64,000 nucleotides of DNA, taken from positions 1 to 64,000 of the forward strand of contig NZ_SOAL01000023.1 of assembly GCF_004364775.1 (NCBI RefSeq), given 5' to 3'. The DNA is from Comamonas sp. JUb58 (GTDB lineage: Bacteria; Pseudomonadota; Gammaproteobacteria; Burkholderiales; Burkholderiaceae_C). Shown here piece by piece: positions 1 through 64,000 of the stretch (the first letter of the stretch is position 1; every line of letters starts with the position of its first letter). The translations under genes were made by a program, and so were the position numbers. Under the pieces are notes generated by a model that saw only the letters and a list, made by a program, of their open reading frames with translations, did no database searches and was not told the DNA's origin.

Positions 1-1271
1 AACTTGTAGTCCAGGCCTTCCTGGTTGCGTTGCTCGATGGCTTGCCCGCCTGGCTCATATCGGTCATAGGCATAGTGGTGCTCCGGCCCGCCGCGCTCCT
101 GGTGGGCAATCATCAAGTGGTTGCGCCAGGCAAAGCGGCGCACGACCTGGCCGTGGCGGTTGGTGACGGAAGTGAGGTCCCCTTGCTCGCTGTAGCTGTA
201 CTGCACCAAGGTAGTGGGATTGGTCTGCAGCATGGGTGCCAAAGGGTCGCGATAAAGGTCTACCTTTGACAATCGCACGCCGCTGTCGGCCTGCCAGAAG
301 AAGTGCTCGTCTTCGTGGTCGTCGGTGTCAGTGCTCTTGTGGTGGAAGTGCTGGGCGTCTTGCGCTGCAATGGCTTGCGTGTAGTGCAGCTGGTAGCCCC
401 TGCCTACGCCATCGTCGATGGTGGTGATTCGCTCCTGGCCCAGCACCTTGGTCCAGTGGTAGCGCTGGGACCGCCCCAGCCGGTCCACCTTGCCCAGCAA
501 AATCCAGTTTGCATCGATATCCGGCTCGGTCACCGTGACCGGTTTGCCTGCGGTCTTCTGTTCATAGATAACTTTGCGCGCCGCTTCAATCGCCTGCCAG
601 TTCGCCGGACCAAACACCCAGACGGTATCTCCGCTCCCATTGGCCGCCAGGATCATCAAATCCCCGCAGGCCATATCGCGCCGAATCCAGGAGAAGCGCC
701 CCCGCCACCACAAGGGCGCCTGCTGGCTACGCGGAGGTGGGGCTTCAAAGCTATCTGCTGCGCCTGCCTCAGTGAACTTGGCGGGCCCGGTCATGGCCGC
801 AAGATCGTGCGTCAGATTGCCTGGATGCCAGCCAGAGCGCAGCAGCCAGATATCTTCGCTGGGGCTGTAGATCGACTCCCCTGCTACCAGCGCATCAAAG
901 GTGATCGTGCGGCCCTGGCTGTCGTGCAGCAGAGTGGCGCTTGCTTCCACCTTGATGCGCAGATCCATTGGAAGCCCCCAGCCGTAGCCCAGCACCCCGC
1001 AATGGCCGCCATGCTGCGCGTTGACATAGCTGCTGTACTGGCGCTGCCAGACCAGGGGCATGGCGCCGGGAAGGGCGAAGTCCAGATCCGATGAGCCAGA
1101 CAGAACCTTGGCGCCCAGCTGCGGATTGACAGGATTGCCGACTGCCTCGCCACCCGGGCAGACGGAGCACGCCACCCCGCCTTGGCTACCTATCAGGACC
1201 GTCCTGGAGCCGGTGATGATTCGCGCATATTTGACCTTGTCATCTATTGGAGCTGCTGGCTTTCCGGACAT
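1..1271 (-). CDS. RHS-family protein with DUF6531 domain, N-terminal part (cut by window edge)
   Basis: An open frame starts at an ATG at 1271 and runs leftward without a stop to the window edge, giving at least 423 residues. A short N-terminal segment (residues 1-45) leads into the stretch N-P-x-x-G-A-K-V-L followed by D-L-D-F-x-L-P-G and L-V-W-Q-R-Q-Y-S-S (about 49-81), which is the signature of the DUF6531 domain at the front of many RHS proteins. Further on come YD-repeat-like segments such as L-x-x-V-x-N-R-H-G-Q and Y-x-Y-D-R-Y. RHS proteins form a shell enclosing a variable C-terminal toxin and are often type VI secretion effectors. The toxin end and any immunity gene would lie left of base 1 and are not visible. 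No vgrG or T6SS gene is present in the window. Family assignment is firm; role is inferred. Confidence 0.88.
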   Translation of the reverse strand, partial: MSGKPAAPIDDKVKYARIITGSRTVLIGSQGGVACSVCPGGEAVGNPVNPQLGAKVLSGSSDLDFALPGAMPLVWQRQYSSYVNAQHGGHCGVLGYGWGLPMDLRIKVEASATLLHDSQGRTITFDALVAGESIYSPSEDIWLLRSGWHPGNLTHDLAAMTGPAKFTEAGAADSFEAPPPRSQQAPLWWRGRFSWIRRDMACGDLMILAANGSGDTVWVFGPANWQAIEAARKVIYEQKTAGKPVTVTEPDIDANWILLGKVDRLGRSQRYHWTKVLGQERITTIDDGVGRGYQLHYTQAIAAQDAQHFHHKSTDTDDHEDEHFFWQADSGVRLSKVDLYRDPLAPMLQTNPTTLVQYSYSEQGDLTSVTNRHGQVVRRFAWRNHLMIAHQERGGPEHHYAYDRYEPGGQAIEQRNQEGLDYK

Positions 1272-1394
1272 GCAATCTCCAATCGAAAATGATTAATAGT
1301 TAGTTTTAATCTAACACATAGAAGATTTCGATTTGCAGTTTTGTGGCGGATGTAAGCCAACCCAGGGTTGGCCCTAGTTCATTTTCAGGCGTTT

Positions 1395-1417
1395 TGTATA
1401 CACTTAATGTATGCATA
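1395..1417. promoter_or_regulatory. Paired 8-bp palindromes, candidate operator upstream of the permease operon
   Basis: Two perfect 8-bp palindromes, TGTATACA (1395-1402) and TATGCATA (1410-1417), lie with centres 15 bp apart in the intergenic region (1272-1556) between the RHS gene and the NCS1 permease. The surroundings are AT-rich compared with the genes. Such paired dyads suggest binding by a dimeric regulator, for example of the GntR type, but no regulator gene is adjacent. The rest of the gap shows no gene. Confidence 0.35.
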
Positions 1418-1556
1418 TGTGCACACAAAGCATAGCCATTGAGGCCCTGATTTTCTGCTGCACATGCCATGCATGGACCCGCGCACATGACGAGACAATG
1501 CCGGCCGCAAGGCCGTTAATAAGGCGCACCTGGATGCGCCCGATCCAAGGATGTCA

Positions 1557-3089
1557 ATGACCGATCTTGCAGCAACCCAGAACGCAGGCTTTGCCTTCAA
1601 CCCCGCCCAGCAGCGGCCCGCCGATGGCGGCGACTTGCCCGCCGGCGTATGCCCCTCGCTCTACAACAAGGACCTGGCTCCCACCAAAAAAGACAGCCGA
1701 TCCTGGGGCGCTTACAGCCTGTTCACGCTCTGGGCCAATGATGTGCACAGCCTGGGCAACTACGCCTTTGCCATCGGCCTGTTTGCGTTGGGCCTGGGCG
1801 GCTGGCAGATTCTGACGGCGCTGATGATGGGCGCCGGCCTGCTGTTTGTGCTGCTGACCTTGTCGGGCTTCATGGGCCCCAAGACGGGCGTGCCTTTTCC
1901 GGTGATGAGCCGCATCAGCTTTGGCACCCGGGGCGCGCAGATTCCGGCGCTGATCCGGGGCGGTGTTGCGATTGCCTGGTTTGGCATCCAGACCTACCTG
2001 GCCTCCAAGGTGCTCGACGTGCTGTTGATCACCCTCTTCCCCAGCCTGCAGGCGCTGCTCGCGCACCAGGTGCTGGGCCTGCCGGTGCTCGGCTGGATCA
2101 GCTTCAGCCTGCTGTGGGTGGTGCAGACGATGATCGCCTGCTGGGGCATGGAGAGCATCCGCAAGTACGAGGCCTTTGCCGGCCCGGTGATTCTGGTGAC
2201 CTTCATCGCGCTGGCCGGCTGGGTGCTGTACAGCTCGGGCGGCAAGATCCAATGGACGGCGCCCAAGCCCAGCACCGGTGGTGCCATGTGGGTGCAGATC
2301 ATGGGTGCAGCCTCGCTGTGGGTCGCCATCTACGGCACCTTTGTGCTCAATTTCTGTGACTTCACCCGGGGCGCCACCTCGCGCAGCGCCGTGGTCAAGG
2401 GCAACTTCTGGGGCATTCCCATCAACATGCTGATCTTCGGCCTGATCGTCGTCGTGCTGACCGGCGGCCAACTGGCCATCGATGGCACCCTGATCCTGAG
2501 CCCCACCGACATCGTCGAGAAGATCCCCAACAAGCCGCTGCTGATTCTGGCCAGCCTGTCGCTGCTGATCCTGACCATCGCCGTCAACCTGATGGCCAAC
2601 TTTGTCGCCCCCGCGCTGGCCCTGGCCAACCTGCTGCCGCGCCAGCTCAACTTCCGCCGCGCTGCGCTGGTCAGCGCCATCCTCGGCTTTGTGATCCTGC
2701 CCTGGAACCTCTACGATTCGCCGCTGGTGATCCTGTATTTCCTGGGCGGTCTGGGCTCCTTCCTGGGCCCGCTGTTCGGTATCGTGATGGCCGACTACTG
2801 GCTGATCCGCAAGGAGCGCGTGCATGTGCCTGCGCTCTACAGCGATGACCGCAACGGCCCTTACCATTACGAAAACGGTGTCAACCGCCGCGCCATCCAG
2901 GCCCTGGTGCCCTCGGCCCTGATTGCGCTGCTGTTCGCCTTCCTGCCGGCGCTGGAGTCGGTGTCCCATTTCTCCTGGTTTATTGCGGCCGGGCTCGGCG
3001 GCCTGTTCTACTGGCTGCTGACCCCCAAGGGCCAGCACTACGAAGACCAGGACGGCGAGGCCATTGCCGTGAACCATGCCCAACATTGA
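1557..3089 (+). CDS. NCS1-family nucleobase/allantoin/hydantoin:cation symporter
   Basis: A protein of 510 residues, typical of the NCS1 family, with about 12 hydrophobic segments. Family features include the N-terminal S-W-G-A-Y-S-L-F-x-L-W-x-N-D segment and the run G-x-P-F-P-V-M-x-R-x-S-F-G-x-x-G-A-x-I-P-A-L-I-R-G. These carriers import purines, pyrimidines, allantoin or hydantoins across the inner membrane with sodium or protons. The ATG at 1557 is preferred over the one at 1551 because AAGG at 1547-1550 sits six bases before it but directly abuts the earlier ATG. The gene ends 15 bases before a racemase-family gene, forming a two-gene unit. That partnership favours a hydantoin, allantoin or related ureide as substrate, but the substrate is inferred. 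Confidence 0.88.
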   Translation: MTDLAATQNAGFAFNPAQQRPADGGDLPAGVCPSLYNKDLAPTKKDSRSWGAYSLFTLWANDVHSLGNYAFAIGLFALGLGGWQILTALMMGAGLLFVLLTLSGFMGPKTGVPFPVMSRISFGTRGAQIPALIRGGVAIAWFGIQTYLASKVLDVLLITLFPSLQALLAHQVLGLPVLGWISFSLLWVVQTMIACWGMESIRKYEAFAGPVILVTFIALAGWVLYSSGGKIQWTAPKPSTGGAMWVQIMGAASLWVAIYGTFVLNFCDFTRGATSRSAVVKGNFWGIPINMLIFGLIVVVLTGGQLAIDGTLILSPTDIVEKIPNKPLLILASLSLLILTIAVNLMANFVAPALALANLLPRQLNFRRAALVSAILGFVILPWNLYDSPLVILYFLGGLGSFLGPLFGIVMADYWLIRKERVHVPALYSDDRNGPYHYENGVNRRAIQALVPSALIALLFAFLPALESVSHFSWFIAAGLGGLFYWLLTPKGQHYEDQDGEAIAVNHAQH

Positions 3090-3104
3090 GACGGAGTTTT
3101 TTGC

Positions 3105-3839
3105 ATGCGCATTCTGATCGTGAACGTCAACACCACCGAGAGCATGACCGAGGCCATTGGCGCCCAGGCGCGCCGGGCCGCATCGCCAGGCACCGAGATC
3201 GTCGCCCTCACCCCGCGCTTTGGCGCCGAATCGGTGGAGGGCAATTTTGAAAGCTACCTCTGCGCTGTCGGCGTGATGGATGCGGTGATGCGCTACGACC
3301 AGCCCTTTGATGCCGTCATCCAGGCCGGCTACGGCGAGCATGGCCGCGAAGGCCTGCAAGAGCTGCTGGAAGTGCCTGTGGTCGACATCACCGAGGCAGC
3401 GGCATCGACCGCCATGTTCCTGGGCCACAAATACGCCGTGGTCACCACCTTGGACCGCGCCGTGCCGCTGATCGAAGACCGGCTCAAGCTGGCCGGCCTG
3501 GATGCGCGCTGCGCCTCGGTGCGCGCCAGCGGCATGGCCGTGCTGGAGCTGGAGAGCCAGCCCGAGCGCGCGGTCGATGCCATCGTGCAGCAGGCGGCCA
3601 AGGCCGTTGAAGAAGACCATGCCGAGGTCATCTGCCTGGGCTGCGGCGGCATGGCCGAGCTGGAAGACAAGGTGCGCAGCCGCACCGGCGTGCCCGTGGT
3701 CGATGGCGTGGCCGCAGCGGTGACGATCGCCGAATCGCTGGTGCGCCTGGGCCTCAAGACCTCCAAGGTGCGCACCTATGCGCCGCCGCGCGCCAAGCGC
3801 ATCACCGGCTTTCCGCTGCCCGATTCGCTGGGCCGCTGA
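3105..3839 (+). CDS. Asp/Glu/hydantoin racemase-family protein with a single active-site cysteine
   Basis: A protein of 244 residues starting at an ATG preceded by GGAG. It opens with M-R-I-L-I-V-N-V-N-T-T, typical of hydantoin and allantoin racemases. Cofactor-independent racemases of this fold use two cysteines. The second is present, in C-L-G-C-G-G (Cys180). At the first site, normally a Cys in a motif like A-C-F-G-D-P-G, the sequence is A-G-Y-G-E-H-G, so residue 75 is Gly. Arylmalonate decarboxylase of the same superfamily also has Gly at this site and one catalytic Cys. The gene follows the NCS1 permease by 15 bases and probably acts on the imported compound. It could be a decarboxylase, isomerase or atypical racemase; the reaction cannot be fixed from sequence. 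Confidence 0.8.
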   Translation: MRILIVNVNTTESMTEAIGAQARRAASPGTEIVALTPRFGAESVEGNFESYLCAVGVMDAVMRYDQPFDAVIQAGYGEHGREGLQELLEVPVVDITEAAASTAMFLGHKYAVVTTLDRAVPLIEDRLKLAGLDARCASVRASGMAVLELESQPERAVDAIVQQAAKAVEEDHAEVICLGCGGMAELEDKVRSRTGVPVVDGVAAAVTIAESLVRLGLKTSKVRTYAPPRAKRITGFPLPDSLGR

Positions 3840-3874
3840 ACGTCTCCACGAACCCCTCTCCGTTTACTCCAACC

Positions 3875-3897
3875 GCCCTGCACCGCAGGGCTTTTTT
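3875..3897 (+). terminator. Rho-independent terminator after the racemase-family gene
   Basis: GCCCTGC-ACC-GCAGGGC forms a perfect 7-bp stem with a 3-base loop, followed by six T. It lies between the converging racemase-family gene and VWA gene and closes the permease operon on the plus strand. Confidence 0.85.
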
Positions 3898-3924
3898 CTG
3901 GCCGCCGTTGGCTGCTTTTGGAGG

Positions 3925-5166
3925 CTACTGGCTGGTCTTGAAGCCCTGGGTCGCCGCCCAGGCGGCTACATCGTCGCGGCGGATCGCAGCGGCCATCAGC
4001 TGCGGGAAGGCATCCGGCGTGCAGGCAAAGGAAGGCACGCCCAAAGCGGCCAGCTTGGCGGCCAGCGCGGCATCATAGGCGGGGGCACCTTCGTCGCTCA
4101 GCGCCAGCAAGGTGATGAACTGCACACCGGACTCCACCAGCTCATTGGCGCGGCGCAGCAGGCCTGACTCTACCCCGCCTTCGTACAGGTCCGAGATCAG
4201 CACCAGGATGGTGTTGCGCGGCTCGCTGATCAGGCTTTGGCAGTAGCCCACGGCACCATTGATGTCGGTACCACCGCCCAGCTGCACGCCAAACAGCACA
4301 TCGACCGGGTCGTCGAGCTTTTCGGTCAGGTCCACCACGGCCGTGTCAAACACCACCAGCTTGGTAGCTACCGCTGGCAGGCTGGCCATCACCGCACCAA
4401 AGATGCTGGAGTAGACCACCGAGTTGGCCATGGAGCCGCTTTGGTCGATGCACAGAATCACCTCGCGCTGCGGGCGGCGCGCCTTGCGGCCGTAGCCGAT
4501 CAAGGTTTCGGGGACGATGGTCTTGTACTCCGGCTGCCAGTGGCGCAGGTTGGCGCGTATCGTGCGGTTCCAGTCGATCTCGGCATGGCGCGGACGGCGG
4601 TTGCGCTGGCTGCGGTCCAGCGCGCCGGCCACGGCGCTGCGCATCGGCTCTTCGAGCTTTTTCATCAGCTCGTCCACCACCTTGCGCACCACCAGGCGCG
4701 CGGTGGCCTTGGTGTTTTGCGGGATGACCGAGCCCAGCGAAATCAGGTTGGCGACCAGGTGCACATCGGGCTGCACGTTCTCCAGCATCTCGGGCTGCAG
4801 CAGCAGCTCGCGCAGCTGCAGGCGCTCCATCGCGTCGCGCTGCATCACCTGCACCACCTGGCTCGGAAAGTACTTGCGGATATCGCCCAGCCAGCGCGAC
4901 ACCGAGGGCGAAGAATTGCCCCGGCCGCCCTTGCGCGAACCGAGCTGGCTGTCGCCCTCGTAGAGCGCGGCCAGCGCCTGGTCCATCTCCTGCAGGCGTC
5001 CGCCCACGGTTCCGCAGCTGGCATCGGCCGGGCTGCCCAGCACCATGCGCCAGCGCTGCAAGCGGGTGGTCGGCTGCAGCGCCTCTGCCGCGTCGGCTGC
5101 CAGGGTTTGGCTATCGTCTTGCGCCGGGCCTGGCGCGGGATGGGTGGCATTCGTCATCGTCATCAC
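3925..5166 (-). CDS. VWA-domain protein of a MoxR/VWA operon (YehP-like)
   Basis: A 413-residue cytosolic protein. The C-terminal half is a von Willebrand factor A domain with a complete metal-ion-dependent adhesion site: D-Q-S-G-S-M at 241-246, G-G-G-T-D at 297-301 and I-S-D at about 324-326. The N-terminal half is helical and contains a basic stretch (185-193). VWA proteins commonly partner with MoxR AAA+ ATPases, the pair acting in assembly, metal insertion or complex remodelling. The ATG overlaps the stop of the upstream DUF5682 gene by 4 bases, so translation is coupled. It is the last gene of the five-gene operon. In E. coli the comparable protein is, from memory, YehP, which has no known function. 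Confidence 0.88.
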   Translation of the reverse strand: MMTMTNATHPAPGPAQDDSQTLAADAAEALQPTTRLQRWRMVLGSPADASCGTVGGRLQEMDQALAALYEGDSQLGSRKGGRGNSSPSVSRWLGDIRKYFPSQVVQVMQRDAMERLQLRELLLQPEMLENVQPDVHLVANLISLGSVIPQNTKATARLVVRKVVDELMKKLEEPMRSAVAGALDRSQRNRRPRHAEIDWNRTIRANLRHWQPEYKTIVPETLIGYGRKARRPQREVILCIDQSGSMANSVVYSSIFGAVMASLPAVATKLVVFDTAVVDLTEKLDDPVDVLFGVQLGGGTDINGAVGYCQSLISEPRNTILVLISDLYEGGVESGLLRRANELVESGVQFITLLALSDEGAPAYDAALAAKLAALGVPSFACTPDAFPQLMAAAIRRDDVAAWAATQGFKTSQ

Positions 5167-7724
5167 TCCAGCGTGGGGGCGTCGTTGCGGGGGGCCGAGG
5201 CAGCGGTGATCTGCGCCAGCAAATCGGGTGGCAGCTCCAGCCCCAGCAAGGTGTTGAGCAGTGGCAAGGCCAGCACGGCGCGCGCCTCGTCCCAGGGTGC
5301 ATCCCCATCGCCCAGCGCCAAGGCGGCGGCAGGCACAGCCGCACCGGCCACCGGCGCGCGCCGGGCCTTGTCGCCCAGGCTCTGGCGCTCATGCTTGCTG
5401 AAGTTGGCAAAGCTGCGCCGCACCAGCGGCAAAATCTGCGCAAACTGCACTTCGCCCAACCCGGCCAGCCAGGCATCGACGGCACCCCAGATGGCCTCGT
5501 CGTGCAGCAGCACCAGTGCCTGCTGGTTCAAAAAGCCATCCAGCCAGGCGGCCACATCCAGCGGCGCCGCGCCCAAGGACAGGTTGCGGTTGAACTGCAG
5601 CACCACCTCGGCGCTTTCCAGCAGATGCTCATCGAGCAGCAGCCGGCAGGCCATGCCGCGCAGCAAGGCCGCAGCGGCATCGCCCATCGCCAGGCTGCGC
5701 AGCGCAGCGCGCCAGGCATCCACAGCGGCCTGGGCCTCCGTGCCGCGCAGGCGCAGCGCCTCGTGCGCGGCCAGCACCTTGCCCTTCATCGCCGCAGCGG
5801 CCTCTTCGTCCATCGCCATGCAGGCCACTGGCAAGCCAATGGCGGCGCGCAGCACCAGCGAATCGATGACCGTGGCCAGCAAGGCCGTATCGGTCTGGCG
5901 CACGCTGCCGTAGCGGTACACATTGGCCAGCGGCGGCAGTGCCTGCAGCAGCTGCGCCACATCGCCGGTGGTGGCCGCGCGCTCGGCCAGGGTCTCAATC
6001 AGCGACTCGACCAGCTGTGGCAGATTGGCCAGCAGCGCGTCATCAATCGCCTGCGCAATCTCGGGCAAGGGGGTATCGGGCGAGAGGCTGGCGCGCAGGC
6101 GTGCGGTGGCGGCCTGCGCCACGGTGGCGCCATGCACACTGGCCTCGATGATGCGCACGGCCAGCTCCGGCTCCCACTGCATCTGCCAGCTCTCGCGGAA
6201 GGTGCCACGGTTGCGTTGTGCATCGACCGCACGCGTGCCCCAGCCAATGCCCAACAAGCGCAGGCGGTGCAGAAAATGGCTGCGCGCCAGGTCGGTTTCC
6301 TTGCGCAGATCCAAGGCCAGCAGCTTGCTGGCCGCCTCGGGCTTCATGCGCAGCGATTTCTGCTGCTGCTCGATATCGCGCTGCAACGGCACCTGCGGCA
6401 CATCGGCGGGCACGGTGCCCAGCACATGGCCGACGGTGAGCTCGTCGTCGATCAGGTTCAGCGGCGCGGTCTCTCCCATGCAGACCACCGTGACGATGGC
6501 CTCGTTGATCTCCTGCAGCCCCGGTATCGGCTGGCCACGCATGGCAGCCAGGCCTTCGGCCAAACGGGTGGCCTCGATGATGTGGGCGCTGGAGCAGTCC
6601 AGGTCCTTGTCGCGCAGCAGGCGTGCCACGCGGGTCAGCCAGCCTGCGGTGCGCAAGGTGGCGGCATCACGCGCGCTGCGGGCAGGTACGGCCAGGCCTT
6701 CTGCCGCTTGCTGTGCCAAGGCCGCATCGGCCCGGTAGCACTGCCAGAGATGCTCGTACCAGCCCGGCGAGGTGACGCCTGCGCCATAGCCGCTACGGCT
6801 GGCCAGGTTGCGGTAGGTCCAGGGCGCCCAGGTCGCCAGCACCTTGGCTTTGGGCAGGCCCTTGAGCACGGCGCTGTCGGCCTTGGCGGTGGTGCTTTGC
6901 TGCAGGGCGGGCACATGCCAGGCGCCGCAGACCACGGCAATGCGCTGGTAGCCGGCCCTAACTGCTTCACGGATGCACTGGCGCATATGCGCCTCCCGCT
7001 GGGCCTCGCGCAGCACATAGTGGGGGCCGCGCCAGGCCTCGCCCTCGTCGCCCAACTCGCTGCGCACCGCCGTCATGGCCTCGTTGATGCTGGTAAACAG
7101 CGCTTCGCTGTTGCCGCGTTCTTCCACCAGGCGGTTCCACCAGCTCTCGCCATCCTCAAAGCCGGCTGCATGGGCCAGCCAGTCGAGCGGGTCGCGCATC
7201 GGCGCTTGCGGGGCTGCAGGGGGTTCGCCGGCATCGCTGTCCACATCCGCCACCGGGGCCGTGTCGGCGCTGGCCTCGGCGGCATCGACAGGCGCCTCCT
7301 CCGCTATCGCCACCGCATCGTCCTCGCCCTCTTCCCCGTCCACGTCTTGCGCAGGCTCCGGCTTTTTCAGTGCCTGGCGCCGTGCCCAGTCCTGGGCCAT
7401 CGCATGGGTTTGGGGCAGGTCGATAAAGCGCGTGGCCACCCCTTGCTCGCTCGCCCATTGCAGCGCCTGCCACTCGGGCGAGAACTCGGCAAAGGGGTAG
7501 AACGCCGCCTGGCTGGGCTCGTCTTGCATGTACACCAGCATGGCCACCGGCGGGCGCAGCTCGGCACTGCGCAGCATGGGCAGCAGGGCCTCGCCTTCGG
7601 GCGGGCCTTCCACCAGCAGGCAGTCGGGCTGCAGTTGCGCCAGCGCTTGCACCAGGCTGCGCGCACAGCCCGGGCCGTGGTGGCGAATGCCAAAGAAATG
7701 GACGTTGTCAGCAGAAGTGGCCAT
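5163..7724 (-). CDS. DUF5682 family protein (YehM-like)
   Basis: An 853-residue protein beginning with F-F-G-I-R-H-H-G-P-G-C-A-R-S-L and then L-L-V-E-G-P-P-E-G, the N-terminal signature of the DUF5682 family. These conserved His, Glu and Gly residues suggest an active or binding site, but no biochemical activity is established. Residues around 135-185 form an acidic, Ala/Pro-rich low-complexity insert that looks like a flexible linker. No signal peptide or membrane segment is seen. It sits between the MoxR ATPase gene (47 bases upstream) and the VWA gene (4-base overlap). It is likely a partner or client of the ATPase. Family call firm, function unknown. Confidence 0.85.
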   Translation of the reverse strand: MATSADNVHFFGIRHHGPGCARSLVQALAQLQPDCLLVEGPPEGEALLPMLRSAELRPPVAMLVYMQDEPSQAAFYPFAEFSPEWQALQWASEQGVATRFIDLPQTHAMAQDWARRQALKKPEPAQDVDGEEGEDDAVAIAEEAPVDAAEASADTAPVADVDSDAGEPPAAPQAPMRDPLDWLAHAAGFEDGESWWNRLVEERGNSEALFTSINEAMTAVRSELGDEGEAWRGPHYVLREAQREAHMRQCIREAVRAGYQRIAVVCGAWHVPALQQSTTAKADSAVLKGLPKAKVLATWAPWTYRNLASRSGYGAGVTSPGWYEHLWQCYRADAALAQQAAEGLAVPARSARDAATLRTAGWLTRVARLLRDKDLDCSSAHIIEATRLAEGLAAMRGQPIPGLQEINEAIVTVVCMGETAPLNLIDDELTVGHVLGTVPADVPQVPLQRDIEQQQKSLRMKPEAASKLLALDLRKETDLARSHFLHRLRLLGIGWGTRAVDAQRNRGTFRESWQMQWEPELAVRIIEASVHGATVAQAATARLRASLSPDTPLPEIAQAIDDALLANLPQLVESLIETLAERAATTGDVAQLLQALPPLANVYRYGSVRQTDTALLATVIDSLVLRAAIGLPVACMAMDEEAAAAMKGKVLAAHEALRLRGTEAQAAVDAWRAALRSLAMGDAAAALLRGMACRLLLDEHLLESAEVVLQFNRNLSLGAAPLDVAAWLDGFLNQQALVLLHDEAIWGAVDAWLAGLGEVQFAQILPLVRRSFANFSKHERQSLGDKARRAPVAGAAVPAAALALGDGDAPWDEARAVLALPLLNTLLGLELPPDLLAQITAASAPRNDAPTLE

Positions 7725-7771
7725 GGGCTCGTCAGCGTTGTCGGGGGCAGAAGAAGAACGGTGTCAGCGGC

Positions 7772-8854
7772 TTAGATTTGCTCGCGGCAGGCGCGGTACA
7801 GGTCTTTCCATTCGGCACGTTCTTTGACCACGGTCTCCAGGTATTCCTTCCAGACCACGCTGTCCTGCACCGGGTCCTTGATGACGGCGCCCAGCAGGCC
7901 GGAGGCGACATCGTGCGCACGCAGCACGCCATCGCCAAAATGGCCGGCCAGTGCCATGCCGCTGTTGATCACCGAGATCGCTTCGGCGGTCGACAAGGTG
8001 GAGCTGGGCGACTTGATGCGCACGGTCTTGCCGTCTTCGGTCTGGCCATTGCGCAGCTCGCGGAAGATCTGCACCACGCGGCGCACTTCTTCCAGCGCCG
8101 GTGCCTCGGCAGGCAGCTGCAGCGCGCGGCTTTGCTCGCCCACGCGCTTGGTGACGATCTGCACCTCCTCGTCCTGCGAGGCCGGCACCGGCAGCACGAC
8201 GGTGTTGAAGCGGCGCTTCAAGGCGCTCGACAGCTCGTTGACACCCTTGTCGCGGTTGTTGGCCGTGGCGATCACCGAGAAGCCGGCAACGGCCTGGAAC
8301 TCGGTCGAGAGCTCGGGCACCGGCAAGGTCTTTTCGGACAGCACGGTGATCAAGGTGTCCTGCACATCGGCGGGGATGCGGGTCAGCTCTTCGATGCGGG
8401 CGATCTTGCCCAGCTTCATCGCATGCACCAGCGGGCTGGGGATCAGCGCATTTTCCGAGGGGCCATGGGCCAGCAGCTGAGCATAGTTCCAGCCGTAGCG
8501 CAACTGCTCTTCGCTGGTGCCGGCCGTGCCCTGGATCAGCATGGTCGAGTCACCACTCACGGCCGCCGACAGATGCTCGGACACCCAGGACTTGGCCGTG
8601 CCGGGCACGCCGTACAGCAGCAGTGCGCGGTCGGTGGCCAGGGTCGAGACGGCAATCTCCATCAGGCGTGGGCTGCCGATGTACTTGGCGCTCACCTCAA
8701 AACCATTGCTCAGCTTGCCGCCCATCAGGTACTGCAGCACGGCCCAGGGCGAGAGCTTCCAGTTGGGCGGACGCGGACGGTCATCGGCCTTTTGCAGGGC
8801 ATCTAGTTCTTCGGCAAATTGCTGCTCGGCATGCTGGCGTAGTACTTGGCTCAT
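7772..8854 (-). CDS. MoxR-family AAA+ ATPase (YehL-like)
   Basis: The translated protein is 360 residues. Seen are Walker A G-V-P-G-T-A-K-S (82-89), a Walker B-like I-A-R-I-E-E-L-T-R (151-159) in which Glu-Glu replaces the common Asp-Glu, sensor 1 I-A-T-A-N-N (195-200) and an arginine-finger segment A-L-K-R-R-F (211-216). MoxR ATPases act as hexameric chaperones, usually with VWA proteins. A longer reading frame extends upstream to 9316 but overlaps the DUF5691 gene; the ATG at 8854 begins the family-like sequence. The gene lies 43 bases after DUF5691 and before DUF5682. It probably belongs to the YehL subgroup of MoxR proteins; that assignment is from memory of the family. Confidence 0.92.
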   Translation of the reverse strand: MSQVLRQHAEQQFAEELDALQKADDRPRPPNWKLSPWAVLQYLMGGKLSNGFEVSAKYIGSPRLMEIAVSTLATDRALLLYGVPGTAKSWVSEHLSAAVSGDSTMLIQGTAGTSEEQLRYGWNYAQLLAHGPSENALIPSPLVHAMKLGKIARIEELTRIPADVQDTLITVLSEKTLPVPELSTEFQAVAGFSVIATANNRDKGVNELSSALKRRFNTVVLPVPASQDEEVQIVTKRVGEQSRALQLPAEAPALEEVRRVVQIFRELRNGQTEDGKTVRIKSPSSTLSTAEAISVINSGMALAGHFGDGVLRAHDVASGLLGAVIKDPVQDSVVWKEYLETVVKERAEWKDLYRACREQI

Positions 8855-8897
8855 GGTGTGCTTCCGGTAGAGATCAAAAGGTTCGGGGTGGGCGCCA

Positions 8898-10607
8898 TCA
8901 GGCGGGCTGGGCCGCTTGCAGCGCCAGGCGCAGATCGACAATGCGGTTGAGTTGGGTGAGCACCTGCTCGTCATCCCAGGGGCGAAGACGCGAGCGCTCC
9001 AGGCGCGCTTGCTGCTCCTGCTTGAGCTTGGCGATGTCGGCCTCGCTGCTGCCTTCGGGCACCACCAGCGCAGCGGCGTCTTCAGTCGCCGTGGGCTCGG
9101 CGGGCACTGGCGCCCGTGGCGCGCGCCACAGCTGCGCAAAGCGCTCCAGGTCGCCCTCCTGCAGGCGGCGTGCGCAGGCCAGAATCGCATGGTCGGCCTG
9201 CCAGCTGTGCCAGTTGCCGGCAGGCTGGCGCGCCTGCAAGGTGCTGAGCAAGGCCTCCAGCAACCAGCGGGACATCGCAGGCGACAGCAAGGCGGTGCGC
9301 TCCATGCTCTCGTCAATGCGGTGGATGGCCTCGATGAAGGCGCTCTTGCCCAGCTTGGCCTGCAGCTGGGCCAGCCACTGGGTTTCGCGTTCTTCGGCGC
9401 TGAGTTCGGCCATCAGCAGCGGCAGCACATCGCTGCTGCGCGAGTCGCTCTCCATGCTCTGGATCAGCGGCAGCCAGCGCACATCGCGCTGCGCACGCAG
9501 CGCCGCGATCCAGCCCTGGCGCAGCGCGCTTTTCCAGTCGCTGCGGCGGCTCCATTCCCAGAGCTGCTCGGGCGTCTTTTCCAGATGGCGGTGCCAGAAA
9601 TCGAGGGGCGTGAGCTCTACCAGCTGCTGCAGCCACCAGGCGCGATGGCCCTTGATATAGGCGGGCGGCTGCAAAGTGACGCCGTCGCGCTCCCAGTCCT
9701 TGTGACCCTCTTGCGGCGGCTCGATCTGCCACTCGCCCTTGGCATCCTGGCTCAGCATGGCCTGCAGCGCGGCGCCCATGCGCTGGCTGTGCGGGCTGTG
9801 CGGCAGGCGTGCCAGCAGGCTGGCGGCCGACTCGCGCACTTCCTTGCTGCGGTCACCCAGCAGCTTTTCCAGCAAGGCCTCATCGTCTGCCGACAGGCCG
9901 CGCGCCAGGCTCTGCACCATGGGCGCACGCTCGCGGGCGCCCAGTTCCTTGAGGCTGGCCTCCAGCCGCGCGCGGGCGCCTGCCGGGTCGGTGGCGCGCT
10001 GCTGCTGCAGCAAGGCCACGCGCTGCTCCAGCGAGCCTTCCTGCCAGATCTGCTCGGCATCGGCCGTCTCTTGCACGCCATGCGCATAGGCCCACTGCGG
10101 GTTCTGTGCGGCCAGCCAGCGGCCGCGCTCGCCCAGCACCGGGGTCAGCCACTGGCGCAGTTCCACCGATTGGCGGCCCTGGTGCAGCGCATCCACCAGC
10201 AGCGCATAGGGCAGGCGCTGGCCGGCCGCATCGAGGCTGGCCAAGGCCAGTGCCAGCAGTTCGGGCGCATGGCCCTGCAGCACCTCGCCGAGCAGCCGCA
10301 ACAGCTGATCGCCCTGGGGCGCCGGGCGCGATTCAGCCGCCGGTGGCGGCAAGGCTGCGGCTAGCGCCGTCGCAGCGGGCGTTGCGGGGCGCCAACCGGC
10401 GCGCTCCAGCACCGCAGCCACAGCGGTGGCGCGCAGCAGCTGCACCGCCTTGCTGTCTGCCGGCAGCAGCAGCGCCGCCTGCAGCGCTTGCTGGCTGGCC
10501 GGCGCCGTGCGGTCGATGCCCTGGCTAAAGATGGCTGGCAGCGCCAGCCGCTCGGCACCCACCAGCGCCGATTGCTGCAACGCAGCCCAAAGATTTGCAT
10601 GGCTCAC
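8898..10607 (-). CDS. DUF5691 family protein
   Basis: A 569-residue protein whose N-terminus (W-x-x-L-x-x-x-A-L-V-G-A-E-R) and helical, Leu/Ala/Gln-rich body match what I know of DUF5691. The sequence looks like helical repeats of a HEAT type, for example E-V-R-E-S-A-A-S-L-L-A-R-L-P near the middle, which would suit a scaffold. No catalytic motif, signal peptide or membrane segment is recognised. Its ATG overlaps the stop of the SWIM gene by 4 bases. I do not recall a stand-alone DUF5691 gene in the E. coli yeh cluster, so this component may mark a bacterial variant of the system. Function unknown. Confidence 0.8.
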   Translation of the reverse strand: MSHANLWAALQQSALVGAERLALPAIFSQGIDRTAPASQQALQAALLLPADSKAVQLLRATAVAAVLERAGWRPATPAATALAAALPPPAAESRPAPQGDQLLRLLGEVLQGHAPELLALALASLDAAGQRLPYALLVDALHQGRQSVELRQWLTPVLGERGRWLAAQNPQWAYAHGVQETADAEQIWQEGSLEQRVALLQQQRATDPAGARARLEASLKELGARERAPMVQSLARGLSADDEALLEKLLGDRSKEVRESAASLLARLPHSPHSQRMGAALQAMLSQDAKGEWQIEPPQEGHKDWERDGVTLQPPAYIKGHRAWWLQQLVELTPLDFWHRHLEKTPEQLWEWSRRSDWKSALRQGWIAALRAQRDVRWLPLIQSMESDSRSSDVLPLLMAELSAEERETQWLAQLQAKLGKSAFIEAIHRIDESMERTALLSPAMSRWLLEALLSTLQARQPAGNWHSWQADHAILACARRLQEGDLERFAQLWRAPRAPVPAEPTATEDAAALVVPEGSSEADIAKLKQEQQARLERSRLRPWDDEQVLTQLNRIVDLRLALQAAQPA

Positions 10608-12016
10608 AGCACTTCACCCCGGTTCTGCCAGATGTTGGTCCAAGGCGCCTGGCCATCGCCCGCCTGCCAGGCACTGAGCAGGCGCCAGCGCCCTGACTGC
10701 TGGCCGCCTTCCCATTCGCCAAACAGCGCCATCGGAGAGCCACCACCCAGCGCCTGCAGTTGCCAGGCATGGTCATCGGCCACGGCCAGCGGCACCAGCG
10801 CGGCGGCCGCGTCCCCTTGCGGCCAGACGGCATACCACTGGCCCGCGCTGACCTGCAAACGCGCCTGGCCGCACCACAGCGGCTGCACCGCCTGCAGGGG
10901 GTTGGCGGCAATGCGCTGGCTCAGCTGCGCCAAGGCATCGCGCCATGCGGCCTCGCCCAAAGGGGCGCCGGCGCCGGGCGCCAGCAGTTCGATATCAGCA
11001 CCCGCAATGGCGCGCAGCGGCGCCTGGCCGGGGTAGAAATGCAGGCTGCCCCGGTAGCATTGCGCCGGCACCCAGGCGGTCTCAAAACCCCGGCCGCCTT
11101 GCGCATAATCCAGCAGCCAGGCGATGCGCCCGCTCTGCTGGCCTTGCAGCCATACGCGGCGCTCCAGCAAGCGGCCTTCGCGCTCGATCTGGCGCAGGCC
11201 TACGACCCGCCAGTCATCGGCCACCACCTGGCCGCGCGCCTGCACCTCGGCCTTGTCCATGGGCCAGCCCAGCGCGGCCATCACATCGGCACGGGTCTCG
11301 GCGCTCAGGGCATCGCGGCGTGCCACCGCATCGGCCAGCAACTGCCAGTGGCCCAGCTGCACCAGCAGGTCACGCGACCATTGCGGGTGGCTGTCCACCA
11401 GCTCCCAGGCCTCCTTGATGCGGGCGGCCATGCCGCTGGCCTGCGCATCGATCATGCGCGCGGCCATGGTGTTCCAGTGCTGGCGCGCCTGGTGGTCGCC
11501 CGAGAGGTTGGCCAGGCCGTTGCGCAGCATGTCCTGCATCCACAGCTGCAGCTCCTGCATGCCGGCGGCCACCTTGTCCCAGCGCTTGTCGTCGCGCTTG
11601 GCCTGTTGCTTGGCCATTACCTCGGGATCGGGCGGCGGCGCAGCAGCAATGGCGGCGGCCTTGGCTTCTTTTTTCTCGGCTTTTTCAGCGCGGCTGTCCA
11701 GCCAGGCGCTGACCCAGGCGGGCGGCTCGGCATTGTCAGCCACCTGGCCGGCAGCGCGCAGCAGCATCAGCGCCAGGCCATGTTTGCAGGGGAATTTGCG
11801 GCTCGGGCAAGAGCACTTGAAGGAGGGCCCGCTCAGATCAACCTGGGTCTGGTAGGGCTTGGAGCCGCTGCCCTGGCATTCGCCCCAGGCTGCCGTTTCG
11901 TTGCAGCCCAGGCTGGGCCATTTGCTGGGGTTCTTCAACCCTTGTGCCGCCTTGGTGGAAGAGGCATCCGGTGACAGCGCCACCACCTCGGCTTCGGTTG
12001 CTAAGACACGTGACAA
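10604..12016 (-). CDS. SWIM zinc-finger protein (YehQ-like)
   Basis: Translated from a TTG at 12016, the protein has 470 residues. The start is chosen because AAGGGGAGG lies just upstream and the following sequence, S-R-V-L-A-T-E-A-E-V-V-A-L-S-P-D, reads like the N-terminus of SWIM proteins; an ATG-started extension to 12130 would run through the promoter-like dyad. The zinc ligands C-x-C-x(6)-C-x-H appear in F-K-C-S-C-P-S-R-K-F-P-C-K-H-G (about residues 84-98). SWIM domains bind DNA or protein. A Lys/Ala/Glu-rich segment follows at about 125-160. It is the first gene of the operon and may act as its substrate-recognition or nucleic-acid-binding part. Role inferred. Confidence 0.86.
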   Translation of the reverse strand: MSRVLATEAEVVALSPDASSTKAAQGLKNPSKWPSLGCNETAAWGECQGSGSKPYQTQVDLSGPSFKCSCPSRKFPCKHGLALMLLRAAGQVADNAEPPAWVSAWLDSRAEKAEKKEAKAAAIAAAPPPDPEVMAKQQAKRDDKRWDKVAAGMQELQLWMQDMLRNGLANLSGDHQARQHWNTMAARMIDAQASGMAARIKEAWELVDSHPQWSRDLLVQLGHWQLLADAVARRDALSAETRADVMAALGWPMDKAEVQARGQVVADDWRVVGLRQIEREGRLLERRVWLQGQQSGRIAWLLDYAQGGRGFETAWVPAQCYRGSLHFYPGQAPLRAIAGADIELLAPGAGAPLGEAAWRDALAQLSQRIAANPLQAVQPLWCGQARLQVSAGQWYAVWPQGDAAAALVPLAVADDHAWQLQALGGGSPMALFGEWEGGQQSGRWRLLSAWQAGDGQAPWTNIWQNRGEVL

Positions 12017-12042
12017 ACCGCCTCCCCTTCCGTTCAATCTGT

Positions 12043-12071
12043 TAGTAATCCGCTTTATAGATTTATTACTA
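12043..12071 (-). promoter_or_regulatory. Candidate promoter of the SWIM-to-VWA operon, with a dyad around the -10
   Basis: On the minus strand a TATAAA -10-like hexamer (12059-12054) lies inside a perfect 7-bp inverted repeat, TAGTAAT (12043-12049) and ATTACTA (12065-12071). The -35 region is weak. It is about 35 bases upstream of the TTG start of the SWIM gene. The dyad spanning the -10 looks like a repressor or activator operator. Confidence 0.4.
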
Positions 12072-12143
12072 GCGGCATCGCACGATTGTAGGCAGGGTCC
12101 AAGACGAAATGATGCAAGACGGGCCTCCAACCCGCCTGGCGTC

Positions 12144-12431
12144 TCACTTTTTTACAGATTTGCGGCGTTCCCAAGCCAGCATCGTGAGGATGACGATGGC
12201 GGCGCTGAGCGAGATATGGCCGCACCAGGTGACCAGGCCCAGCGACCAGCCCTTGAGCCCGACTGCGATGGCCAGCGAGGCCAGCAACGCAAGCCAGCCG
12301 GCCAGGCGCAGGCCCCGGGTCTGGCCGGGTGGCAGCTCACGGCCAAACAGGTCGAGCTGGTGGCGGTCCATGGCCAGCGCCAGCAGTGCAAACGCCGGCA
12401 GCGATACCAGTTGAATGGCAAGGTGGTTCAT
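12144..12431 (-). CDS. DUF3325 small membrane protein of the iron-uptake locus
   Basis: A 95-residue protein with three hydrophobic segments (about 5-20, 42-60 and 66-86) and the sequence A-L-A-M-D-R-H-Q near residue 20, which I associate with DUF3325. Its start overlaps the PepSY gene stop by 4 bases. DUF3325, DUF3649 and PepSY-TM genes regularly cluster beside TonB-dependent siderophore receptors in Burkholderiales, suggesting a shared inner-membrane step of iron release or reduction. That role is inference from context. Confidence 0.8.
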   Translation of the reverse strand: MNHLAIQLVSLPAFALLALAMDRHQLDLFGRELPPGQTRGLRLAGWLALLASLAIAVGLKGWSLGLVTWCGHISLSAAIVILTMLAWERRKSVKK

Positions 12432-14140
12432 GGCCGGGCCTCCTGCAGATCGGACGCAATGGCAGCATTGGCAGCCACGGCGCCACTATCAGCAGCACGG
12501 GCGGCAGGCGCTTGCCGTGGCGCCGCCTGGCGCTGCGGCTTGAGCTTGGGCTTGTGGCGCCAGGTGCGCACCGCCAGCCAGGCATGCAGCGCGGCCAGCG
12601 CCAGCAAGGTCAGCTCCAGCCCGCTGAACACCCAGTCACCCTCGACCAAGCTGCGCCACAGCGGACGGTCAGTGGTCAGCACATTGAGGACCGGCAGCAA
12701 GGCCAGTGCCGCGCAACCGGCCCAGAGCAGCTCCACCCAGGCGCGTTTGGCTGGCCGCAGCATGGCCCAGACCAGGCTGGCACCCCAGAGGATGAAGAAC
12801 CAGTGGATCTCCCAGTCGCTGCGCTTTTCCATGCCCAGCGGCAACAGGCGGTTGGCCCAGAGCATGGCGGCCATGCCAATGCTGAGGCCGGCAATCGCAG
12901 CAATGTTCAGCCGCTCCACCAGCCAGAAGCCAAAGTAAGGCTTGTCCGGATTGGGCAACTTGGTGCGGCGCTTGACGGTCCACATCACCAGGCCGGTGCC
13001 GACCATGGCCGTGCCCGCCAGGCTGGTGAGGAAGTAGAGCCAGCGCACGGTGCTGTCGCCAAAGCGGCCCAGGTGCAGGGCATAGAGCACGCCCCGCGTC
13101 TCGGCCGCTGCGCCAACCTGATCCTTGACCTCCAGCAGCTTGCCGGTGCTGCCCTCGAACAGCATGTATTTGGGGCTGATCGACACGCGCTCGAAATCGC
13201 CATAGGTGACGATCACGCGCGCCGAGGCATCGCCGGCGTTGTTGACGGTGACGCGGCCAATGCGGTCCTCGCCCCAGCGCTGCTGGGCCTGGCGCACCAT
13301 GTCGCCCAAGGGGGCCAGCGGCGCGGCCACACCACTGGGCTTGCCTGCTGGGATGAACGAACTCAGCTCGCTTTGCATGGCCTGGCGCTCAGCCTGGGTC
13401 TTGAAGGCGGCGCTGCCGGCCCAGGGCATGGTCATGGCCATCAAGGTGACCAGGCCGGTATAGGTAATCATCGCGTGGAAAGGCAGCCCGAAGACCGACA
13501 GCGCATTGTGCGCATCCAGCCAGGAGCGCTGGCCCTTGCCCCAGCGGAAGGTGAAGAAGTCGACAAAGATCTTCTTGTGCGTGATCACGCCGCTGACAAT
13601 GGCCACCAGCATGAACATGGCGCAGAAACTGGCCAGCCAGCGGGCCCAGAGCACGGGCATGTAATGGAACTGGAAGTGGAAACGGTAGAAGAACTCACCG
13701 CCCACGGTCTCGCGGCCGGCTACCTTCTGGCCGGTCTGCGGATCGAACACCGCGCTGCCAAAGCCGCGCTCGCCCTTTTCGGGCTTGGCAATGCGCCAGA
13801 ACGCGCTCACGACGTTGTTGCGCGCATCGGGCATGCCCAGGCTCCACTGGTTGCTGCCAGGGGCCACTTGCTCCAGCACCTGCGCCACGCGCGGTGCCAC
13901 TTCGGCAGCATCGGGCACCACGGCCTGGTGGGCCAGCTCGGGCCGCATCCACTGCGAAATCTCTTCCTTGAAGTAGCTCACCGTGCCGGTGAGAAACATC
14001 GCATACAGAATCCAGCCCACCAGCAGCCCGGCCCAGATGTGCAGGTCGGACATGGTCTGGCGAATGCCGCGTACCGCTGGCTTGCTCGGTTTGCTATCTT
14101 TTTTATCAATGGCAGTCATGCCGGAGTCACTCCATTCCAT
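12428..14140 (-). CDS. PepSY-associated transmembrane protein
   Basis: A 570-residue inner-membrane protein. A cytoplasmic lead of about 28 residues is followed by a transmembrane segment at about 31-53 and a periplasmic PepSY-like region, then paired transmembrane segments around 195-220 and 245-275 and further ones towards the C-terminus. His-rich loops such as F-H-F-Q-F-H-Y and D-A-H-N-A-L-S-V resemble PepSY_TM proteins (PiuB-like), some of which are thought to reduce or release iron from siderophores at the inner membrane. It overlaps the upstream DUF3649 gene by 25 bases and the downstream DUF3325 gene by 4 bases, so the three are co-translated. Confidence 0.87.
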   Translation of the reverse strand: MEWSDSGMTAIDKKDSKPSKPAVRGIRQTMSDLHIWAGLLVGWILYAMFLTGTVSYFKEEISQWMRPELAHQAVVPDAAEVAPRVAQVLEQVAPGSNQWSLGMPDARNNVVSAFWRIAKPEKGERGFGSAVFDPQTGQKVAGRETVGGEFFYRFHFQFHYMPVLWARWLASFCAMFMLVAIVSGVITHKKIFVDFFTFRWGKGQRSWLDAHNALSVFGLPFHAMITYTGLVTLMAMTMPWAGSAAFKTQAERQAMQSELSSFIPAGKPSGVAAPLAPLGDMVRQAQQRWGEDRIGRVTVNNAGDASARVIVTYGDFERVSISPKYMLFEGSTGKLLEVKDQVGAAAETRGVLYALHLGRFGDSTVRWLYFLTSLAGTAMVGTGLVMWTVKRRTKLPNPDKPYFGFWLVERLNIAAIAGLSIGMAAMLWANRLLPLGMEKRSDWEIHWFFILWGASLVWAMLRPAKRAWVELLWAGCAALALLPVLNVLTTDRPLWRSLVEGDWVFSGLELTLLALAALHAWLAVRTWRHKPKLKPQRQAAPRQAPAARAADSGAVAANAAIASDLQEARP

Positions 14141-14442
14141 ACCGGCCAGGCGGCCAGCAGCAGCGGTACCGCGGCCAGCAGCAGCCCCACCCAGGCACGG
14201 GTGGCCGAACGCACCGCAAACACCCAGATCACCGCGCCGGTGTAGACCAGAAAGCTGGCCATGGTGCCGGCCAGCACGGCCTGGGGTTTGGCCATGGGCA
14301 AGGCCAGCACGGCCACGCTGGCCACGGCCGCCAGCGCGTAGCCGCCGCCAATGGCGGCGACGATGCGCGACAGCAGCGGGCCGACCTGGCAGGCCTTGGC
14401 CAGCGCGGCGCGCAAGGCGCCGCTCAGCACTTGGCTGGTCAT
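14116..14442 (-). CDS. DUF3649 small membrane protein
   Basis: A 108-residue protein with about three hydrophobic segments and a family-typical N-terminus including L-S-R-I-V-A-A-I-G-G-G-Y-A-L-A. The start overlaps the stop of the DUF4198 gene by 4 bases and the end overlaps the PepSY gene by 25 bases. The tight packing implies one operon with the receptor. It is expected to be an inner-membrane partner of the PepSY protein in iron handling; the precise function is unknown. Confidence 0.82.
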   Translation of the reverse strand: MTSQVLSGALRAALAKACQVGPLLSRIVAAIGGGYALAAVASVAVLALPMAKPQAVLAGTMASFLVYTGAVIWVFAVRSATRAWVGLLLAAVPLLLAAWPVWNGVTPA

Positions 14443-15167
14443 TTGGCCGGGTTGGGCGTTGCCACAGGGCCAGCAGCCACGGGAGCCACGCCTTCAGGCT
14501 TCACATAGGTAACCGAGGTCACATAGCTCACGCCGTCGTACTTTTCGCCAGCGCGTTCGCCGGGCGTGCGGTCGTTGTGCTTGATCTCGGCCACGTACTG
14601 GCCTTGCCATGGCAGGTCGAAATGCACCAGGCCTTGGGCATCGGTGTGGCCCTCTTTCATCCAGCCCGATTGGGTGACCACGGCGACCTGGGTCTTGGCC
14701 AGCGGCTGGCCCTTGAAGGTGGCCTTGAACTCACCGTCCTTGCCGGTCGGGGTCAGGTCCAGCGCCAGCTTGGGCTTTTGCGCGGCAAAGCCGGTGACCA
14801 GGCGTGCAGCGGGGTGGTACCAGTTGGTGACATCCTTGCCATCGCGCTTGAACTTGGACAGCGGGTAGTTGGCATCTTCAGCGACGATGGAGACACCGTC
14901 CTGGACGTTGAACGGCAAGGTGAAGCCATTGGCGGTCTTGTTGCCGGCAGCGGCCTTTTCCTCGCCCTTGGCGTTGATCAGCACGCCCTGGGGCTTGCCA
15001 AAGTGGTCCAGCAGGCCGGGGGATGCTTCGCGCAGGTTGTCGCCAAACTCGCCAAAGCGCAGCACCACCGCATGGTCTGCACCGGCAGGCTCCAGCCAGA
15101 TCTGGTGGGCTTGGGCGGACATGGCCAGCACGGCCAGGCTCAGGGCAGACAGGGATTTCTTCAACAT
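14439..15167 (-). CDS. DUF4198 periplasmic protein of the iron/metal-uptake locus
   Basis: A 242-residue protein with a classical signal peptide (basic M-L-K-K, hydrophobic core, probable cleavage after S-A-Q-A near residue 20) followed by H-Q-I-W-L-E-P, the usual mature start of DUF4198 proteins. These are periplasmic beta-rich proteins often encoded with metal transport genes. A strong GGAGAG ribosome site precedes the ATG. The C-terminal tail is Pro/Ala-rich. It follows the TonB-dependent receptor after 117 bases and leads the overlapping run of small membrane genes. It may bind or relay the ligand. Confidence 0.83.
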   Translation of the reverse strand: MLKKSLSALSLAVLAMSAQAHQIWLEPAGADHAVVLRFGEFGDNLREASPGLLDHFGKPQGVLINAKGEEKAAAGNKTANGFTLPFNVQDGVSIVAEDANYPLSKFKRDGKDVTNWYHPAARLVTGFAAQKPKLALDLTPTGKDGEFKATFKGQPLAKTQVAVVTQSGWMKEGHTDAQGLVHFDLPWQGQYVAEIKHNDRTPGERAGEKYDGVSYVTSVTYVKPEGVAPVAAGPVATPNPAK

Positions 15168-15284
15168 ATGCTCTCTCTCCTTTTTTGATAAACATGCTGC
15201 CGGCGCCTTGCGCGCTCCCGCAGCCCACTCCCCAGAACCGGTGGGCGGTCTCTACGCAGCTGCGCGGAAACCACCCTTAGGTTC

Positions 15285-17630
15285 TCAAAAATCAACCGTT
15301 GCCGACAGCACCACGGTACGCGGTGCGCTCAAGGTCAGGTAGTTATTGCCACTGATCAACCAGACGTTCTTGCCCGTCAGGTTCTCGACATTGGCACGCA
15401 GCACCACGGCCTTGCCGCTGACCAGGGTGCGGTAGCGCGCGCCCACGTCAAAGCGGGTCCAGCCCGAGAGCTTGAGGGTGTTGGCATTGCTGGCCCAGGC
15501 CGAGCCGGTGTGGATCATGCGGCCGTTGACGGACAGGCCCTGCACGCCGGGTACATCCCAGTCGGCGCCCAGGTTGGCATTGATCTTGGGCACGCCGTAG
15601 GCATCGTTGCCCTGGTACTGTGCCGCCTTGGTGACCTTGGCGCGGTTGAAGGTGAGGCCACCCATCAAACGCAGACCGCGCTGCAGCTCGCCATAGGCGG
15701 CCAGCTCCAGGCCCCGGTTGCGCTGCTCACCATCAAAGCTGTAGATGTTGGTGGTCGGGTCGGTCATGCTGTTGGGGCGGCTGATCTGGAACAGGCTGGC
15801 CGTCGTCATGAAGCTGCCCCAATCCACCTTCACCCCCGCTTCGTACTGCTTGGATTTGAATGGTGGAAACACCTCACCGGCATTGACCGCCGTGTTGGGT
15901 GCCGTGGCACCGCGCGACAGGCCAGCCGTGTAGTTGCCGTAGACGGAGACCTGGTCATTGGCCTTGACCACCAGACCGACCAGCGGCGTGGTCGCGCTCT
16001 TGGCGTAGCTGCTGGTCTGCGCGCCGGTAGCGGTGCTGAAGTTGCGCAGGTCCACGGTCTGGCGGCGCAGGCCCAGGGTCAGCAGCAGGCGGTCATCGGC
16101 CAGTGCCAGGGTGTCCGTCACCGCGATGCCATAGTTGTGCGCCTTGGAGGCCTTGTTGGGCTCGGTGCGCGCGCCTTCGACTGGTGGCAGCGGCGCGGGG
16201 TTGTAGATGTTCGATGGCGAGGTGGTCAGGCCGGCCACATAGGCGTTGCCGGATTCCTGGCGCAGGTCGGAGGCGCTGACCACCAACGAGTGCTGGATAC
16301 CGGCAGTGGCGAACTTGGCACGCAGGCCCAGATCGGCGCTGCTGGTCTCGGTGTAGGAGTCATAGAAGCTGCTGCGCACGGTGAAGTCGCCTGCCGCATT
16401 CATCGACGTGGTCGTGGTCGGGAAAATCTGCTGGGCCTTGCCCTTGCGGTAGCCGATGCCGGCAAAGGCTGTGACCTGGTCGTTCAGATCAAATTCGAGG
16501 CGCGAGGCGATGACCTTGTCGTCCAGCGACAGATCGGTATCGGGGAACCAGTTGCTGCGCGAATTGGGCGGCTTGGGCAAGGACGTCAGCGCCGGGTTGA
16601 AGCCGATCTGCGGGCGGAAGTCTTCCATCTCTTCGCGCTGCGCATAGGCATCGAGCGACCAGCGCAGATTGCTGCCCCGGTAGTCGACCGCGATTGCGCC
16701 CACGCCCAGCTTCTGGTCGCCACCACGGATGCTGGCCTCGCCACCGCGCGCTGCGCCATTGACGCGCACGCCCCATTCCTTGTTCTCGCCAAAGCGGCGC
16801 GAGATATCGACACTGGTGCCGAATTGCGCACGGCCCAGGTACTGCAGGCCCACGCGGTTCAGCGGCTCATCGCCTGCACGCTTGGTCTGCACATTGATGG
16901 CGCCGCCAATGCTGCCGCCCGGCGGCATGCCGCCCACCATCGCGCCTGGGCCCTTGAGCAGCTCGGCACGCTCCAGAATCTCGGCTGGCACCCGGCTGGC
17001 CGAGGTCAGGCCATAGAGGCCGTTGAGGCCCACATCGCCACCGCTGATGCCAAAGCCGCGCACCTGGATGTCTTCGCTGAAGCCCTGCGAGGCGGTGGTC
17101 AGGCGCACCGAGGCGTCGTTGGCCAGCACCTCGCCCAAGGTGCGTGCCTGCTGGTCGGCCACCGCTTCAGCGGTGTAGGCCACGGTGGAAAACGGCGTGT
17201 CCATCACATCCTGGTCGCCCAGCATGCCAATGCGGCTGCCGCGTGCCTGCTTGCCACCGGCATAGGCCTCGGGGCGGTCGCCGGCGCGCGTCGCGGGGGC
17301 CGTCACCACCACCGGGTTCAGCGCCACTTCGCCAGCGGTCTGGCCGTTGTCGATGACCAGGGTGGTGCCTTCGATGCGGGCCACCAGGTTGGTGTTGCGC
17401 AGCAGCTGGCGCACGGCGTCCTGGGCGCTCATGCTGCCCTTGACGGCAGCGCCGGGGCGGCCTTGTACCAGCGCTGGTGGCGCCATCAGTTGCAGGCCGG
17501 CCTGGCGGGCCAGCTGGGCCAGCGCGCTGTCGAGCGGCTGGGCGGAAATATCAAAATCAGCAGCAGAGGCTGCGCCGGCCAGGGCGGCAATGGCCAGGGC
17601 GATCAGGTGGCGTTTGCAGGGGTGCGACAT
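15285..17630 (-). CDS. TonB-dependent siderophore receptor with N-terminal STN signalling domain
   Basis: With the start at 17630 (M-S-H-P-C-K-R), the receptor has 781 residues and a signal peptide ending near A-A-S-A-A. An STN/secretin-like domain (about 25-95, F-D-I-S-A-Q-P-L-D-S-A-L) follows, then a plug (about 130-240, with D-T-P-F-S-T-V and L-x-E-V-L-A-N-D-A-S-V-R) and a beta-barrel ending in V-D-F, the usual outer-membrane aromatic end. An earlier in-frame ATG at 17651 is possible. The STN domain is the mark of receptors that signal to a FecR-type anti-sigma, here carried by the upstream sigma/FecR hybrid. The ligand is probably a ferric siderophore; its identity cannot be read from the sequence. 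Confidence 0.92.
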   Translation of the reverse strand: MSHPCKRHLIALAIAALAGAASAADFDISAQPLDSALAQLARQAGLQLMAPPALVQGRPGAAVKGSMSAQDAVRQLLRNTNLVARIEGTTLVIDNGQTAGEVALNPVVVTAPATRAGDRPEAYAGGKQARGSRIGMLGDQDVMDTPFSTVAYTAEAVADQQARTLGEVLANDASVRLTTASQGFSEDIQVRGFGISGGDVGLNGLYGLTSASRVPAEILERAELLKGPGAMVGGMPPGGSIGGAINVQTKRAGDEPLNRVGLQYLGRAQFGTSVDISRRFGENKEWGVRVNGAARGGEASIRGGDQKLGVGAIAVDYRGSNLRWSLDAYAQREEMEDFRPQIGFNPALTSLPKPPNSRSNWFPDTDLSLDDKVIASRLEFDLNDQVTAFAGIGYRKGKAQQIFPTTTTSMNAAGDFTVRSSFYDSYTETSSADLGLRAKFATAGIQHSLVVSASDLRQESGNAYVAGLTTSPSNIYNPAPLPPVEGARTEPNKASKAHNYGIAVTDTLALADDRLLLTLGLRRQTVDLRNFSTATGAQTSSYAKSATTPLVGLVVKANDQVSVYGNYTAGLSRGATAPNTAVNAGEVFPPFKSKQYEAGVKVDWGSFMTTASLFQISRPNSMTDPTTNIYSFDGEQRNRGLELAAYGELQRGLRLMGGLTFNRAKVTKAAQYQGNDAYGVPKINANLGADWDVPGVQGLSVNGRMIHTGSAWASNANTLKLSGWTRFDVGARYRTLVSGKAVVLRANVENLTGKNVWLISGNNYLTLSAPRTVVLSATVDF

Positions 17631-17756
17631 ATCGTTGGGTACTTTCCTCATGTGGTTCACAAGAGGTAATACGAACGAGACGCAGTTTTCCCTCAACAAC
17701 AGCGCAAGTATTTTTAAATGGCCGGTCAGCGGCCCATAGTGCATGCGCGCCATCGC

Positions 17757-19070
17757 TTAACTCTGCGCCTTGCGCCGCGCAATCGTGATGCGGCGCGCAG
17801 CGCCCTGGCCTTCTTCGCGCACCACCACCGGCACACTGCGCGGCAGCAGCTGCAGCCAGGCGCGGGCGTCGGCAATACGCACCCGGCCAAAAATCGTCAG
17901 GTGTTCGGCATCGGGCGCCACCTGCATGGGCACCTGGCAGTAACGGGCCAGGCGCTGCACGGCCAGGCCCAGCGGTTCGTGGCGGAAGTCCAGCCAGCCA
18001 TTGCGCCAGGCCGCCACCTCGCCCGCGCTGCTATCGCGCCGAGGCGATTGGCCTTGCTGCCAGTCCAGGGTCTGGCTGTCGGTCAGCTCCCAGCCATCGC
18101 CCGCATCGGCCAGATCTCCCTCGCTGCCGCGTTGCTGCACGCGCACCCGGCCCTCTTCCACCGCCACGCGCAGCCCACCCTGGTCATCGAGCGCGACTTC
18201 AAACCGGGTGCCCAGCACGGTGATACGGGCCGGGCCGGCATCGACGATAAAAGGCGCATCGGCATTGCGTGCCACCTTGAAGAAGGCCGCACCATGGTGC
18301 ATTTGCACATAGCGGCGGCTGCCGTAGTAGCGCACATCCAGGCGGGTCTGCGCATCCAGCGCAATGCTGCTGCCATCGGGCAGCGCCTGGTTGAGCTGGC
18401 GGCCGGTAGCGGTGCCCAGCTGGATCTGCCACGTCACCACCTGGCTCTGGTACAAGCGCCAGGCCAGGCTGCCGCTGGCACCCAGCCCTGCCACGCCGAG
18501 CAAGGCCGACAGAGCGCGGCGCCGGCCCTTGCGCGGCAGCGCCTGCACAACGCCATCGCCACGCCATTCATGCAAAGCCGCTTCGATCGCATCCATGGCG
18601 CGCATGATCTCGCGCTCCACCGTCTTGACCGAGACACCATGGGCGGCGGCAATCGCCGTCTGCGATTCGCCATCAAGCCGGTCGGCCAGGAACATGCTGC
18701 GGCAGCGCTCGGGCAAGGCGGCAATCGCGGCGTCGACCGCTACCAGCGCCTCGCGCCGCAAGCTGGCCTCGGCGACATCCTGGCCCAGTGCCTGCACACC
18801 GGCGCTGCTGTCATGCAGGGCACTGTCAAAGCGCTCGGAGGTGCGCGCCGCCCGGCGCAGGTGGTCGATCACCAGATGCTCGGCCACCGTGTACAGATAG
18901 GCGCGTGGCGCCGGATGATGGCTCTGCGCCATCGGCCCCGCTTCCACCACGCGCAGCCAGGCGTCATGCACGATGTCCTGCGCCGATTGGCGGCTGCCGG
19001 TACGGCGTGCCACAAAGGCGATCAGCTCGCGATAGCTATCGCGAAAGGCTTCCAACGGGAGGGCGGACAT
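17757..19070 (-). CDS. ECF sigma factor fused to FecR-type anti-sigma/sensor (IutY-like hybrid)
   Basis: One 437-residue reading frame joins two proteins that are usually separate. Residues 12-78 look like sigma region 2 (A-Q-D-I-V-H-D-A-W-L-R and L-V-I-D-H-L-R-R), and 113-165 like region 4 (L-P-E-R-C-R-x-M-F and a helix-turn-helix with G-V-S-V-K-T-V-E-R-E-I). After a basic linker comes one membrane segment (about 186-204), then a periplasmic FecR domain (about 215-312, L-P-D-G-S-S-I-A-L-D-A-x-T and V-L-G-T-R-F-E-V) and a C-terminal domain (about 358-432, W-R-N-G-W-L-D-F). The usual FecR N-terminal sigma-binding region is replaced by the sigma factor itself. I recall IutY of Pseudomonas putida as the described example. 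It should control the adjacent receptor after regulated proteolysis. Confidence 0.9.
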   Translation of the reverse strand: MSALPLEAFRDSYRELIAFVARRTGSRQSAQDIVHDAWLRVVEAGPMAQSHHPAPRAYLYTVAEHLVIDHLRRAARTSERFDSALHDSSAGVQALGQDVAEASLRREALVAVDAAIAALPERCRSMFLADRLDGESQTAIAAAHGVSVKTVEREIMRAMDAIEAALHEWRGDGVVQALPRKGRRRALSALLGVAGLGASGSLAWRLYQSQVVTWQIQLGTATGRQLNQALPDGSSIALDAQTRLDVRYYGSRRYVQMHHGAAFFKVARNADAPFIVDAGPARITVLGTRFEVALDDQGGLRVAVEEGRVRVQQRGSEGDLADAGDGWELTDSQTLDWQQGQSPRRDSSAGEVAAWRNGWLDFRHEPLGLAVQRLARYCQVPMQVAPDAEHLTIFGRVRIADARAWLQLLPRSVPVVVREEGQGAARRITIARRKAQS

Positions 19071-19120
19071 GACGGGGACGGGCGGGCGCTAAAAATGACA
19101 AGGCGCGCTAGTATATTACG

Positions 19121-19139
19121 AATGAGAATAGATCTCATT
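19121..19139. promoter_or_regulatory. Fur box upstream of the sigma/FecR hybrid gene
   Basis: A 19-bp site with perfect 7-bp arms, AATGAGA-ATAGA-TCTCATT, closely matches the Fur operator pattern. It lies 51 bases upstream of the hybrid gene start, next to a minus-strand TAATAT hexamer at 19118-19113. Iron-loaded Fur would repress the locus. Confidence 0.75.
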
Positions 19140-19240
19140 TGTTATATAAATTCTCTTTAAAAACAGGGTGTTAAATCGCCCGCCCGTGGAGGCGGTTACT
19201 GCTGCCAGCGCAACCATTTTCCTGCGATAGATGACGCCAT

Positions 19241-19274
19241 AAAAAACGCCCTGTAGCGCCAGCTACAGAGCGTT
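19241..19274 (-). terminator. Rho-independent terminator of the sigma/anti-sigma operon
   Basis: On the minus strand a long stem is formed by AACGC/GCGTT and CTGTAGC/GCTACAG with a short GCCA-like loop and one bulge, followed by a run of T (A-run 19241-19246 on the plus strand). It lies just beyond the anti-sigma stop. Confidence 0.85.
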
Positions 19275-19292
19275 GGGGCGGGCAAAAACCGC

Positions 19293-20093
19293 TTATAGAT
19301 CGCGCTTGATCAACGCTCCGCTGAACAAGACCGGCCCGGTCGGCCCCGTCTCGCTGGGCACGCCGCCCTTGGGCTCCAGGCTGATCGCCAGCGCTGGGAC
19401 GGCCTGCACCTGGGCCAGCTGCGCCTGCAGTTGCTCCAGGCGCCCCTCGCCCATGACGCCCAAGGACTGCGGCGCGCCATGGGTGGGCAAGGCCCAAAGC
19501 TGGAGCGACCGGTCGGCCGCCTCCTGGTAGCCACCGACCCGCTGCAGCTCCAGCTGGCCATGGCGGGCATCAAAGGTCACCAGCATGGAGGCCTGCGCCT
19601 TGCCATCGGCCAGCACGGCCACATACTGCAGCTGCGGGGCGGCCTGCAAGGCGGTCTGGGTCTTTTGCAGCTCCGTCTGCAAGGCGGCCAGCTGCTGGCC
19701 GGTGTTGCGTTGCAGGCTTTGCTGCGCATACAGGCCGACGGCGACGGCAGCGACGGTGGCCACGGCACCGGTCAGCGCCAGCGAGCGCCACCAGCTGAGG
19801 GCCTTGGGGCTGCGGGCCTGGGCAGTGGCGCGCTGCTGCGCCAGCGCCAGGCCTGCCTGGTCGGCATCGACCAGGTTCTGGATGCGGGTCCAGACGGCGG
19901 CATCGGGTTGCACGGGCGACTGCAGCTCGGACAGCGCCGACCAGCGGCCCTGCCACAGCAGTGCGGCCGAGCGCACCTGGGGATGGGCGCGGGCCATCTG
20001 CTCAAAACGGCGGCGGGCGCCGGCGCGCAAGGTGCCCAGCGCATAGGCGGCGGCCAGGCGGTCCAGCAGTTCGGGGTGTTGTACCAGGTTCAT
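19293..20093 (-). CDS. RskA-like anti-sigma factor
   Basis: A 266-residue single-pass membrane protein. The cytoplasmic N-terminus (H-P-E-L-L-D-R-L-A-A-A-Y-A-L-G-T-L and R-R-R-F-E near residue 30) matches the anti-sigma domain of RskA-type proteins. A membrane segment lies at about 107-126, followed by a Gln/Leu-rich coiled coil (about 130-155) and a periplasmic RskA domain (L-Q-L-W-A-L-P-x-x-G near 205). It starts 18 bases after the sigma gene stop and should hold that sigma factor at the membrane until periplasmic cleavage. Confidence 0.87.
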   Translation of the reverse strand: MNLVQHPELLDRLAAAYALGTLRAGARRRFEQMARAHPQVRSAALLWQGRWSALSELQSPVQPDAAVWTRIQNLVDADQAGLALAQQRATAQARSPKALSWWRSLALTGAVATVAAVAVGLYAQQSLQRNTGQQLAALQTELQKTQTALQAAPQLQYVAVLADGKAQASMLVTFDARHGQLELQRVGGYQEAADRSLQLWALPTHGAPQSLGVMGEGRLEQLQAQLAQVQAVPALAISLEPKGGVPSETGPTGPVLFSGALIKRDL

Positions 20094-20111
20094 CAGAGCA
20101 CTCCTTTGCGC

Positions 20112-20687
20112 CTACACGTGGCGGTCCATGCACTTGCGCAGCTGCTCCAGACTGCGGCGCATCCAGGTTTTGACGGTGCCCAGCGGCAGCTGGAAATGGC
20201 TGGCCAGTTCGCTGTGGCTCAAATCTCGCAAATAGGCCAGGCTCACCACCTGGCGCTGGGCCTGTTGCAGGCGCTCCATGCACTGCTGCAAGACCGTTGC
20301 CTGCTCACTGGCCTCCACCGATTGCATGGGGCCTTGGGCCTCGTCGCCCTGCGGCAAGTCATCCATGTCATCCACCACCGCATGCTGGTCCAACCGCTCC
20401 GCCTTGCGCCGGCGCAGAAAATCCAGCGCCCTGCTACGCACCAGCATGCCCATCCAGGCCAGCGGCGGGCTGAGCGAATCGCGGTAGCTGTCAGCATGGC
20501 GCCAGATGGCGACAAAGCTGTCCTGCAGCACGTCCTCGGCCCAGGCCTTGTTGCCCAGAATGCGCAGCGCCAGGCCATACAGCCGGGACGCCGTCTCGTC
20601 GTACAAAAGCCGGAGCGCCTTGTCCTCGCGGGCGGCTATGCGGTCTAACAAAAGCATCAGTTCAGTGTCTGTGGTAGGTGTGCGCAT
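20112..20687 (-). CDS. ECF sigma factor (SigK/RskA-partner type)
   Basis: A 191-residue sigma-70 family factor with region 2 (about 22-90: A-L-R-L-L-Y-D-E-T and A-E-D-V-L-Q-D-S-F-V-A-I-W) and region 4 (about 130-185: L-S-H-S-E-L-A-S-H-F-Q-L-P-L-G-T-V-K-T-W-M-R-R). It is co-transcribed with the RskA-like anti-sigma. The regulon is unknown; the divergent SDR/GST genes are possible members because they share the upstream region. Confidence 0.9.
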   Translation of the reverse strand: MRTPTTDTELMLLLDRIAAREDKALRLLYDETASRLYGLALRILGNKAWAEDVLQDSFVAIWRHADSYRDSLSPPLAWMGMLVRSRALDFLRRRKAERLDQHAVVDDMDDLPQGDEAQGPMQSVEASEQATVLQQCMERLQQAQRQVVSLAYLRDLSHSELASHFQLPLGTVKTWMRRSLEQLRKCMDRHV

Positions 20688-20823
20688 GCAAGCATTGTGG
20701 GGCGAAGGTCGGCTGGCCGGTCAATCCGTTGTATTGCTGCCAAGCAGCAAGCACCCGGAAAAACAGCCCTGGTCCGCCCAGGTCAGCGACTGCTCACGCT
20801 CCCCACTTCGCTGCATCTGGCCG

Positions 20824-20852
20824 CTATACGCAGCAAGCCGCCGATTGGATGC
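20824..20852 (-). promoter_or_regulatory. Candidate ECF-type promoter in the sigma/SDR intergenic region
   Basis: The 347-base gap (20688-21034) between the sigma gene and the SDR gene contains no convincing gene. On the minus strand it has GCATCC (20852-20847), 17 bases, then GTATAG (20829-20824). The first hexamer resembles the CCATCC -35 element recalled for SigK-type promoters, so autoregulation is possible. Evidence is thin. Confidence 0.25.
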
Positions 20853-21034
20853 AGAAACGATGCAAAAAAATAATCGGCGGCACTGAATCCAAACGTTCTG
20901 CTGGCGCGTAGTGATGGGCATAGACCTTGCCGAGACAGGGTCGGATAACCGGAATACCCAATGAAAACAGCCGTCAACGCCCATACCGCCGTACTGCAAC
21001 CCTCCAGCCCATGCGCCAGCGCCAGGAGGCAGCC

Positions 21035-21823
21035 ATGCCGCTGAACATCCCCATCGAGCGCTGGTACGGCATGCGTGTCTGGCTGGTCGGCGCCAGCGCG
21101 GGCATCGGCATGGCGCTGGCCGAGCAGTTACATGCCGCAGGCGCCCAGGTGATCGTGTCGGCGCGCCGGCAGGAGGCGCTGGACGCCTTCGCCGAGCAGC
21201 ACCCCGGCTGCCTGCCGCTGCCGCTGGACGTCACCGACCGCGACGCGGTTGTCAGTGCCGTGCAGCAGCTGCTGGAAGACGGCCCGCTGGACCTGGTCTG
21301 CTACTGTGCGGGCGAGCGGCAGACTATGCGCGCCGATGACCTGGACCTCAACAGCTTGCTACAACACCGCGAAGTCAACCTGACCGGTGCGCTGCATGTG
21401 ATCGCGGCCATCACGCCCCACCTGCTGGCAGCGGCACGCGGCGGCCGCCAACCCCATCTGAGCCTGGTGGCCAGCGTGGCCGGCCAGCGTGGCCTGCCGG
21501 GCAACCTGGCCTATGGGCCCAGCCAGGCGGCACTGATCAACCTGGCCGAGACCTTGCAGCTGGAGCTGGTGCCCCAGGGCGTGGGCGTAAGCCTGGCCGT
21601 GGTCAAACCCGGCCTGACCGAGGCTTTCTTTACCGATCCCCATCCCGCCAGCCTGCCGCTCTGGCCGCAGCCCGAACAGGCGGCCAGCGCCATGCTCAAG
21701 GGCTGGGCGCGGGGACATTTTCTGCTGGGCGTGCCTTGGCGCTCCCGGCTGAGCTGGCGCCCCGGCTACAAATCGACGGCATCCAGTCTGGTAGCCTGGG
21801 TGCGCCGCCTGCAAGGAAACTGA
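21035..21823 (+). CDS. Short-chain dehydrogenase/reductase-family protein lacking the catalytic lysine
   Basis: The protein has 262 residues from the ATG at 21035, which is chosen over upstream ATGs because AGGAGG lies five bases before it. The Rossmann fold shows G-A-S-A-G-I-G (19-25) and C-A-G near 91-93. The active-site Ser147 and Tyr160 are present, but the usual Y-x-x-x-K motif reads Y-G-P-S-Q, so residue 164 is Gln encoded by CAG rather than Lys. Loss of this Lys usually cripples SDR catalysis. A GST gene follows three bases after the stop, suggesting joint expression. It may be a degenerate enzyme or a binding protein; the substrate is unknown. Confidence 0.85.
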   Translation: MPLNIPIERWYGMRVWLVGASAGIGMALAEQLHAAGAQVIVSARRQEALDAFAEQHPGCLPLPLDVTDRDAVVSAVQQLLEDGPLDLVCYCAGERQTMRADDLDLNSLLQHREVNLTGALHVIAAITPHLLAAARGGRQPHLSLVASVAGQRGLPGNLAYGPSQAALINLAETLQLELVPQGVGVSLAVVKPGLTEAFFTDPHPASLPLWPQPEQAASAMLKGWARGHFLLGVPWRSRLSWRPGYKSTASSLVAWVRRLQGN

Positions 21824-21826
21824 AGC

Positions 21827-22528
21827 ATGCTGACCCTTCACCACCTGGAAACCTCACGTTCGCAGCGCGTCCTCTGGCTGCTGGAAGAGCTGAACCTGCC
21901 CTATGCACTGGAGACCTACCCGCGCGATGCCAAGACCCGGCTGGCGCCGCCGGCGCTCAAGCGCATTCACCCGCTGGGCCTGTCGCCCATCCTCTGCGAC
22001 CGGGGCCTGGTGATTGCCGAATCCGGCGCCATCATCGAATACCTGGCCGAGCGCTATGGCGCCTGGGCACCGCCCGACATGGCCCACCTGGACCCCAAGC
22101 GCGGCAGCCCCGAGCACCTGCAGTGCCGCTACTGGATGCACTTTGCCGAGGGCTCGCTGATGAACTGGCTGCTGCTGCAGCTGGTGTTTGACAGCATCGC
22201 GGCCAAGCCCTTGCCGCTGCTGCTGCGCCCCATCGTGGGCCCGGTGCTGCGCGGCCTGCGCCAGCAGGTGCACAAACAGCTGATCGCCCCCCATATGGAG
22301 GCGGCGATGGCCTATATGAACCAGCACCTGGCCCAGCAGCCCTGGTTTGCCGGCGAGCACCTGACGATGGCCGATTTTCAGATGGGCTTTGCGGTTGAGG
22401 CCGCACTGACGCGCTGCGCCAACCCTGCCGACTGGCCGCATCTGCATGCCTACCGCCAACGCATGCAGGCGCGCGACGCCTACCAGCGGGCGATTGCCAA
22501 GGGCGGCCCGGTGGTGATGAAGCTCTGA
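21827..22528 (+). CDS. Glutathione S-transferase family protein
   Basis: A 233-residue protein with a thioredoxin-fold N-terminal domain (residues 1-78: S-R-S-Q-R-V-L-W-L-L-E-E-L-N-L-P-Y, then L-x-P-I-L and E-S-G-A-I-I-E-Y-L for glutathione binding) and an all-helical C-terminal domain. It begins three bases after the SDR stop, so the two are one transcription unit. GSTs conjugate glutathione to electrophiles; the substrate here cannot be inferred. Confidence 0.88.
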   Translation: MLTLHHLETSRSQRVLWLLEELNLPYALETYPRDAKTRLAPPALKRIHPLGLSPILCDRGLVIAESGAIIEYLAERYGAWAPPDMAHLDPKRGSPEHLQCRYWMHFAEGSLMNWLLLQLVFDSIAAKPLPLLLRPIVGPVLRGLRQQVHKQLIAPHMEAAMAYMNQHLAQQPWFAGEHLTMADFQMGFAVEAALTRCANPADWPHLHAYRQRMQARDAYQRAIAKGGPVVMKL

Positions 22529-22547
22529 GCGCTTGACAGCCCCCATG

Positions 22548-22572
22548 AAAAAAGGCCCTGCAGTGCAGGGCC
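22548..22572. terminator. Terminator between GST and purL
   Basis: GGCCCTGCA-G-TGCAGGGCC gives a near-perfect 9-bp stem (22554-22572) with an A-run at 22548-22553, so the T-tract is on the minus strand. It chiefly ends purL; it could also slow plus-strand transcription from the GST gene. Confidence 0.75.
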
Positions 22573-22595
22573 TTCGTCATGGGGCGTTGCGCAGA

Positions 22596-25500
22596 TCAAC
22601 CCAGCCAGTGGCGGGCATTGCGCCAGACGCGCATCCAGGGGCTATGGGCCGAGCGGTCGCCGTCGGTCCAGCTCATCTGCACGTTGCGGAACACGCGCTC
22701 GGGGTGCGGCATCATCGCGGTGAAGCGGCCATCGGCCGTGGTGACCGCCGTCAGGCCGCCAGCCGAACCGTTCGGGTTGAACGGGTACTGCTCGGTCGCC
22801 TGGCCGTGGTTGTCCACATAGCGCATCGCAGCGATCACCGCATCGACGTTGCCACGGAAGCGGAAGTTGGCATAACCCTCACCGTGCGCGACGGCGATCG
22901 GCAGGCGCGAGCCGGCCATGCCTTGCAGGAACAGGCTGGGCGACTCCAGCACTTCGACCATGGACAGACGCGCCTCGAAGCGGTTGCTCTGGTTTTGCGT
23001 GAAGCGCGGCCAGTCTTGCGCACCGGGGATGATGTCGGCCAGCTCGGCAAACATCTGGCAGCCATTGCAGACGCCCAGGCCGAAGGTGTCCTTGCGGCTG
23101 AAGAAGGCCTGGAACTGCTCGGACAGCGGCTCATTGAAGGTGATGGAGCGGGCCCAGCCAATACCGGCGCCCAGGGTGTCACCGTAGCTGAAGCCGCCGC
23201 AGGCGACGATACCGGCAAAGTCACGCAGCTGGGCACGGCCCGTCTGCAGGTCGGTCATGTGTACGTCCACCGCTTCAAAGCCGGCTTCGCCAAAGGCGTA
23301 GGCCATTTCGACGTGGGAGTTCACGCCCTGCTCGCGCAGCACCGCTACGCGGGGCTTGGCCGCCACGTTGACGAAGGGCGCAGACAGCGCTTCTTGCGGG
23401 TCGAAAGTCAGGTGCACATGCATGCCGGGGTCAGTCGGCACACCGACCGAGGCGTGCTCGCTGTCGGCGCAGGCAGGGTTGTCGCGCTGCTGGGCAATCT
23501 TCCAGCTCACGGCATCCCAGACCTGGTGCAGATCGCTCAGGCTGGCGCCAAACACCTTCTTGGCATCGCGCCAGACTTGCAGCTCGCCCTTGCCCATGTC
23601 CATGCTGGACGAGGCCGGACGGGTCTTGCCCACGATGTGGCTGCAGGTGGACAGGCCATGCTCGCGCAGGGTCTGCAGCACCTCGGCGCTGTCGCTGGTC
23701 TTGACCTGCAGCACCACGCCCAGCTCTTCGTTGAACAGCGCGCGCAGGGTCAGGTCTTCGCGGCGGCCCGATACCTGGGCGCCCCAGTTCTTGCCTTCGC
23801 CACTGTCCATGCGGCTGTCGGAGATGCCATCGCCTTCGGTGATCAGCATGTCCACATTCAGTGCCACGCCGACATGGCCGGCAAAGGCCATTTCCGCCAC
23901 GGTGGCCAGCAGGCCGCCGTCGCCCTTGTCGTGGTAGGCGAGGATCTTGCCCTGGGCGCGCAGCGCGTTGACAGCGTCGACCAGTGCGATCAGGTCCTTG
24001 GCTTCGTCCAGGTCGGGTGTCTCGTTGCCGCTTTGGCCCAGCACCTGGCCCAGGATGGAGCCGCCCATGCGCATCTTGCCGCGCGAGAGATCAACCAGCA
24101 CCAGGGTGGTGTCGGCTTCGTTGGCATCCAGCTGGGGCGTGAGCGTGCTGCGCACATCATCGATGGAGGCAAAGCCGGTGATGATCAGGCTGACGGGCGA
24201 GGTGACCTTCTTGGTTTCGCCGCCTTCGCTCCACTGCGTGCGCATCGACAAGCTGTCCTTGCCCACGGGGATGGAGATGTTCAGCTGCGGGCACAGCTCC
24301 ATGCCCACAGCCTTGACGGTGGCGTACAGATCCGCGTCTTCACCGGGTTCGCCGCAAGCGGCCATCCAGTTGGCCGACATCTTCACCTTGGACAGCGCAA
24401 TCGGCGCGGCCAGCATATTGGTGATGGCTTCGGCAACCGCCATGCGGCCCGATGCGGGTGCATTGATGGCGGCCAGCGGGGTGCGTTCGCCCATGGCCAT
24501 GGCCTCGCCCTTGAAGCCCTGGAAATCGGCCAGGGTCACGGCGACGTCGGCCACCGGCACCTGCCAGGGGCCGACCATCTGGTCGCGGTGGGTCAGGCCG
24601 CCCACCGCGCGGTCGCCAATGGTGACCAGGAAGCGCTTGGAGGCCACCGTGGGGTGGGCCAGCACATCGATCACGGCCTTTTCCAACGGCACGCCGGTCA
24701 GGTCAATGGCGGGCAGGCTGCGCGCCACGGTCTGCACATCCTTGTGCATCTTGGGCGGCTTGCCCAGCAGCACGTCCATCGGCATATCGACCGGGAATTT
24801 CTGGTCGTCTGCGGTCGCAGCCGGGTCTTGCAGCACCAGCTGGCGCTCTTCGGTCGCCGTGCCGATGACGGCAAACGGGCAGCGCTCGCGCTCGCAGAAG
24901 GCCGTGAACTGCGCCAGCGACTCGGGCGCAATCGCCATCACATAGCGTTCCTGGCTTTCGTTGGACCAGATTTCCTTGGGCGCCAGGCCCGATTCTTCGA
25001 GGTTGACCTTGCGCAGGTCAAAGCGGGCGCCACGGCCGGCGTCATTGGTCAGCTCGGGGAAGGCGTTGGACAGGCCACCGGCGCCCACGTCGTGGATCGC
25101 CAGGATGGGGTTGGCCGCGCCCTGCTGCCAGCAGTGGTTGATGACCTCTTGCGCACGGCGCTCGATCTCGGGGTTGCCGCGCTGCACCGAGTCAAAGTCT
25201 AGCTCGGCCGCATTGGTGCCGCTGGCCATGGAGCTGGCTGCGCCGCCGCCCATGCCGATGCGCATGCCCGGGCCGCCCAGCTGGATCAGCAAGGTGCCGG
25301 CGGGGAACAGGATCTTCTGGGTCTGCTCGGCATCGATCACGCCCAGACCACCGGCGATCATGATGGGCTTGTGGTAGCCACGGGTGATGTCACCGACTTG
25401 CTGCTCGTACTCGCGGAAGTAGCCGGTCAGGTTGGGACGGCCGAATTCGTTGTTGAACGCGGCGCCGCCCAGCGGGCCTTCGATCATGATCTGCAGCGGG

Positions 25501-26606
25501 CTGGCGATGTGCTCGGGCTTGCCGACCTCGCTGCCCCAGAGCTTGGAGACGGTGAAGCCGGTCAGGCCCGCCTTGGGCTTGGAGCCCCGGCCGGTCGCGC
25601 CTTCGTCACGGATCTCACCGCCCGCGCCGGTGGAGGCACCGGGGAAAGGCGAGATGGCCGTGGGGTGGTTGTGGGTCTCGACCTTCATCAGCACATGGCT
25701 GGTGGCTGCCTGCTTCTGGTAGCTGGGCGCCGTCACCGCATCGGCCTGGGTGTTGAACGGCGCCACATAGCGCTCGACCTGGTGGCCTTCCATGATGGAG
25801 GCATTGTCCGAATACGCCACCACGGTGTGCTGGGGCGAGACCGCCTCGGTGTGGCGGATCATGCCGAACAGGCTCTTGTCCTGCGCCACGCCGTCAATGG
25901 TGAAGTTGGCATTGAAGATCTTGTGGCGGCAGTGCTCGGAGTTCGCCTGGGCGAACATCATCAGCTCGACATCGCTGGGGTTGCGTGCCAGGCCCTTGAA
26001 GGCGTTTTCCAGGTACTCGATCTCGTCCTCAGCCAACGCCAGACCCCATTGCTTGTTGGCTTTTTCCAGCGCGCTGCGGCCACCGCCCAGCACATCGACA
26101 AACTCCATCGGCTGGGCTTGCAGTGCGGAGAACAGCTGCTCGGCTTCGGCGCGGGTGCCGAACACCGACTCGGTCATGCGGTCATGCAGCAGCGCGGCGA
26201 TCTGCGCGGTCTGCTCGGCGCTCAGCTCGGGCTTGCCGCCCAGCAGGCCGGCCTTGAGCTCGATGCGGTACTCGGTCAGGCGCTCGATGCGGAACACCGC
26301 CAGGCCGCAGTTGCGGGCAATGTCGGTGGCCTTGGAGGCCCAGGGCGAGATGGTGCCCATGCGGGGGGTGACGATGAAGGCCTGGCCGTCGCTGCCGCCT
26401 TCATAGGGGTCGCCATAGGTCAGCAGGGCCGCTACGCGCTCGGCCTCAGCACCCGCCAGAGGCTGCTCCGTGGCTACCAGATGCACAAAACGGGCAGCAA
26501 TGCCCGTTATCTTTGGATGGATCGCCGTCAATGCGGTCTGCAGTTGTTGGGCGCGGAAGGAGCTGAGGGCGTTACCGCCTGGTAGCTGAGTCAGGTGCAG
26601 TGTCAC
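22596..26606 (-). CDS. purL: Phosphoribosylformylglycinamidine synthase
   Basis: From the GTG at 26606 the enzyme has 1336 residues, close to the large single-chain PurL of other proteobacteria. An in-frame extension to 26696 exists but lacks family-like sequence; the GTG-led [14 protein letters not shown] matches the usual N-terminus. Seen are the N-terminal PurS-like part, the two AIR-synthase-type domains, and a C-terminal class I glutaminase with nucleophile motif G-V-C-N-G-C-Q and P-H-P-E-R-V-F-R near the end. It converts FGAR, glutamine and ATP to FGAM in de novo purine synthesis. It is transcribed alone, divergent from map. Confidence 0.97.
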
Positions 26607-26788
26607 GTGGCAGCCTATGTGGACTAGGAGGATGGGAAGAAAGCACGCATGCGCCTTGCCCACTGCTACGGGCGGACCGTGGCAGCACAATGACAAGGGC
26701 GGGATAACCCGGGATTCTACTGTGCTGCGCTAGGTCACGTGGCCGCATGGACAACAGGCCAATGGCAGCGGTGGGATAATCATGGGCT

Positions 26789-27604
26789 ATGACCATCAAA
26801 ATCAATACGGAAGAAGATATTGCGCAGATGCGCATCGCAGGCCGCCTGGCCTCGGAGGTCCTGGACTACATCACCCCCCACATTCAACCAGGCATCACGA
26901 CCAAGCAGATCGATCTGCTGTGCGCCGAGGCCATGGAAAAGCAGGGCACCAAGTCGGCCTGCCTGGGCTACCAGCCACCGGGCATGACGCCCTACCCGGC
27001 CTATGTCTGTACCTCGGTGAACCATGTGGTCTGCCACGGCATCCCCAATGACAAGCCGCTCAAGAAGGGCGACGTCGTCAATGTGGACGTGACCATCATC
27101 ACGCCCGAAGGCTATTTTGGCGACAACAGCCGCATGTTCGTGATCGGCGAAGGCACGATTGCCGGCAAGCGCCTGTGCCAGCTGACCTTTGAAGCCATGT
27201 GGCATGGCATCGTGCAGGTCAAGAATGGCGCCCACCTGGGCGATATCGGCCATGCGATCCAGAAGTTTGCCGAAGGCCAGGGCCTGTCGGTCGTGCGCGA
27301 GTACTGCGGCCACGGCATCGGCAAGGTGTTTCACGATGAGCCCCAGGTGCTGCACTATGGCCGCCCGGGCACCGGCGTCGAGCTCAAGACCGGCATGATC
27401 TTCACGATCGAGCCCATGCTCAACCTGGGCAAGAAGGACATCAAGGACCTGGGCAATGATGGCTGGACCGTCATCACCAAGGACCACAGCCTGTCGGCCC
27501 AATGGGAAGTCGAAGTGCTGGTGACCGACACCGGCTACGAAGTGCTGACCTGGTCGGAAGGCTCGCCCACGCCGCCGAGCTTTGTGACCACCATCAAGTG
27601 CTGA
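26789..27604 (+). CDS. map: Type I methionine aminopeptidase
   Basis: A 271-residue enzyme removing the initiator methionine from nascent proteins. The five metal ligands are visible: Asp in V-N-V-D-V-T, Asp in G-D-N-S-R-M-F, His in C-G-H-G-I-G-K-V-F-H, Glu in F-T-I-E-P-M and Glu in A-Q-W-E-V-E-V-L-V-T. In E. coli the last motif reads Q-Y-E-H-T; here the His after the ligand Glu is Val, a minor family variation. The gene has its own terminator and precedes glnD. Confidence 0.96.
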   Translation: MTIKINTEEDIAQMRIAGRLASEVLDYITPHIQPGITTKQIDLLCAEAMEKQGTKSACLGYQPPGMTPYPAYVCTSVNHVVCHGIPNDKPLKKGDVVNVDVTIITPEGYFGDNSRMFVIGEGTIAGKRLCQLTFEAMWHGIVQVKNGAHLGDIGHAIQKFAEGQGLSVVREYCGHGIGKVFHDEPQVLHYGRPGTGVELKTGMIFTIEPMLNLGKKDIKDLGNDGWTVITKDHSLSAQWEVEVLVTDTGYEVLTWSEGSPTPPSFVTTIKC

Positions 27605-27640
27605 TGGCAGCGCGATAGCGCAGCCCTGCAATGCGCCCTG

Positions 27641-27672
27641 AAGGCGGCACCGCGACAAGCGTGCCGCCTTTT
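27641..27672 (+). terminator. Terminator after map
   Basis: GGCGGCAC (27643-27650) and GTGCCGCC (27661-27668) form a perfect 8-bp stem, extended by AA/TT, with a 10-base loop, followed by TTTTGTT. It separates map from glnD. Confidence 0.85.
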
Positions 27673-27791
27673 GTTATGGCGGCCCTGCCGCCGGAACGCC
27701 CTGATTTGGTGCGCCGTGGCATGGAATGTGCTTATTCGCATGCGCTGTTTATTGCTATGGCACACTGCCAGCGACAGCACAGTTAGGCACC

Positions 27792-30410
27792 ATGAACGAT
27801 CCTCGCATTCCGCAGCTGCGCGAGCAGTACCAGGCGCAACGCAGCGCCCTGTTTGACGACATCATGGCCGGGGGCAGCAGTACCCGGGGCATACAGACGC
27901 AGCTGCGCAAGCTCTCGCAGCTGGCCGATGTGCTGCTGCGCGACCTCTGGCACCTGGCCGGCCTGCCCGGCCGGCTGAACCTGGTGGGCGTGGGCGGTTT
28001 TGGCCGGGGCAAGCTCTTCCCCTATTCCGATATCGATGTGCTGCTGCTGCTGCCCGAAGGCACCGACCCGGAGCAGGACAGCGAATTGCGCAGCGCGATC
28101 GAACAGTTCATCGGTTCCTGCTGGGATGCGGGGCTGGAGATTGGCTCTAGCGTGCGCACCATCAGCCAGTGCATCAGCGAGGCCCAGGCGGATGTGACGG
28201 TGCAGACGGCGCTGCTGGAATCGCGCCGCATCATCGGCTCGCCACGCCTCTACCACCTGTTCCAGGCGGCACTGGCCCAATCGATCAAGCCCGATGCCTT
28301 TGTCGTGGCCAAGGTGCTGGAGATGCAGCAGCGCCACAACAAGTACGAGAACACCGTCTATGCGCTGGAGCCCAACTGCAAGGAATCGCCCGGCGGCCTG
28401 CGCGATCTGCAGCTGATCCTGTGGCTGGGCCGTGCCACCGGCCTGGGCAGCCGCTGGAAGGAGCTGGCCGACAAGGGGCTGGCCACCGTCTACGAGGTGC
28501 GCAACCTGCAGCGCAATGAGGACCTGATTTGCCTCATCCGCGCGCGGCTGCACATTGTGGCGCGCCGCCGCGAGGACCGGCTGGTCTTCGACCTGCAAAC
28601 GCCGGTGGCCGAGTCCTTTGGCTTCAAGACCATCACGCCGGCCGGCCAGCGCTTTCCCAAGCGCGCCAGCGAGGAGCTGATGAAGCGCTACTACTGGGCC
28701 GCCAAGGCCGTGGCCCAGCTCACGCAGATCCTGATGCTGAACATGGACGAGCGTCTGCACCCGGGCAACCACACCCTGCGCCGCATCGATGACGAGTTCT
28801 ACGACAAGGCCGGACTTATCGAGGTGGCCGACGACGAGGTCTACCAGCGCAACCCGCACGCGATCTTGCGCACCTTCTTGCTCTATGAGACCGAGCCGGG
28901 CCTGAAGGACCTGTCAGCCCGCACCTTCCGCGCGCTCTACCATGCGCGCCAGCTGATGGATGCGCAGTTCCGGCGCGATCCGGTCAACCGCGCCACCTTC
29001 ATGCAGATCCTGCAGCAGCCCCATGGCATCACCCATGCGATGCGGCTGCTGAACCAGACCTCGGTGCTGGGCCGCTACCTCTGGCCGTTCCGCCGCATCG
29101 TGGGCCAGATGCAGCATGACCTGTTCCATGTCTACACGGTGGACCAGCACATCCTGATGGTGCTGCGCAATGTGCGGCGCTTCTTCATGGCCGAGCATGC
29201 GCATGAGTACCCGTTCTGCTCCCAGCTGGCCGCCGGCTGGGACAAGCCCTGGATTCTGTACCTGGCCGCCCTCTTCCACGACATCGGCAAGGGCCGGGGC
29301 GGCGACCATTCGGAGATCGGTGCGCTGGAGGTCAAGCGTTTTTGCCGCGACCACCAGATTGCCAAGGAAGACCGGCAGCTGGTCGAGTTTCTGGTGCGCG
29401 AGCACCTGACGATGAGCCAGGTGGCGCAAAAGCAGGACACGTCCGATCCCGAGGTGATCACCGCCTTTGCCGAGCGCATGGGCAATGAGCGCCGGCTCAC
29501 CGCGCTCTACCTGCTGACCGTGGCCGACATCCGGGGCACCAGCCCCAAGGTCTGGAATGCCTGGAAAGGCAAGCTGCTGGAAGACCTGTACCGCGCCACT
29601 CTGCGCGTGCTGGGCGGACGGGCACCCGATGTGGCCGCACAGGTGGAAATCCGCAAGCGCGAGGCCCTGGTGCTGCTAGCGCTGTCGGCCCAGCCGCACG
29701 AGTCACAAAAGGCGCTGTGGGACACCTTGGGCCTGGACTATTTTCTGCGCCATGAGGCCGCCGATATTGCCTGGCACACGCGCCACCTGTCGCGCGCCGT
29801 GGGCAGCAAGGCCACCCTGGTGCGCGCGCGCCAGTCGCTGGCCGGCGAAGGCCTGCAGGTGATGGTGTATGCGCCGGACCAGCCCGATCTGTTTGCCCGC
29901 ATCTGCAGCTATTTCGACCAGGCGGGTTTCTCGATTCTGGACGCCCGGGTGCACACCGCCCTCAACCGCTGTGCGCTGGACACTTTCCAGGTGGTGGCCA
30001 CCGATGCACCGCAAAGCTACCGCGAGCTGATCAACCTGGTGGAGAGCCAGCTGACGCGCGTGCTGGTGGACGCCCAGCCGCTGCCCGAGCCGGCGCAGCG
30101 CCGTGTATCGCGCCGGGTCAAGAGCTTTCCGGTGGCGCCACGCGTGCTGCTGCGCCCTGATGACAAGGGCCAGCGCTGGCTGCTGTCGATCTCGGCGGCC
30201 GACCGCGCAGGCCTGCTCTACACCGTGGCGCGCATCCTGGCCCGCCACCAGCTGAGTGTGGAGCTGGCCAAGATCAGCACCTTGGGCGAGCGGGTGGAAG
30301 ACAGCTTTTTGCTGCAGGGCCCGGAGCTGCAGAACAATGTGAGCCAGATCGCGATCGAGACCGAACTGCTCTGGGCACTGGCCGCCACCGGCAGCGGCGC
30401 GGCCGGTTGA
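27792..30410 (+). CDS. glnD: Bifunctional PII uridylyltransferase/uridylyl-removing enzyme
   Basis: From the ATG at 27792 the enzyme has 872 residues, the usual size. The N-terminal nucleotidyltransferase motif is G-G-F-G-R-G-K-L-F-P-Y-S-D-I-D (68-82), an HD hydrolase site appears as F-H-D-I-G-K-G-R-G-G-D-H, and two C-terminal ACT domains sense glutamine (segments starting about P-D-L-F-A-R-I and R-W-L-L-S-I-S-A-A-D-R-A-G-L-L). It uridylylates PII under nitrogen limitation and removes the group under excess; a PII gene is at 51760-52098. Confidence 0.96.
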   Translation: MNDPRIPQLREQYQAQRSALFDDIMAGGSSTRGIQTQLRKLSQLADVLLRDLWHLAGLPGRLNLVGVGGFGRGKLFPYSDIDVLLLLPEGTDPEQDSELRSAIEQFIGSCWDAGLEIGSSVRTISQCISEAQADVTVQTALLESRRIIGSPRLYHLFQAALAQSIKPDAFVVAKVLEMQQRHNKYENTVYALEPNCKESPGGLRDLQLILWLGRATGLGSRWKELADKGLATVYEVRNLQRNEDLICLIRARLHIVARRREDRLVFDLQTPVAESFGFKTITPAGQRFPKRASEELMKRYYWAAKAVAQLTQILMLNMDERLHPGNHTLRRIDDEFYDKAGLIEVADDEVYQRNPHAILRTFLLYETEPGLKDLSARTFRALYHARQLMDAQFRRDPVNRATFMQILQQPHGITHAMRLLNQTSVLGRYLWPFRRIVGQMQHDLFHVYTVDQHILMVLRNVRRFFMAEHAHEYPFCSQLAAGWDKPWILYLAALFHDIGKGRGGDHSEIGALEVKRFCRDHQIAKEDRQLVEFLVREHLTMSQVAQKQDTSDPEVITAFAERMGNERRLTALYLLTVADIRGTSPKVWNAWKGKLLEDLYRATLRVLGGRAPDVAAQVEIRKREALVLLALSAQPHESQKALWDTLGLDYFLRHEAADIAWHTRHLSRAVGSKATLVRARQSLAGEGLQVMVYAPDQPDLFARICSYFDQAGFSILDARVHTALNRCALDTFQVVATDAPQSYRELINLVESQLTRVLVDAQPLPEPAQRRVSRRVKSFPVAPRVLLRPDDKGQRWLLSISAADRAGLLYTVARILARHQLSVELAKISTLGERVEDSFLLQGPELQNNVSQIAIETELLWALAATGSGAAG

Positions 30411-30428
30411 TGTTCACCAGGGGGCGAC

Positions 30429-30968
30429 TCAGTCGTCCTCCGCCGCGCTGATGCCGGGGAACAGCACCTCGGTAAAGCCGAACTGGCTGAAATCGCGCAC
30501 CCGCATCGGGTAGAGCTTGCCCCAGAGGTGGTCGCATTCATGCTGCACCACCCGGGCATGGAAGCCTTCGGCCACGCGGTCAATCGGGTCGCCATACTGG
30601 TCAAAGCCGGTGTAGCGGATCTTGTGCCAGCGCGGCACCATGCCACGCAGGCCCGGCACCGACAAACAACCTTCCCAGTCATCCTCTTCCTCGTCCGACA
30701 GGGGCGTGATCACCGGGTTGATCAGCACCGTGGGCGGCACCAGCGGGCGGTCCGGGTAACGCGGGTTGCGATCGGGCGAGCCGAAGAACACCACCTGCAA
30801 GTCCACCCCGATCTGCGGCGCTGCCAGGCCCGCGCCATGGGCGTCGCGCATGGTGTCGAGCAGGTCCTGCACCAGCTGGTGCAGCGCATCGGTGTCGAAT
30901 TCGGTCACGGGCTGCGCCGTGCGCAGCAAACGGGCATCGCCCATTTTCAAGATTGGATAGATCGCCAT
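30429..30968 (-). CDS. def: Peptide deformylase
   Basis: A 179-residue enzyme from the ATG at 30968; an upstream extension is not family-like. All three hallmark motifs are intact: [10 protein letters not shown] (45-54), E-G-C-L-S-V-P-G (99-106) and H-E-C-D-H (143-147), whose Cys101, His143 and His147 bind the catalytic metal. It removes the N-formyl group from nascent peptides, acting before Map, whose gene lies nearby. It converges with glnD with only 18 bases between stops. Confidence 0.95.
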
Positions 30969-31096
30969 GCCGGCATGGTAGCGCAGCGGGCAAGCCCATC
31001 TGCCGCCTTTTGCCACCCAAAACGGCAGCACTGCAAGAGGCACAGCTTGCCCAGCATCAAGACACTGTTATGCGGCGCGATGCACAATGCGAGACC

Positions 31097-31540
31097 ATGA
31101 ACGAGCCCGGAGCCTCTTCCCCCGCGCTGCAAGACGTGCAGACGCCGGCCTACTGCCCCATCCGCAGCCCGGTTTTGCGCTGGCTGCTGCTGTTGGCGGC
31201 CGTGGCCTGCCTGGCGATGGGCATCATCGGTATTTTTGTGCCGGGCCTGCCCACCACGGTGTTTGTGCTGATGGCCGGGGCCTGCGCGGCACGCAGCTCG
31301 CCTCGCCTGCATGCCTGGCTGTGGCGCCACCGCCTGTTTGGCGGCATGCTGCGCAACTGGGCGGCGGGCGGTTTTGTCAGCCGCAAGGCCAAGTGGAGCG
31401 CCAGCATCACGATGGCAGTATGCGCCGTCATCATGCTGCTGGTGCCAGCGCCGGGCTGGGCCAAGCTGTTGTCGATTGGCTGCATGGCCTGCGTGCTGGC
31501 TTGGCTGTGGTGCCGGCCCGAGCCGCCTACGCCCCAGTGA
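31097..31540 (+). CDS. DUF454 (YbaN) family inner-membrane protein
   Basis: A 147-residue protein from the ATG at 31097. It has hydrophobic segments at about 28-48, 50-67 and 97-133 and the family pattern G-I-I-G-I-F-V-P-G-L-P-T-T-V-F-V-L with S-P-R-L-H-A-W-L. The family is widespread and uncharacterised. It is divergent from def and ends about 60 bases before the tRNA promoter. Function unknown. Confidence 0.83.
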   Translation: MNEPGASSPALQDVQTPAYCPIRSPVLRWLLLLAAVACLAMGIIGIFVPGLPTTVFVLMAGACAARSSPRLHAWLWRHRLFGGMLRNWAAGGFVSRKAKWSASITMAVCAVIMLLVPAPGWAKLLSIGCMACVLAWLWCRPEPPTPQ

Positions 31541-31600
31541 GCGCAGCGCCCTCCTGGCAGTCCCAGGCAGCCCCTGTCGGCAAAAAATGACCTGGTCTGT

Positions 31601-31628
31601 TTTTCAGGCCAAAAATTCGTTCTATAAT
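31601..31628 (+). promoter_or_regulatory. Promoter of the tRNA-Asn array
   Basis: A perfect TATAAT -10 (31623-31628) lies 16 bases after TTTTCA (31601-31606), a 4-of-6 match to the -35 consensus. The first tRNA begins 12 bases beyond the -10. Confidence 0.75.
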
Positions 31629-31639
31629 CGCAGTCTTGT

Positions 31640-31715
31640 TCCTCAATAGCTCAGTTGGTAGAGCGCCGGACTGTTAATCCGTAGGTCCCTGGTTCGAGCC
31701 CAGGTTGAGGAGCCA
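31640..31715 (+). tRNA. tRNA-Asn (GTT), copy 1
   Basis: A 76-base cloverleaf with anticodon GTT inside CTGTTAAT, an intact T-arm GGTTCGAGCC region, and an encoded 3' CCA. The acceptor stem pairs TCCTCAA with TTGAGGA. All four copies in the array are identical in sequence by eye. Confidence 0.97.
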
Positions 31716-31761
31716 AAGAATTTTTTGGCTTTGCAATCGAACAAAGCCTGTTTACCGATAT

Positions 31762-31837
31762 TCCTCAATAGCTCAGTTGGTAGAGCGCCGGACTGTTAAT
31801 CCGTAGGTCCCTGGTTCGAGCCCAGGTTGAGGAGCCA
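31762..31837 (+). tRNA. tRNA-Asn (GTT), copy 2
   Basis: Identical in sequence to copy 1, with encoded CCA, 46 bases downstream of it. Confidence 0.97.
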
Positions 31838-31884
31838 TCACTTATCTGCCCTGCAATCGTTCAGGGCATTGACCAAAAATTTGT

Positions 31885-31960
31885 TCCTCAATAGCTCAGT
31901 TGGTAGAGCGCCGGACTGTTAATCCGTAGGTCCCTGGTTCGAGCCCAGGTTGAGGAGCCA
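31885..31960 (+). tRNA. tRNA-Asn (GTT), copy 3
   Basis: Identical to copies 1 and 2, separated from copy 2 by a 47-base spacer of different sequence. Confidence 0.97.
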
Positions 31961-32006
31961 AAGCATTTTTGGCTTTGCAATCGCACAAAGCCTGTTCACC
32001 GTTTAT

Positions 32007-32082
32007 TCCTCAATAGCTCAGTTGGTAGAGCGCCGGACTGTTAATCCGTAGGTCCCTGGTTCGAGCCCAGGTTGAGGAGCCA
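32007..32082 (+). tRNA. tRNA-Asn (GTT), copy 4
   Basis: Identical to the other copies. The spacer before it nearly repeats the spacer after copy 1, and the terminator follows seven bases after its CCA. Confidence 0.97.
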
Positions 32083-32088
32083 TTCAAA

Positions 32089-32114
32089 AAGCCTGCACAC
32101 GTGCAGGCTTTTTT
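32089..32114 (+). terminator. Terminator of the tRNA-Asn array
   Basis: GCCTGCA (32091-32097) and TGCAGGC (32102-32108) form a stem with loop CACG, flanked by AA/TT and followed by six T. Confidence 0.9.
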
Positions 32115-32226
32115 GTTTTTGCCGCTTAAAGCCTGCAGTGGCGGCAGAACTGCAGTATTTGTCACCCCCGCGTGGCCTTGGGGGCCAGCAGCCCGCCATT
32201 TGGCCGCTACCATGGCAACAGACACC

Positions 32227-33012
32227 ATGAGCGCCAACCACCACACGCCCCCACTTGCCTGGCTGCAAGCCGATGACGACTTTCCACCGGTCGACATGGC
32301 CTGGGGACACAATACCCCCCACCCCGGCCTGCTGGCCGCCGGCGGCGTGCTCGACAGCGCCCATCTGCAACAGGCCTACCGCCAGGGCATCTTCCCCTGG
32401 TACAGCGAGGGCTCGCCGATCCTGTGGTGGTCCACCGATCCGCGCATGGTGCTGCAAACGGCTGATTTCCGGCTGCACCGCTCGCTCAAGCAGGCGATCC
32501 GCAAGTTCGAGCAGGACCCGCACAGCGAACTGCGCATCGACAGCGACTTTGCCGCGGTGATTGCCGCCTGCAGCCAGCAGGACCGCCCGGGCCAGGACGG
32601 AACCTGGATCGTTGACGACATCCAGGCCGCCTACACCCAGCTGCACCGGGATGGCTTTGCCCACAGCGTCGAACTGTGGCAAGGCGGCGAGCTGGTGGCC
32701 GGGCTGTACTGCGTCGCCATTGGCCGCGCGGTGTTTGGTGAATCGATGTTCACCACCGTGCCCAATGGCTCCAAGATTGCATTGGCCGCGCTGGTGCAGA
32801 TCTGCCGGCGCGACCAGGCACCGATGATCGATTGCCAGCAAAACACCGGGCATCTGGCCTTCATGGGCGCCGCCGAGATGCCGCGCAGCCGCTTTTTGGC
32901 CAATGTGCAGCGGCAAATAGCGCTGCCCCCGATGCGCTGGGAGTTTGCATCTCGCGATTGGACTGACATAATCCCACTATCTGAAATGACATCTCCGCAT
33001 CCGGATGAGTAG
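32227..33012 (+). CDS. aat: Leucyl/phenylalanyl-tRNA--protein transferase
   Basis: From the ATG at 32227 (an ATG at 32212 is also possible) the protein has 261 residues. Family motifs include [10 protein letters not shown], the Y-R-Q-G-I-F-P-W-Y segment, W-W-S-x-D-P-R, V-F-G-E-S-M-F and D-C-Q. It transfers Leu or Phe from tRNA to proteins with N-terminal Lys or Arg, marking them for ClpS/ClpAP. Its last 8 bases overlap the bpt start, so the two N-degron transferases are co-translated. Confidence 0.95.
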
Positions 33013-33763
33013 GCTGAACGAACTACCACTGCACAGCTTGCAGTTTTATGCGACAGCGCCCTACCCATGCAGCTATCTCGAAGCGCGCATGGCGCGGTCT
33101 CAGGTAGCCACGCCCAGCCACGCCATCCAGAACGATGTCTATTCCGAGTTGATCCAGCAGGGTTTTCGCCGCAGCGGCCTGTTCACCTACCGCCCTTATT
33201 GCGACGGCTGCCAGGCCTGCGTGCCCTTGCGCGTGCATGTGCAGGACTTCAAACCCAAGCGCCACCAGCGCCGCGCGCGCAAGCAGCACGAAGCGCTGGA
33301 TGTGCGCGTGCTGCCGCTGGGTTTTCTGCGCGAGCACTATGAGCTCTACCTGCGCTACCAATCGGCCCGCCATACCGGCGGCGGCATGGATGAGGACAGC
33401 GTCGAGCAGTATTCGCAGTTCATGCTGCAAAGCCGGGTCAACAGCCGCCTGGTGGAGTTCCGCGAACCCACGCAGAACCAGCAGCCCGGCGCCTTGAAGA
33501 TGGTCTCGATCATCGACATCCTCAATGACGGCCTATCCGCCGTCTACACCTTTTACGAGCCCGAGGCCCACACCAGCTACGGCACCTACAACGTGCTCTG
33601 GCAGATTGAACAGTGCCGCGCGATGGGCCTGCCCTACCTCTACCTGGGCTACTGGATTGCCGCCAGCCCCAAGATGCAATACAAGGCCGATTACCAGCCC
33701 TTTGAGGTCTATATCGACCAGCGCTGGCAACCGGGCCAGCTCGCCAACCATTGCGCCCCTTGA
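33005..33763 (+). CDS. bpt: Bacterial arginyl/leucyl-type tRNA--protein transferase
   Basis: A 252-residue protein of the Ate1/Bpt family: Y-P-C-S-Y-L near residue 20, then [12 protein letters not shown] (about 64-75), and a GNAT-like C-terminal part with T-Y-N-V-L-W-Q-I and Y-L-G-Y-W-I. Bpt adds Leu to N-terminal Asp or Glu in bacteria. It forms an operon with aat, as is common in proteobacteria. Confidence 0.94.
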
Positions 33764-33818
33764 TCGCTGCGATCAAGCGGCCCACCCCTATCTTTGTTAT
33801 TTGAGCGCCAGTCTACGC

Positions 33819-34616
33819 ATGACCAAAACCACATATGACACCGTCACCAAGCCCAGCGTGCAAGTGCTAGAGCGCATGTTCACGCTGCTGGACGTCCTGG
33901 CCACGCGCGAGGAAGCGGTGTCACTCAAGGAGCTGAGCGAGATCACGGGCCTGCACCCGTCGACGACGCACCGCATCTTGAACGACCTGACCATCGGCCG
34001 CTTTGTGGACCGCCCCGAATCGGGCAGCTACCGCCTGGGCATGCGCCTCCTGGAGCTGGGCAACCTGGTCAAGGCCCGCATCAATGTGCGCGAAGTGGCC
34101 TTGCTGCCGATGCGCCGCCTGCACCTGGCAACCCAGCAGGCCATCAACCTGAGCATGCGCCAGGGCGATGAGATCGTCTATGTGGAACGCAGCTTCAGCG
34201 AGCGCTCGGGCATGCAGGTGGTGCGCGCCATTGGCGGCCATGCGCCGCTGCACCTGACATCGACGGGCAAGCTCTTCCTGGCCAATGACGAACCCGAACG
34301 CGTGCGCGCCTACGCGATGCGCACGGGCCTGGCCGGCAACACCAAGAACAGCATCACCAACCTGGCGGTGCTGGAGCGCGAACTGTCCAAAACCCGCCAG
34401 TACGGCGTGGCACGCGACAACGAAGAGTTGGAGCTGGGCGTGCGCTGCATGGCCGCAGGCATCTATGACGACCAGGGGCGCCTGGTGGCCGGTCTGTCCG
34501 TCTCCGCCCCCGCAGACCGGCTGGAAGACGCCTGGACCACGCGCCTGCAGGCCACGGCCAGCGAGATCTCGTCCGCCTTGGGCTTTGACGAACACCGCCA
34601 GCCCAACGCGCGCTGA
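33819..34616 (+). CDS. IclR-family transcriptional regulator
   Basis: A 265-residue regulator from the ATG at 33819. The N-terminal winged helix-turn-helix (about 12-75, S-L-K-E-L-S-E-I-T-G-L-H-P-S-T-T-H-R-I-L) is followed by the IclR effector domain with the R-A-I-G-G-H-A-P-L-H-L-T-S-T-G-K motif. IclR proteins usually control catabolic operons in response to an aromatic acid or small carbon source. It stands alone here, without an obvious target, and ends at a bidirectional terminator. Confidence 0.9.
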   Translation: MTKTTYDTVTKPSVQVLERMFTLLDVLATREEAVSLKELSEITGLHPSTTHRILNDLTIGRFVDRPESGSYRLGMRLLELGNLVKARINVREVALLPMRRLHLATQQAINLSMRQGDEIVYVERSFSERSGMQVVRAIGGHAPLHLTSTGKLFLANDEPERVRAYAMRTGLAGNTKNSITNLAVLERELSKTRQYGVARDNEELELGVRCMAAGIYDDQGRLVAGLSVSAPADRLEDAWTTRLQATASEISSALGFDEHRQPNAR

Positions 34617-34650
34617 GCCCGTCCCCCATCCCCAGCGCTTAGGCGCAAAA

Positions 34651-34673
34651 AAACCTGCCGAGGCAGGTTTTTT
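34651..34673. terminator. Bidirectional terminator between IclR and PBP7-type genes
   Basis: CCTGC-CGAG-GCAGG with flanking AAA/TTT forms a strong stem, with an A-run before and a T-run after, so it can stop both converging transcripts. Confidence 0.88.
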
Positions 34674-34689
34674 GTTGGGTGCTTGGCGC

Positions 34690-35814
34690 TCAGTGCTTGG
34701 CCAGCAGTTGCGTGCCCGAGCCTTCCACCCAGTGGCGCACGCGCTCGGCATCGGCCAGACGGCCAAACTTGCCGGCCGAATCCAGGAACACCATGATCAG
34801 CTTGCGGCCGGCAACCTGGGTCTGCATCACCAGGCAGCGACCCGCTTCGGAGATATAGCCGGTCTTTTGCAGGCCGATATTCCAGTCCGGGTTGTGTACC
34901 AGGCGGTTGGTGTTGTTGAACTGGAGGGTGCGCTCACCCACTTCCACCTGGTAGGACGGCGAGGTGGTCAGATCACGCAGCAGCGGATCGGAATGCGCCA
35001 CATTCACCAGGGTTGCCAGGTCAAAGGCGCTGGACTGGTTGGAGCTCGACAGGCCGGTGGGCTCAACATAGCGGGTGTCGGCCATGCCCAGCATCTTGGC
35101 CTTCATGTTCATCAGGCCGACAAAGCTCTGCATGCCACCGGGGTAGGTACGGCCCAGCGCATGCGCTGCGCGGTTTTCGCTGGACATCAGCGCCAGGTGC
35201 AGCAGTTCGCCGCGCATCAAGGTGGTGCCCACACGCAGACGCGAGCTGCTGTGCTTCTCGGTGTCCACATCGTCCTGGGTGATGGTGATCATCTCGTCCA
35301 TCGGCAGCTGGGCCTGGGAGATGATGAGACCGGTCATCAGCTTGGTCAGCGATGCGATCGGCAGCACGGCATGGTCGTTCTTGGACAGCAGCACTTCGTG
35401 CGTGTCCTGGTCCAGCACCAGGGCCACACTGGACTTGAGCGCCAGCGGATCGGTCACATCATGCAGACCGGCCAGCTGGCCAAAGGATTGGCGTTCGGGA
35501 ATGATGACGGCCGCAGCAACGGCAGCGCGCCCGGCATGGCGACCGGCCTTGGCGACCGTGGTCTTGCCCTTCACGGCCTTGGCGGCCACCTTTTTGGAAG
35601 CGGGGGCAGCAGCCTGCTTGTGGCGGCCATTGCGCTCGCCCTTGGAGGCCACGGCTGCCTGCTTTTTGCCCGCCTTGGCCTGCACATGCGCCTTGGCAGC
35701 CGGCTTGTTCTTGGTGCTGGCATGCACGCTGGGTGCCGCCAAACCAAAGGCCAGGGTGCAAATTGCAAACAAATGTGAAAAACGACGCAAAACACTGCGA
35801 TGACGTAGCGCCAT
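34690..35814 (-). CDS. pbpG: D-alanyl-D-alanine endopeptidase (PBP7 type) with Lys/Ala-rich linker
   Basis: A 374-residue exported protein. A signal peptide (1-32, cut near V-H-A) is followed by an unusual Lys/Ala-rich, histone-H1-like linker at about 34-102, then the S11 peptidase domain with S-L-T-K (155-158), S-E-N (212-214) and K-T-G (317-319). PBP7 cleaves D-Ala-mDAP cross-links in murein. The basic linker should be extended and may contact murein, teichoic-like polymers or nucleic acid; its role is inferred. Single gene with its own terminator. Confidence 0.92.
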   Translation of the reverse strand: MALRHRSVLRRFSHLFAICTLAFGLAAPSVHASTKNKPAAKAHVQAKAGKKQAAVASKGERNGRHKQAAAPASKKVAAKAVKGKTTVAKAGRHAGRAAVAAAVIIPERQSFGQLAGLHDVTDPLALKSSVALVLDQDTHEVLLSKNDHAVLPIASLTKLMTGLIISQAQLPMDEMITITQDDVDTEKHSSSRLRVGTTLMRGELLHLALMSSENRAAHALGRTYPGGMQSFVGLMNMKAKMLGMADTRYVEPTGLSSSNQSSAFDLATLVNVAHSDPLLRDLTTSPSYQVEVGERTLQFNNTNRLVHNPDWNIGLQKTGYISEAGRCLVMQTQVAGRKLIMVFLDSAGKFGRLADAERVRHWVEGSGTQLLAKH

Positions 35815-35931
35815 TATTCTGCTCCCTACAAATACGATAGCTGACAGCGGAAATTTGGATTCAAAAAATCGCGCAAATTCATGAACTTACGCGACTCTTC
35901 AATTATTTAAGTGAAATTATATTCCGAAGTC

Positions 35932-37470
35932 TCAACCTTGTGCAGCTACTCGCTCCGTAGGATTTTGTAACTTGTTTAGGGCAGCGATGTAAGCCTTCGC
36001 TGACGCCACCACAATATCAGGGTCTGCGCCTACACCGTTGACCACACGGCCGCCCATTTGCAAGCGTACGGTCACCTCGCCCTGGCTTTCGGTGGAGCCG
36101 CTGATCGCATTGACCGCGTACAGCACCATCTCGGCGCCGCTGCGGGCCTGCGACTCAATCGCCTTCATCGATGCATCGACGGGACCGTTGCCAGTGGACT
36201 CGCCGCGCACTTCCTGGCCATTGGCAATCAGCACCACACTGGCCTTGGGCTGCTCGCCCGTTTCGCTCGATTGCGACAGCGAAACAAAGCGGTAGGCTTC
36301 GGCCTGCGCCTCGGCGCCTTCCATGTGCACCAGCGCCAGGATGTCTTCGTCAAAAATCTCGCTCTTGCGATCGGCCAGGTCCTTGAAGCGGGCGAATGCG
36401 GCATTGATCTCGCTTTCGCTGTCCATCACCACGCCCAGCTCCTGCAGGCGCTGCTTGAAGGCATTGCGGCCCGAGAGCTTGCCCAGCACGATCTTGTTGG
36501 CGCTCCAGCCCACATCTTCGGCACGCATGATTTCGTAGGTGTCGCGGGCCTTGAGCACGCCATCCTGGTGGATGCCGGAGGCATGGGCAAAGGCATTGGC
36601 CCCCACCACGGCCTTGTTGGGCTGCACCACAAAGCCGGTGGTCTGGCTCACCAGGCGGCTGGCGGCCACGATGTGCTGGGCGTCGATGTTGACATCAAGG
36701 CCAAAGTAATCGCGGCGCGTCTTGACGGCCATGACCACTTCTTCAAGTGAGCAGTTACCCGCGCGCTCGCCCAGGCCATTGATCGTGCACTCCACCTGGC
36801 GTGCTCCACCGATCTTGACGCCGGCCAGCGAGTTGGCAACGGCCATGCCCAGGTCGTTGTGGCAGTGCACGGACCAGATGGCCTTGTCGCTATTGGGAAT
36901 GCGCTCACGCAGGTTCAGAATGAACTGGCCATAGAGCTCGGGGATCGCGTAGCCGACGGTGTCGGGCACATTGATGGTCGTCGCGCCTTCGGCAATCACG
37001 GCCTCGATCACGCGGCAGAGAAAATCTGGATCGCTGCGGTAGCCGTCTTCGGGGCTGAACTCGATATCGCCCACCAGATTGCGGGCAAAGCGCACCGACA
37101 TCTTGGCCTGCTCGAAGACCTCATCGGGCGACATGCGCAGCTTCTTCTCCATGTGCAATGGGCTGGTCGCAATGAAGGTGTGGATACGCGCACGGTTGGC
37201 GGGCTTCAAGGCCTCGGCAGCGCGGGCGATGTCGCGGTCATTGGCGCGTGCCAAGGAGCAGATGGTCGAGTCCTTGATGATGGAGGCGATGCTCTGCACA
37301 CAATCAAAATCACCGTTGGAGCTGGCGGCAAAACCGGCTTCGATGACGTCCACCTTGAGGCGCTCCAGCTGGCGCGCAATGCGCAGCTTCTCGTCCTTGG
37401 TCATGGACGCGCCGGGCGATTGCTCGCCATCGCGCAAGGTGGTATCAAAAATAATCAGTTGCTCGCTCAT
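35932..37470 (-). CDS. leuA: 2-isopropylmalate synthase, class I (E. coli type)
   Basis: The ATG at 37470 follows GGAG by six bases and gives 512 residues, close to the E. coli enzyme. Seen are [13 protein letters not shown] at the N-terminus, the metal motif H-C-H-N-D-L-G-M-A, and a C-terminal regulatory domain (N-G-P-V-D-A-S and further). It condenses acetyl-CoA with 2-oxoisovalerate, the first committed step of leucine synthesis, with feedback inhibition by leucine. It lies downstream of a second, class II enzyme with a terminator between, so it probably has its own promoter. Confidence 0.94.
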
Positions 37471-37534
37471 CGTGTTCTCCATTGCATTGGTCTTGCGCTG
37501 CCGCCGTGCTACCACCGTGGGTGAGTGGAATCTC

Positions 37535-37580
37535 TAAAACAGGCTGCAGGAAAGCGATCTGCTCGCCCTCCTGCAGCCTG
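37535..37580 (-). terminator. Terminator between the two leuA genes
   Basis: CAGGCTGCAGGA (37540-37551) and TCCTGCAGCCTG (37569-37580) make a perfect 12-bp stem with a 17-base loop, followed on the minus strand by TTTTA. It ends the class II leuA transcript. Confidence 0.85.
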
Positions 37581-37622
37581 CATCAACCGCGCTACAGTTT
37601 ACGTGCTTTGCTCTGCCTGTGG

Positions 37623-39347
37623 TTAGGCAGCAGCCGTTTCCGCAGCTGCTTGTGGCGCTGCCGTTTGCACGCTGGCGACAGCACCGCTACGTGCTACCGC
37701 GCTCATCACCGCGCGGAAAGCCGCCTGGGTGCTGTTGCTGTCCATGCCTACGCCGTACAGGCTCTGGCTGTCGCCCACGCGCAGCTCGATATAGGCGGCT
37801 GCCGTGGCATTGGCGCCCTTGTCGCCGCGTGCGTCGCTGGCGGCAACGGCATGCTCGCTGTAGTCAAGCAGGCGCACAGGAATACCGATGGCGCTGCTGA
37901 CCGCCTGCACAAAGGCATCGATCGGGCCATTGCCCTGACCGGCAATGCTGACGGCCTGACCGGCCCACTGCAGCTTTCCGCTGATGCGCACATCATCGCT
38001 GTCGCCCGATTCCACGCGGTACTGGGCCAGTGCATGGTTGGCGCTGAGTTGGTACTCGCGCTCGAAGATCTGCCACAGGTCCTTGGCGGTGAACTCGGTG
38101 CCCGCCGTATCCATCGCGCGCTGTACCACCTGGCTGAACTCGATCTGCAAGCGGCGCGGCATGGCCAGGCCATAGGCTTCTTCGAGCAGGTAGGAGATAC
38201 CACCCTTGCCCGACTGGCTGTTGACGCGGATCACTGCTTCGTAGCTGCGGCCCAGGTCCTTGGGGTCGATCGGCAGGTAAGGAATTTCCCAGATATCGGC
38301 ATCCTGGCGAGCCGCAAAGGCCTTCTTGATGGCGTCCTGGTGCGAGCCCGAGAACGAGGTGTAGACCAGGTCGCCGGCATAGGGGTGGCGGGCGGGCACG
38401 GGCAACTGGTTGCAGTACTCGACTTCAGCGCGGATGGCGTCGATGTCCGAGAAATCCAGCTGGGGCGATACGCCCTGCACATACATGTTCAAGGCCACAT
38501 TGACGATGTCGAGGTTGCCGGTACGCTCGCCATTGCCGAACAAGCAGCCTTCGACGCGATGGGCGCCGGCCATCAAGGCCAATTCGGCGCTGGCCGTGCC
38601 GGTGCCGCGGTCGTTGTGCGGGTGCACGGAGACCACCACTTCAGGGCGGGTGGCGAACTTGCGCACCATCCACTCGATCTGGTCGGCAAACACATTGGGG
38701 GTGGCGTTTTCCACCGTGGTGGGCAGGTTCAGGATGATGTCGCGGCCCGCACCCCAGGCGGCAATCGCGGTCTCGCAAGCCTGCAGGGACACATCGAGTT
38801 CGGCGAGGGAGAAGGTCTCGGGCGAGTACTGCAAGACCCATTCGGTGCCGGGTTGGGCATCGGTCAAGGTCTTGAGGTGGGTGACCTGGTCTTTGACCAG
38901 GGTCATTACCTCGGGCACGCTCATGCCGAACACGACCTTGCGCCAGACGGGCGCCACCGCGTTGTAGATGTGGACGATGGCGCGTGGCGCGCCTTGCAGG
39001 GCCTCGACCGTGCGCGTGATGAGCTCAGGACGGGCGGGGGTCATCACCTGGATGGTGACGTCAGCGGGAATGCGCTTTTCCTCGATCAACTGGCGCACAA
39101 AGTCGAATTCGATCTGCGAGGAAGCAGGAAAGCCGACTTCGATTTCCTTGAAGCCAATCTTGACCAGCATATCGAACATGCGCAGCTTGCGTGCCAGGTC
39201 CATGGGCTCGATCAGCGCCTGGTTGCCATCGCGCAGATCGGTGGACAGCCAGATGGGCGCCTGGGTGATCTGGGCATCAGGCCAGGTGCGGTCACGCAAC
39301 GCAATGGCTGGAAAAGCGCGGTACTTGCTGGAAGGTTGGGTCAACAT
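37623..39347 (-). CDS. leuA: 2-isopropylmalate synthase, class II (long form)
   Basis: A 574-residue enzyme of the longer class II type found in actinobacteria and many betaproteobacteria. Motifs: W-L-S-T-D-L-R-D-G-N-Q-A-L, H-P-H-N-D-R-G-T-G and the C-terminal allosteric domain with G-Q-G-N-G-P-I-D-A-F. The tail ends in an Ala-rich stretch. It acts in the same step as the class I enzyme encoded next door. A leucine attenuator lies between it and pssA, so its expression should rise on leucine starvation. Confidence 0.95.
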   Translation of the reverse strand: MLTQPSSKYRAFPAIALRDRTWPDAQITQAPIWLSTDLRDGNQALIEPMDLARKLRMFDMLVKIGFKEIEVGFPASSQIEFDFVRQLIEEKRIPADVTIQVMTPARPELITRTVEALQGAPRAIVHIYNAVAPVWRKVVFGMSVPEVMTLVKDQVTHLKTLTDAQPGTEWVLQYSPETFSLAELDVSLQACETAIAAWGAGRDIILNLPTTVENATPNVFADQIEWMVRKFATRPEVVVSVHPHNDRGTGTASAELALMAGAHRVEGCLFGNGERTGNLDIVNVALNMYVQGVSPQLDFSDIDAIRAEVEYCNQLPVPARHPYAGDLVYTSFSGSHQDAIKKAFAARQDADIWEIPYLPIDPKDLGRSYEAVIRVNSQSGKGGISYLLEEAYGLAMPRRLQIEFSQVVQRAMDTAGTEFTAKDLWQIFEREYQLSANHALAQYRVESGDSDDVRISGKLQWAGQAVSIAGQGNGPIDAFVQAVSSAIGIPVRLLDYSEHAVAASDARGDKGANATAAAYIELRVGDSQSLYGVGMDSNSTQAAFRAVMSAVARSGAVASVQTAAPQAAAETAAA

Positions 39348-39406
39348 GGTTGTCTGGTCTTTCTCATCGGAACAAAAAGTTCGGGGTTAGAAACCAGCAA
39401 CCTGCT

Positions 39407-39517
39407 AAAACAGAATCGGCCCGTTGCTGGTGCAAACGGGCCGAGGTGTAGGGGTGAAAAACTGCGCGCTACTCTACCTGCCCGTTGGACATGCTAGTAG
39501 TAGAGCTAGGGACAGGT
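39407..39517 (-). promoter_or_regulatory. Leucine transcription attenuator upstream of class II leuA
   Basis: Minus-strand segments: region 1 ACCTGTCC (39517-39510) pairs with region 2 GGGCAGGT (39483-39476) with one G-U. Region 2 as AACGGGC (39486-39480) pairs instead with region 3 GCCCGTT (39441-39435). Region 3 within CGGCCCGTT (39425-39417 and 39443-39435 arms, 9 bp) forms the terminator, followed by ATTCTGTTTT (39416-39407). A ribosome stalled at the CTA codons would mask region 1 and free region 2, preventing termination. All elements expected of an attenuator are visible. Confidence 0.85.
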
Positions 39518-39524
39518 TTTGCAT
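39474..39524 (-). CDS. leuL: Leucine-rich leader peptide of the leuA attenuator
   Basis: A 16-codon frame reads M-Q-N-L-S-L-A-L-L-L-A-C-P-T-G-R and stops at TAG. Five residues are Leu; four of those codons are the rare CTA, three of them in a row (39503-39495). It lies 127 bases upstream of the class II leuA. The Leu run directly follows the first arm of the pause hairpin, the standard arrangement for amino-acid attenuation. Too short for ordinary gene calling. Confidence 0.85.
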   Translation of the reverse strand: MQNLSLALLLACPTGR

Positions 39525-39568
39525 GGCGTTCACTCTAACACAGGTTTTGGTAGATGTCTGCAAAAAGT

Positions 39569-40456
39569 TCAATCGTGGTGCAAGCCGCGCTCTTCGGGCT
39601 CATCGGTCGAGGTTGCCACGATCGACACATGCTGGCCCTTGAAGCGGCGCCAGGCGTAGATCACATAGCCCGAGAGCGAATAGGCCACAAAGATCAGGAA
39701 CAGCATGGTGGCCGGCTCGACGCTGACCACGGCCAGCAGCAGCACCACCACCACCAGCGAGATGAAGGGCACGCTCTTGGCAGCGCCGGCATCCTTGAAG
39801 CTGTAGTAAGGAATATTGGTGACCATGGTCAGGCCCGCCAGCAAGGTGATGGCGAACATGATCCAGGACAGGTCATCGCGGCTGGCCGGGTAGCCGCCAA
39901 ACAGCGCAATCACCTGGCCAAAGATCGGCACATCGCGGTGCGATACCAGCAGCGCACTGGTGAGCCAGATGAAGCCCGCCACCAAGGCCGCTGCAGCAGG
40001 CGACGGCATGCCTTGGAAGTAACGCTTGTCCACCACGCCGGTGTTCACATTGAAACGCGCCAGGCGCAGCGCTGCGCAGGAGCAATAGACAAAGGCCGCA
40101 ATCCAGCCCCAGCGGCCCAGCGGGCGCAGTGCCCATTCATAGGCAATCAGCGCCGGCGCAGCGCCAAAGGACACCATGTCCGACAGCGAATCCATCTGCT
40201 CGCCAAAGGCGCTTTGCGTGTGCGTCATGCGCGCTACGCGGCCATCCAGACTGTCGAGCACCATGGCGCAGAAGACACCCACGGCAGCGGCCTCGAAACG
40301 GCCATTCATCGCCATCACGATCGAGTAAAAACCGCCAAACAGGGCGGCCAAGGTAAACGAGTTGGGCAGCACATAGATGCCCTTGCGCCATTTGCGCTGC
40401 GCAGGCGCCAGCGCATGCGCTGCGGCCTTGGGCTTGGTTTCGTTTTCGTCCAGCAT
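39569..40456 (-). CDS. pssA: CDP-diacylglycerol--serine O-phosphatidyltransferase
   Basis: A 295-residue inner-membrane enzyme making phosphatidylserine, the precursor of phosphatidylethanolamine. The CDP-alcohol phosphotransferase signature D-G-x2-A-R-x8-G-x3-D-x3-D is complete (Asp71 to Asp93). About eight hydrophobic segments follow. The ilvC-pssA-leuA order is typical of betaproteobacteria. A terminator after ilvC implies partial uncoupling from the ilv genes. Confidence 0.93.
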   Translation of the reverse strand: MLDENETKPKAAAHALAPAQRKWRKGIYVLPNSFTLAALFGGFYSIVMAMNGRFEAAAVGVFCAMVLDSLDGRVARMTHTQSAFGEQMDSLSDMVSFGAAPALIAYEWALRPLGRWGWIAAFVYCSCAALRLARFNVNTGVVDKRYFQGMPSPAAAALVAGFIWLTSALLVSHRDVPIFGQVIALFGGYPASRDDLSWIMFAITLLAGLTMVTNIPYYSFKDAGAAKSVPFISLVVVVLLLAVVSVEPATMLFLIFVAYSLSGYVIYAWRRFKGQHVSIVATSTDEPEERGLHHD

Positions 40457-40588
40457 TCAATCCACTCCAGCGCCAGCTATATCTGCGCAATCAGCTACTT
40501 ATTTTATAGTTTCCGGCGGGCTGCGGCCCGGCCGAGCTTGGCCTACAGTGTAGCTTTTGCCACCAGGGGCCTCTCCGGGATGCCCATG

Positions 40589-40613
40589 AAAAAAGGACTG
40601 CCAAGGCAGTCCT
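40589..40613 (-). terminator. Terminator after ilvC
   Basis: AGGACTGCC-AA-GGCAGTCCT forms a 9-bp stem (inner pairs may open into the loop), with a minus-strand T-run from the A-run at 40589-40594. It lies between ilvC and pssA. Confidence 0.85.
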
Positions 40614-40660
40614 GTGCGAATCAGCGCGGCGCCGCTGCAGGCAGCGGCAGCCGATGCGAT

Positions 40661-41698
<1,038 letters not shown>

Positions 41699-41722
41699 TC
41701 AAAAATGCAAACAAACACTTGT

Positions 41723-42025
41723 TCAAGAATCTGTATCGTCAGGTGGCCTTGCGGTGTTTCCTGACGCCAGCAAATAAGCCCCCGCTACAAAAGCGCCCAA
41801 TCCTACTATGAGGGACAACCACAACTGGGAGCCAGGGGTAGCAAAGGCATCGGCCTGTGTGAGCAGTGGATCGCATTGGCGAATCTGGGTCCAGCCGTCC
41901 TGTTCCCAGGAGCATTCTGGATCATCTTGCTGTAGCGAAGACTCCACCAGCACAAGCCCCACCAGCAGCAGTACCACACCCACCGCCTGGCGGGCATGGC
42001 GTCGCAGCCGGTGACACCAGCGCAT
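41723..42025 (-). CDS. Small membrane protein of unknown function coupled to ilvH
   Basis: A 100-residue protein whose ATG shares one base with the ilvH stop (TAATG), so translation is directly coupled. It has two hydrophobic segments (about 13-30 and 66-87) with a loop between them holding two Cys (38 and 51), and a Pro/Asp-rich tail. The basic N-terminus suggests both ends are cytoplasmic and the loop periplasmic, where the cysteines could form a disulfide. No known family is recognised. Its place between ilvH and ilvC suggests a link to branched-chain amino acids, such as transport or sensing, but this is only context. Confidence 0.7.
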   Translation of the reverse strand: MRWCHRLRRHARQAVGVVLLLVGLVLVESSLQQDDPECSWEQDGWTQIRQCDPLLTQADAFATPGSQLWLSLIVGLGAFVAGAYLLASGNTARPPDDTDS

Positions 42026-42516
42026 TACACGCGCAAGATGCGTTCACCGCGACCGATGCCGCTGGCACCGGTACGCACGGTTTCGAGGATGGCCGACCGA
42101 TCGATCGCGCTCAGGAACGCATCGTTCTTGGCCTGGTCGCCGGTCACCTCGATGGTGTAGCTCTTCTCGGTCACATCGATGATGCGGCCACGGAAGATGT
42201 CGGCCATGCGCTTCATTTCTTCGCGCTCCTTGCCGACCGCCCGCACCTTGATCATCATCAGCTCGCGCTCGGTATAGGCGCCTTCGGTCAGATCGACCAC
42301 CTTCACCACTTCAATGAGGCGGTTGAGGTGCTTGGTGATCTGCTCGATGACGTCGTCCGAGCCGGTGGTGGTGATGGTCATGCGCGACAGCGAGGCATCC
42401 TCGGTGGGCGCCACGGTGAGGGACTCGATGTTGTAGCCACGGGCCGAAAACAGGCCCACCACGCGCGACAGGGCGCCTGGTTCGTTCTCCAGGAGAACCG
42501 CAATGATGTGTTTCAT
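42025..42516 (-). CDS. ilvH: Acetolactate synthase small (regulatory) subunit
   Basis: A 163-residue protein. The N-terminal ACT domain (about 1-78: I-I-A-V-L-L-E-N-E-P-G-A-L-S-R-V-V-G-L-F-S-x-R-G-Y-N-I-E-S-L) binds valine for feedback inhibition; the C-terminal domain follows. It activates the catalytic subunit encoded upstream by ilvB. Confidence 0.96.
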   Translation of the reverse strand: MKHIIAVLLENEPGALSRVVGLFSARGYNIESLTVAPTEDASLSRMTITTTGSDDVIEQITKHLNRLIEVVKVVDLTEGAYTERELMMIKVRAVGKEREEMKRMADIFRGRIIDVTEKSYTIEVTGDQAKNDAFLSAIDRSAILETVRTGASGIGRGERILRV

Positions 42517-42658
42517 AAGAACAGATTCCTCTTTTCGCTACCCTCCCCCAACGCCGGTAAGCGCTGGGCTCGGTAGACAATAGATTCGTCAGAAAGGAAA
42601 AACCGAAGGGAAGCTTGGACGCGCGCTTGCAGCAAGGCGCGCCCAGCCAGGAAGGCGT

Positions 42659-44449
42659 TTACAGATCGTCCGCGCCCAGCAGCATCTCGGTGATGCCCTT
42701 GCCGGCCTGAACCATCGGGAAGACGTTCTCGGTCGGATCGGTGCGGAAATCGAGGAACACGCTCTTGCGCTCTTCGCGGGCAATGCGCCGCGCTTCACGC
42801 AGGGCGGGCTCCACATCCTCGGGCTTCTCGATCAGAATGCCCGCATGGCCATAGGCTTCGGCCAGCTTGACGAAGTCAGGCAGCGAATCCATGTAGCTGT
42901 GGCTGTAGCGGCCCGAGTATTCGATCTCTTGCCACTGGCGCACCATGCCCAGGAAGCGGTTGTTGAGCGCGCAGATGATGATCGGCGTCTCGTACTGGCG
43001 GCAGGTGGCCAGCTCCTGGATGTTCATCTGCACCGAGCCTTCGCCGGTGATGCAGAACACCTCGGCATCGGGCTTGGCCAGCTTGATGCCCATCGCATAG
43101 GGAATGCCCACGCCCATCGTGCCCAGGCCACCCGAGTTGATCCAGCGGCGCGATTCCTCGAAGCGGTAGTACTGCGCAGCCCACATCTGGTGCTGGCCCA
43201 CGTCCGAGGTCACATAGCAGTCCGCATCGCGGGTCATCTGCCAGAGCGTTTCGACCACGAACTGCGGCTTGATGACTTCGGTGTTCTCGCGGTCGTAGCG
43301 CAGGCAATCGCGACTGCGCCAGCCTTCGATGGTCTTCCACCAGTTTTGCAGCGCCTCGGCATCGGGGCTGGCCACGCTCTCGCGCACCATCGCGATCAGC
43401 TCGCTCAGCACTTCCTTGCAGTCGCCGACGATGGGCACATCCACCTTGACGCGCTTGGAGATCGACGAAGGGTCGATGTCGACATGGATGATCTTGCGGT
43501 CCACCGACATGAAGTGCTTGGGGTTGCCAATCACCCGGTCGTCAAAGCGCGCGCCCACGGCCAGCAGCACATCGCAGTTCTGCATCGCGTTGTTGGCTTC
43601 GATCGTGCCGTGCATGCCCAGCATGCCCAAGTATTTCTTGTCGCTGGCCGGATAGGCGCCCAGACCCAGCAGGGTGTGGGTCACCGGGTAGCCCAGCAGG
43701 TCCACCAGGGTGCGCAGCTCTTGCTCGGCGCCGCTCAACAGCACGCCGCCACCGGTATAGATATAGGGGCGCTTGGCCGCCAGCAGCAGCTGCAGGGCCT
43801 TGCGGATCTGGCCGCTGTGGCCCTTCTTGACCGGGTTGTAGGAGCGCATTTCCACCGTCGAGGGATAGCCGTTGTAGGCCACCTTCTTGAAGGAAACGTC
43901 CTTGGGGATATCGATCACGACGGGGCCGGGACGGCCGGTGCGTGCGATATGGAAAGCTTTTTTCATCGTCAGCGCCAGATCGCGCACATCCTTGACCAGG
44001 AAGTTGTGCTTGACGATGGGGCGCGTGATACCGACGGTATCGCATTCCTGGAAAGCATCCGAGCCAATGGCGGTCGTGGATGTCTGACCGGAGATCACGA
44101 CGATAGGGATGCTGTCTGTGTAAGCAGTGGCAATACCGGTGACTGCATTCGTCAGGCCGGGGCCAGAGGTAACCAGTGCCACGCCCACTTCACCGGTAGC
44201 GCGGGCAAAGCCGTCTGCTGCATGCACTGCTGCCTGTTCATGGCGAACCAGCACATGGTTGATGGTGTCTTGTTTGTAGAGCGCGTCGTAGATGTAGAGA
44301 ACTGCACCGCCGGGGTAGCCCCACAGCTGCTTGACGCCTTCGGCCTGCAGTGCCTTGACCAGCACTTCAGCGCCCATGAGTTCTTGGGATTTCTGCGCGG
44401 ACTGATGCGCCGCTTGCGCCGAGTTCTGTTCGGCCTTGGACATTTCCAT
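42659..44449 (-). CDS. ilvB: Acetolactate synthase, catalytic subunit (biosynthetic)
   Basis: A 596-residue ThDP-dependent enzyme. The ATG at 44449 is chosen because AAAGG precedes it by about six bases; an in-frame TTG at 44455 is the alternative. Seen are the catalytic Glu in V-R-H-E-Q-A-A, the ThDP motif G-D-x region as I-T-G-E-G-S-V-Q-M-N-I-Q-E-L, and the FAD region. It condenses two pyruvates, or pyruvate with 2-oxobutyrate, the first common step of branched-chain amino acid synthesis. First gene of the ilv cluster. Confidence 0.95.
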   Translation of the reverse strand: MEMSKAEQNSAQAAHQSAQKSQELMGAEVLVKALQAEGVKQLWGYPGGAVLYIYDALYKQDTINHVLVRHEQAAVHAADGFARATGEVGVALVTSGPGLTNAVTGIATAYTDSIPIVVISGQTSTTAIGSDAFQECDTVGITRPIVKHNFLVKDVRDLALTMKKAFHIARTGRPGPVVIDIPKDVSFKKVAYNGYPSTVEMRSYNPVKKGHSGQIRKALQLLLAAKRPYIYTGGGVLLSGAEQELRTLVDLLGYPVTHTLLGLGAYPASDKKYLGMLGMHGTIEANNAMQNCDVLLAVGARFDDRVIGNPKHFMSVDRKIIHVDIDPSSISKRVKVDVPIVGDCKEVLSELIAMVRESVASPDAEALQNWWKTIEGWRSRDCLRYDRENTEVIKPQFVVETLWQMTRDADCYVTSDVGQHQMWAAQYYRFEESRRWINSGGLGTMGVGIPYAMGIKLAKPDAEVFCITGEGSVQMNIQELATCRQYETPIIICALNNRFLGMVRQWQEIEYSGRYSHSYMDSLPDFVKLAEAYGHAGILIEKPEDVEPALREARRIAREERKSVFLDFRTDPTENVFPMVQAGKGITEMLLGADDL

Positions 44450-44597
44450 GATCAACCTTTGTGAATTTCTCTAACGAAAAACCTCTGGTGCTCCTCGCCC
44501 AGCTCTTGTGGAGCCTGCTTGGAACTTGAGGCCAACGGACATGGGCGAGATGCTTGCGACGCCGGACCGTGACCCTTTTGCTTTTTGATGCTTATAC

Positions 44598-44628
44598 ATT
44601 ATCGCACTGCAGCATTGCTTTGCGACAA
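44598..44628 (-). promoter_or_regulatory. Candidate ilvB promoter
   Basis: In the 305-base divergent region (44450-44754) the minus strand has TTGTCG (44628-44623), 19 bases, then GATAAT (44603-44598). The rest of the region shows no recognised gene. I looked for an ilv-type attenuator in the roughly 150-base leader and found neither an Ile/Val/Leu-rich peptide nor a stem followed by a T-run. Confidence 0.35.
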
Positions 44629-44754
44629 GCTACGGATTTTTTTTCGATAGGATGCGATAATCTAGGGCTTGATGCGGTGTTTTTTGCCACACTTGGTTTA
44701 TTTGCCCGGGTAAAAAGCGAGAAATCTCTGAATAACCACGGTGTTGGGTACGAT

Positions 44755-45318
44755 TTGGCCACAGAACGAGAACTGTCCGACTTTCTGAAAAGCGTTGAAA
44801 AGCGAGCTTTCAAGCGCTCGCTTTTTCATGTGCGCGACCAGGAAGCAGCGCTCGACATCGTGCAGGACAGCATGATGAAGCTGGCCGAGCACTATGGGGA
44901 CAAGCCGGCCAACGAGCTGCCGATGCTGTTCCAGCGCATTCTGTCCAACAGCACGCTCGACTGGTTCCGCCGCCAGAAGACGCGCAATGCGCTCTTCACG
45001 ACGATGAGCGACTTCGAAGGCCCGGATGACGAGGGGGAATTCAACCTCCTGGACATTTACAACGCCGACAATGGAGATGCGGAGCAAAGTGCCGAGGACC
45101 ACACCAACCGCAAACAAACCCTTGCATTAATAGAAAAAGAGATACAACAGTTGCCAGCGCGTCAACGCGAAGCGTTTCTGATGCGTTATTGGGAAGAGAT
45201 GGACATCGCAGAGACTGCAGCAGCCATGGGTTGCTCAGAGGGAAGTGTAAAAACCCACTGCTTTCGCGCCATCCAAACCTTGAGTAAAGTGCTTAAGGCC
45301 AAAGGAATCGTGCTATGA
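44755..45318 (+). CDS. Sigma-70 family RNA polymerase sigma factor (ECF type)
   Basis: The reading frame opens further upstream, but the family-like sequence begins at a TTG at 44755 (A-T-E-R-E-L-S-D-F-L-K-S-V-E-K-R-A-F-K-R), giving 187 residues; the start is the uncertain part. Region 2 appears as A-A-L-D-I-V-Q-D-S-M-M-K-L and T-L-D-W-F-R-R-Q; region 4 as L-P-A-R-Q-R-E-A-F-L-M-R-Y with I-A-E-T-A-A-A-M-G-C-S-E-G-S-V-K-T-H. The stop overlaps the next start by 4 bases. The downstream DUF3619 protein is a membrane protein and may serve as its anti-sigma. Confidence 0.87.
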   Translation: MATERELSDFLKSVEKRAFKRSLFHVRDQEAALDIVQDSMMKLAEHYGDKPANELPMLFQRILSNSTLDWFRRQKTRNALFTTMSDFEGPDDEGEFNLLDIYNADNGDAEQSAEDHTNRKQTLALIEKEIQQLPARQREAFLMRYWEEMDIAETAAAMGCSEGSVKTHCFRAIQTLSKVLKAKGIVL

Positions 45319-45752
45319 ACCGCTCAAACACCGCCCAAACCGTTGTCAATGCTGAAATTTTTGCCCGCCGCGTTACCGCCCGGCTGAGCGAAGCCGAGGC
45401 TGATCTCGACTACGACATCAGCGAACGTTTGCGAGCGGCCCGGGAGCGCGCCCTGTCCCGCCGCAAGGTGGTGGCGGTGCCTGCGATTGCACGCCAGCCC
45501 CAGCAAGAGGCCGCTGCGCCTTCTGGCAAACGCAACTGGTGGCGTGCCGTGGTGTCGGCTGTGCCGCTGAGCGCGATGGTTGCCGGCCTGGCCTTCTTCA
45601 ACGGTGTTCAGGCAGACGAAGGCGCCAGCGAAATGGCTGAGTACGATGCCACCTTGCTGGCTGACGAGCTGCCGCCAAGCGCCTATACTGATCCTGGTTT
45701 TACCCAGTTTCTGAAGATCGCTGCCCAAAAGCAGCCCACTGACAAGCGTTGA
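45315..45752 (+). CDS. DUF3619 family single-pass membrane protein
   Basis: A 145-residue protein: a cytoplasmic N-terminal half with basic and acidic helices, R-R-V-T-A-R-L-S-E-A and Y-D-I-S-E-R-L-R-A-A-R, then one membrane segment at about 78-96 and a short acidic periplasmic tail. DUF3619 genes regularly follow an ECF sigma gene in Burkholderiales. Size and topology fit an anti-sigma factor, which is inference. Starts overlap the sigma stop by 4 bases. Confidence 0.82.
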   Translation: MNRSNTAQTVVNAEIFARRVTARLSEAEADLDYDISERLRAARERALSRRKVVAVPAIARQPQQEAAAPSGKRNWWRAVVSAVPLSAMVAGLAFFNGVQADEGASEMAEYDATLLADELPPSAYTDPGFTQFLKIAAQKQPTDKR

Positions 45753-46678
45753 GACACGATTACGATAACGATGAGGTAGCCGGCAACACGCCCGCCCCTT
45801 CGACCATCCCCGCCATGGCAGCCAGTATTTTGCTGGCTGCTTTTGCTGTTGTGGGCGTCTACGCCGGCAACAAGGCCGCCAATATTTACGGCAGCGCCGC
45901 CAGCGATCTGGTCAGCGCCAACAGCGTCACCCGCTCCAGCAGCCCGCGCAATGAGGGCCCCAGTTGGGACGCGCTGGATGACGACCAGCGCACCGTGCTG
46001 GCGCCGCTCGAAGAGCAATGGAACTGGCTGACCACCCAGCAGAAAAGCCGCTGGACGATGATCGCCGACAGCTTTGACGATTTCTCCCCCGAAGAGCAGC
46101 TGCGCATTGGCGAGCACATGAAGGAATGGGCCAAGTTCAGCCTGTCCGACCAAAGCCAGGCCCGGCTCAACTATTCGAACATCAGCAGCCTGTCGGCCGA
46201 GGAAAAGCGCAAGCTCTGGGAAGACTACCAGGCACTCAGCGCCCGTGAGCGCAAGCGCCTGGCCCAGGGCGGCGTGCTCTACCACGGCGGCGTGGCGCTG
46301 GCGCCCCGCCCTTCGGCCCGCAGCACCGGGCGCCTGGTCAAGGTGCCGGCAGCGGCCATCAACCCCAACCGCGCCAACCCGCCCAAGATCCTGCCGCCAC
46401 CTGAGATCCGCGTGCACTCGCGCGGCATGGTGACGCCGGTCGAGGTCGGCCCGCTCACCGGGCCTGCCCCCGCTGCCAACGGCGCAGCACCGGCGCCCGC
46501 CTTGCCACCCGCACCGCCCCCAGCCTTGCCGCCCGCCCCGGTGGTAGAGACGGCCCCGGTGCAAATGCCCGCGCCGGTCACCTCCTCGCCGTTGCCCCCG
46601 CTGGATTCCCCAAGCCGGCCGCCGGCGGGCGAATCACAGTCGCGCAACAGCGACAGCCCGGTGCACCCGCCGACCTGA
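45749..46678 (+). CDS. DUF3106 family protein with Pro-rich tail
   Basis: A 309-residue protein. A TTG start at 45749 overlaps the DUF3619 stop (TTGA); an ATG at 45815 is the alternative. A membrane or signal segment lies at about 24-45, followed by the DUF3106 repeats around 73-170 (W-D-A-L-D-D-D-Q-R and L-A-P-L-E-E-Q-W, F-S-P-E-E-Q-L-R-I, L-S-A-E-E-K-R-K-L-W), and a Pro/Ala-rich tail from about 235. The family is exported and uncharacterised. Its operon position suggests envelope stress or maintenance. Confidence 0.82.
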   Translation: MRHDYDNDEVAGNTPAPSTIPAMAASILLAAFAVVGVYAGNKAANIYGSAASDLVSANSVTRSSSPRNEGPSWDALDDDQRTVLAPLEEQWNWLTTQQKSRWTMIADSFDDFSPEEQLRIGEHMKEWAKFSLSDQSQARLNYSNISSLSAEEKRKLWEDYQALSARERKRLAQGGVLYHGGVALAPRPSARSTGRLVKVPAAAINPNRANPPKILPPPEIRVHSRGMVTPVEVGPLTGPAPAANGAAPAPALPPAPPPALPPAPVVETAPVQMPAPVTSSPLPPLDSPSRPPAGESQSRNSDSPVHPPT

Positions 46679-46688
46679 TACTGTCCGC

Positions 46689-47258
46689 ATGCAGACCTCC
46701 ACCAGCACAACAGCGCTCCCTCCCGGCCCCCTCGCCACCAGCGCGCTGTTGCGCGCACCGCGCCTGGCGCGGCGCATGGCCTGCTGGTTGTATGAGGGTA
46801 TGCTGATGTTTGGCGTGGTCTTCATGTCGGGTTACCTCTACAGCTCGCTGAGCCAGACGCGCAACGCGATGGACAACCGCCATGGCCTGCAGCTCTTCCT
46901 GTTCATCATCTTTGGCATCTATTTCACCTGGTTCTGGCACAAGGGCCAGACCCTGGCGATGAAAACCTGGCATATCCGCATCGTGGACCGCAACGGCCAG
47001 CCCCTGACACAGGGCCGCGCGCTGCTGCGCTATGTCTGCAGCTGGCTGTGGTTTTTGCCGCCGCTGGTGGTCAGCATGCCCTTTGGCCTGCCAGTGGGCG
47101 AAATCGTGGTGCTGCTGAGCGGCTGGATCGTGCTCTGGGCGCTGGCCAGCCGGCTGCATCCCCTGCAGCAGTTCTGGCACGATGCACTGGCCGGCACACG
47201 CCTGGTCAGTGCCGAGCGCCCGGCGCCACAGAGCAAGACGCCGGATCCAGCGCTATAA
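46689..47258 (+). CDS. RDD family membrane protein
   Basis: A 189-residue protein with three or four membrane segments. The RDD signature region is seen as R-L-A-R-R-M-A-C-W-L-Y-E-G and K-T-W-H-I-R-I-V-D-R-N-G-Q-P-L-T. RDD proteins are implicated in transport in some bacteria, but function here is unknown. It starts 10 bases after the DUF3106 stop and ends the sigma-factor operon. Confidence 0.87.
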   Translation: MQTSTSTTALPPGPLATSALLRAPRLARRMACWLYEGMLMFGVVFMSGYLYSSLSQTRNAMDNRHGLQLFLFIIFGIYFTWFWHKGQTLAMKTWHIRIVDRNGQPLTQGRALLRYVCSWLWFLPPLVVSMPFGLPVGEIVVLLSGWIVLWALASRLHPLQQFWHDALAGTRLVSAERPAPQSKTPDPAL

Positions 47259-47370
47259 GCTTGCCCCTATTGCGCCAGCGCTACCTGGCGCCAGAACCAG
47301 GCAGCGCGCCGATCAAATGCTGCAGTGCAATAATATGCGTTGACCTGCCCACGCTATGCCATGATGGGCG

Positions 47371-47832
47371 ATGACCACGCCTCCGATGAACCAGCCCGAT
47401 CCTCGCTCCCCTGCCGACCCCGCCGTGCCAGCGCACAGCCTGGCCGACATCCATGCCGCCAACCCGCAAAAAAGCCGCACTGGCCTGACGCGTGTCTGGC
47501 ATGCCGCCGGTTATTCGATGCAGGGCCTGCGGGCCGGCTGGGGCGAAAAGGCCTTCCGCATGGAAGCCATCCTCGCGCTGCTGATGCTGCCCGCCTCGCT
47601 CTGGCTGGCGCACGACTGGCGCGATTGGGCCTTGCTGATCACCCCGGTTTTTCTGGTGCTGATTGCCGAGCTGCTCAACACCGGCATCGAGATGGCGATG
47701 GACCGCTTCGGCCCCCAATGGCATGACCTGGCCAAAAAGGCCAAGGACATGGGCAGTGCCGCGGTGTTCCTGGCTCTGGTGCTGTGCGCGGCGGTGTGGC
47801 TGCCTGCCTTGTATGAAAGATTGCTGAAATGA
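47371..47832 (+). CDS. dgkA: Diacylglycerol kinase
   Basis: A 153-residue integral membrane enzyme; an ATG at 47386 could also be the start. Catalytic-site features are visible: E-K-A-F-R-M-E, A-E-L-L-N-T-G-I-E-M-A-M-D and K-K-A-K-D-M-G-S-A-A-V. The N-terminal tail of about 35 residues is longer than in E. coli. It recycles diacylglycerol to phosphatidic acid. It overlaps the next gene by 4 bases. Confidence 0.92.
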   Translation: MTTPPMNQPDPRSPADPAVPAHSLADIHAANPQKSRTGLTRVWHAAGYSMQGLRAGWGEKAFRMEAILALLMLPASLWLAHDWRDWALLITPVFLVLIAELLNTGIEMAMDRFGPQWHDLAKKAKDMGSAAVFLALVLCAAVWLPALYERLLK

Positions 47833-48425
47833 CCAACTCCCCTACCTTCTCGATGTGCGTTTACTGCGGCTCGCGCCCTGGCAAGCTTGAAGCCTTTGGC
47901 GAAGCCGCCCAGGCCGTCGGCCACTGGATCGGCAGCCATGGCGGCCAGCTGGTCTATGGCGGCGGCAAATCCGGCCTGATGGGCACGGTGGCCCGCGCCA
48001 CGCGCGAGGCAGGCGGCCGCGTGGTCGGCGTGATCCCCAAGGCCCTGGTGGACCGCGAACTGGCCAATGAGCTCTGCGACGAGCTGCATGTGGTCACCAC
48101 CATGCATGAGCGCAAGGCCATGATGGCCGAGCGCAGCAATGCCTTTATCGCCATTCCTGGCGGCATCGGCACTTTTGAAGAGCTCTACGAGATCTGGACC
48201 TGGCGCCAGCTGGGCTACCACGACAAGCCCATCGGCATCCTCAATGCCAACGGGTACTACGACGGCATGCTGCAGTTCCTGCAGCAATGCGTGGGCCAGG
48301 GCTTTATGGACGAGTGGCAGATGGGCCTGATCAAGAGCGGCAATGACCATGCCGCACTGCTGGCCCAGCTGGTTGAAGAAGCCGGCCTGGCGCAGCAAAG
48401 CGATGCACTGCGCGAAGTGATCTAA
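47829..48425 (+). CDS. LOG-family nucleotide 5'-monophosphate phosphoribohydrolase
   Basis: A 198-residue Rossmann-fold protein of the TIGR00730/LOG family, with C-V-Y-C-G-S near the N-terminus, G-G-G-K-S-G-L-M-G and the hallmark P-G-G-I-G-T-F-E-E. Family members split cytokinin ribotides or other nucleoside monophosphates into base and ribose phosphate. Coupled to dgkA by a 4-base overlap; no functional link is evident. Confidence 0.92.
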   Translation: MTNSPTFSMCVYCGSRPGKLEAFGEAAQAVGHWIGSHGGQLVYGGGKSGLMGTVARATREAGGRVVGVIPKALVDRELANELCDELHVVTTMHERKAMMAERSNAFIAIPGGIGTFEELYEIWTWRQLGYHDKPIGILNANGYYDGMLQFLQQCVGQGFMDEWQMGLIKSGNDHAALLAQLVEEAGLAQQSDALREVI

Positions 48426-48447
48426 GCAGCGCCCAGCAAACACAAAA

Positions 48448-48475
48448 AAGCGGCCCGTTGATGAACGGGCCGCTT
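48448..48475. terminator. Bidirectional terminator after the LOG gene
   Basis: AAGCGGCCCGTT and AACGGGCCGCTT form a perfect 12-bp stem with loop GATG; an A-run precedes and T-rich sequence follows. It serves both the LOG gene and the converging transporter gene. Confidence 0.88.
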
Positions 48476-48530
48476 TGCTTTTGCTGGATCACCTCGTCCA
48501 CCATAGAACGAGGTTTTTGGGATAGAGCGC

Positions 48531-49826
48531 TTAGTCGTTGTCCGCCACGGTCTTTGCAAACGCAATGCCGATCAGCGAGATCATGGCCGTACCCACGATG
48601 TACCAGGCCACCGGCACCCAGGAGCCGTTGTAGGTGTTGAGCAACCAGGTGGCGAGCAAGGGGGCGGTGCCGCCGGCCAGCGCAGCGCCAATCTGGTAGC
48701 CCAGGGTGATGCCGGTGTAGCGCACGCGGGTCGAGAAAATCTCCGAGAACAAGGTGCCCAGCACGGCGGTGATAGGCGCCCAGACGAGACCCAGGCCGAC
48801 GACGGTGGCGATAACCAGGCTGGTCATCGTGCGCTGCTCCAGCAGCATGAAGTAGGGGAAGGTGAAGGCGGCCATCACCAGGGTGCCTGCCACAAACATG
48901 CGCTTGCGGCCAATGCTGTCCGACAAGCGCCCCATCAGCGGGATCATCAAGGTGGTGACCAGGGTCGCAATCGTCACCGCATTGAGCACGGAAATCCGCT
49001 CAAAGCCCAAGGTGGCCGTGGCGTAGCTGACGATGAAGGTCGAGAAGATATAGAACGGCGCCGTTTCCACAAACTTGATGGCAACGGCCACCAGCACCGC
49101 ACGCCAGTGGTAGCGCAGGGTTTCAACCAGCGGGATCTTGGCCACATTGCCGCTGGCCTTGGCCTGCTTGAAGGCAGGAGTCTCATCAATGCCCTTGCGG
49201 ATCCACAGACCCAGGAACACCAGGATGGCGCTCAGCAGGAAGGGCACGCGCCAGCCCCAGGCCAGGAACTGGTCATCAGGCAAGGTGCTCATCACGGTGA
49301 TGGCCAAGGTGGCCAGCACCATGCCGATGGTCACGCCCATCTGCGGCACGCTGCCAAACAGACCCTTGCGGTTCTTGGGTGCGTATTCGTAGGCCAGCAG
49401 CAACGCGCCGCCCCACTCACCACCAATGCCCAGGCCTTGCACCAGGCGCAGCACGATCAGCAGGATGGGCGCCCATATGCCGATCTGCTCGTAGCCGGGC
49501 AGCAGGCCGATCAGCACGGTGGCGCCGCCCATCAGCGACAAGGTGATCACCAAGGTCTTCTTGCGCCCGATGCGGTCACCGATGTGCGAGAAGATAAAGC
49601 CGCCCAGCGGCCGGATGAAGAAGGTCAGCGAGAAGGTCAGGTAGGACAGCATCAGTCCTACCACCGGATCGGCGGTGGGGAAGAACACCTTCCCAAACAC
49701 CAGCGCTGCTGTAGTCGCATAGAGGAAATAGTCAAACCACTCGATGGAGCTCCCCATCAGACTGGCAATCAGTACTCGCTTGTTGGTGGCCGCAGACGCT
49801 GCTGGCTCGGTCGAAGATGTGCGCAT
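48531..49826 (-). CDS. MFS transporter of the metabolite:H+ symporter (MHS) type
   Basis: A 431-residue protein with 12 predicted membrane segments. The start S-S-I-E-W-F-D-Y-F-L-Y and the loop motif G-D-R-I-G-R-K-K with R-P-L-G-G-F-I-F are characteristic of the MHS family, which imports organic acids, shikimate, betaine or proline. It follows an ornithine-cyclodeaminase-family gene by 75 bases on the same strand, so an amino acid or imino acid substrate is likely. Confidence 0.88.
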   Translation of the reverse strand: MRTSSTEPAASAATNKRVLIASLMGSSIEWFDYFLYATTAALVFGKVFFPTADPVVGLMLSYLTFSLTFFIRPLGGFIFSHIGDRIGRKKTLVITLSLMGGATVLIGLLPGYEQIGIWAPILLIVLRLVQGLGIGGEWGGALLLAYEYAPKNRKGLFGSVPQMGVTIGMVLATLAITVMSTLPDDQFLAWGWRVPFLLSAILVFLGLWIRKGIDETPAFKQAKASGNVAKIPLVETLRYHWRAVLVAVAIKFVETAPFYIFSTFIVSYATATLGFERISVLNAVTIATLVTTLMIPLMGRLSDSIGRKRMFVAGTLVMAAFTFPYFMLLEQRTMTSLVIATVVGLGLVWAPITAVLGTLFSEIFSTRVRYTGITLGYQIGAALAGGTAPLLATWLLNTYNGSWVPVAWYIVGTAMISLIGIAFAKTVADND

Positions 49827-49901
49827 GGAAGGAATGAATCAGATAGCAAAGAGAAAGGGGACGGCAGCCCGGCCCGGCCCGCATCGGGCCGGGTCAGCAG
49901 A

Positions 49902-50861
49902 TCAAGCGGCAGCGCTGCCTGAGGCGCTGAAGGCGTCATAAGCCAGCGATGCAGCAGCCAGGTCTTCCAGCGCCGTGCCTACGGCCTTGAACAGCGTGAT
50001 CTCATCGGCGCTTTGGCGGCCGGCGTGCTGGCTGCGGCAGAGCTGCTCTAAGGTGGCGGCCAGGCGGCTGGGCTCCCAGGCGCCGCTGGCGATGGGCTCC
50101 AGAATGTCGCCCGCCTTCATCAGCGCCTCGGGCGTATCGACAAAGACGGTGGCACGGGCAAAGCAGCGGTCATCGCTTTCGCGCATCGCCGGGGTAAAGC
50201 TGCCGATCAGGTCCAGGTGCACACCGGGCTGCAGCCATTCGCCACGCACCAAGGGCGCGTTGGACAAGGTGGCGCAGCTGATGATGTCAGCCTGGCGCGC
50301 CGCCTGCTCCAGGTCAGTGGCGACCGAAGCTTGCAGACCCTGCGCCTGCAGGCGTTCCACCATCGCTTGCGCGGCCTCGGGGCGGATGTCCCAGACCTGC
50401 ACCTCTTGGATATCGCGCACACAGCGGTAGGCATCGGGCAGCAGGCTGGCCACACGGCCGGCGCCCACCACCAGCAGACGGTGGGCATCGGGGCGGCTGA
50501 GCCAGCGCGCCGCCAGGGCCGATGCCGCAGCGGTGCGGCGCGAGGTGATGGCATCTCCATCCAGCACTGCCAGCGGGGCACCGGTGGTCGCGTCGTAGAG
50601 GATGAAGACCGAATGCAGGCCAGGCAGGCCATGCGCCTGGTTGCCCGGGAAGATGGACACGGTCTTGACCCCGATGCGCTTGCCTGGTTGCCATGCGGGC
50701 ATCAGCAGCAAGATGCCGTCTTCGGCACTGGTCTGGCCGACGATCTTGTGGTTGTGGCGCAGCGGCACTTCGCAGCCGGCGATGAACATTTGTTCAAGGC
50801 TGTCAATCAGTGCTGCCATGGGCAGGTGTTGCGTGGTGTGGTTGGAATCCAGGATCTGCAT
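49902..50861 (-). CDS. Ornithine cyclodeaminase/mu-crystallin family protein
   Basis: From the ATG at 50861 the protein has 319 residues. It shows G-I-L-L-L-M-P-A-W and K-T-V-S-I-F-P-G-N, a Rossmann segment V-V-G-A-G-R-V-A-S-L-L, and D-L-I-G-S-F-T-P, all typical of the family. Members include ornithine cyclodeaminase, ketimine reductases and alanine dehydrogenase; the substrate cannot be fixed. It pairs with the MHS transporter and is divergent from an XRE-cupin regulator with a palindrome in its promoter region. Confidence 0.88.
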   Translation of the reverse strand: MQILDSNHTTQHLPMAALIDSLEQMFIAGCEVPLRHNHKIVGQTSAEDGILLLMPAWQPGKRIGVKTVSIFPGNQAHGLPGLHSVFILYDATTGAPLAVLDGDAITSRRTAAASALAARWLSRPDAHRLLVVGAGRVASLLPDAYRCVRDIQEVQVWDIRPEAAQAMVERLQAQGLQASVATDLEQAARQADIISCATLSNAPLVRGEWLQPGVHLDLIGSFTPAMRESDDRCFARATVFVDTPEALMKAGDILEPIASGAWEPSRLAATLEQLCRSQHAGRQSADEITLFKAVGTALEDLAAASLAYDAFSASGSAAA

Positions 50862-50893
50862 ACGGCGCGATAAATCTACTAAAGAGAAATAAT

Positions 50894-50907
50894 TTTCGTA
50901 TACGAAA
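50894..50907. promoter_or_regulatory. Perfect 14-bp palindrome, likely operator of the XRE-cupin regulator
   Basis: TTTCGTATACGAAA, a perfect palindrome inside AT-rich DNA, lies 33 bases upstream of the cyclodeaminase-family start and 154 bases from the regulator start. Its position fits direct control of the transporter/enzyme pair. Confidence 0.6.
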
Positions 50908-51060
50908 TTTAATGCAGCTTGAGACAATAAATTTCTTAAATCCACTCTTTCTCTCTAGGGTTTACCCGAGAATTGGGCCTAAAACACGGCCGCCACGGCT
51001 GCGCTGCGCCACCGGCCAGCGCAGCGCCCCCTACACTGGCGAGCACCACAAGAGCCTGCC

Positions 51061-51675
51061 ATGCCCCACGCCCCCCTGCCCCACCACAACGCCGGCGCCG
51101 ATGCCACCACCGATGTGCTGGCCACCAAGCTGCGCCTGCTGCGGCGCAACGCCGATCTGACCCTGCAGCAGCTGAGCCAGCGCTGCGGCATCTCGGCTTC
51201 TGCCCTGTCCAAGATCGAGCACGGCCAGCTCTCGCCCACCTATGAAAAGATCGCGGCGCTCGCGCGCGGGCTGGATGTGGATGTGGGCGAGCTGTTCAGC
51301 CCGCTGCAGCAACCCGGCCTGCGCGCGCGGCGCAGCATCACCCGCCAGGGCGATGGCCTGGTGCACCGCACGCCGCAATATGTCTATGAGCTGCTGCATG
51401 CCGACCTGGCCGACAAGCGCTTTATTCCGCTGCTCACCACCATCAAGGCCCATGAGCGCAGCGCCTTTCCCCAGTTGCTGAGCCACGATGGCGAAGAAAT
51501 GCTCTATGTGATGCGCGGCACCGTGGTCGTGCACACCGACAGCTATGCGCCGCTGGAGCTGGCTGCGGGCGACTCCTGCTATTTCGACAGCGTCATGGGC
51601 CATGCCTGCATCTCGGGCGGCGATGAGGATGCGCAGGTGCTGTGGATCTGCTCGCACACCACCATCAAGCCCTGA
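51061..51675 (+). CDS. XRE-family regulator with C-terminal cupin domain
   Basis: A 204-residue regulator. The helix-turn-helix is at about 23-77 (L-T-L-Q-Q-L-S-Q-R-C-G-I-S-A-S-A-L-S-K-I-E), and the cupin domain at about 125-200 (G-E-E-M-L-Y-V-M-R-G, L-A-A-G-D-S-C-Y-F-D-S). Such proteins often sense amino acids or polyamines and control neighbouring catabolic genes. It is divergent from the cyclodeaminase/transporter genes, its probable targets. Confidence 0.92.
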   Translation: MPHAPLPHHNAGADATTDVLATKLRLLRRNADLTLQQLSQRCGISASALSKIEHGQLSPTYEKIAALARGLDVDVGELFSPLQQPGLRARRSITRQGDGLVHRTPQYVYELLHADLADKRFIPLLTTIKAHERSAFPQLLSHDGEEMLYVMRGTVVVHTDSYAPLELAAGDSCYFDSVMGHACISGGDEDAQVLWICSHTTIKP

Positions 51676-51708
51676 ACCCGCTGCCCAGCAACCGGCAGCA
51701 GGCATGAA

Positions 51709-51737
51709 AAAAGCGCCTGGCTTGCCAAGGCGCTTTT
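51709..51737. terminator. Bidirectional terminator between the XRE-cupin gene and PII gene
   Basis: AAAAGCGCCT (51709-51718) pairs perfectly with AGGCGCTTTT (51728-51737), with inner GG/CC pairs; the A-run and T-run let it act on both converging transcripts. Confidence 0.88.
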
Positions 51738-51759
51738 GCGGATGCAGCTGCGGTCTGGA

Positions 51760-52167
<408 letters not shown>

Positions 52168-52231
52168 TCAAGATTCCGCCTTCGGCACCTCCGGGGCCAA
52201 ATCTCCAGCCAACGGCAGCATTGGCCCGTAG

Positions 52232-53689
52232 CTAGATGCCATCCAGACGCAGGTCCAGCCGGGCCGCCAGCGCCTGGCTTTGGGCATTGAGCCCCGTTAC
52301 CTGCACCGCACTGCCATGCTTGCGCAGCCGCGCGCAGACCTTGGCGAGCGCCTGCACCGCCGTGATGTCCCAAAGATGCGCCTGGGCCATGTCGATGCGC
52401 ACCGGCCGGCCCTCGATCTCGCGCACATCAAAGGCATCCACCAGCAGATCTGCCGAGGCAAAAAACACCTGGCCGCGCACGGCATAGAGCAGCTCGGCAT
52501 CGCCGCTGCGCTGCATCTGCAGCAGCGTCGACACCTTGAACATGAAGAACACCCCGCTGAGCAGCACACCCACGGCCACACCGGCAGCGAGGTTGTGCGT
52601 GGCGATGGTGACCACCACGGTGGCCAGCATCACCAGGCTCGACAGCTTGGGATGTTTGAGCAGCGCGCGGGCCGATCCCCAGTCCAGGGTCGAGGCCGAC
52701 ACCATGACCATGATCGCCACCAGCGCCACCACCGGCACCTGGGCCACCCAGGGCTTGAGCAGCACCATCAAGCCCAGCAGAAAGGCGCCGGCAAACAAAG
52801 TGGACAAGCGCCCGCGCCCGCCATAGCGCACATTGCTCACGCTCTGGCCGATCATGCCGCAGCCCGCAATGCCGCCAAAGCAGCTGGCCGCCACATTGGC
52901 CAGGCCCAGGCCGCTGCATTCGCGGTTCTTGGCGCTGGGGGTGTCGGTCTGCTCATCGACCACGCTGGCCGTCATCAAGGATTCGAGCAGGCCCACCATC
53001 GCAATGGCTAGCGCCGGCAGCGCAATCAGCTGCAGGGTCTGCAGAGAGAACGGCACATCGGGCAGCGCCCAACTGGGCAAGGTATCGGGCAGCAGGCCCA
53101 GGTCGGCCACGGTCTTCAGGGGCAGGTCCAGCGCATGGGCCACGCCCGTCAACACCAGGATGCAGATCAGCGGCGACGGGACGGCCGTACTGATGCGCGG
53201 CAGGCCGTAGATGACCACCAGGCCCAGCGCCAGCATGGCCCAGGTGGCGCCATTGGCGCCCACCAGATGTGGCAACTGGGCCGCAAAAATAAGAATGGCC
53301 AGCGCATTGACAAAGCCGGTGCGCACCGAGCCGGAGACAAAGCGCAGCAGCACCCCCAGGCGCAGCCAGCCAAACAGCATCTGCATGGCGCCCGCCAGCA
53401 AGCCGGCGGCAAACAGGTACTGCACGCCATGGGCCTGCACCAGCGGCGCAGCCACCAGGGCCACCGAGCCCGCAGCGGCCGACACCATGGCCGGCCGCCC
53501 ACCCACAAAAGCAATCACGATGCTGATGACAAAGGAGGCGAACAAGCCCACCGAGGGGTCCACACCGGCGACAAAGGAAAAGGCGATGACCTCGGGGATC
53601 AGCGCAAAGGTGGCGACCGCGCCGGCCATCAGCTCGCGCGGCACGCTCGGCGCCCACTGGGCGCGGAAATAATGCAGAAAAGGGGACAT
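52232..53689 (-). CDS. SulP-family anion transporter with STAS domain
   Basis: From the ATG at 53689 the protein has 485 residues; a longer in-frame start is less likely. About 10-12 membrane segments (A-G-A-V-A-T-F-A-L-I-P-E-V-I-A-F-S and G-x-G-N-V-A-A-S-C-F-G-G-I-A-G-C-G-M) are followed by a C-terminal STAS domain (about 400-485, including V-R-I-D-M-A-Q-A-H-L-W-D). SulP proteins carry sulfate, bicarbonate or dicarboxylates. It stands alone; the 293-base gap to nadE shows no gene. Confidence 0.9.
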   Translation of the reverse strand: MSPFLHYFRAQWAPSVPRELMAGAVATFALIPEVIAFSFVAGVDPSVGLFASFVISIVIAFVGGRPAMVSAAAGSVALVAAPLVQAHGVQYLFAAGLLAGAMQMLFGWLRLGVLLRFVSGSVRTGFVNALAILIFAAQLPHLVGANGATWAMLALGLVVIYGLPRISTAVPSPLICILVLTGVAHALDLPLKTVADLGLLPDTLPSWALPDVPFSLQTLQLIALPALAIAMVGLLESLMTASVVDEQTDTPSAKNRECSGLGLANVAASCFGGIAGCGMIGQSVSNVRYGGRGRLSTLFAGAFLLGLMVLLKPWVAQVPVVALVAIMVMVSASTLDWGSARALLKHPKLSSLVMLATVVVTIATHNLAAGVAVGVLLSGVFFMFKVSTLLQMQRSGDAELLYAVRGQVFFASADLLVDAFDVREIEGRPVRIDMAQAHLWDITAVQALAKVCARLRKHGSAVQVTGLNAQSQALAARLDLRLDGI

Positions 53690-53982
53690 GGCAAAGCCCG
53701 CACCCGGCAATACCGGGTACAGCTCCAAAAAAAGACGCAGGAATGGCGGCGGCGCAGGCAGGCTGCGCAATGCCGCGATCAACAAAAGCGAGGAAGGCGC
53801 GCTGCGCTATGGCGGATTGAGCCGCGAGAAGCCCGACTGGCGCGTGGCCACCTGGCGCGCGATGCGTGCACGCACAAAGCTCAGAAAACGCGCAGCCCCC
53901 AGCCGCCCCGCGTCAGGCGCGAGGGGTGGGCAGGCACAGCGCATCAAAGGCATAGGCAAGGCGTGGGGAGCGGCCTGGCCGC

Positions 53983-55638
53983 TCAGCCCCGGAAACCATT
54001 GGTGATGGGGTAGCGCCAGTCGCGGCCAAAACCCCGGGCCGACAGGCGCGGGCCCACGGCGGCCTGGCGGCGCTTGTATTCGTTGATGCGGATCAGGCGC
54101 ACTACCCGCTCCACATCGGCGCAGGGGTAGCCGGCAGCCACAATGCTGTCGATGTCGGCGTCCTGCTCCATGTAGCGCTCGATGATGGCATCCAGCACTT
54201 CATAGGGCGGCAGGCTGTCCTGGTCCTTCTGGTCCGGGCGCAGCTCGGCGCTGGGCGGGCGGGTGATGATGCGCTCGGGGATCGGGTTGCGGCCGGTGCC
54301 ATAGGGGTCACGGGCATTGCGCCAGCGCGCCAGCTCAAACACGCGGGTCTTGGGCACATCGCGCAGCACCGCAAAGCCGCCGGCCATGTCGCCGTACAAG
54401 GTGCAGTAGCCGGTGGCCATCTCGCTCTTGTTGCCGGTGGTCAGCACGATGGAGCCAAACTTGTTCGACAAGGCCATCAGCAAGGTGCCACGGATACGGG
54501 CCTGCAGGTTTTCCTCGGTCGTGTCTTCGGCACGGTCGGCAAAATCATGCGCCAGTGCGGCCTTGAAGGCCTCGAACTGCGGCGCAATCGAGATCTCTTC
54601 ATAAGCCACCGACAGGCGCTCGGCCATCTCGCGCGCATCGATCCAGCTGATGTCGGCCGTATAGGGCGACGGCATCATCACCGTGCGCACCTTGTCGGCC
54701 CCCAGCGCATCGACCGCAATCGCCAGCACCAGGGCCGAATCGATGCCGCCGGACAGGCCCAGCACCGCACCGGGAAAACCGGTCTTGCCCAGGTAATCGC
54801 GCACCGCCACCACCAAGGCCTGCCACAGCTGCTGGTTGGTATCACCAGGCGCGGCGATGGGGCCAGACAACTGCAGGCCTGTGGCTGTGGCCTCGACCTG
54901 CAGCGACAGCAGATGTTCGTCAAAACCCGGCGCGCGGGCTGCTACCTGGCCATCGGCATTCAGCGCAAAGGAGTGGCCATCGAACACCAGCTCATCCTGC
55001 CCACCCACCAGGTGGGCATAGACCAGCGGCAAACCGGTTTCGCGCGTGCGCTCGGCCAGCAAGGCCTCGCGGTGGCCGGGCTTGTCCATCTGGAACGGCG
55101 AGGCATTGATGACAGCCAGCAGCTGCGCGCCCGCTGCCTTGGCCGCACGCGCGGGCTGGCTGGCCCAGGCGTCTTCACAGATCAGCAGGCCAATGCGGCT
55201 GCCCGCCACCTCGAACACGCAGGTCTGCGAGCCTTCAACAAAGTAGCGGGTCTCGTCAAATTCACGGTAGTTGGGCAGCAGCTGCTTGCGGTAGCAGTCC
55301 AGCACCTGGCCGGCGCGCACCACACTGGCGGCGTTGTAGCAGCGGCCATGGGCAGCATGCTGCGCCGCCTGCGGGTGGCCCAGCACGACGGTCAGCTCCG
55401 GCCACTGCGTGCTGGCCTGCACCACCTGGGCCACCGCCGCATCGCAGGCCGCCAGGAACGAGGGGCGCTGGAACAGGTCTTCGGCGGCATAGCCGCAAAT
55501 GCCCAGCTCGGGGGTCAGCAATAGCTGCACGCCCTGGGCAGCCGCCTGGGCCGCAGCATCAATGATCTTGCGGGCATTGCCCGGCATATCACCCACAACA
55601 AAGTTCAGCTGGGCGCTTGCGATGGAAAAATTGGACAT
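53983..55638 (-). CDS. nadE: Glutamine-dependent NAD+ synthetase
   Basis: From the ATG at 55638 the enzyme has 551 residues. The N-terminal nitrilase-type amidase (catalytic Cys in L-L-I-C-E-D-A-W) makes ammonia for the C-terminal ATP-pyrophosphatase domain (L-S-G-G-I-D-S-A-L), which amidates NaAD to NAD+. Length and motifs are normal. Confidence 0.95.
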   Translation of the reverse strand: MSNFSIASAQLNFVVGDMPGNARKIIDAAAQAAAQGVQLLLTPELGICGYAAEDLFQRPSFLAACDAAVAQVVQASTQWPELTVVLGHPQAAQHAAHGRCYNAASVVRAGQVLDCYRKQLLPNYREFDETRYFVEGSQTCVFEVAGSRIGLLICEDAWASQPARAAKAAGAQLLAVINASPFQMDKPGHREALLAERTRETGLPLVYAHLVGGQDELVFDGHSFALNADGQVAARAPGFDEHLLSLQVEATATGLQLSGPIAAPGDTNQQLWQALVVAVRDYLGKTGFPGAVLGLSGGIDSALVLAIAVDALGADKVRTVMMPSPYTADISWIDAREMAERLSVAYEEISIAPQFEAFKAALAHDFADRAEDTTEENLQARIRGTLLMALSNKFGSIVLTTGNKSEMATGYCTLYGDMAGGFAVLRDVPKTRVFELARWRNARDPYGTGRNPIPERIITRPPSAELRPDQKDQDSLPPYEVLDAIIERYMEQDADIDSIVAAGYPCADVERVVRLIRINEYKRRQAAVGPRLSARGFGRDWRYPITNGFRG

Positions 55639-55836
55639 GGATGACTCGATGGCAAGGGGGCGGCGCACCAGGGCCACAAAGAGAGTGGGCGGGGCCCGCG
55701 CCCGGTGCAGCCAAAGAGTCTAGCCTACAAAGCCTCAGGCCTGCGCAGCGGCGCGCAAATCCCGCCAATCCGGGACAGCGGGCGCGGGCGGTTTGCAGGC
55801 AGAATCAGGCTTTTGCACCACTACCCGCAGCGTCCC

Positions 55837-56910
55837 ATGAACTTTGGCAGCGACAACCAAGCCGGCGTCTCCCCCCGCATCCTGCAAACCCTGGTGGAGG
55901 CCGCCAGCGGCATCCAGTCCGCCTACGGCAACGACGAATGGAGCCAGCGCGCCGAGCAGATGCTGGGCGAGGCCTTTGGCACCCCGGTGAAAGTGTTCTT
56001 CGTCACCACCGGCACGGCGGCCAACTGCCTGGCGCTGTCCACCATCGCCCAACCCTGGAACGCCGTGGTCTGCCACAACATGGCCCATATCGCGGTCGAT
56101 GAGAACAGCGCCCCGGCGCTCTTCACCGGCGGCGCCAGCCTGCTGCCGATGGCCACGGGCAACGGCAAGATCAGCGCCGACGACCTGGCCGCCTTTGTGG
56201 AACGCACCCCCCATGACGCGCCCCACAACATGGTGATCAGCGGTCTGAGCATCTCCCAGGTGACCGAGAACGGCCTGGTCTACCAGCCGCAAGAGATTGC
56301 CGCACTGGCCGCCCAGGCGCATGCGCTGGGCCTGCGCCTGCATATGGATGGCGCGCGCCTGGCCAATGCCATCGCCGCGCTGCAATGCCACCCCGGTGAT
56401 ATTACCTGGCGCGCCGGTGTCGATGTGCTGAGCCTGGGCGCCTCCAAGAACGGCGCGTTGATGGCCGAGGCGGTGGTGTTCTTCGACCAGGCACTGGCCC
56501 AGAACTTCTCGCTGCGCATCAAGCGCAGCGGCCAGCTGGTGTCCAAGAGCCGCACCATCGGCGCGCAGTTCTGCGCCTGGCTGGAGGGCGGCCACTGGAT
56601 GGAGCTGGCCCGCCATGCCAATGCGATGGCGGCCAAGCTGTCGGCCGCGCTGGTCGCCACGCCCGGCGTGCGCCTGAGCTGGCCCACGCAGGCCAATGAA
56701 GTGTTTGTGCTAATGCGCATTGCGCTCTATGAGCAGCTGCGCGCCCAGGGCGTGCGCTGCTCCGACTGGTACGCCACCAGCGTGCCGGCCGGCACCCAGC
56801 TGCAGGCGGGCGAGGTGGTGGTGCGCTTTGTCACCTCCTGGTCCAGCAGCGACGAGGAGATCGCCGCGTTGATGGACCTGGTGCACAGCCACCAGCGCAA
56901 AGCCGCATAA
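55837..56910 (+). CDS. ltaE: Threonine aldolase-family (low-specificity) PLP enzyme
   Basis: From the ATG at 55837 the protein has 357 residues. PLP fold type I features: F-V-T-T-G-T-A-A-N (about 55-63), D-G-A-R-L-A-N-A (171-178) and the Schiff-base Lys204 in L-G-A-S-K-N-G-A. Such enzymes cleave L-threonine or allo-threonine to glycine and acetaldehyde, or act as beta-eliminating lyases. Single gene beside a FemAB-like protein. Confidence 0.88.
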   Translation: MNFGSDNQAGVSPRILQTLVEAASGIQSAYGNDEWSQRAEQMLGEAFGTPVKVFFVTTGTAANCLALSTIAQPWNAVVCHNMAHIAVDENSAPALFTGGASLLPMATGNGKISADDLAAFVERTPHDAPHNMVISGLSISQVTENGLVYQPQEIAALAAQAHALGLRLHMDGARLANAIAALQCHPGDITWRAGVDVLSLGASKNGALMAEAVVFFDQALAQNFSLRIKRSGQLVSKSRTIGAQFCAWLEGGHWMELARHANAMAAKLSAALVATPGVRLSWPTQANEVFVLMRIALYEQLRAQGVRCSDWYATSVPAGTQLQAGEVVVRFVTSWSSSDEEIAALMDLVHSHQRKAA

Positions 56911-56953
56911 CCTGCCCCCTGCAGCGGCGCGGCAGGCAGACCACAATCGGGCC

Positions 56954-58180
56954 ATGACCTCGCTGCCCGCTGACCCCACGCCCGCACCCCACCCCGGCCC
57001 CAGCCTGGAGCTGCGCATTCTGCCCAGCATGGCGGAGTTCGATGGCCCCGCCTGGGATGGGCTGCTGGCCGTGCAGCAGCGCCCCACCCCCTTCATGCGC
57101 CACGCCTATCTGCAGGCGTTGGAGGACAGCGGCAGCGCGACTGTGGAGAGTGGCTGGCAACCTTGCCACCTGAGCCTGTGGCAGGACGACACGCTGGTGG
57201 GCGCCTGCCCCATGTACCTCAAAAGCCATTCCTACGGCGAGTACGTGTTTGACTTTGCCTGGGCGCGGGCCTATGCCGAGCATGGCCTGGATTACTTCCC
57301 CAAGGCGGTCATCGCCGTGCCCTTTACCCCCGTGCCCGGCAGCCGCCTGCTGGTGGCCGATGACCGCTTTCGCGCGCCCTTGCTGCATGCCGCCACCCAG
57401 TTTTGCGAGCAGCAGGAGATCTCGTCGCTGCACCTGCTGTTTGGTGCTGCGCCCGATCTGCAGGCGGCGGATGACATTGCGCTGATGCAGCGCGAGAACG
57501 TGCAGTTCCACTGGCGCAACCGCGATGCTGCGCAGGCCGGCGATGCCAGGCCCTATGCCGACTTTGATGATTTTCTGGCTGAGCTGCAGCAGGACAAGCG
57601 CAAGAAGATTCGGCAGGAGCGGCGCAAGGTGCAGACAGCCGGCGTTAGCTTCCGCCATGCCTGCGGCAGCCAGATCAGCGCAGCGGATTGGGACTTCTTC
57701 TACCAGTGCTATGAGCGCACCTATCTGGAGCATGGCAACGCGCCTTACCTGACCCCGGCCTTCTTTGCCGCGATGCGTACCGAGATGGCAGAGAACTGGT
57801 TGCTCTTTATCGCCGAGCGCGAGGGCCGCCCCATTGCCGCCAGCCTGATCGCCATCGATGCGCCAGGCAGCGGGCCGCGCCACGCCTATGGCCGCTACTG
57901 GGGTGCGCTGGAGCGGGTGGACTGCCTGCACTTTGAGGCCTGCTACTACCAGCCCATTGAATGGTGCATACGCCATGGCCTGCAGTGCTTTGAAGGCGGC
58001 GCGCAGGGCGAGCACAAGATGGCGCGCGCCCTCATGCCGGTGCGCACCCCCAGCGCCCACTGGCTGGCCCATGCCGGCTTTGCCCAGGCGGTGGAGCGCT
58101 ACCTGGCGCGCGAATCACAAGGCATGGCCGAGTACCAGCGCGCGCTGCAGGACCACAGCCCGCTCAAACACTCGCCATAA
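56954..58180 (+). CDS. FemAB/GNAT-like protein of the COG3146 family
   Basis: A 408-residue protein with the family-typical L-x-G-A-C-P-M-Y-L-K-S-H-S-Y-G-E-Y-V-F-D (about 80-100) and G-R-Y-W-G-A-L-E-R-V-D-C-L-H-F-E-A-C-Y-Y-Q-P-I-E-W-C-I (about 310-340). Annotated elsewhere as a peptidogalycan-synthesis or acyl-CoA N-acyltransferase-like protein; the actual substrate is unknown. Starts 44 bases after the aldolase stop. Confidence 0.86.
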   Translation: MTSLPADPTPAPHPGPSLELRILPSMAEFDGPAWDGLLAVQQRPTPFMRHAYLQALEDSGSATVESGWQPCHLSLWQDDTLVGACPMYLKSHSYGEYVFDFAWARAYAEHGLDYFPKAVIAVPFTPVPGSRLLVADDRFRAPLLHAATQFCEQQEISSLHLLFGAAPDLQAADDIALMQRENVQFHWRNRDAAQAGDARPYADFDDFLAELQQDKRKKIRQERRKVQTAGVSFRHACGSQISAADWDFFYQCYERTYLEHGNAPYLTPAFFAAMRTEMAENWLLFIAEREGRPIAASLIAIDAPGSGPRHAYGRYWGALERVDCLHFEACYYQPIEWCIRHGLQCFEGGAQGEHKMARALMPVRTPSAHWLAHAGFAQAVERYLARESQGMAEYQRALQDHSPLKHSP

Positions 58181-58336
58181 GCCCTGCCCAAGTTGTAATT
58201 AATTTTGTCGCTCCTGCACGGCGCCTTGCGGCTGTCGGCGAAGCCGCACAGCAAGCACAAGGCTGCACTGACAAGGCCGGGCACTGCGGCTACGCACAAT
58301 GGCTACACCTTAACCAAGCACGCAAGGAGTGACACC

Positions 58337-58534
58337 ATGAACAAGGACCAAGTCGTAGGCAAGATCAAGGACCTCGCAGGCGAAGCACAAGCCGGCGTCG
58401 GCAAGGCCATCAACAGCCCCAGCCAGGTTGCCAAGGGCAAGGCGCTGGAAGCAGAAGGCGAAATCCAGAAGAAAGCCGGCGATGTGAAAGAGGCGCTGAA
58501 GGATGCCGCAGACGCAGCCAAGAAGCGCCTCTGA
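58337..58534 (+). CDS. CsbD-family small stress protein
   Basis: A 65-residue charged protein from an ATG preceded by AAGGAG. It matches CsbD/YjbJ: M-N-K-D-Q-V-x-G-K-I-K-D-L-A-G-E-A-Q and K-G-K-A-L-E-A-E-G-E. These are abundant, stress-induced and of unknown mechanism. Confidence 0.9.
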   Translation: MNKDQVVGKIKDLAGEAQAGVGKAINSPSQVAKGKALEAEGEIQKKAGDVKEALKDAADAAKKRL

Positions 58535-58659
58535 GCCTGATCGACCCTCGGGGTGTAACAGCGAGCTGGATGAACGTCACTAACACATACAAATTACCGA
58601 CATTCAGGCGCTCAATTTAAGGCAATATAAGCCTATTGATTCAACCGAACCCCTCCTTG

Positions 58660-58686
58660 GCCAGCATTCGTTGCTGGCATTTTTTT
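58660..58686 (+). terminator. Terminator downstream of the CsbD gene
   Basis: GCCAGC-ATTCGTT-GCTGGC followed by a seven-base T-run. It lies about 125 bases after the CsbD stop and before the convergent hydrolase gene. Confidence 0.75.
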
Positions 58687-58783
58687 GCCCGCAGCAAAGG
58701 TGCAGGCAGCGCCAAGACCGCCTGCACGGACTGTGCAGACATGCCAGCAATCGACGCGAAAAAAGAGACCGGGAAAGAGTGAA

Positions 58784-59470
58784 TCAGGCGGCTTGCGCCT
58801 GCACCGGTGCCAAGGCCGCCAGGGCGCCCAGCAAGGCCCAGCCCAGCGGCCATTCGCCATGGCCCGATTCCACATTGATATGGCCGGCCGAGGGCACACG
58901 CACAAAGGTGCTGCCCCAGCTTTTGGCATAGGCGCTGGCCATGCGGATGGGGCAATAGGGATCATTGCTGCTGGCCGCCACAATGCTGGCAAAGGGCAGC
59001 GGGTTGGCAGGCACGGGCGTGAAGTCTTCAAACAGCGCGCGGCGTTCCGGATCAGCCGGCGCCACAAACAAGGCACCGGCAATAAGGCCTGTTTGCTTGT
59101 CGCGCAACTGCTCGACCGCATGCACGCTGGCAATGCAGCCCAGCGAATGCGCCACCAGGATGACCGGGTGCGGGGCGGCCGCAATGGCCTCCTCCACACT
59201 CGCCACCCAGGGACTGCGGTGGGGTTGCAGCCAGTCCTCTTGCTCCACGCGCAAGGCACCAGCAATGCGCTCGGCCCAGAGGCTTTGCCAGTGGCCGGGG
59301 GCGGAGTTGCGCCAGCCCGGCACGATCACCACCGAGACCGGTGAACCCGTCTCGGCTTCACCGCGCCAGCCCGGCAGCACAGGCCGCTGGCCATTAAGCT
59401 GTGCGGCCGCAATGGCCGCATGGCGTGGCGGGGTGGAGGGATTGATCGTGACAAGACAGGCACCGGACAT
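58784..59470 (-). CDS. RBBP9/YdeN-family alpha/beta serine hydrolase
   Basis: A 228-residue protein with V-P-G-W-R-N-S-A-P-G-H-W (about 50-61), the nucleophile elbow A-H-S-L-G-C (about 106-111), S-N-D-P-Y-C (acid-containing loop) and G-H-I-N-V-E-S-G-H-G with the catalytic His. The family is small serine hydrolases of unknown substrate. Single gene. Confidence 0.88.
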   Translation of the reverse strand: MSGACLVTINPSTPPRHAAIAAAQLNGQRPVLPGWRGEAETGSPVSVVIVPGWRNSAPGHWQSLWAERIAGALRVEQEDWLQPHRSPWVASVEEAIAAAPHPVILVAHSLGCIASVHAVEQLRDKQTGLIAGALFVAPADPERRALFEDFTPVPANPLPFASIVAASSNDPYCPIRMASAYAKSWGSTFVRVPSAGHINVESGHGEWPLGWALLGALAALAPVQAQAA

Positions 59471-59569
59471 GCATGCATTGTCAAAGCAGGCTCTTAGATC
59501 AACAACGACTATTTTTTAGTATTGTTATTTCCAAAAATAATATATAGATGATGTTGTCGACTCAGGATG

Positions 59570-59718
59570 CTCTGCAAAACCCTCGCCCAGCGGGATGGAC
59601 GCGGATCGGGATGAGGCGCAAGGCGTCTTTTGCAGTCAATAGTGAGCTATTGACAAGGAAGACAACGCAGCGGATCGCCCGAGCCCGCGTTCAGACCACG
59701 GCAGGGAGTTTTGCAGAG
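59570..59718. repeat. Intergenic repeat element with terminal inverted repeats
   Basis: The ends, CTCTGCAAAACCCT and AGGG-AG-TTTTGCAGAG, are inverted repeats apart from a two-base insertion. Inside, CAATAG-TGAG-CTATTG makes a hairpin. The same CAATAG/CTATTG hairpin core, followed by a similar AGGA..AACG..GCAG segment, occurs in the element at the right edge. No transposase or real gene lies in it. Confidence 0.65.
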
Positions 59719-59723
59719 GGTCC

Positions 59724-60650
59724 TTAGGTTCCATCGGTTTGACCGATGCGCTGCAGCGGCAGGTTCTCGCCCATGAAGTCCAGAAACGCCCGCTGCGCCG
59801 GCGCCATATTGCGGCGCGAAACAAAGGCCGCATGCAGAATGCCTTCCGGGATGCTCCAGCCCGCCAGCAGCTCGACCAGATCGCCATTGGCGACCTCGTC
59901 GCGCACCATGGCGGCGGGCATCCAGCAGGCGCCAATGCCGTCGAGCACCGCGTATTTCAGGGTCACCAGGTCATCGGCCACATAGCGGGCCTGGTGGTGG
60001 ATGGTCACATGCTCGCCTTCAGGGCCCACCAGCTGCAAGGTGCTGTTGCCATCGGCGCTGGTCAGCGACATGGTCGGGATCTTGCTACCCAGGTCCTGCG
60101 GGGTTTGCGGCACGCCGTGCACGGCCAGCAGATCGGGGCTGGCCACCAGGCGCTGGCGCGTCATGCCCAGGCGCTTGACGACCAGGCTGCCGCTGTCATT
60201 GAGGTTGGCGCGCACCCGCAACGCCACATCAATGCCCTCGTCGATCAGGTTGATGGTGCGGTTGGTGACCAGCATCTCGATGCGCACCTTGGCATAGGTG
60301 CGCAAAAACGCCGGCAGCAGCTTGCCTACCGCGCCCTGGGCCAGGGTCACCGGGCAGGACACCCGCACCGTGCCCGAGGGCTCGCGCTGGGTCTGCTCCA
60401 TCTCGGCCTGGGCATTCTGCGCCGCCTCTCGGGCGGTCTGGGCATGGCGCAAAAAGGTCTCACCGGCATCGGTCAACGACAGCCTGCGCGTCGTGCGCTG
60501 CAGCAGCCGCACGCCCAGTTGCGCCTCCAGATCGGCTATGCGGCGCGACAGGCGCGACTTGGGCACCCCCAGCGCGCGGCCTGCCGCAGCAAAGCCGCCG
60601 CGCTCGACCACTTCGGCAAAGTAGTACATGTCGTTGAGGTCGTATTTCAT
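59724..60650 (-). CDS. LysR-family transcriptional regulator
   Basis: A 308-residue LTTR. The winged helix-turn-helix (about 1-65: [28 protein letters not shown]) is followed by a substrate-binding domain. It is divergent from azoR, its likely target, with an inverted repeat in between. This arrangement is common for quinone- or azo-compound-responsive regulators. Confidence 0.93.
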
Positions 60651-60715
60651 GGTCAGAGGCAGCGTGGGCGCGGTCTGCGCGGGCAGAAGGGCGGCAAAAA
60701 AGTCTGCCCATCATA

Positions 60716-60731
60716 GTTCTAAAAATAGAAC
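60716..60731. promoter_or_regulatory. Inverted repeat between lysR and azoR, candidate operator
   Basis: GTTCTA-AAAA-TAGAAC is a perfect 6-bp inverted repeat with a 4-base centre in the 193-base divergent gap, 66 bases upstream of the lysR start. Confidence 0.5.
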
Positions 60732-60843
60732 AATCCAACCCAATTCCACCCCTCAATCCGGCGCGTTCAAAGTGTCAGAATTCAGCCATTGGCAAAAATG
60801 CTGCGGGTGCAGCAAAAGCCGTCACCTGTTTGAAGGACTGACC

Positions 60844-61479
60844 ATGAAACTGCTGCATATCGATTCGTCCATCCTGGGCGCCAACTCCGTCTCCCGCCAA
60901 CTGAGCGCCGAAGCCGTCAAGGCCTGGGTCGCCGTGCATCCCAACACCCAGGTGGAATACCTGGACCTGGCCGTCAACACCCCGCCCCACCTGAGCGCCG
61001 AGGCCATGGGCTTCCGTACCGGCCAGGATGCCAAGACCGAAGCAGAGCGTGAGCAAAATGCCATCTCCGAAACCCTGGTGAGCCAGCTGCTCGAAGCCGA
61101 CGTGATCGTCATCGGCGCGCCTTTCTACAACTTCAGCATTCCCACCCAGCTGCGCAGCTGGATCGACCGTGTGCTGCAAGGCGGCCGCACCTTCCGCTAC
61201 ACCGCCAACGGCCCCGAAGGCCTGGCCGGTGGCAAGAAGGTGATCGTGGTGGAATCGCGTGGCGGCATCTACTCGACCAGCGAAGGCGGCCGTGCAATGG
61301 AACACCAGGAAACCTACCTGCAAACCATCTTCGGCTTCATCGGCATCACCGATGTGCACTTTGCCCGCGCCGAAGGCCTGGCCATGGGCCCCGAAGCCCG
61401 CGCCGCTGCCATCAGCAAGGCCGAGGCCCAGATTGCCCACGCAGTGGCCACGCCCATGCAGCAGACCGTAGCGGCCTGA
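60844..61479 (+). CDS. azoR: FMN-dependent NADH-azoreductase
   Basis: From the ATG at 60844 the enzyme has 211 residues. Flavodoxin-like fold with [12 protein letters not shown] (FMN phosphate loop), [18 protein letters not shown] and S-R-G-G-I-Y. AzoR reduces quinones and azo compounds by two-electron steps, protecting against thiol-reactive quinones. Confidence 0.94.
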
Positions 61480-61718
61480 TTGCTGCGCGCTTGAACAGCA
61501 GGAGGCTGGGCGCATTACTCCCCATCCTCCGACTGCGGCCCGGCACCCACCACCAGTGCCCGGGCTTTATCGCCGATCTGAAGAAAAGTCTTCCGATCTG
61601 CTTTTTTGCGTCTGCATGACAAGGCAAGCCGCTGAATCAGCCTATTCAAATGGTGACTGAAAAATGGTCAACCCGTGGTTACAATCGGCCGCCTCTGCTG
61701 CGCTAAAACTGCCTTTTC

Positions 61719-62597
61719 ATGAGCCAACTCGGTATCGTCCTGCATGTCTGCGGGCTGTGGATTCTCTCTAGTCTCGATGCGAGCGGCAAGTTGCTGGTCC
61801 TGGCGGGGGTGCCAGTGTTGATGGTGGCCTGGTTCCGCTATGTGGGCCATGTGGTGCTGATGGGTGTGTTTGTGCTGCCCAAGCGCGGCATGGGCCTGTT
61901 TCGCACGCAGTCGCTGTCGCGCCAGATCCAGCGCTCGGTGCTGATGATTGCCACCACCTTGCTGTTCTTCCATGTGCTGAGCATGGTACCGCTGGCCGAG
62001 GGCACGGCGATGAACTTCATGGCGCCGCTGCTGGTGATGGTGCTGGCGCCCTGGCTGCTGGGCGAGCGGCCGGGCTGGCACCGCTGGGCAGGCGTGGTGC
62101 TGGGCTTTGTCGGCATGCTGGTGGTCATCCGCCCGGGCGGGCAGCTGTCCACCGAAGGGGCCATCTGGGGCGTGGTGACGGCCAGCACCTTTGCGCTGTT
62201 CCAGATCAGCACGCGCCGCGTGGCCGCGGACGACCCGCTCACCAGCAACCTCTATGGCGGCCTGTTTGGCGCGCTGGTGCTGAGCGCCCTGCTGCCCTTT
62301 TTCTGGAAGCAGCTGGATCTGAGCATCTGGCAATGGCTGCTGCTGGCCTCCACCGGCCTCAGCGGCTTTGTGGGCCACTGGCTGCAGATCACCGCCTACA
62401 GCAGGACCAGCGCCACCTTGCTGGCGCCGTTCAACTACCTGCAGATCGTGTCTGCCACCACCTTGGGCTGGCTGATTTTTGGCCAGTTGCCCGATGCGGC
62501 GACCGCCGCCGGCATGGCCTTGATCTGCTGCGCAGGCCTGGGTGTGGTGCTGGTCGAAGTCTGGCAACAGCGCCTGCGCAAGCGCCTGGCGGCCTGA
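61719..62597 (+). CDS. DMT-superfamily EamA-type transporter
   Basis: A 292-residue protein with ten predicted membrane segments as two EamA repeats (each ending in G-x-x-x-V-V patterns, for example G-V-V-L-G-F-V-G-M-L-V-V-I-R-P-G). Such proteins export metabolites or amino acids; the substrate is unknown. Single gene. Confidence 0.88.
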   Translation: MSQLGIVLHVCGLWILSSLDASGKLLVLAGVPVLMVAWFRYVGHVVLMGVFVLPKRGMGLFRTQSLSRQIQRSVLMIATTLLFFHVLSMVPLAEGTAMNFMAPLLVMVLAPWLLGERPGWHRWAGVVLGFVGMLVVIRPGGQLSTEGAIWGVVTASTFALFQISTRRVAADDPLTSNLYGGLFGALVLSALLPFFWKQLDLSIWQWLLLASTGLSGFVGHWLQITAYSRTSATLLAPFNYLQIVSATTLGWLIFGQLPDAATAAGMALICCAGLGVVLVEVWQQRLRKRLAA

Positions 62598-62842
62598 AAA
62601 AGCCAGCGAAAACAAGAGGGAAAGCGCTGGGAGCGTTGGCCCCAATACCCCAGCATTTAAGACCAGCTTCACCATTGAAGAAGTACCCCTTCGTCATTCG
62701 CGCACACCGGGGAAACCCAAATATCAAATTGATAGCTATATATGCAAACCCAATGAGCATATAAGGCCCATTCTTTGCAGCTGTTCAGGTTGCAAAACCG
62801 GACAACTTGGATTGCCGGATGCCTGAGAGGCTCGGGTGACAA

Positions 62843-62869
62843 TTAACAATTTGGCGGCAATGCTATACA
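62843..62869 (+). promoter_or_regulatory. Candidate promoter of the Crp/Fnr gene
   Basis: The 334-base gap 62598-62931 holds no convincing gene. Near its right end an extended -10, TG-C-TATACA (62861-62869), is preceded 15 bases upstream by TTAACA (62843-62848). The 5' leader would be about 55 bases. Confidence 0.4.
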
Positions 62870-62931
62870 TTCGGTGATGACCGTCGCACAAGCGACAAAA
62901 TTCATAATTCCAGTCACCGAGACGACATGCC

Positions 62932-63645
62932 ATGGACGATCCAATCCTGACCCCCGAAGAGCGCGAAGCCATCAACACAGGGCGCTGGTTCAGCACCCTC
63001 TCGCCGACTTTGCGCCACGACATTCTGCGCTGCGCCTATGTCAAGCGCTTCAAGGATGGCGGGTTGATCTTCTCCCGTGGCGATGAGCCCGAAGAGTGGG
63101 TGTCCGTGGCCCGGGGTTCCGCCCGCGTCAGCTCGGCATCGCTCACCGGCAAGCAGATCACCCTGACCTATGTCGAGCCAGGCACCTGGTTTGGCGATGT
63201 CGGCCTGTTCGACGACGACAGCCGCACCCATGATGTCTATGCCCATGGCGAGACCACCCTGGTCTGCGTCAGCAAGGCAGATTTCCAGCGCATTCTGCAG
63301 ACCCATGTGGAGTTCTACCAGGCGCTGGCACGCATGCATGCGCGCCGCATCCGCAGCCTCTACGGCATGGTGGAAGACCTCAACACCCTGCCACTGCGCG
63401 CACGCCTGGCCAAGCAGCTGCTGCACCTATCGCGCAGCTACGGCGTGCCCGGCAAGGAAAGCAGCGAAACCCGCATCGGCCTGCAACTGGCCCAGGAAGA
63501 GCTGGCCCAGCTGCTGGGCGCCTCGCGCCAGCGCGTGAACCAGGAACTCAAATCGATGGAGCGCGAATCCTCCATCCGCATCGAGCCCTCGGGCCTGACG
63601 GTGCGCGACAGCAATGCGCTGCGCCGCATTGCGGCGTCTGAGTAA
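62932..63645 (+). CDS. Crp/Fnr-family transcriptional regulator
   Basis: A 237-residue regulator. The N-terminal cyclic-nucleotide-binding-like domain (about 20-130: F-S-R-G-D-E-P-E-E-W-V-S-V-A-R-G and P-G-T-W-F-G-D-V-G-L-F-D-D) is followed by a helix-turn-helix (about 175-220, A-Q-E-E-L-A-Q-L-L-G-A-S-R-Q-R-V-N-Q-E-L). No Fnr-type N-terminal Cys cluster is seen, so it is not an oxygen-sensing Fnr. The effector is unknown. Confidence 0.92.
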   Translation: MDDPILTPEEREAINTGRWFSTLSPTLRHDILRCAYVKRFKDGGLIFSRGDEPEEWVSVARGSARVSSASLTGKQITLTYVEPGTWFGDVGLFDDDSRTHDVYAHGETTLVCVSKADFQRILQTHVEFYQALARMHARRIRSLYGMVEDLNTLPLRARLAKQLLHLSRSYGVPGKESSETRIGLQLAQEELAQLLGASRQRVNQELKSMERESSIRIEPSGLTVRDSNALRRIAASE

Positions 63646-63719
63646 TTACGCGTTAGTTACGCGACACCCCGGCCCGCCCCTTGCGCATTGTGGTGGGCCA
63701 CAGGTCGAACGACCAGCTT

Positions 63720-64000
63720 AGAACCTGTTCAAAGTCTCCTCGCGCCGCGGCAGTGTCTTTGCGAGATGGGATGCGAGGGGGGCGCCCAGCCGCGCAACAC
63801 CGCAGCAATAGCCGCGCTATTGCGAGGATTTGCAACGACGCAGACCGCTCCCTTCCCGGGCAGCGCAAAGCCACTGTCCCTACGGGTTGGAGTGAAATCG
63901 GGCGAGTTCTGCGCGCTGGCCCTTGCTTGCACCCCGGTGCAAGCTACGTTCCATCGCTTCGAACTCATCCCGATTGCACTCCAACGCGGCTGCGTAGAGA
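63720..64000. repeat. Longer intergenic repeat element, running off the right edge
   Basis: The stretch begins GAACCTGTTCAAAG and contains GCAATAG-CCGCG-CTATTGC (a hairpin core shared with the 59570-59718 element), then a roughly 150-base block. I recall near-identical sequences scattered between genes in Comamonadaceae genomes, where they are often mis-called as small proteins. Open frames in it are therefore taken as spurious. The right boundary is outside the window. Confidence 0.6.

What the first reader, a model, noticed from the sequence alone, without database searches (positions are those of the whole stretch)
3925..12016. Five-gene MoxR/VWA/DUF5682/DUF5691/SWIM operon of unknown biological role
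A SWIM zinc-finger protein, a DUF5691 helical protein, a MoxR AAA+ ATPase, a DUF5682 protein and a VWA protein are packed in one minus-strand operon with two 4-base overlaps. The MoxR, VWA, DUF5682 and SWIM parts correspond, from memory, to the E. coli yehL/yehP/yehM/yehQ cluster, which has no known function. The likely logic is a chaperone: the ATPase with its VWA adaptor remodels a complex recognised by the SWIM or DUF5691 protein, while the conserved His/Glu/Gly residues at the DUF5682 N-terminus may form a catalytic or binding site. The added DUF5691 scaffold may mark a distinct variant. The operon lies among accessory genes (RHS, iron uptake), so a conflict, repair or metal-insertion role is possible but unproven.
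Basis: partly seen in the sequence, partly recalled or inferred. Interest (0 to 1): 0.75.

Follow-up and report, generated by a model that had tools for sequence, protein, structure and literature searches.

The report
Nucleic-acid-linked ATPase machine with hydrolase
Five neighbouring bacterial genes of unknown role form an old, tightly kept unit: an ATP-driven motor and its adaptor, a probable hydrolase of the TraB/TIKI kind, and two proteins that probably bind nucleic acid and hold the parts together.

Summary
A minus-strand gene run at 3925-12016 encodes SWIM, DUF5691, MoxR, DUF5682 and VWA_CoxE proteins, with two 4-base overlaps. It is a real unit. Of 63 loci with enough flank, 58 have all five as separate genes and 2 more have SWIM and DUF5691 fused in one frame; the loci span ten phylum labels. 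In 53 Comamonas genomes DUF5691 and this DUF5682 type occur together: 30 both, 1 DUF5691 alone, 22 neither.

(1) The DUF5682 N-domain is homologous to TraB/TIKI-superfamily proteins: profile-profile probability 94%, P 1e-7, putative active-site residues nearly invariant. This also covers E. coli YehM. (2) The SWIM protein is predicted to end in tandem OB folds like HIN-200, SSB and RPA, so it probably binds nucleic acid. (3) E. coli yehLMPQ shares only MoxR, DUF5682 and VWA by detectable homology; YehQ is a different SWIM protein, DUF5691 is absent, and a DUF4132 protein (YehI) lies beside it.

Best model: a nucleic-acid-targeted, ATP-driven machine that remodels and cleaves a protein target. 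Activity, substrate and target are inferred. No defence-island signal was found.

The parts
10604..12016 (-). SWIM protein (470 aa, TTG start): SWIM zinc finger C68xC70...C77xH79, helical middle, C-terminal tandem OB-fold-like region (about residues 263-464)
   Evidence: Pfam SWIM (54 of 54 relatives at E up to 1); AF2 pLDDT 92.1, pTM 0.80; Foldseek top 20 all HIN-200 or SSB
8898..10607 (-). DUF5691 protein (569 aa), probable HEAT-repeat scaffold
   Evidence: PF18944 E 4.1e-110; HEAT_2 in 13 of 48 relatives at E up to 1, best 8.8e-5, window itself HEAT E 0.028 below cut-off; PDB chain 4xl5_C (bGFP-A, an alphaRep by recall) E 0.0029
7772..8854 (-). MoxR AAA+ ATPase of the YehL type (360 aa); Walker A GVPGTAKS, Walker B with Glu-Glu
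   Evidence: AAA_5 E 2.5e-35; phmmer to YehL E 3e-70; G82, G85, K88, E155, E156 in 77 of 77 aligned rows incl. YehL
5163..7724 (-). DUF5682 protein (853 aa): N-terminal TraB/TIKI-like domain (about 1-345) and helical C-terminal part
   Evidence: PF18934 E 2.5e-253; HHalign to TraB prob 94.2, P 1.1e-7; AF2 pLDDT 88.2, pTM 0.83
6690..7715 (-). TraB/TIKI-like domain with motifs G12xRH15H16, E39, FID102, R243E244xxM247, G267xxH270
   Evidence: Residue conservation in 63 sequences; profile comparisons
3925..5166 (-). VWA (CoxE-like) adaptor protein (413 aa) with MIDAS D241xSxS, T300, D326
   Evidence: PF05762 E 2.7e-52; MIDAS residues in 74-76 of 77 rows

Best explanation
The operon encodes one nucleic-acid-targeted, ATP-driven protein-remodelling and processing machine. 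The core is MoxR (a probable hexameric motor), VWA (an adaptor whose finger sits in the MoxR pore in the studied pair NorQ-NorD) and DUF5682, whose N-domain is a TraB/TIKI-type hydrolase, most likely a peptidase or amidase. The SWIM protein, through its zinc finger and tandem OB folds, would hold the machine on DNA or RNA, or on a nucleic-acid-bound target. The HEAT-type protein DUF5691 would link this targeting part to the core. ATP cycles would then pull or twist the target, through the VWA MIDAS site, into reach of the DUF5682 active site. SHOWN by computation: five-gene unit, TraB homology and motif conservation. PREDICTED: tandem OB folds (model), HEAT repeats (weak to moderate profile matches). 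INFERRED: complex formation, catalysis, nucleic-acid binding and a protein substrate. E. coli YehL-YehM-YehP would be the same core carrying different partner proteins (YehQ, YehI).
For: Unit: 58 of 63 loci with all five plus 2 with SWIM-DUF5691 fused; Comamonas 30 both, 1 DUF5691 only, 0 type-A DUF5682 only, 22 neither, Fisher P 5e-14; all 6 over-cut-off DUF5691 in 299 Pseudomonadota genomes lie beside type-A DUF5682. Hydrolase: DUF5682-N vs 20 TraB proteins prob 94.2, P 1.1e-7, 223 columns, score 60.7 against a maximum of 24.2 in 100 column shuffles and 0.1% for the reversed profile; ChaN vs the same TraB set, a pair of accepted kin, 92.5. Type B alone gives 87.9. His-to-Glu spacing is 24 in 20 of 20 TraB and in 68 of 71 DUF5682; 3 did not fit the search pattern (which prints 25 because it counts to the next residue). 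H15 61/63, E39 62/63, R243, E244, M247, G267 and H270 63/63. The best of 154 viral-structure matches of the whole model is a TraB family protein (prob 0.98, E 0.11). SWIM protein: Foldseek p204 HINb prob 1.00, E 5.8e-4; top 20 are 16 HIN-200 (11 by title, 5 by recall) and 4 SSB chains. Core conserved, partners divergent: window identity median MoxR 75%, VWA 62%, DUF5682 48%, SWIM 39%, DUF5691 30% over 65 loci. MoxR-VWA mechanics come from NorQD (PMC9976466 passages; PMC13036017 abstract).
Against: No activity, binding or complex was measured; no multimer prediction was made. HMMER scans of 10 DUF5682 N-domains up to E 10 listed no TraB, ChaN or Ere family. Foldseek of the whole DUF5682 model against PDB gave nothing at E <= 0.001; the 50 rows shown are mostly helical repeats and designs. 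HHalign to a first, GumN-like TraB set was weak (prob 1.4-2.4 with raw profiles; 10.8 after trimming), to ChaN 26 raw but 8.9 after trimming, to Ere 0.14. Type A alone vs the strong TraB set reaches only 63.9 over 76 columns. That TraB set was picked by me and its frames were chosen by a GxxH pattern. The second Glu of the 2His/2Glu motif described for VvRRSP lies two residues before the first His; here that place is I13. Some superfamily members are not enzymes (PMT lacks the catalytic motif, PMC6254334 passages; ChaN binds haem, recalled). OB similarity is fold-level only: one match at E <= 0.001, TM about 0.35 by target, no OB family among Pfam hits of 54 members and no OB chain in a PDB profile search. 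OB folds also bind proteins and sugars. The 80 loci are the best of 576 confirmed, so conservation is biased upwards.
Confidence: 0.45

Rival explanations
1. Maturation chaperone: MoxR-VWA remodels a metal- or cofactor-containing enzyme, as NorQD and CoxDE do, and DUF5682 is a non-catalytic metal or haem carrier with the TraB/ChaN fold.
For: VWA is CoxE-like; NorQD acts in metal insertion (PMC9976466 passages; PMC13036017 abstract); DUF5682 also matches ChaN profiles (prob 26 raw, 8.9 trimmed); yehM is among genes mutated in copper-evolved E. coli (PMC12409786 passages).
Against: No recurrent client enzyme beside the operon in 80 loci; a nucleic-acid-type SWIM/OB protein is not expected for a cofactor chaperone.
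Confidence: 0.2
2. RNA or ribonucleoprotein remodelling, by analogy to Rea1/midasin (AAA+ plus MIDAS): the SWIM/OB protein binds RNA and the motor releases or matures an RNP.
For: OB folds and SWIM fingers fit RNA as well as DNA (fold match); ZSWIM8 bound to AGO2-miRNA is among the fold matches (rank 40, prob 0.98, E 0.079).
Against: No neighbour gene family recurs in more than 6 of 80 loci; RNA genes beside the loci were not searched. Patchy presence, 31 of 53 Comamonas, argues against a core ribosome step.
Confidence: 0.2
3. Immunity or conflict system like the vWA-MoxR-VMAP/iSTAND ternary systems.
For: Shared MoxR-VWA plus third component plan (PMC7159879 passages); OB match to innate DNA sensors of the HIN-200 type; YehL weakly matches bpMoxR, E 0.0012, below cut-off; MoxR matches the MadB_ATPase model below cut-off (47.5 of 475 bits).
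Against: PADLOC finds in the operon only a weak IetA match (E 0.0067; the full DUF5691 frame was not in that call); no VMAP-type domain listed; flanks not defence-like; window MoxR median 75%, minimum 67% identical over 65 loci, and a DUF5682 tree that follows phyla, 11 changes against a minimum of 9; 0 relatives in viral contigs.
Confidence: 0.1

Closest known systems
E. coli yehI-yehL-yehM-yehP-yehQ region (YehL subfamily of MoxR)
   Same: MoxR, DUF5682 and VWA are homologous and in the same order; a SWIM protein (YehQ) and a DUF4132 protein, HEAT-bearing in a relative, lie beside them.
   Different: YehQ shares only the SWIM finger; no DUF5691 in the E. coli control genome; DUF4132 protein YehI instead. 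Six Bacteroidota loci carry both DUF5691 and DUF4132.
TraB/PrgY and ChaN proteins (TIKI superfamily)
   Same: DUF5682 N-domain aligns over 223 columns with the GxxH, Glu, R[ED]xxM and GxxH motifs and the same His-Glu spacing as TraB.
   Different: DUF5682 has a long helical C-terminal part and a fixed MoxR-VWA partnership; first motif is GxRHH; activity unknown.
NorQ-NorD, RavA-ViaA, CbbQ-CbbO (MoxR-VWA pairs)
   Same: MoxR motor and VWA protein with intact MIDAS.
   Different: Here a hydrolase-fold protein, a HEAT-type protein and a SWIM/OB protein are constant neighbours; Walker B is Glu-Glu.
vWA-MoxR-VMAP and iSTAND ternary conflict systems (Kaur et al., PMC7159879, passages)
   Same: MoxR-VWA plus a third component.
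   Different: No VMAP match, conserved composition, slow evolution.
HIN-200, SSB, RPA tandem OB proteins
   Same: Predicted fold of the SWIM protein's C-terminal part.
   Different: No sequence similarity detected; joined to a SWIM finger.

Membership tests
MoxR AAA+ ATPase, YehL subfamily | AAA_5 domain, MoxR-type Walker A, sequence similarity to YehL | tested here: met
   AAA_5 E 2.5e-35; YehL phmmer E 3e-70; Walker A GxPGTAK conserved
MoxR AAA+ ATPase, YehL subfamily | ATP hydrolysis and hexamer | not testable with these tools
   needs biochemistry; Walker B Asp is Glu in 77 of 77 rows incl. YehL
MoxR-VWA pair | neighbouring VWA protein with MIDAS DxSxS-T-D | tested here: met
   D241, S243, S245 in 76, T300 in 74, D326 in 76 of 77 rows
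TraB/TIKI superfamily | profile homology to TraB or ChaN over the domain | tested here: met
   HHalign 94.2, P 1.1e-7, 223 columns; TraB vs four unrelated families at most 1.6, DUF5682-N vs the same four at most 1.2, reversed 0.1; not seen by HMMER
TraB/TIKI superfamily | two His and the strand-2 Glu of the active site | tested here: met
   H15 61/63, E39 62/63, H270 63/63; also in all 6 type-B sequences aligned
TraB/TIKI superfamily | second Glu of the 2His/2Glu motif, two residues before the first His as in VvRRSP | tested here: not met
   I13 at that place (I 52, V 10, gap 1 of 63); Thr in the TraB set fetched here (GTAH in the four sequences shown), so this Glu does not define the whole superfamily
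TraB/TIKI superfamily | three-dimensional fold | tested here: inconclusive
   top viral-structure hit is TraB (prob 0.98, E 0.11), but no PDB hit at E <= 0.001 with the full model
TraB/TIKI superfamily | hydrolase activity | not testable with these tools
   needs assay
E. coli yehLMPQ cluster | homologous MoxR, DUF5682 and VWA in the same order | tested here: met
E. coli yehLMPQ cluster | SWIM protein homologous to YehQ beyond the finger | tested here: not met
   no phmmer hit at E 1e-4; HHalign 2.1 over 24 columns, YehQ side only 3 sequences
E. coli yehLMPQ cluster | DUF4132 protein (YehI) next to the operon | tested here: not met
   no YehI match in window 1-20000; 6 Bacteroidota relatives have one
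Tandem OB nucleic-acid-binding protein | paired OB folds | tested here: met
   Foldseek top 20 all HIN (5 of 16 by recall) or SSB, best E 5.8e-4, prob 1.00; predicted model only
Tandem OB nucleic-acid-binding protein | nucleic-acid binding | not testable with these tools
   needs gel-shift or filter binding
VMAP/iSTAND ternary conflict system | VMAP or STAND third component, or known defence profile | tested here: not met
   no such match in Pfam at E 1e-3, NCBIfam or PADLOC at 0.01, save IetA E 0.0067 and MadB_ATPase far below cut-off; DUF5691 frame not

The most novel reading that the evidence does not exclude
A new class of ATP-dependent protease: a MoxR-VWA motor coupled to a TraB/TIKI peptidase and targeted to nucleic acid by a SWIM/tandem-OB protein, which removes stuck or crosslinked proteins from DNA (a bacterial counterpart of SPRTN with p97) or from RNA. 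YehL-YehM-YehP of E. coli would be its best-known and unrecognised core.
Probability: 0.14. Interest if true: 0.9.

Novelty: new variant of a known kind. Interest (0 to 1): 0.62.

Why it matters
YehL is one of seven MoxR subfamilies (PMC3893208 passages), and the function of E. coli yehLMPQ is recalled as unknown. Reading DUF5682/YehM as a TraB/TIKI hydrolase gives catalytic residues to mutate, and the OB folds suggest what the SWIM protein touches. That turns a chaperone guess into direct tests in E. coli K-12 and in an environmental Comamonas. If true, it would join an AAA+ motor to a hydrolase fold not known, as far as I recall, to work with one.

Tried and rejected
Defence island: rejected for lack of signal. 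Of 143 flanking frames, 84 PADLOC families matched at E <= 1e-10; the 25 listed are one member each save mad3 4, mad8 2 and AriA 2, with many RT models and AbiEi among the single ones. The 143 frames are part of 210 chosen mechanically beside the operons; frames over 700 aa and those past the residue limit were left out, so loci L093-L107 are not covered.

Phage or plasmid cargo: 36 pattern matches but 0 relatives in viral contigs; 36 of 72,556 plasmid records, 20 covering 80% or more, including records over 2 Mb; 1 of 50,697 phage records, flagged UNVERIFIED, carrying MoxR-DUF5682-VWA.

Regulation: no LexA box (at most 1 mismatch) in the 6 Comamonas/Delftia upstream stretches printed; 6 of 54 upstream regions have one such site; no sigma-32-like site in 54. 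Starts were set by script, so the regions are approximate.

DUF5691 as a relative of DUF4132: weak, 72 HEAT-like columns, prob 9.1.

Profiles tried for DUF5682-N: GumN-like TraB set, Ere, ChaN, then the TraB group of about 400 aa; only the last is strong, and all are reported. The 85% match of DUF5682-N to DUF5682-C I take as an artefact of overlap at the cut.

A mixed fused/unfused alignment for structure prediction (A5) was dropped because DUF5691 rows seemed to fall onto the SWIM half.

Papers: searches for yeh gene names listed mostly chance word matches. PMC6442406 (passages) only shows yehQ among genes cloned and deleted in a butanol-tolerance study; PMC12409786 (passages) names yehM among genes mutated under copper.

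Rows dropped: A2 holds the window plus 62 of 73 DUF5682 frames of 720-900 aa (11 over 78% identical left out; frames outside that length not used). A3 holds the window plus 47 of 48 non-redundant DUF5691 frames (fragment L083 left out). A4 holds the window plus 53 non-redundant of 60 SWIM frames. One search used the 65 loci with all five separate.
Full report
WHAT IS THERE. The nearest relative in the 80 loci fetched is Comamonas sp. BIGb0152 (89% over DUF5682). DUF5682 matched 12 of 299 and DUF5691, over its cut-off, 6 of 299 sampled Pseudomonadota genomes. All 6 DUF5691 genomes have the SWIM, MoxR, DUF5682 and VWA genes around it in the same order. labels five of the six DUF5691 genes; the sixth, in G253, is placed between the SWIM and MoxR genes.

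IT IS A UNIT. In 63 of these with at least 5.5 kb upstream and 1.3 kb downstream of DUF5682, 58 have all five families as separate genes. Two more (L043 Hydrogenophaga, L070 Isosphaeraceae) have SWIM and DUF5691 in one reading frame. The exceptions are L055 and L073 (DUF5682 alone) and L092 (MoxR, DUF5682, VWA). Of all 80 loci, 55 have exactly SWIM-DUF5691-MoxR-DUF5682-VWA, 6 (Bacteroidota) add DUF4132, 3 (Streptomyces type) have DUF5691-SWIM divergent from the rest, 2 are fused, 1 (L090) has VWA in front, and 13 show fewer families, 10 of them without the flank needed for the count. No other neighbour family recurs in more than 6 loci. In 53 Comamonas genomes 30 have both DUF5691 and type-A DUF5682 (told apart by score), 1 (G321) DUF5691 alone, 22 neither. 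In 7 genomes a type-B-scoring copy occurs, in 3 of them without type A.

TWO ARCHITECTURES. Type B (E. coli and 7 of the 12 relative loci) has MoxR, DUF5682 and, where the contig reaches, VWA and YehI-like (DUF4132) genes; one of the 7, L025, is cut at its contig end. A YehQ-type match is seen in 2 of them (L024, L026), and L021 has a SWIM-like frame. Homology between types covers MoxR, DUF5682 and VWA. The SWIM proteins share no more than the finger. Both types may carry a HEAT-type protein: DUF5691, and DUF4132 proteins with HEAT_2 at E 2.9e-10 in L074, weak in L075 (0.0093) and not listed in E. coli YehI. So one core appears to be combined with different partner proteins.

DUF5682 IS A TraB/TIKI-SUPERFAMILY PROTEIN. 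The motifs G12xRH15H16, E39, R243E244xxM247 and G267xxH270 are nearly invariant. In the AF2 model (pLDDT 88.2) H15/H16, E39, D102 and H270 follow strands 8-13, 35-38, 97-100 and 262-267, the usual place of an alpha/beta active site. HHalign against ChaN gave prob 26, P 7e-4 with raw profiles and 8.9 after trimming; against 20 TraB proteins of about 400 aa it gave 94.2, P 1.1e-7 over 223 columns. Controls: reversed TraB profile 0.1; four unrelated families at most 1.6 against TraB and 1.2 against DUF5682-N; 100 column shuffles at most score 24.2 against 60.7; ChaN against the same TraB set 92.5. The His-Glu spacing is 24 in 20 of 20 TraB and 68 of 71 DUF5682. The whole-model search of viral structures ranks a TraB protein first (prob 0.98, E 0.11). 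Against this, Pfam HMMER scans of 10 N-domains list no TraB, Foldseek on PDB shows mostly helical repeats, and Ere profiles fail. The 2His/2Glu active site of the superfamily is taken from passages of PMC6254334.

THE SWIM PROTEIN. Its model (pLDDT 92.1) has strands, and in the second half a helix, in the order of OB folds in the last 200 residues. Foldseek's top 20 are 16 HIN-200 chains (11 by title, 5 by recall) and 4 SSB chains (best E 5.8e-4, prob 1.00), followed by RPA among others; ZSWIM8 with AGO2-miRNA is rank 40. Among 54 members Pfam finds the SWIM finger in all and no OB family. Nucleic-acid binding is therefore a prediction.

CORE AND PARTNERS. Over 65 loci the window's median identity is MoxR 75% (minimum 67), VWA 62 (56), DUF5682 48 (41), SWIM 39 (29) and DUF5691 30 (19). 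These are best hits, so biased up. Pairwise identity matrices correlate (r 0.69-0.92), and the DUF5682 tree (FastTree) needs 11 phylum changes against a minimum of 9. This pattern fits an old, mostly vertically kept machine with frequent loss better than a fast-moving conflict system. MoxR carries Glu-Glu at Walker B in 77 of 77 rows including YehL.

MECHANISM. From NorQD (PMC9976466 passages; PMC13036017 abstract), the VWA finger enters the MoxR pore and ATP hydrolysis twists or stretches the VWA partner. I infer that here the force acts on a target held on nucleic acid by the SWIM/OB protein and the HEAT-type scaffold, and that DUF5682 hydrolyses a bond in it. Each step after 'five-gene unit' and 'TraB homology' is inference; the substrate is unknown.

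PRINT. In the held library no paper contains DUF5682 or DUF5691. A search for TraB, MoxR, TIKI, von Willebrand and AAA+ (any three) listed 10 of 36 papers, none of the 10 with TraB or TIKI; a further search with SWIM zinc finger gave 4 papers, none with that phrase or DUF5682. Kaur et al. (PMC7159879) was seen in passages only; the words YehL, YehP, SWIM, TraB and DUF5682 do not occur in its held text. Subscription papers were not searchable, and I did not check Pfam's clan notes, so prior recognition elsewhere is possible.

Noticed in passing
window 17757-19070 (-): One frame fuses an ECF sigma factor (Sigma70_r2, r4_2) with a FecR anti-sigma domain, next to a TonB siderophore receptor; resembles IutY of Pseudomonas putida (recalled).
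   Followed up: partly
window 7772-8854 (-): MoxR/YehL Walker B reads Glu-Glu instead of Asp-Glu in 77 of 77 aligned rows, including E. coli YehL; an unusual fixed change in an AAA+ motor.
   Followed up: partly
L043:3443-6790 and L070:3782-6745: SWIM and DUF5691 in a single reading frame in two distant phyla.
   Followed up: partly
L074, L075, L086, L098, L100, L101: Bacteroidota loci with DUF4132 (YehI-like) added to the DUF5691-type operon, bridging the two architectures.
   Followed up: partly
L052:5649-7849: Two frames inserted between MoxR and DUF5682 in Allochromatium warmingii; the first looks by eye like a DNA methyltransferase (no family search made).
   Followed up: no
MT835988.1 (L191:166-4876): An UNVERIFIED faecal 'phage' scaffold carries MoxR-DUF5682-VWA in order; possibly a mislabelled bacterial fragment.
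   Followed up: partly
window 31640-32082 (+): Four tRNA-Asn(gtt) genes in tandem.
   Followed up: no
G344:C8:45113-47525: DUF5682 matched in two separate frames in one Comamonas genome: perhaps a decaying copy or a sequencing error.
   Followed up: no
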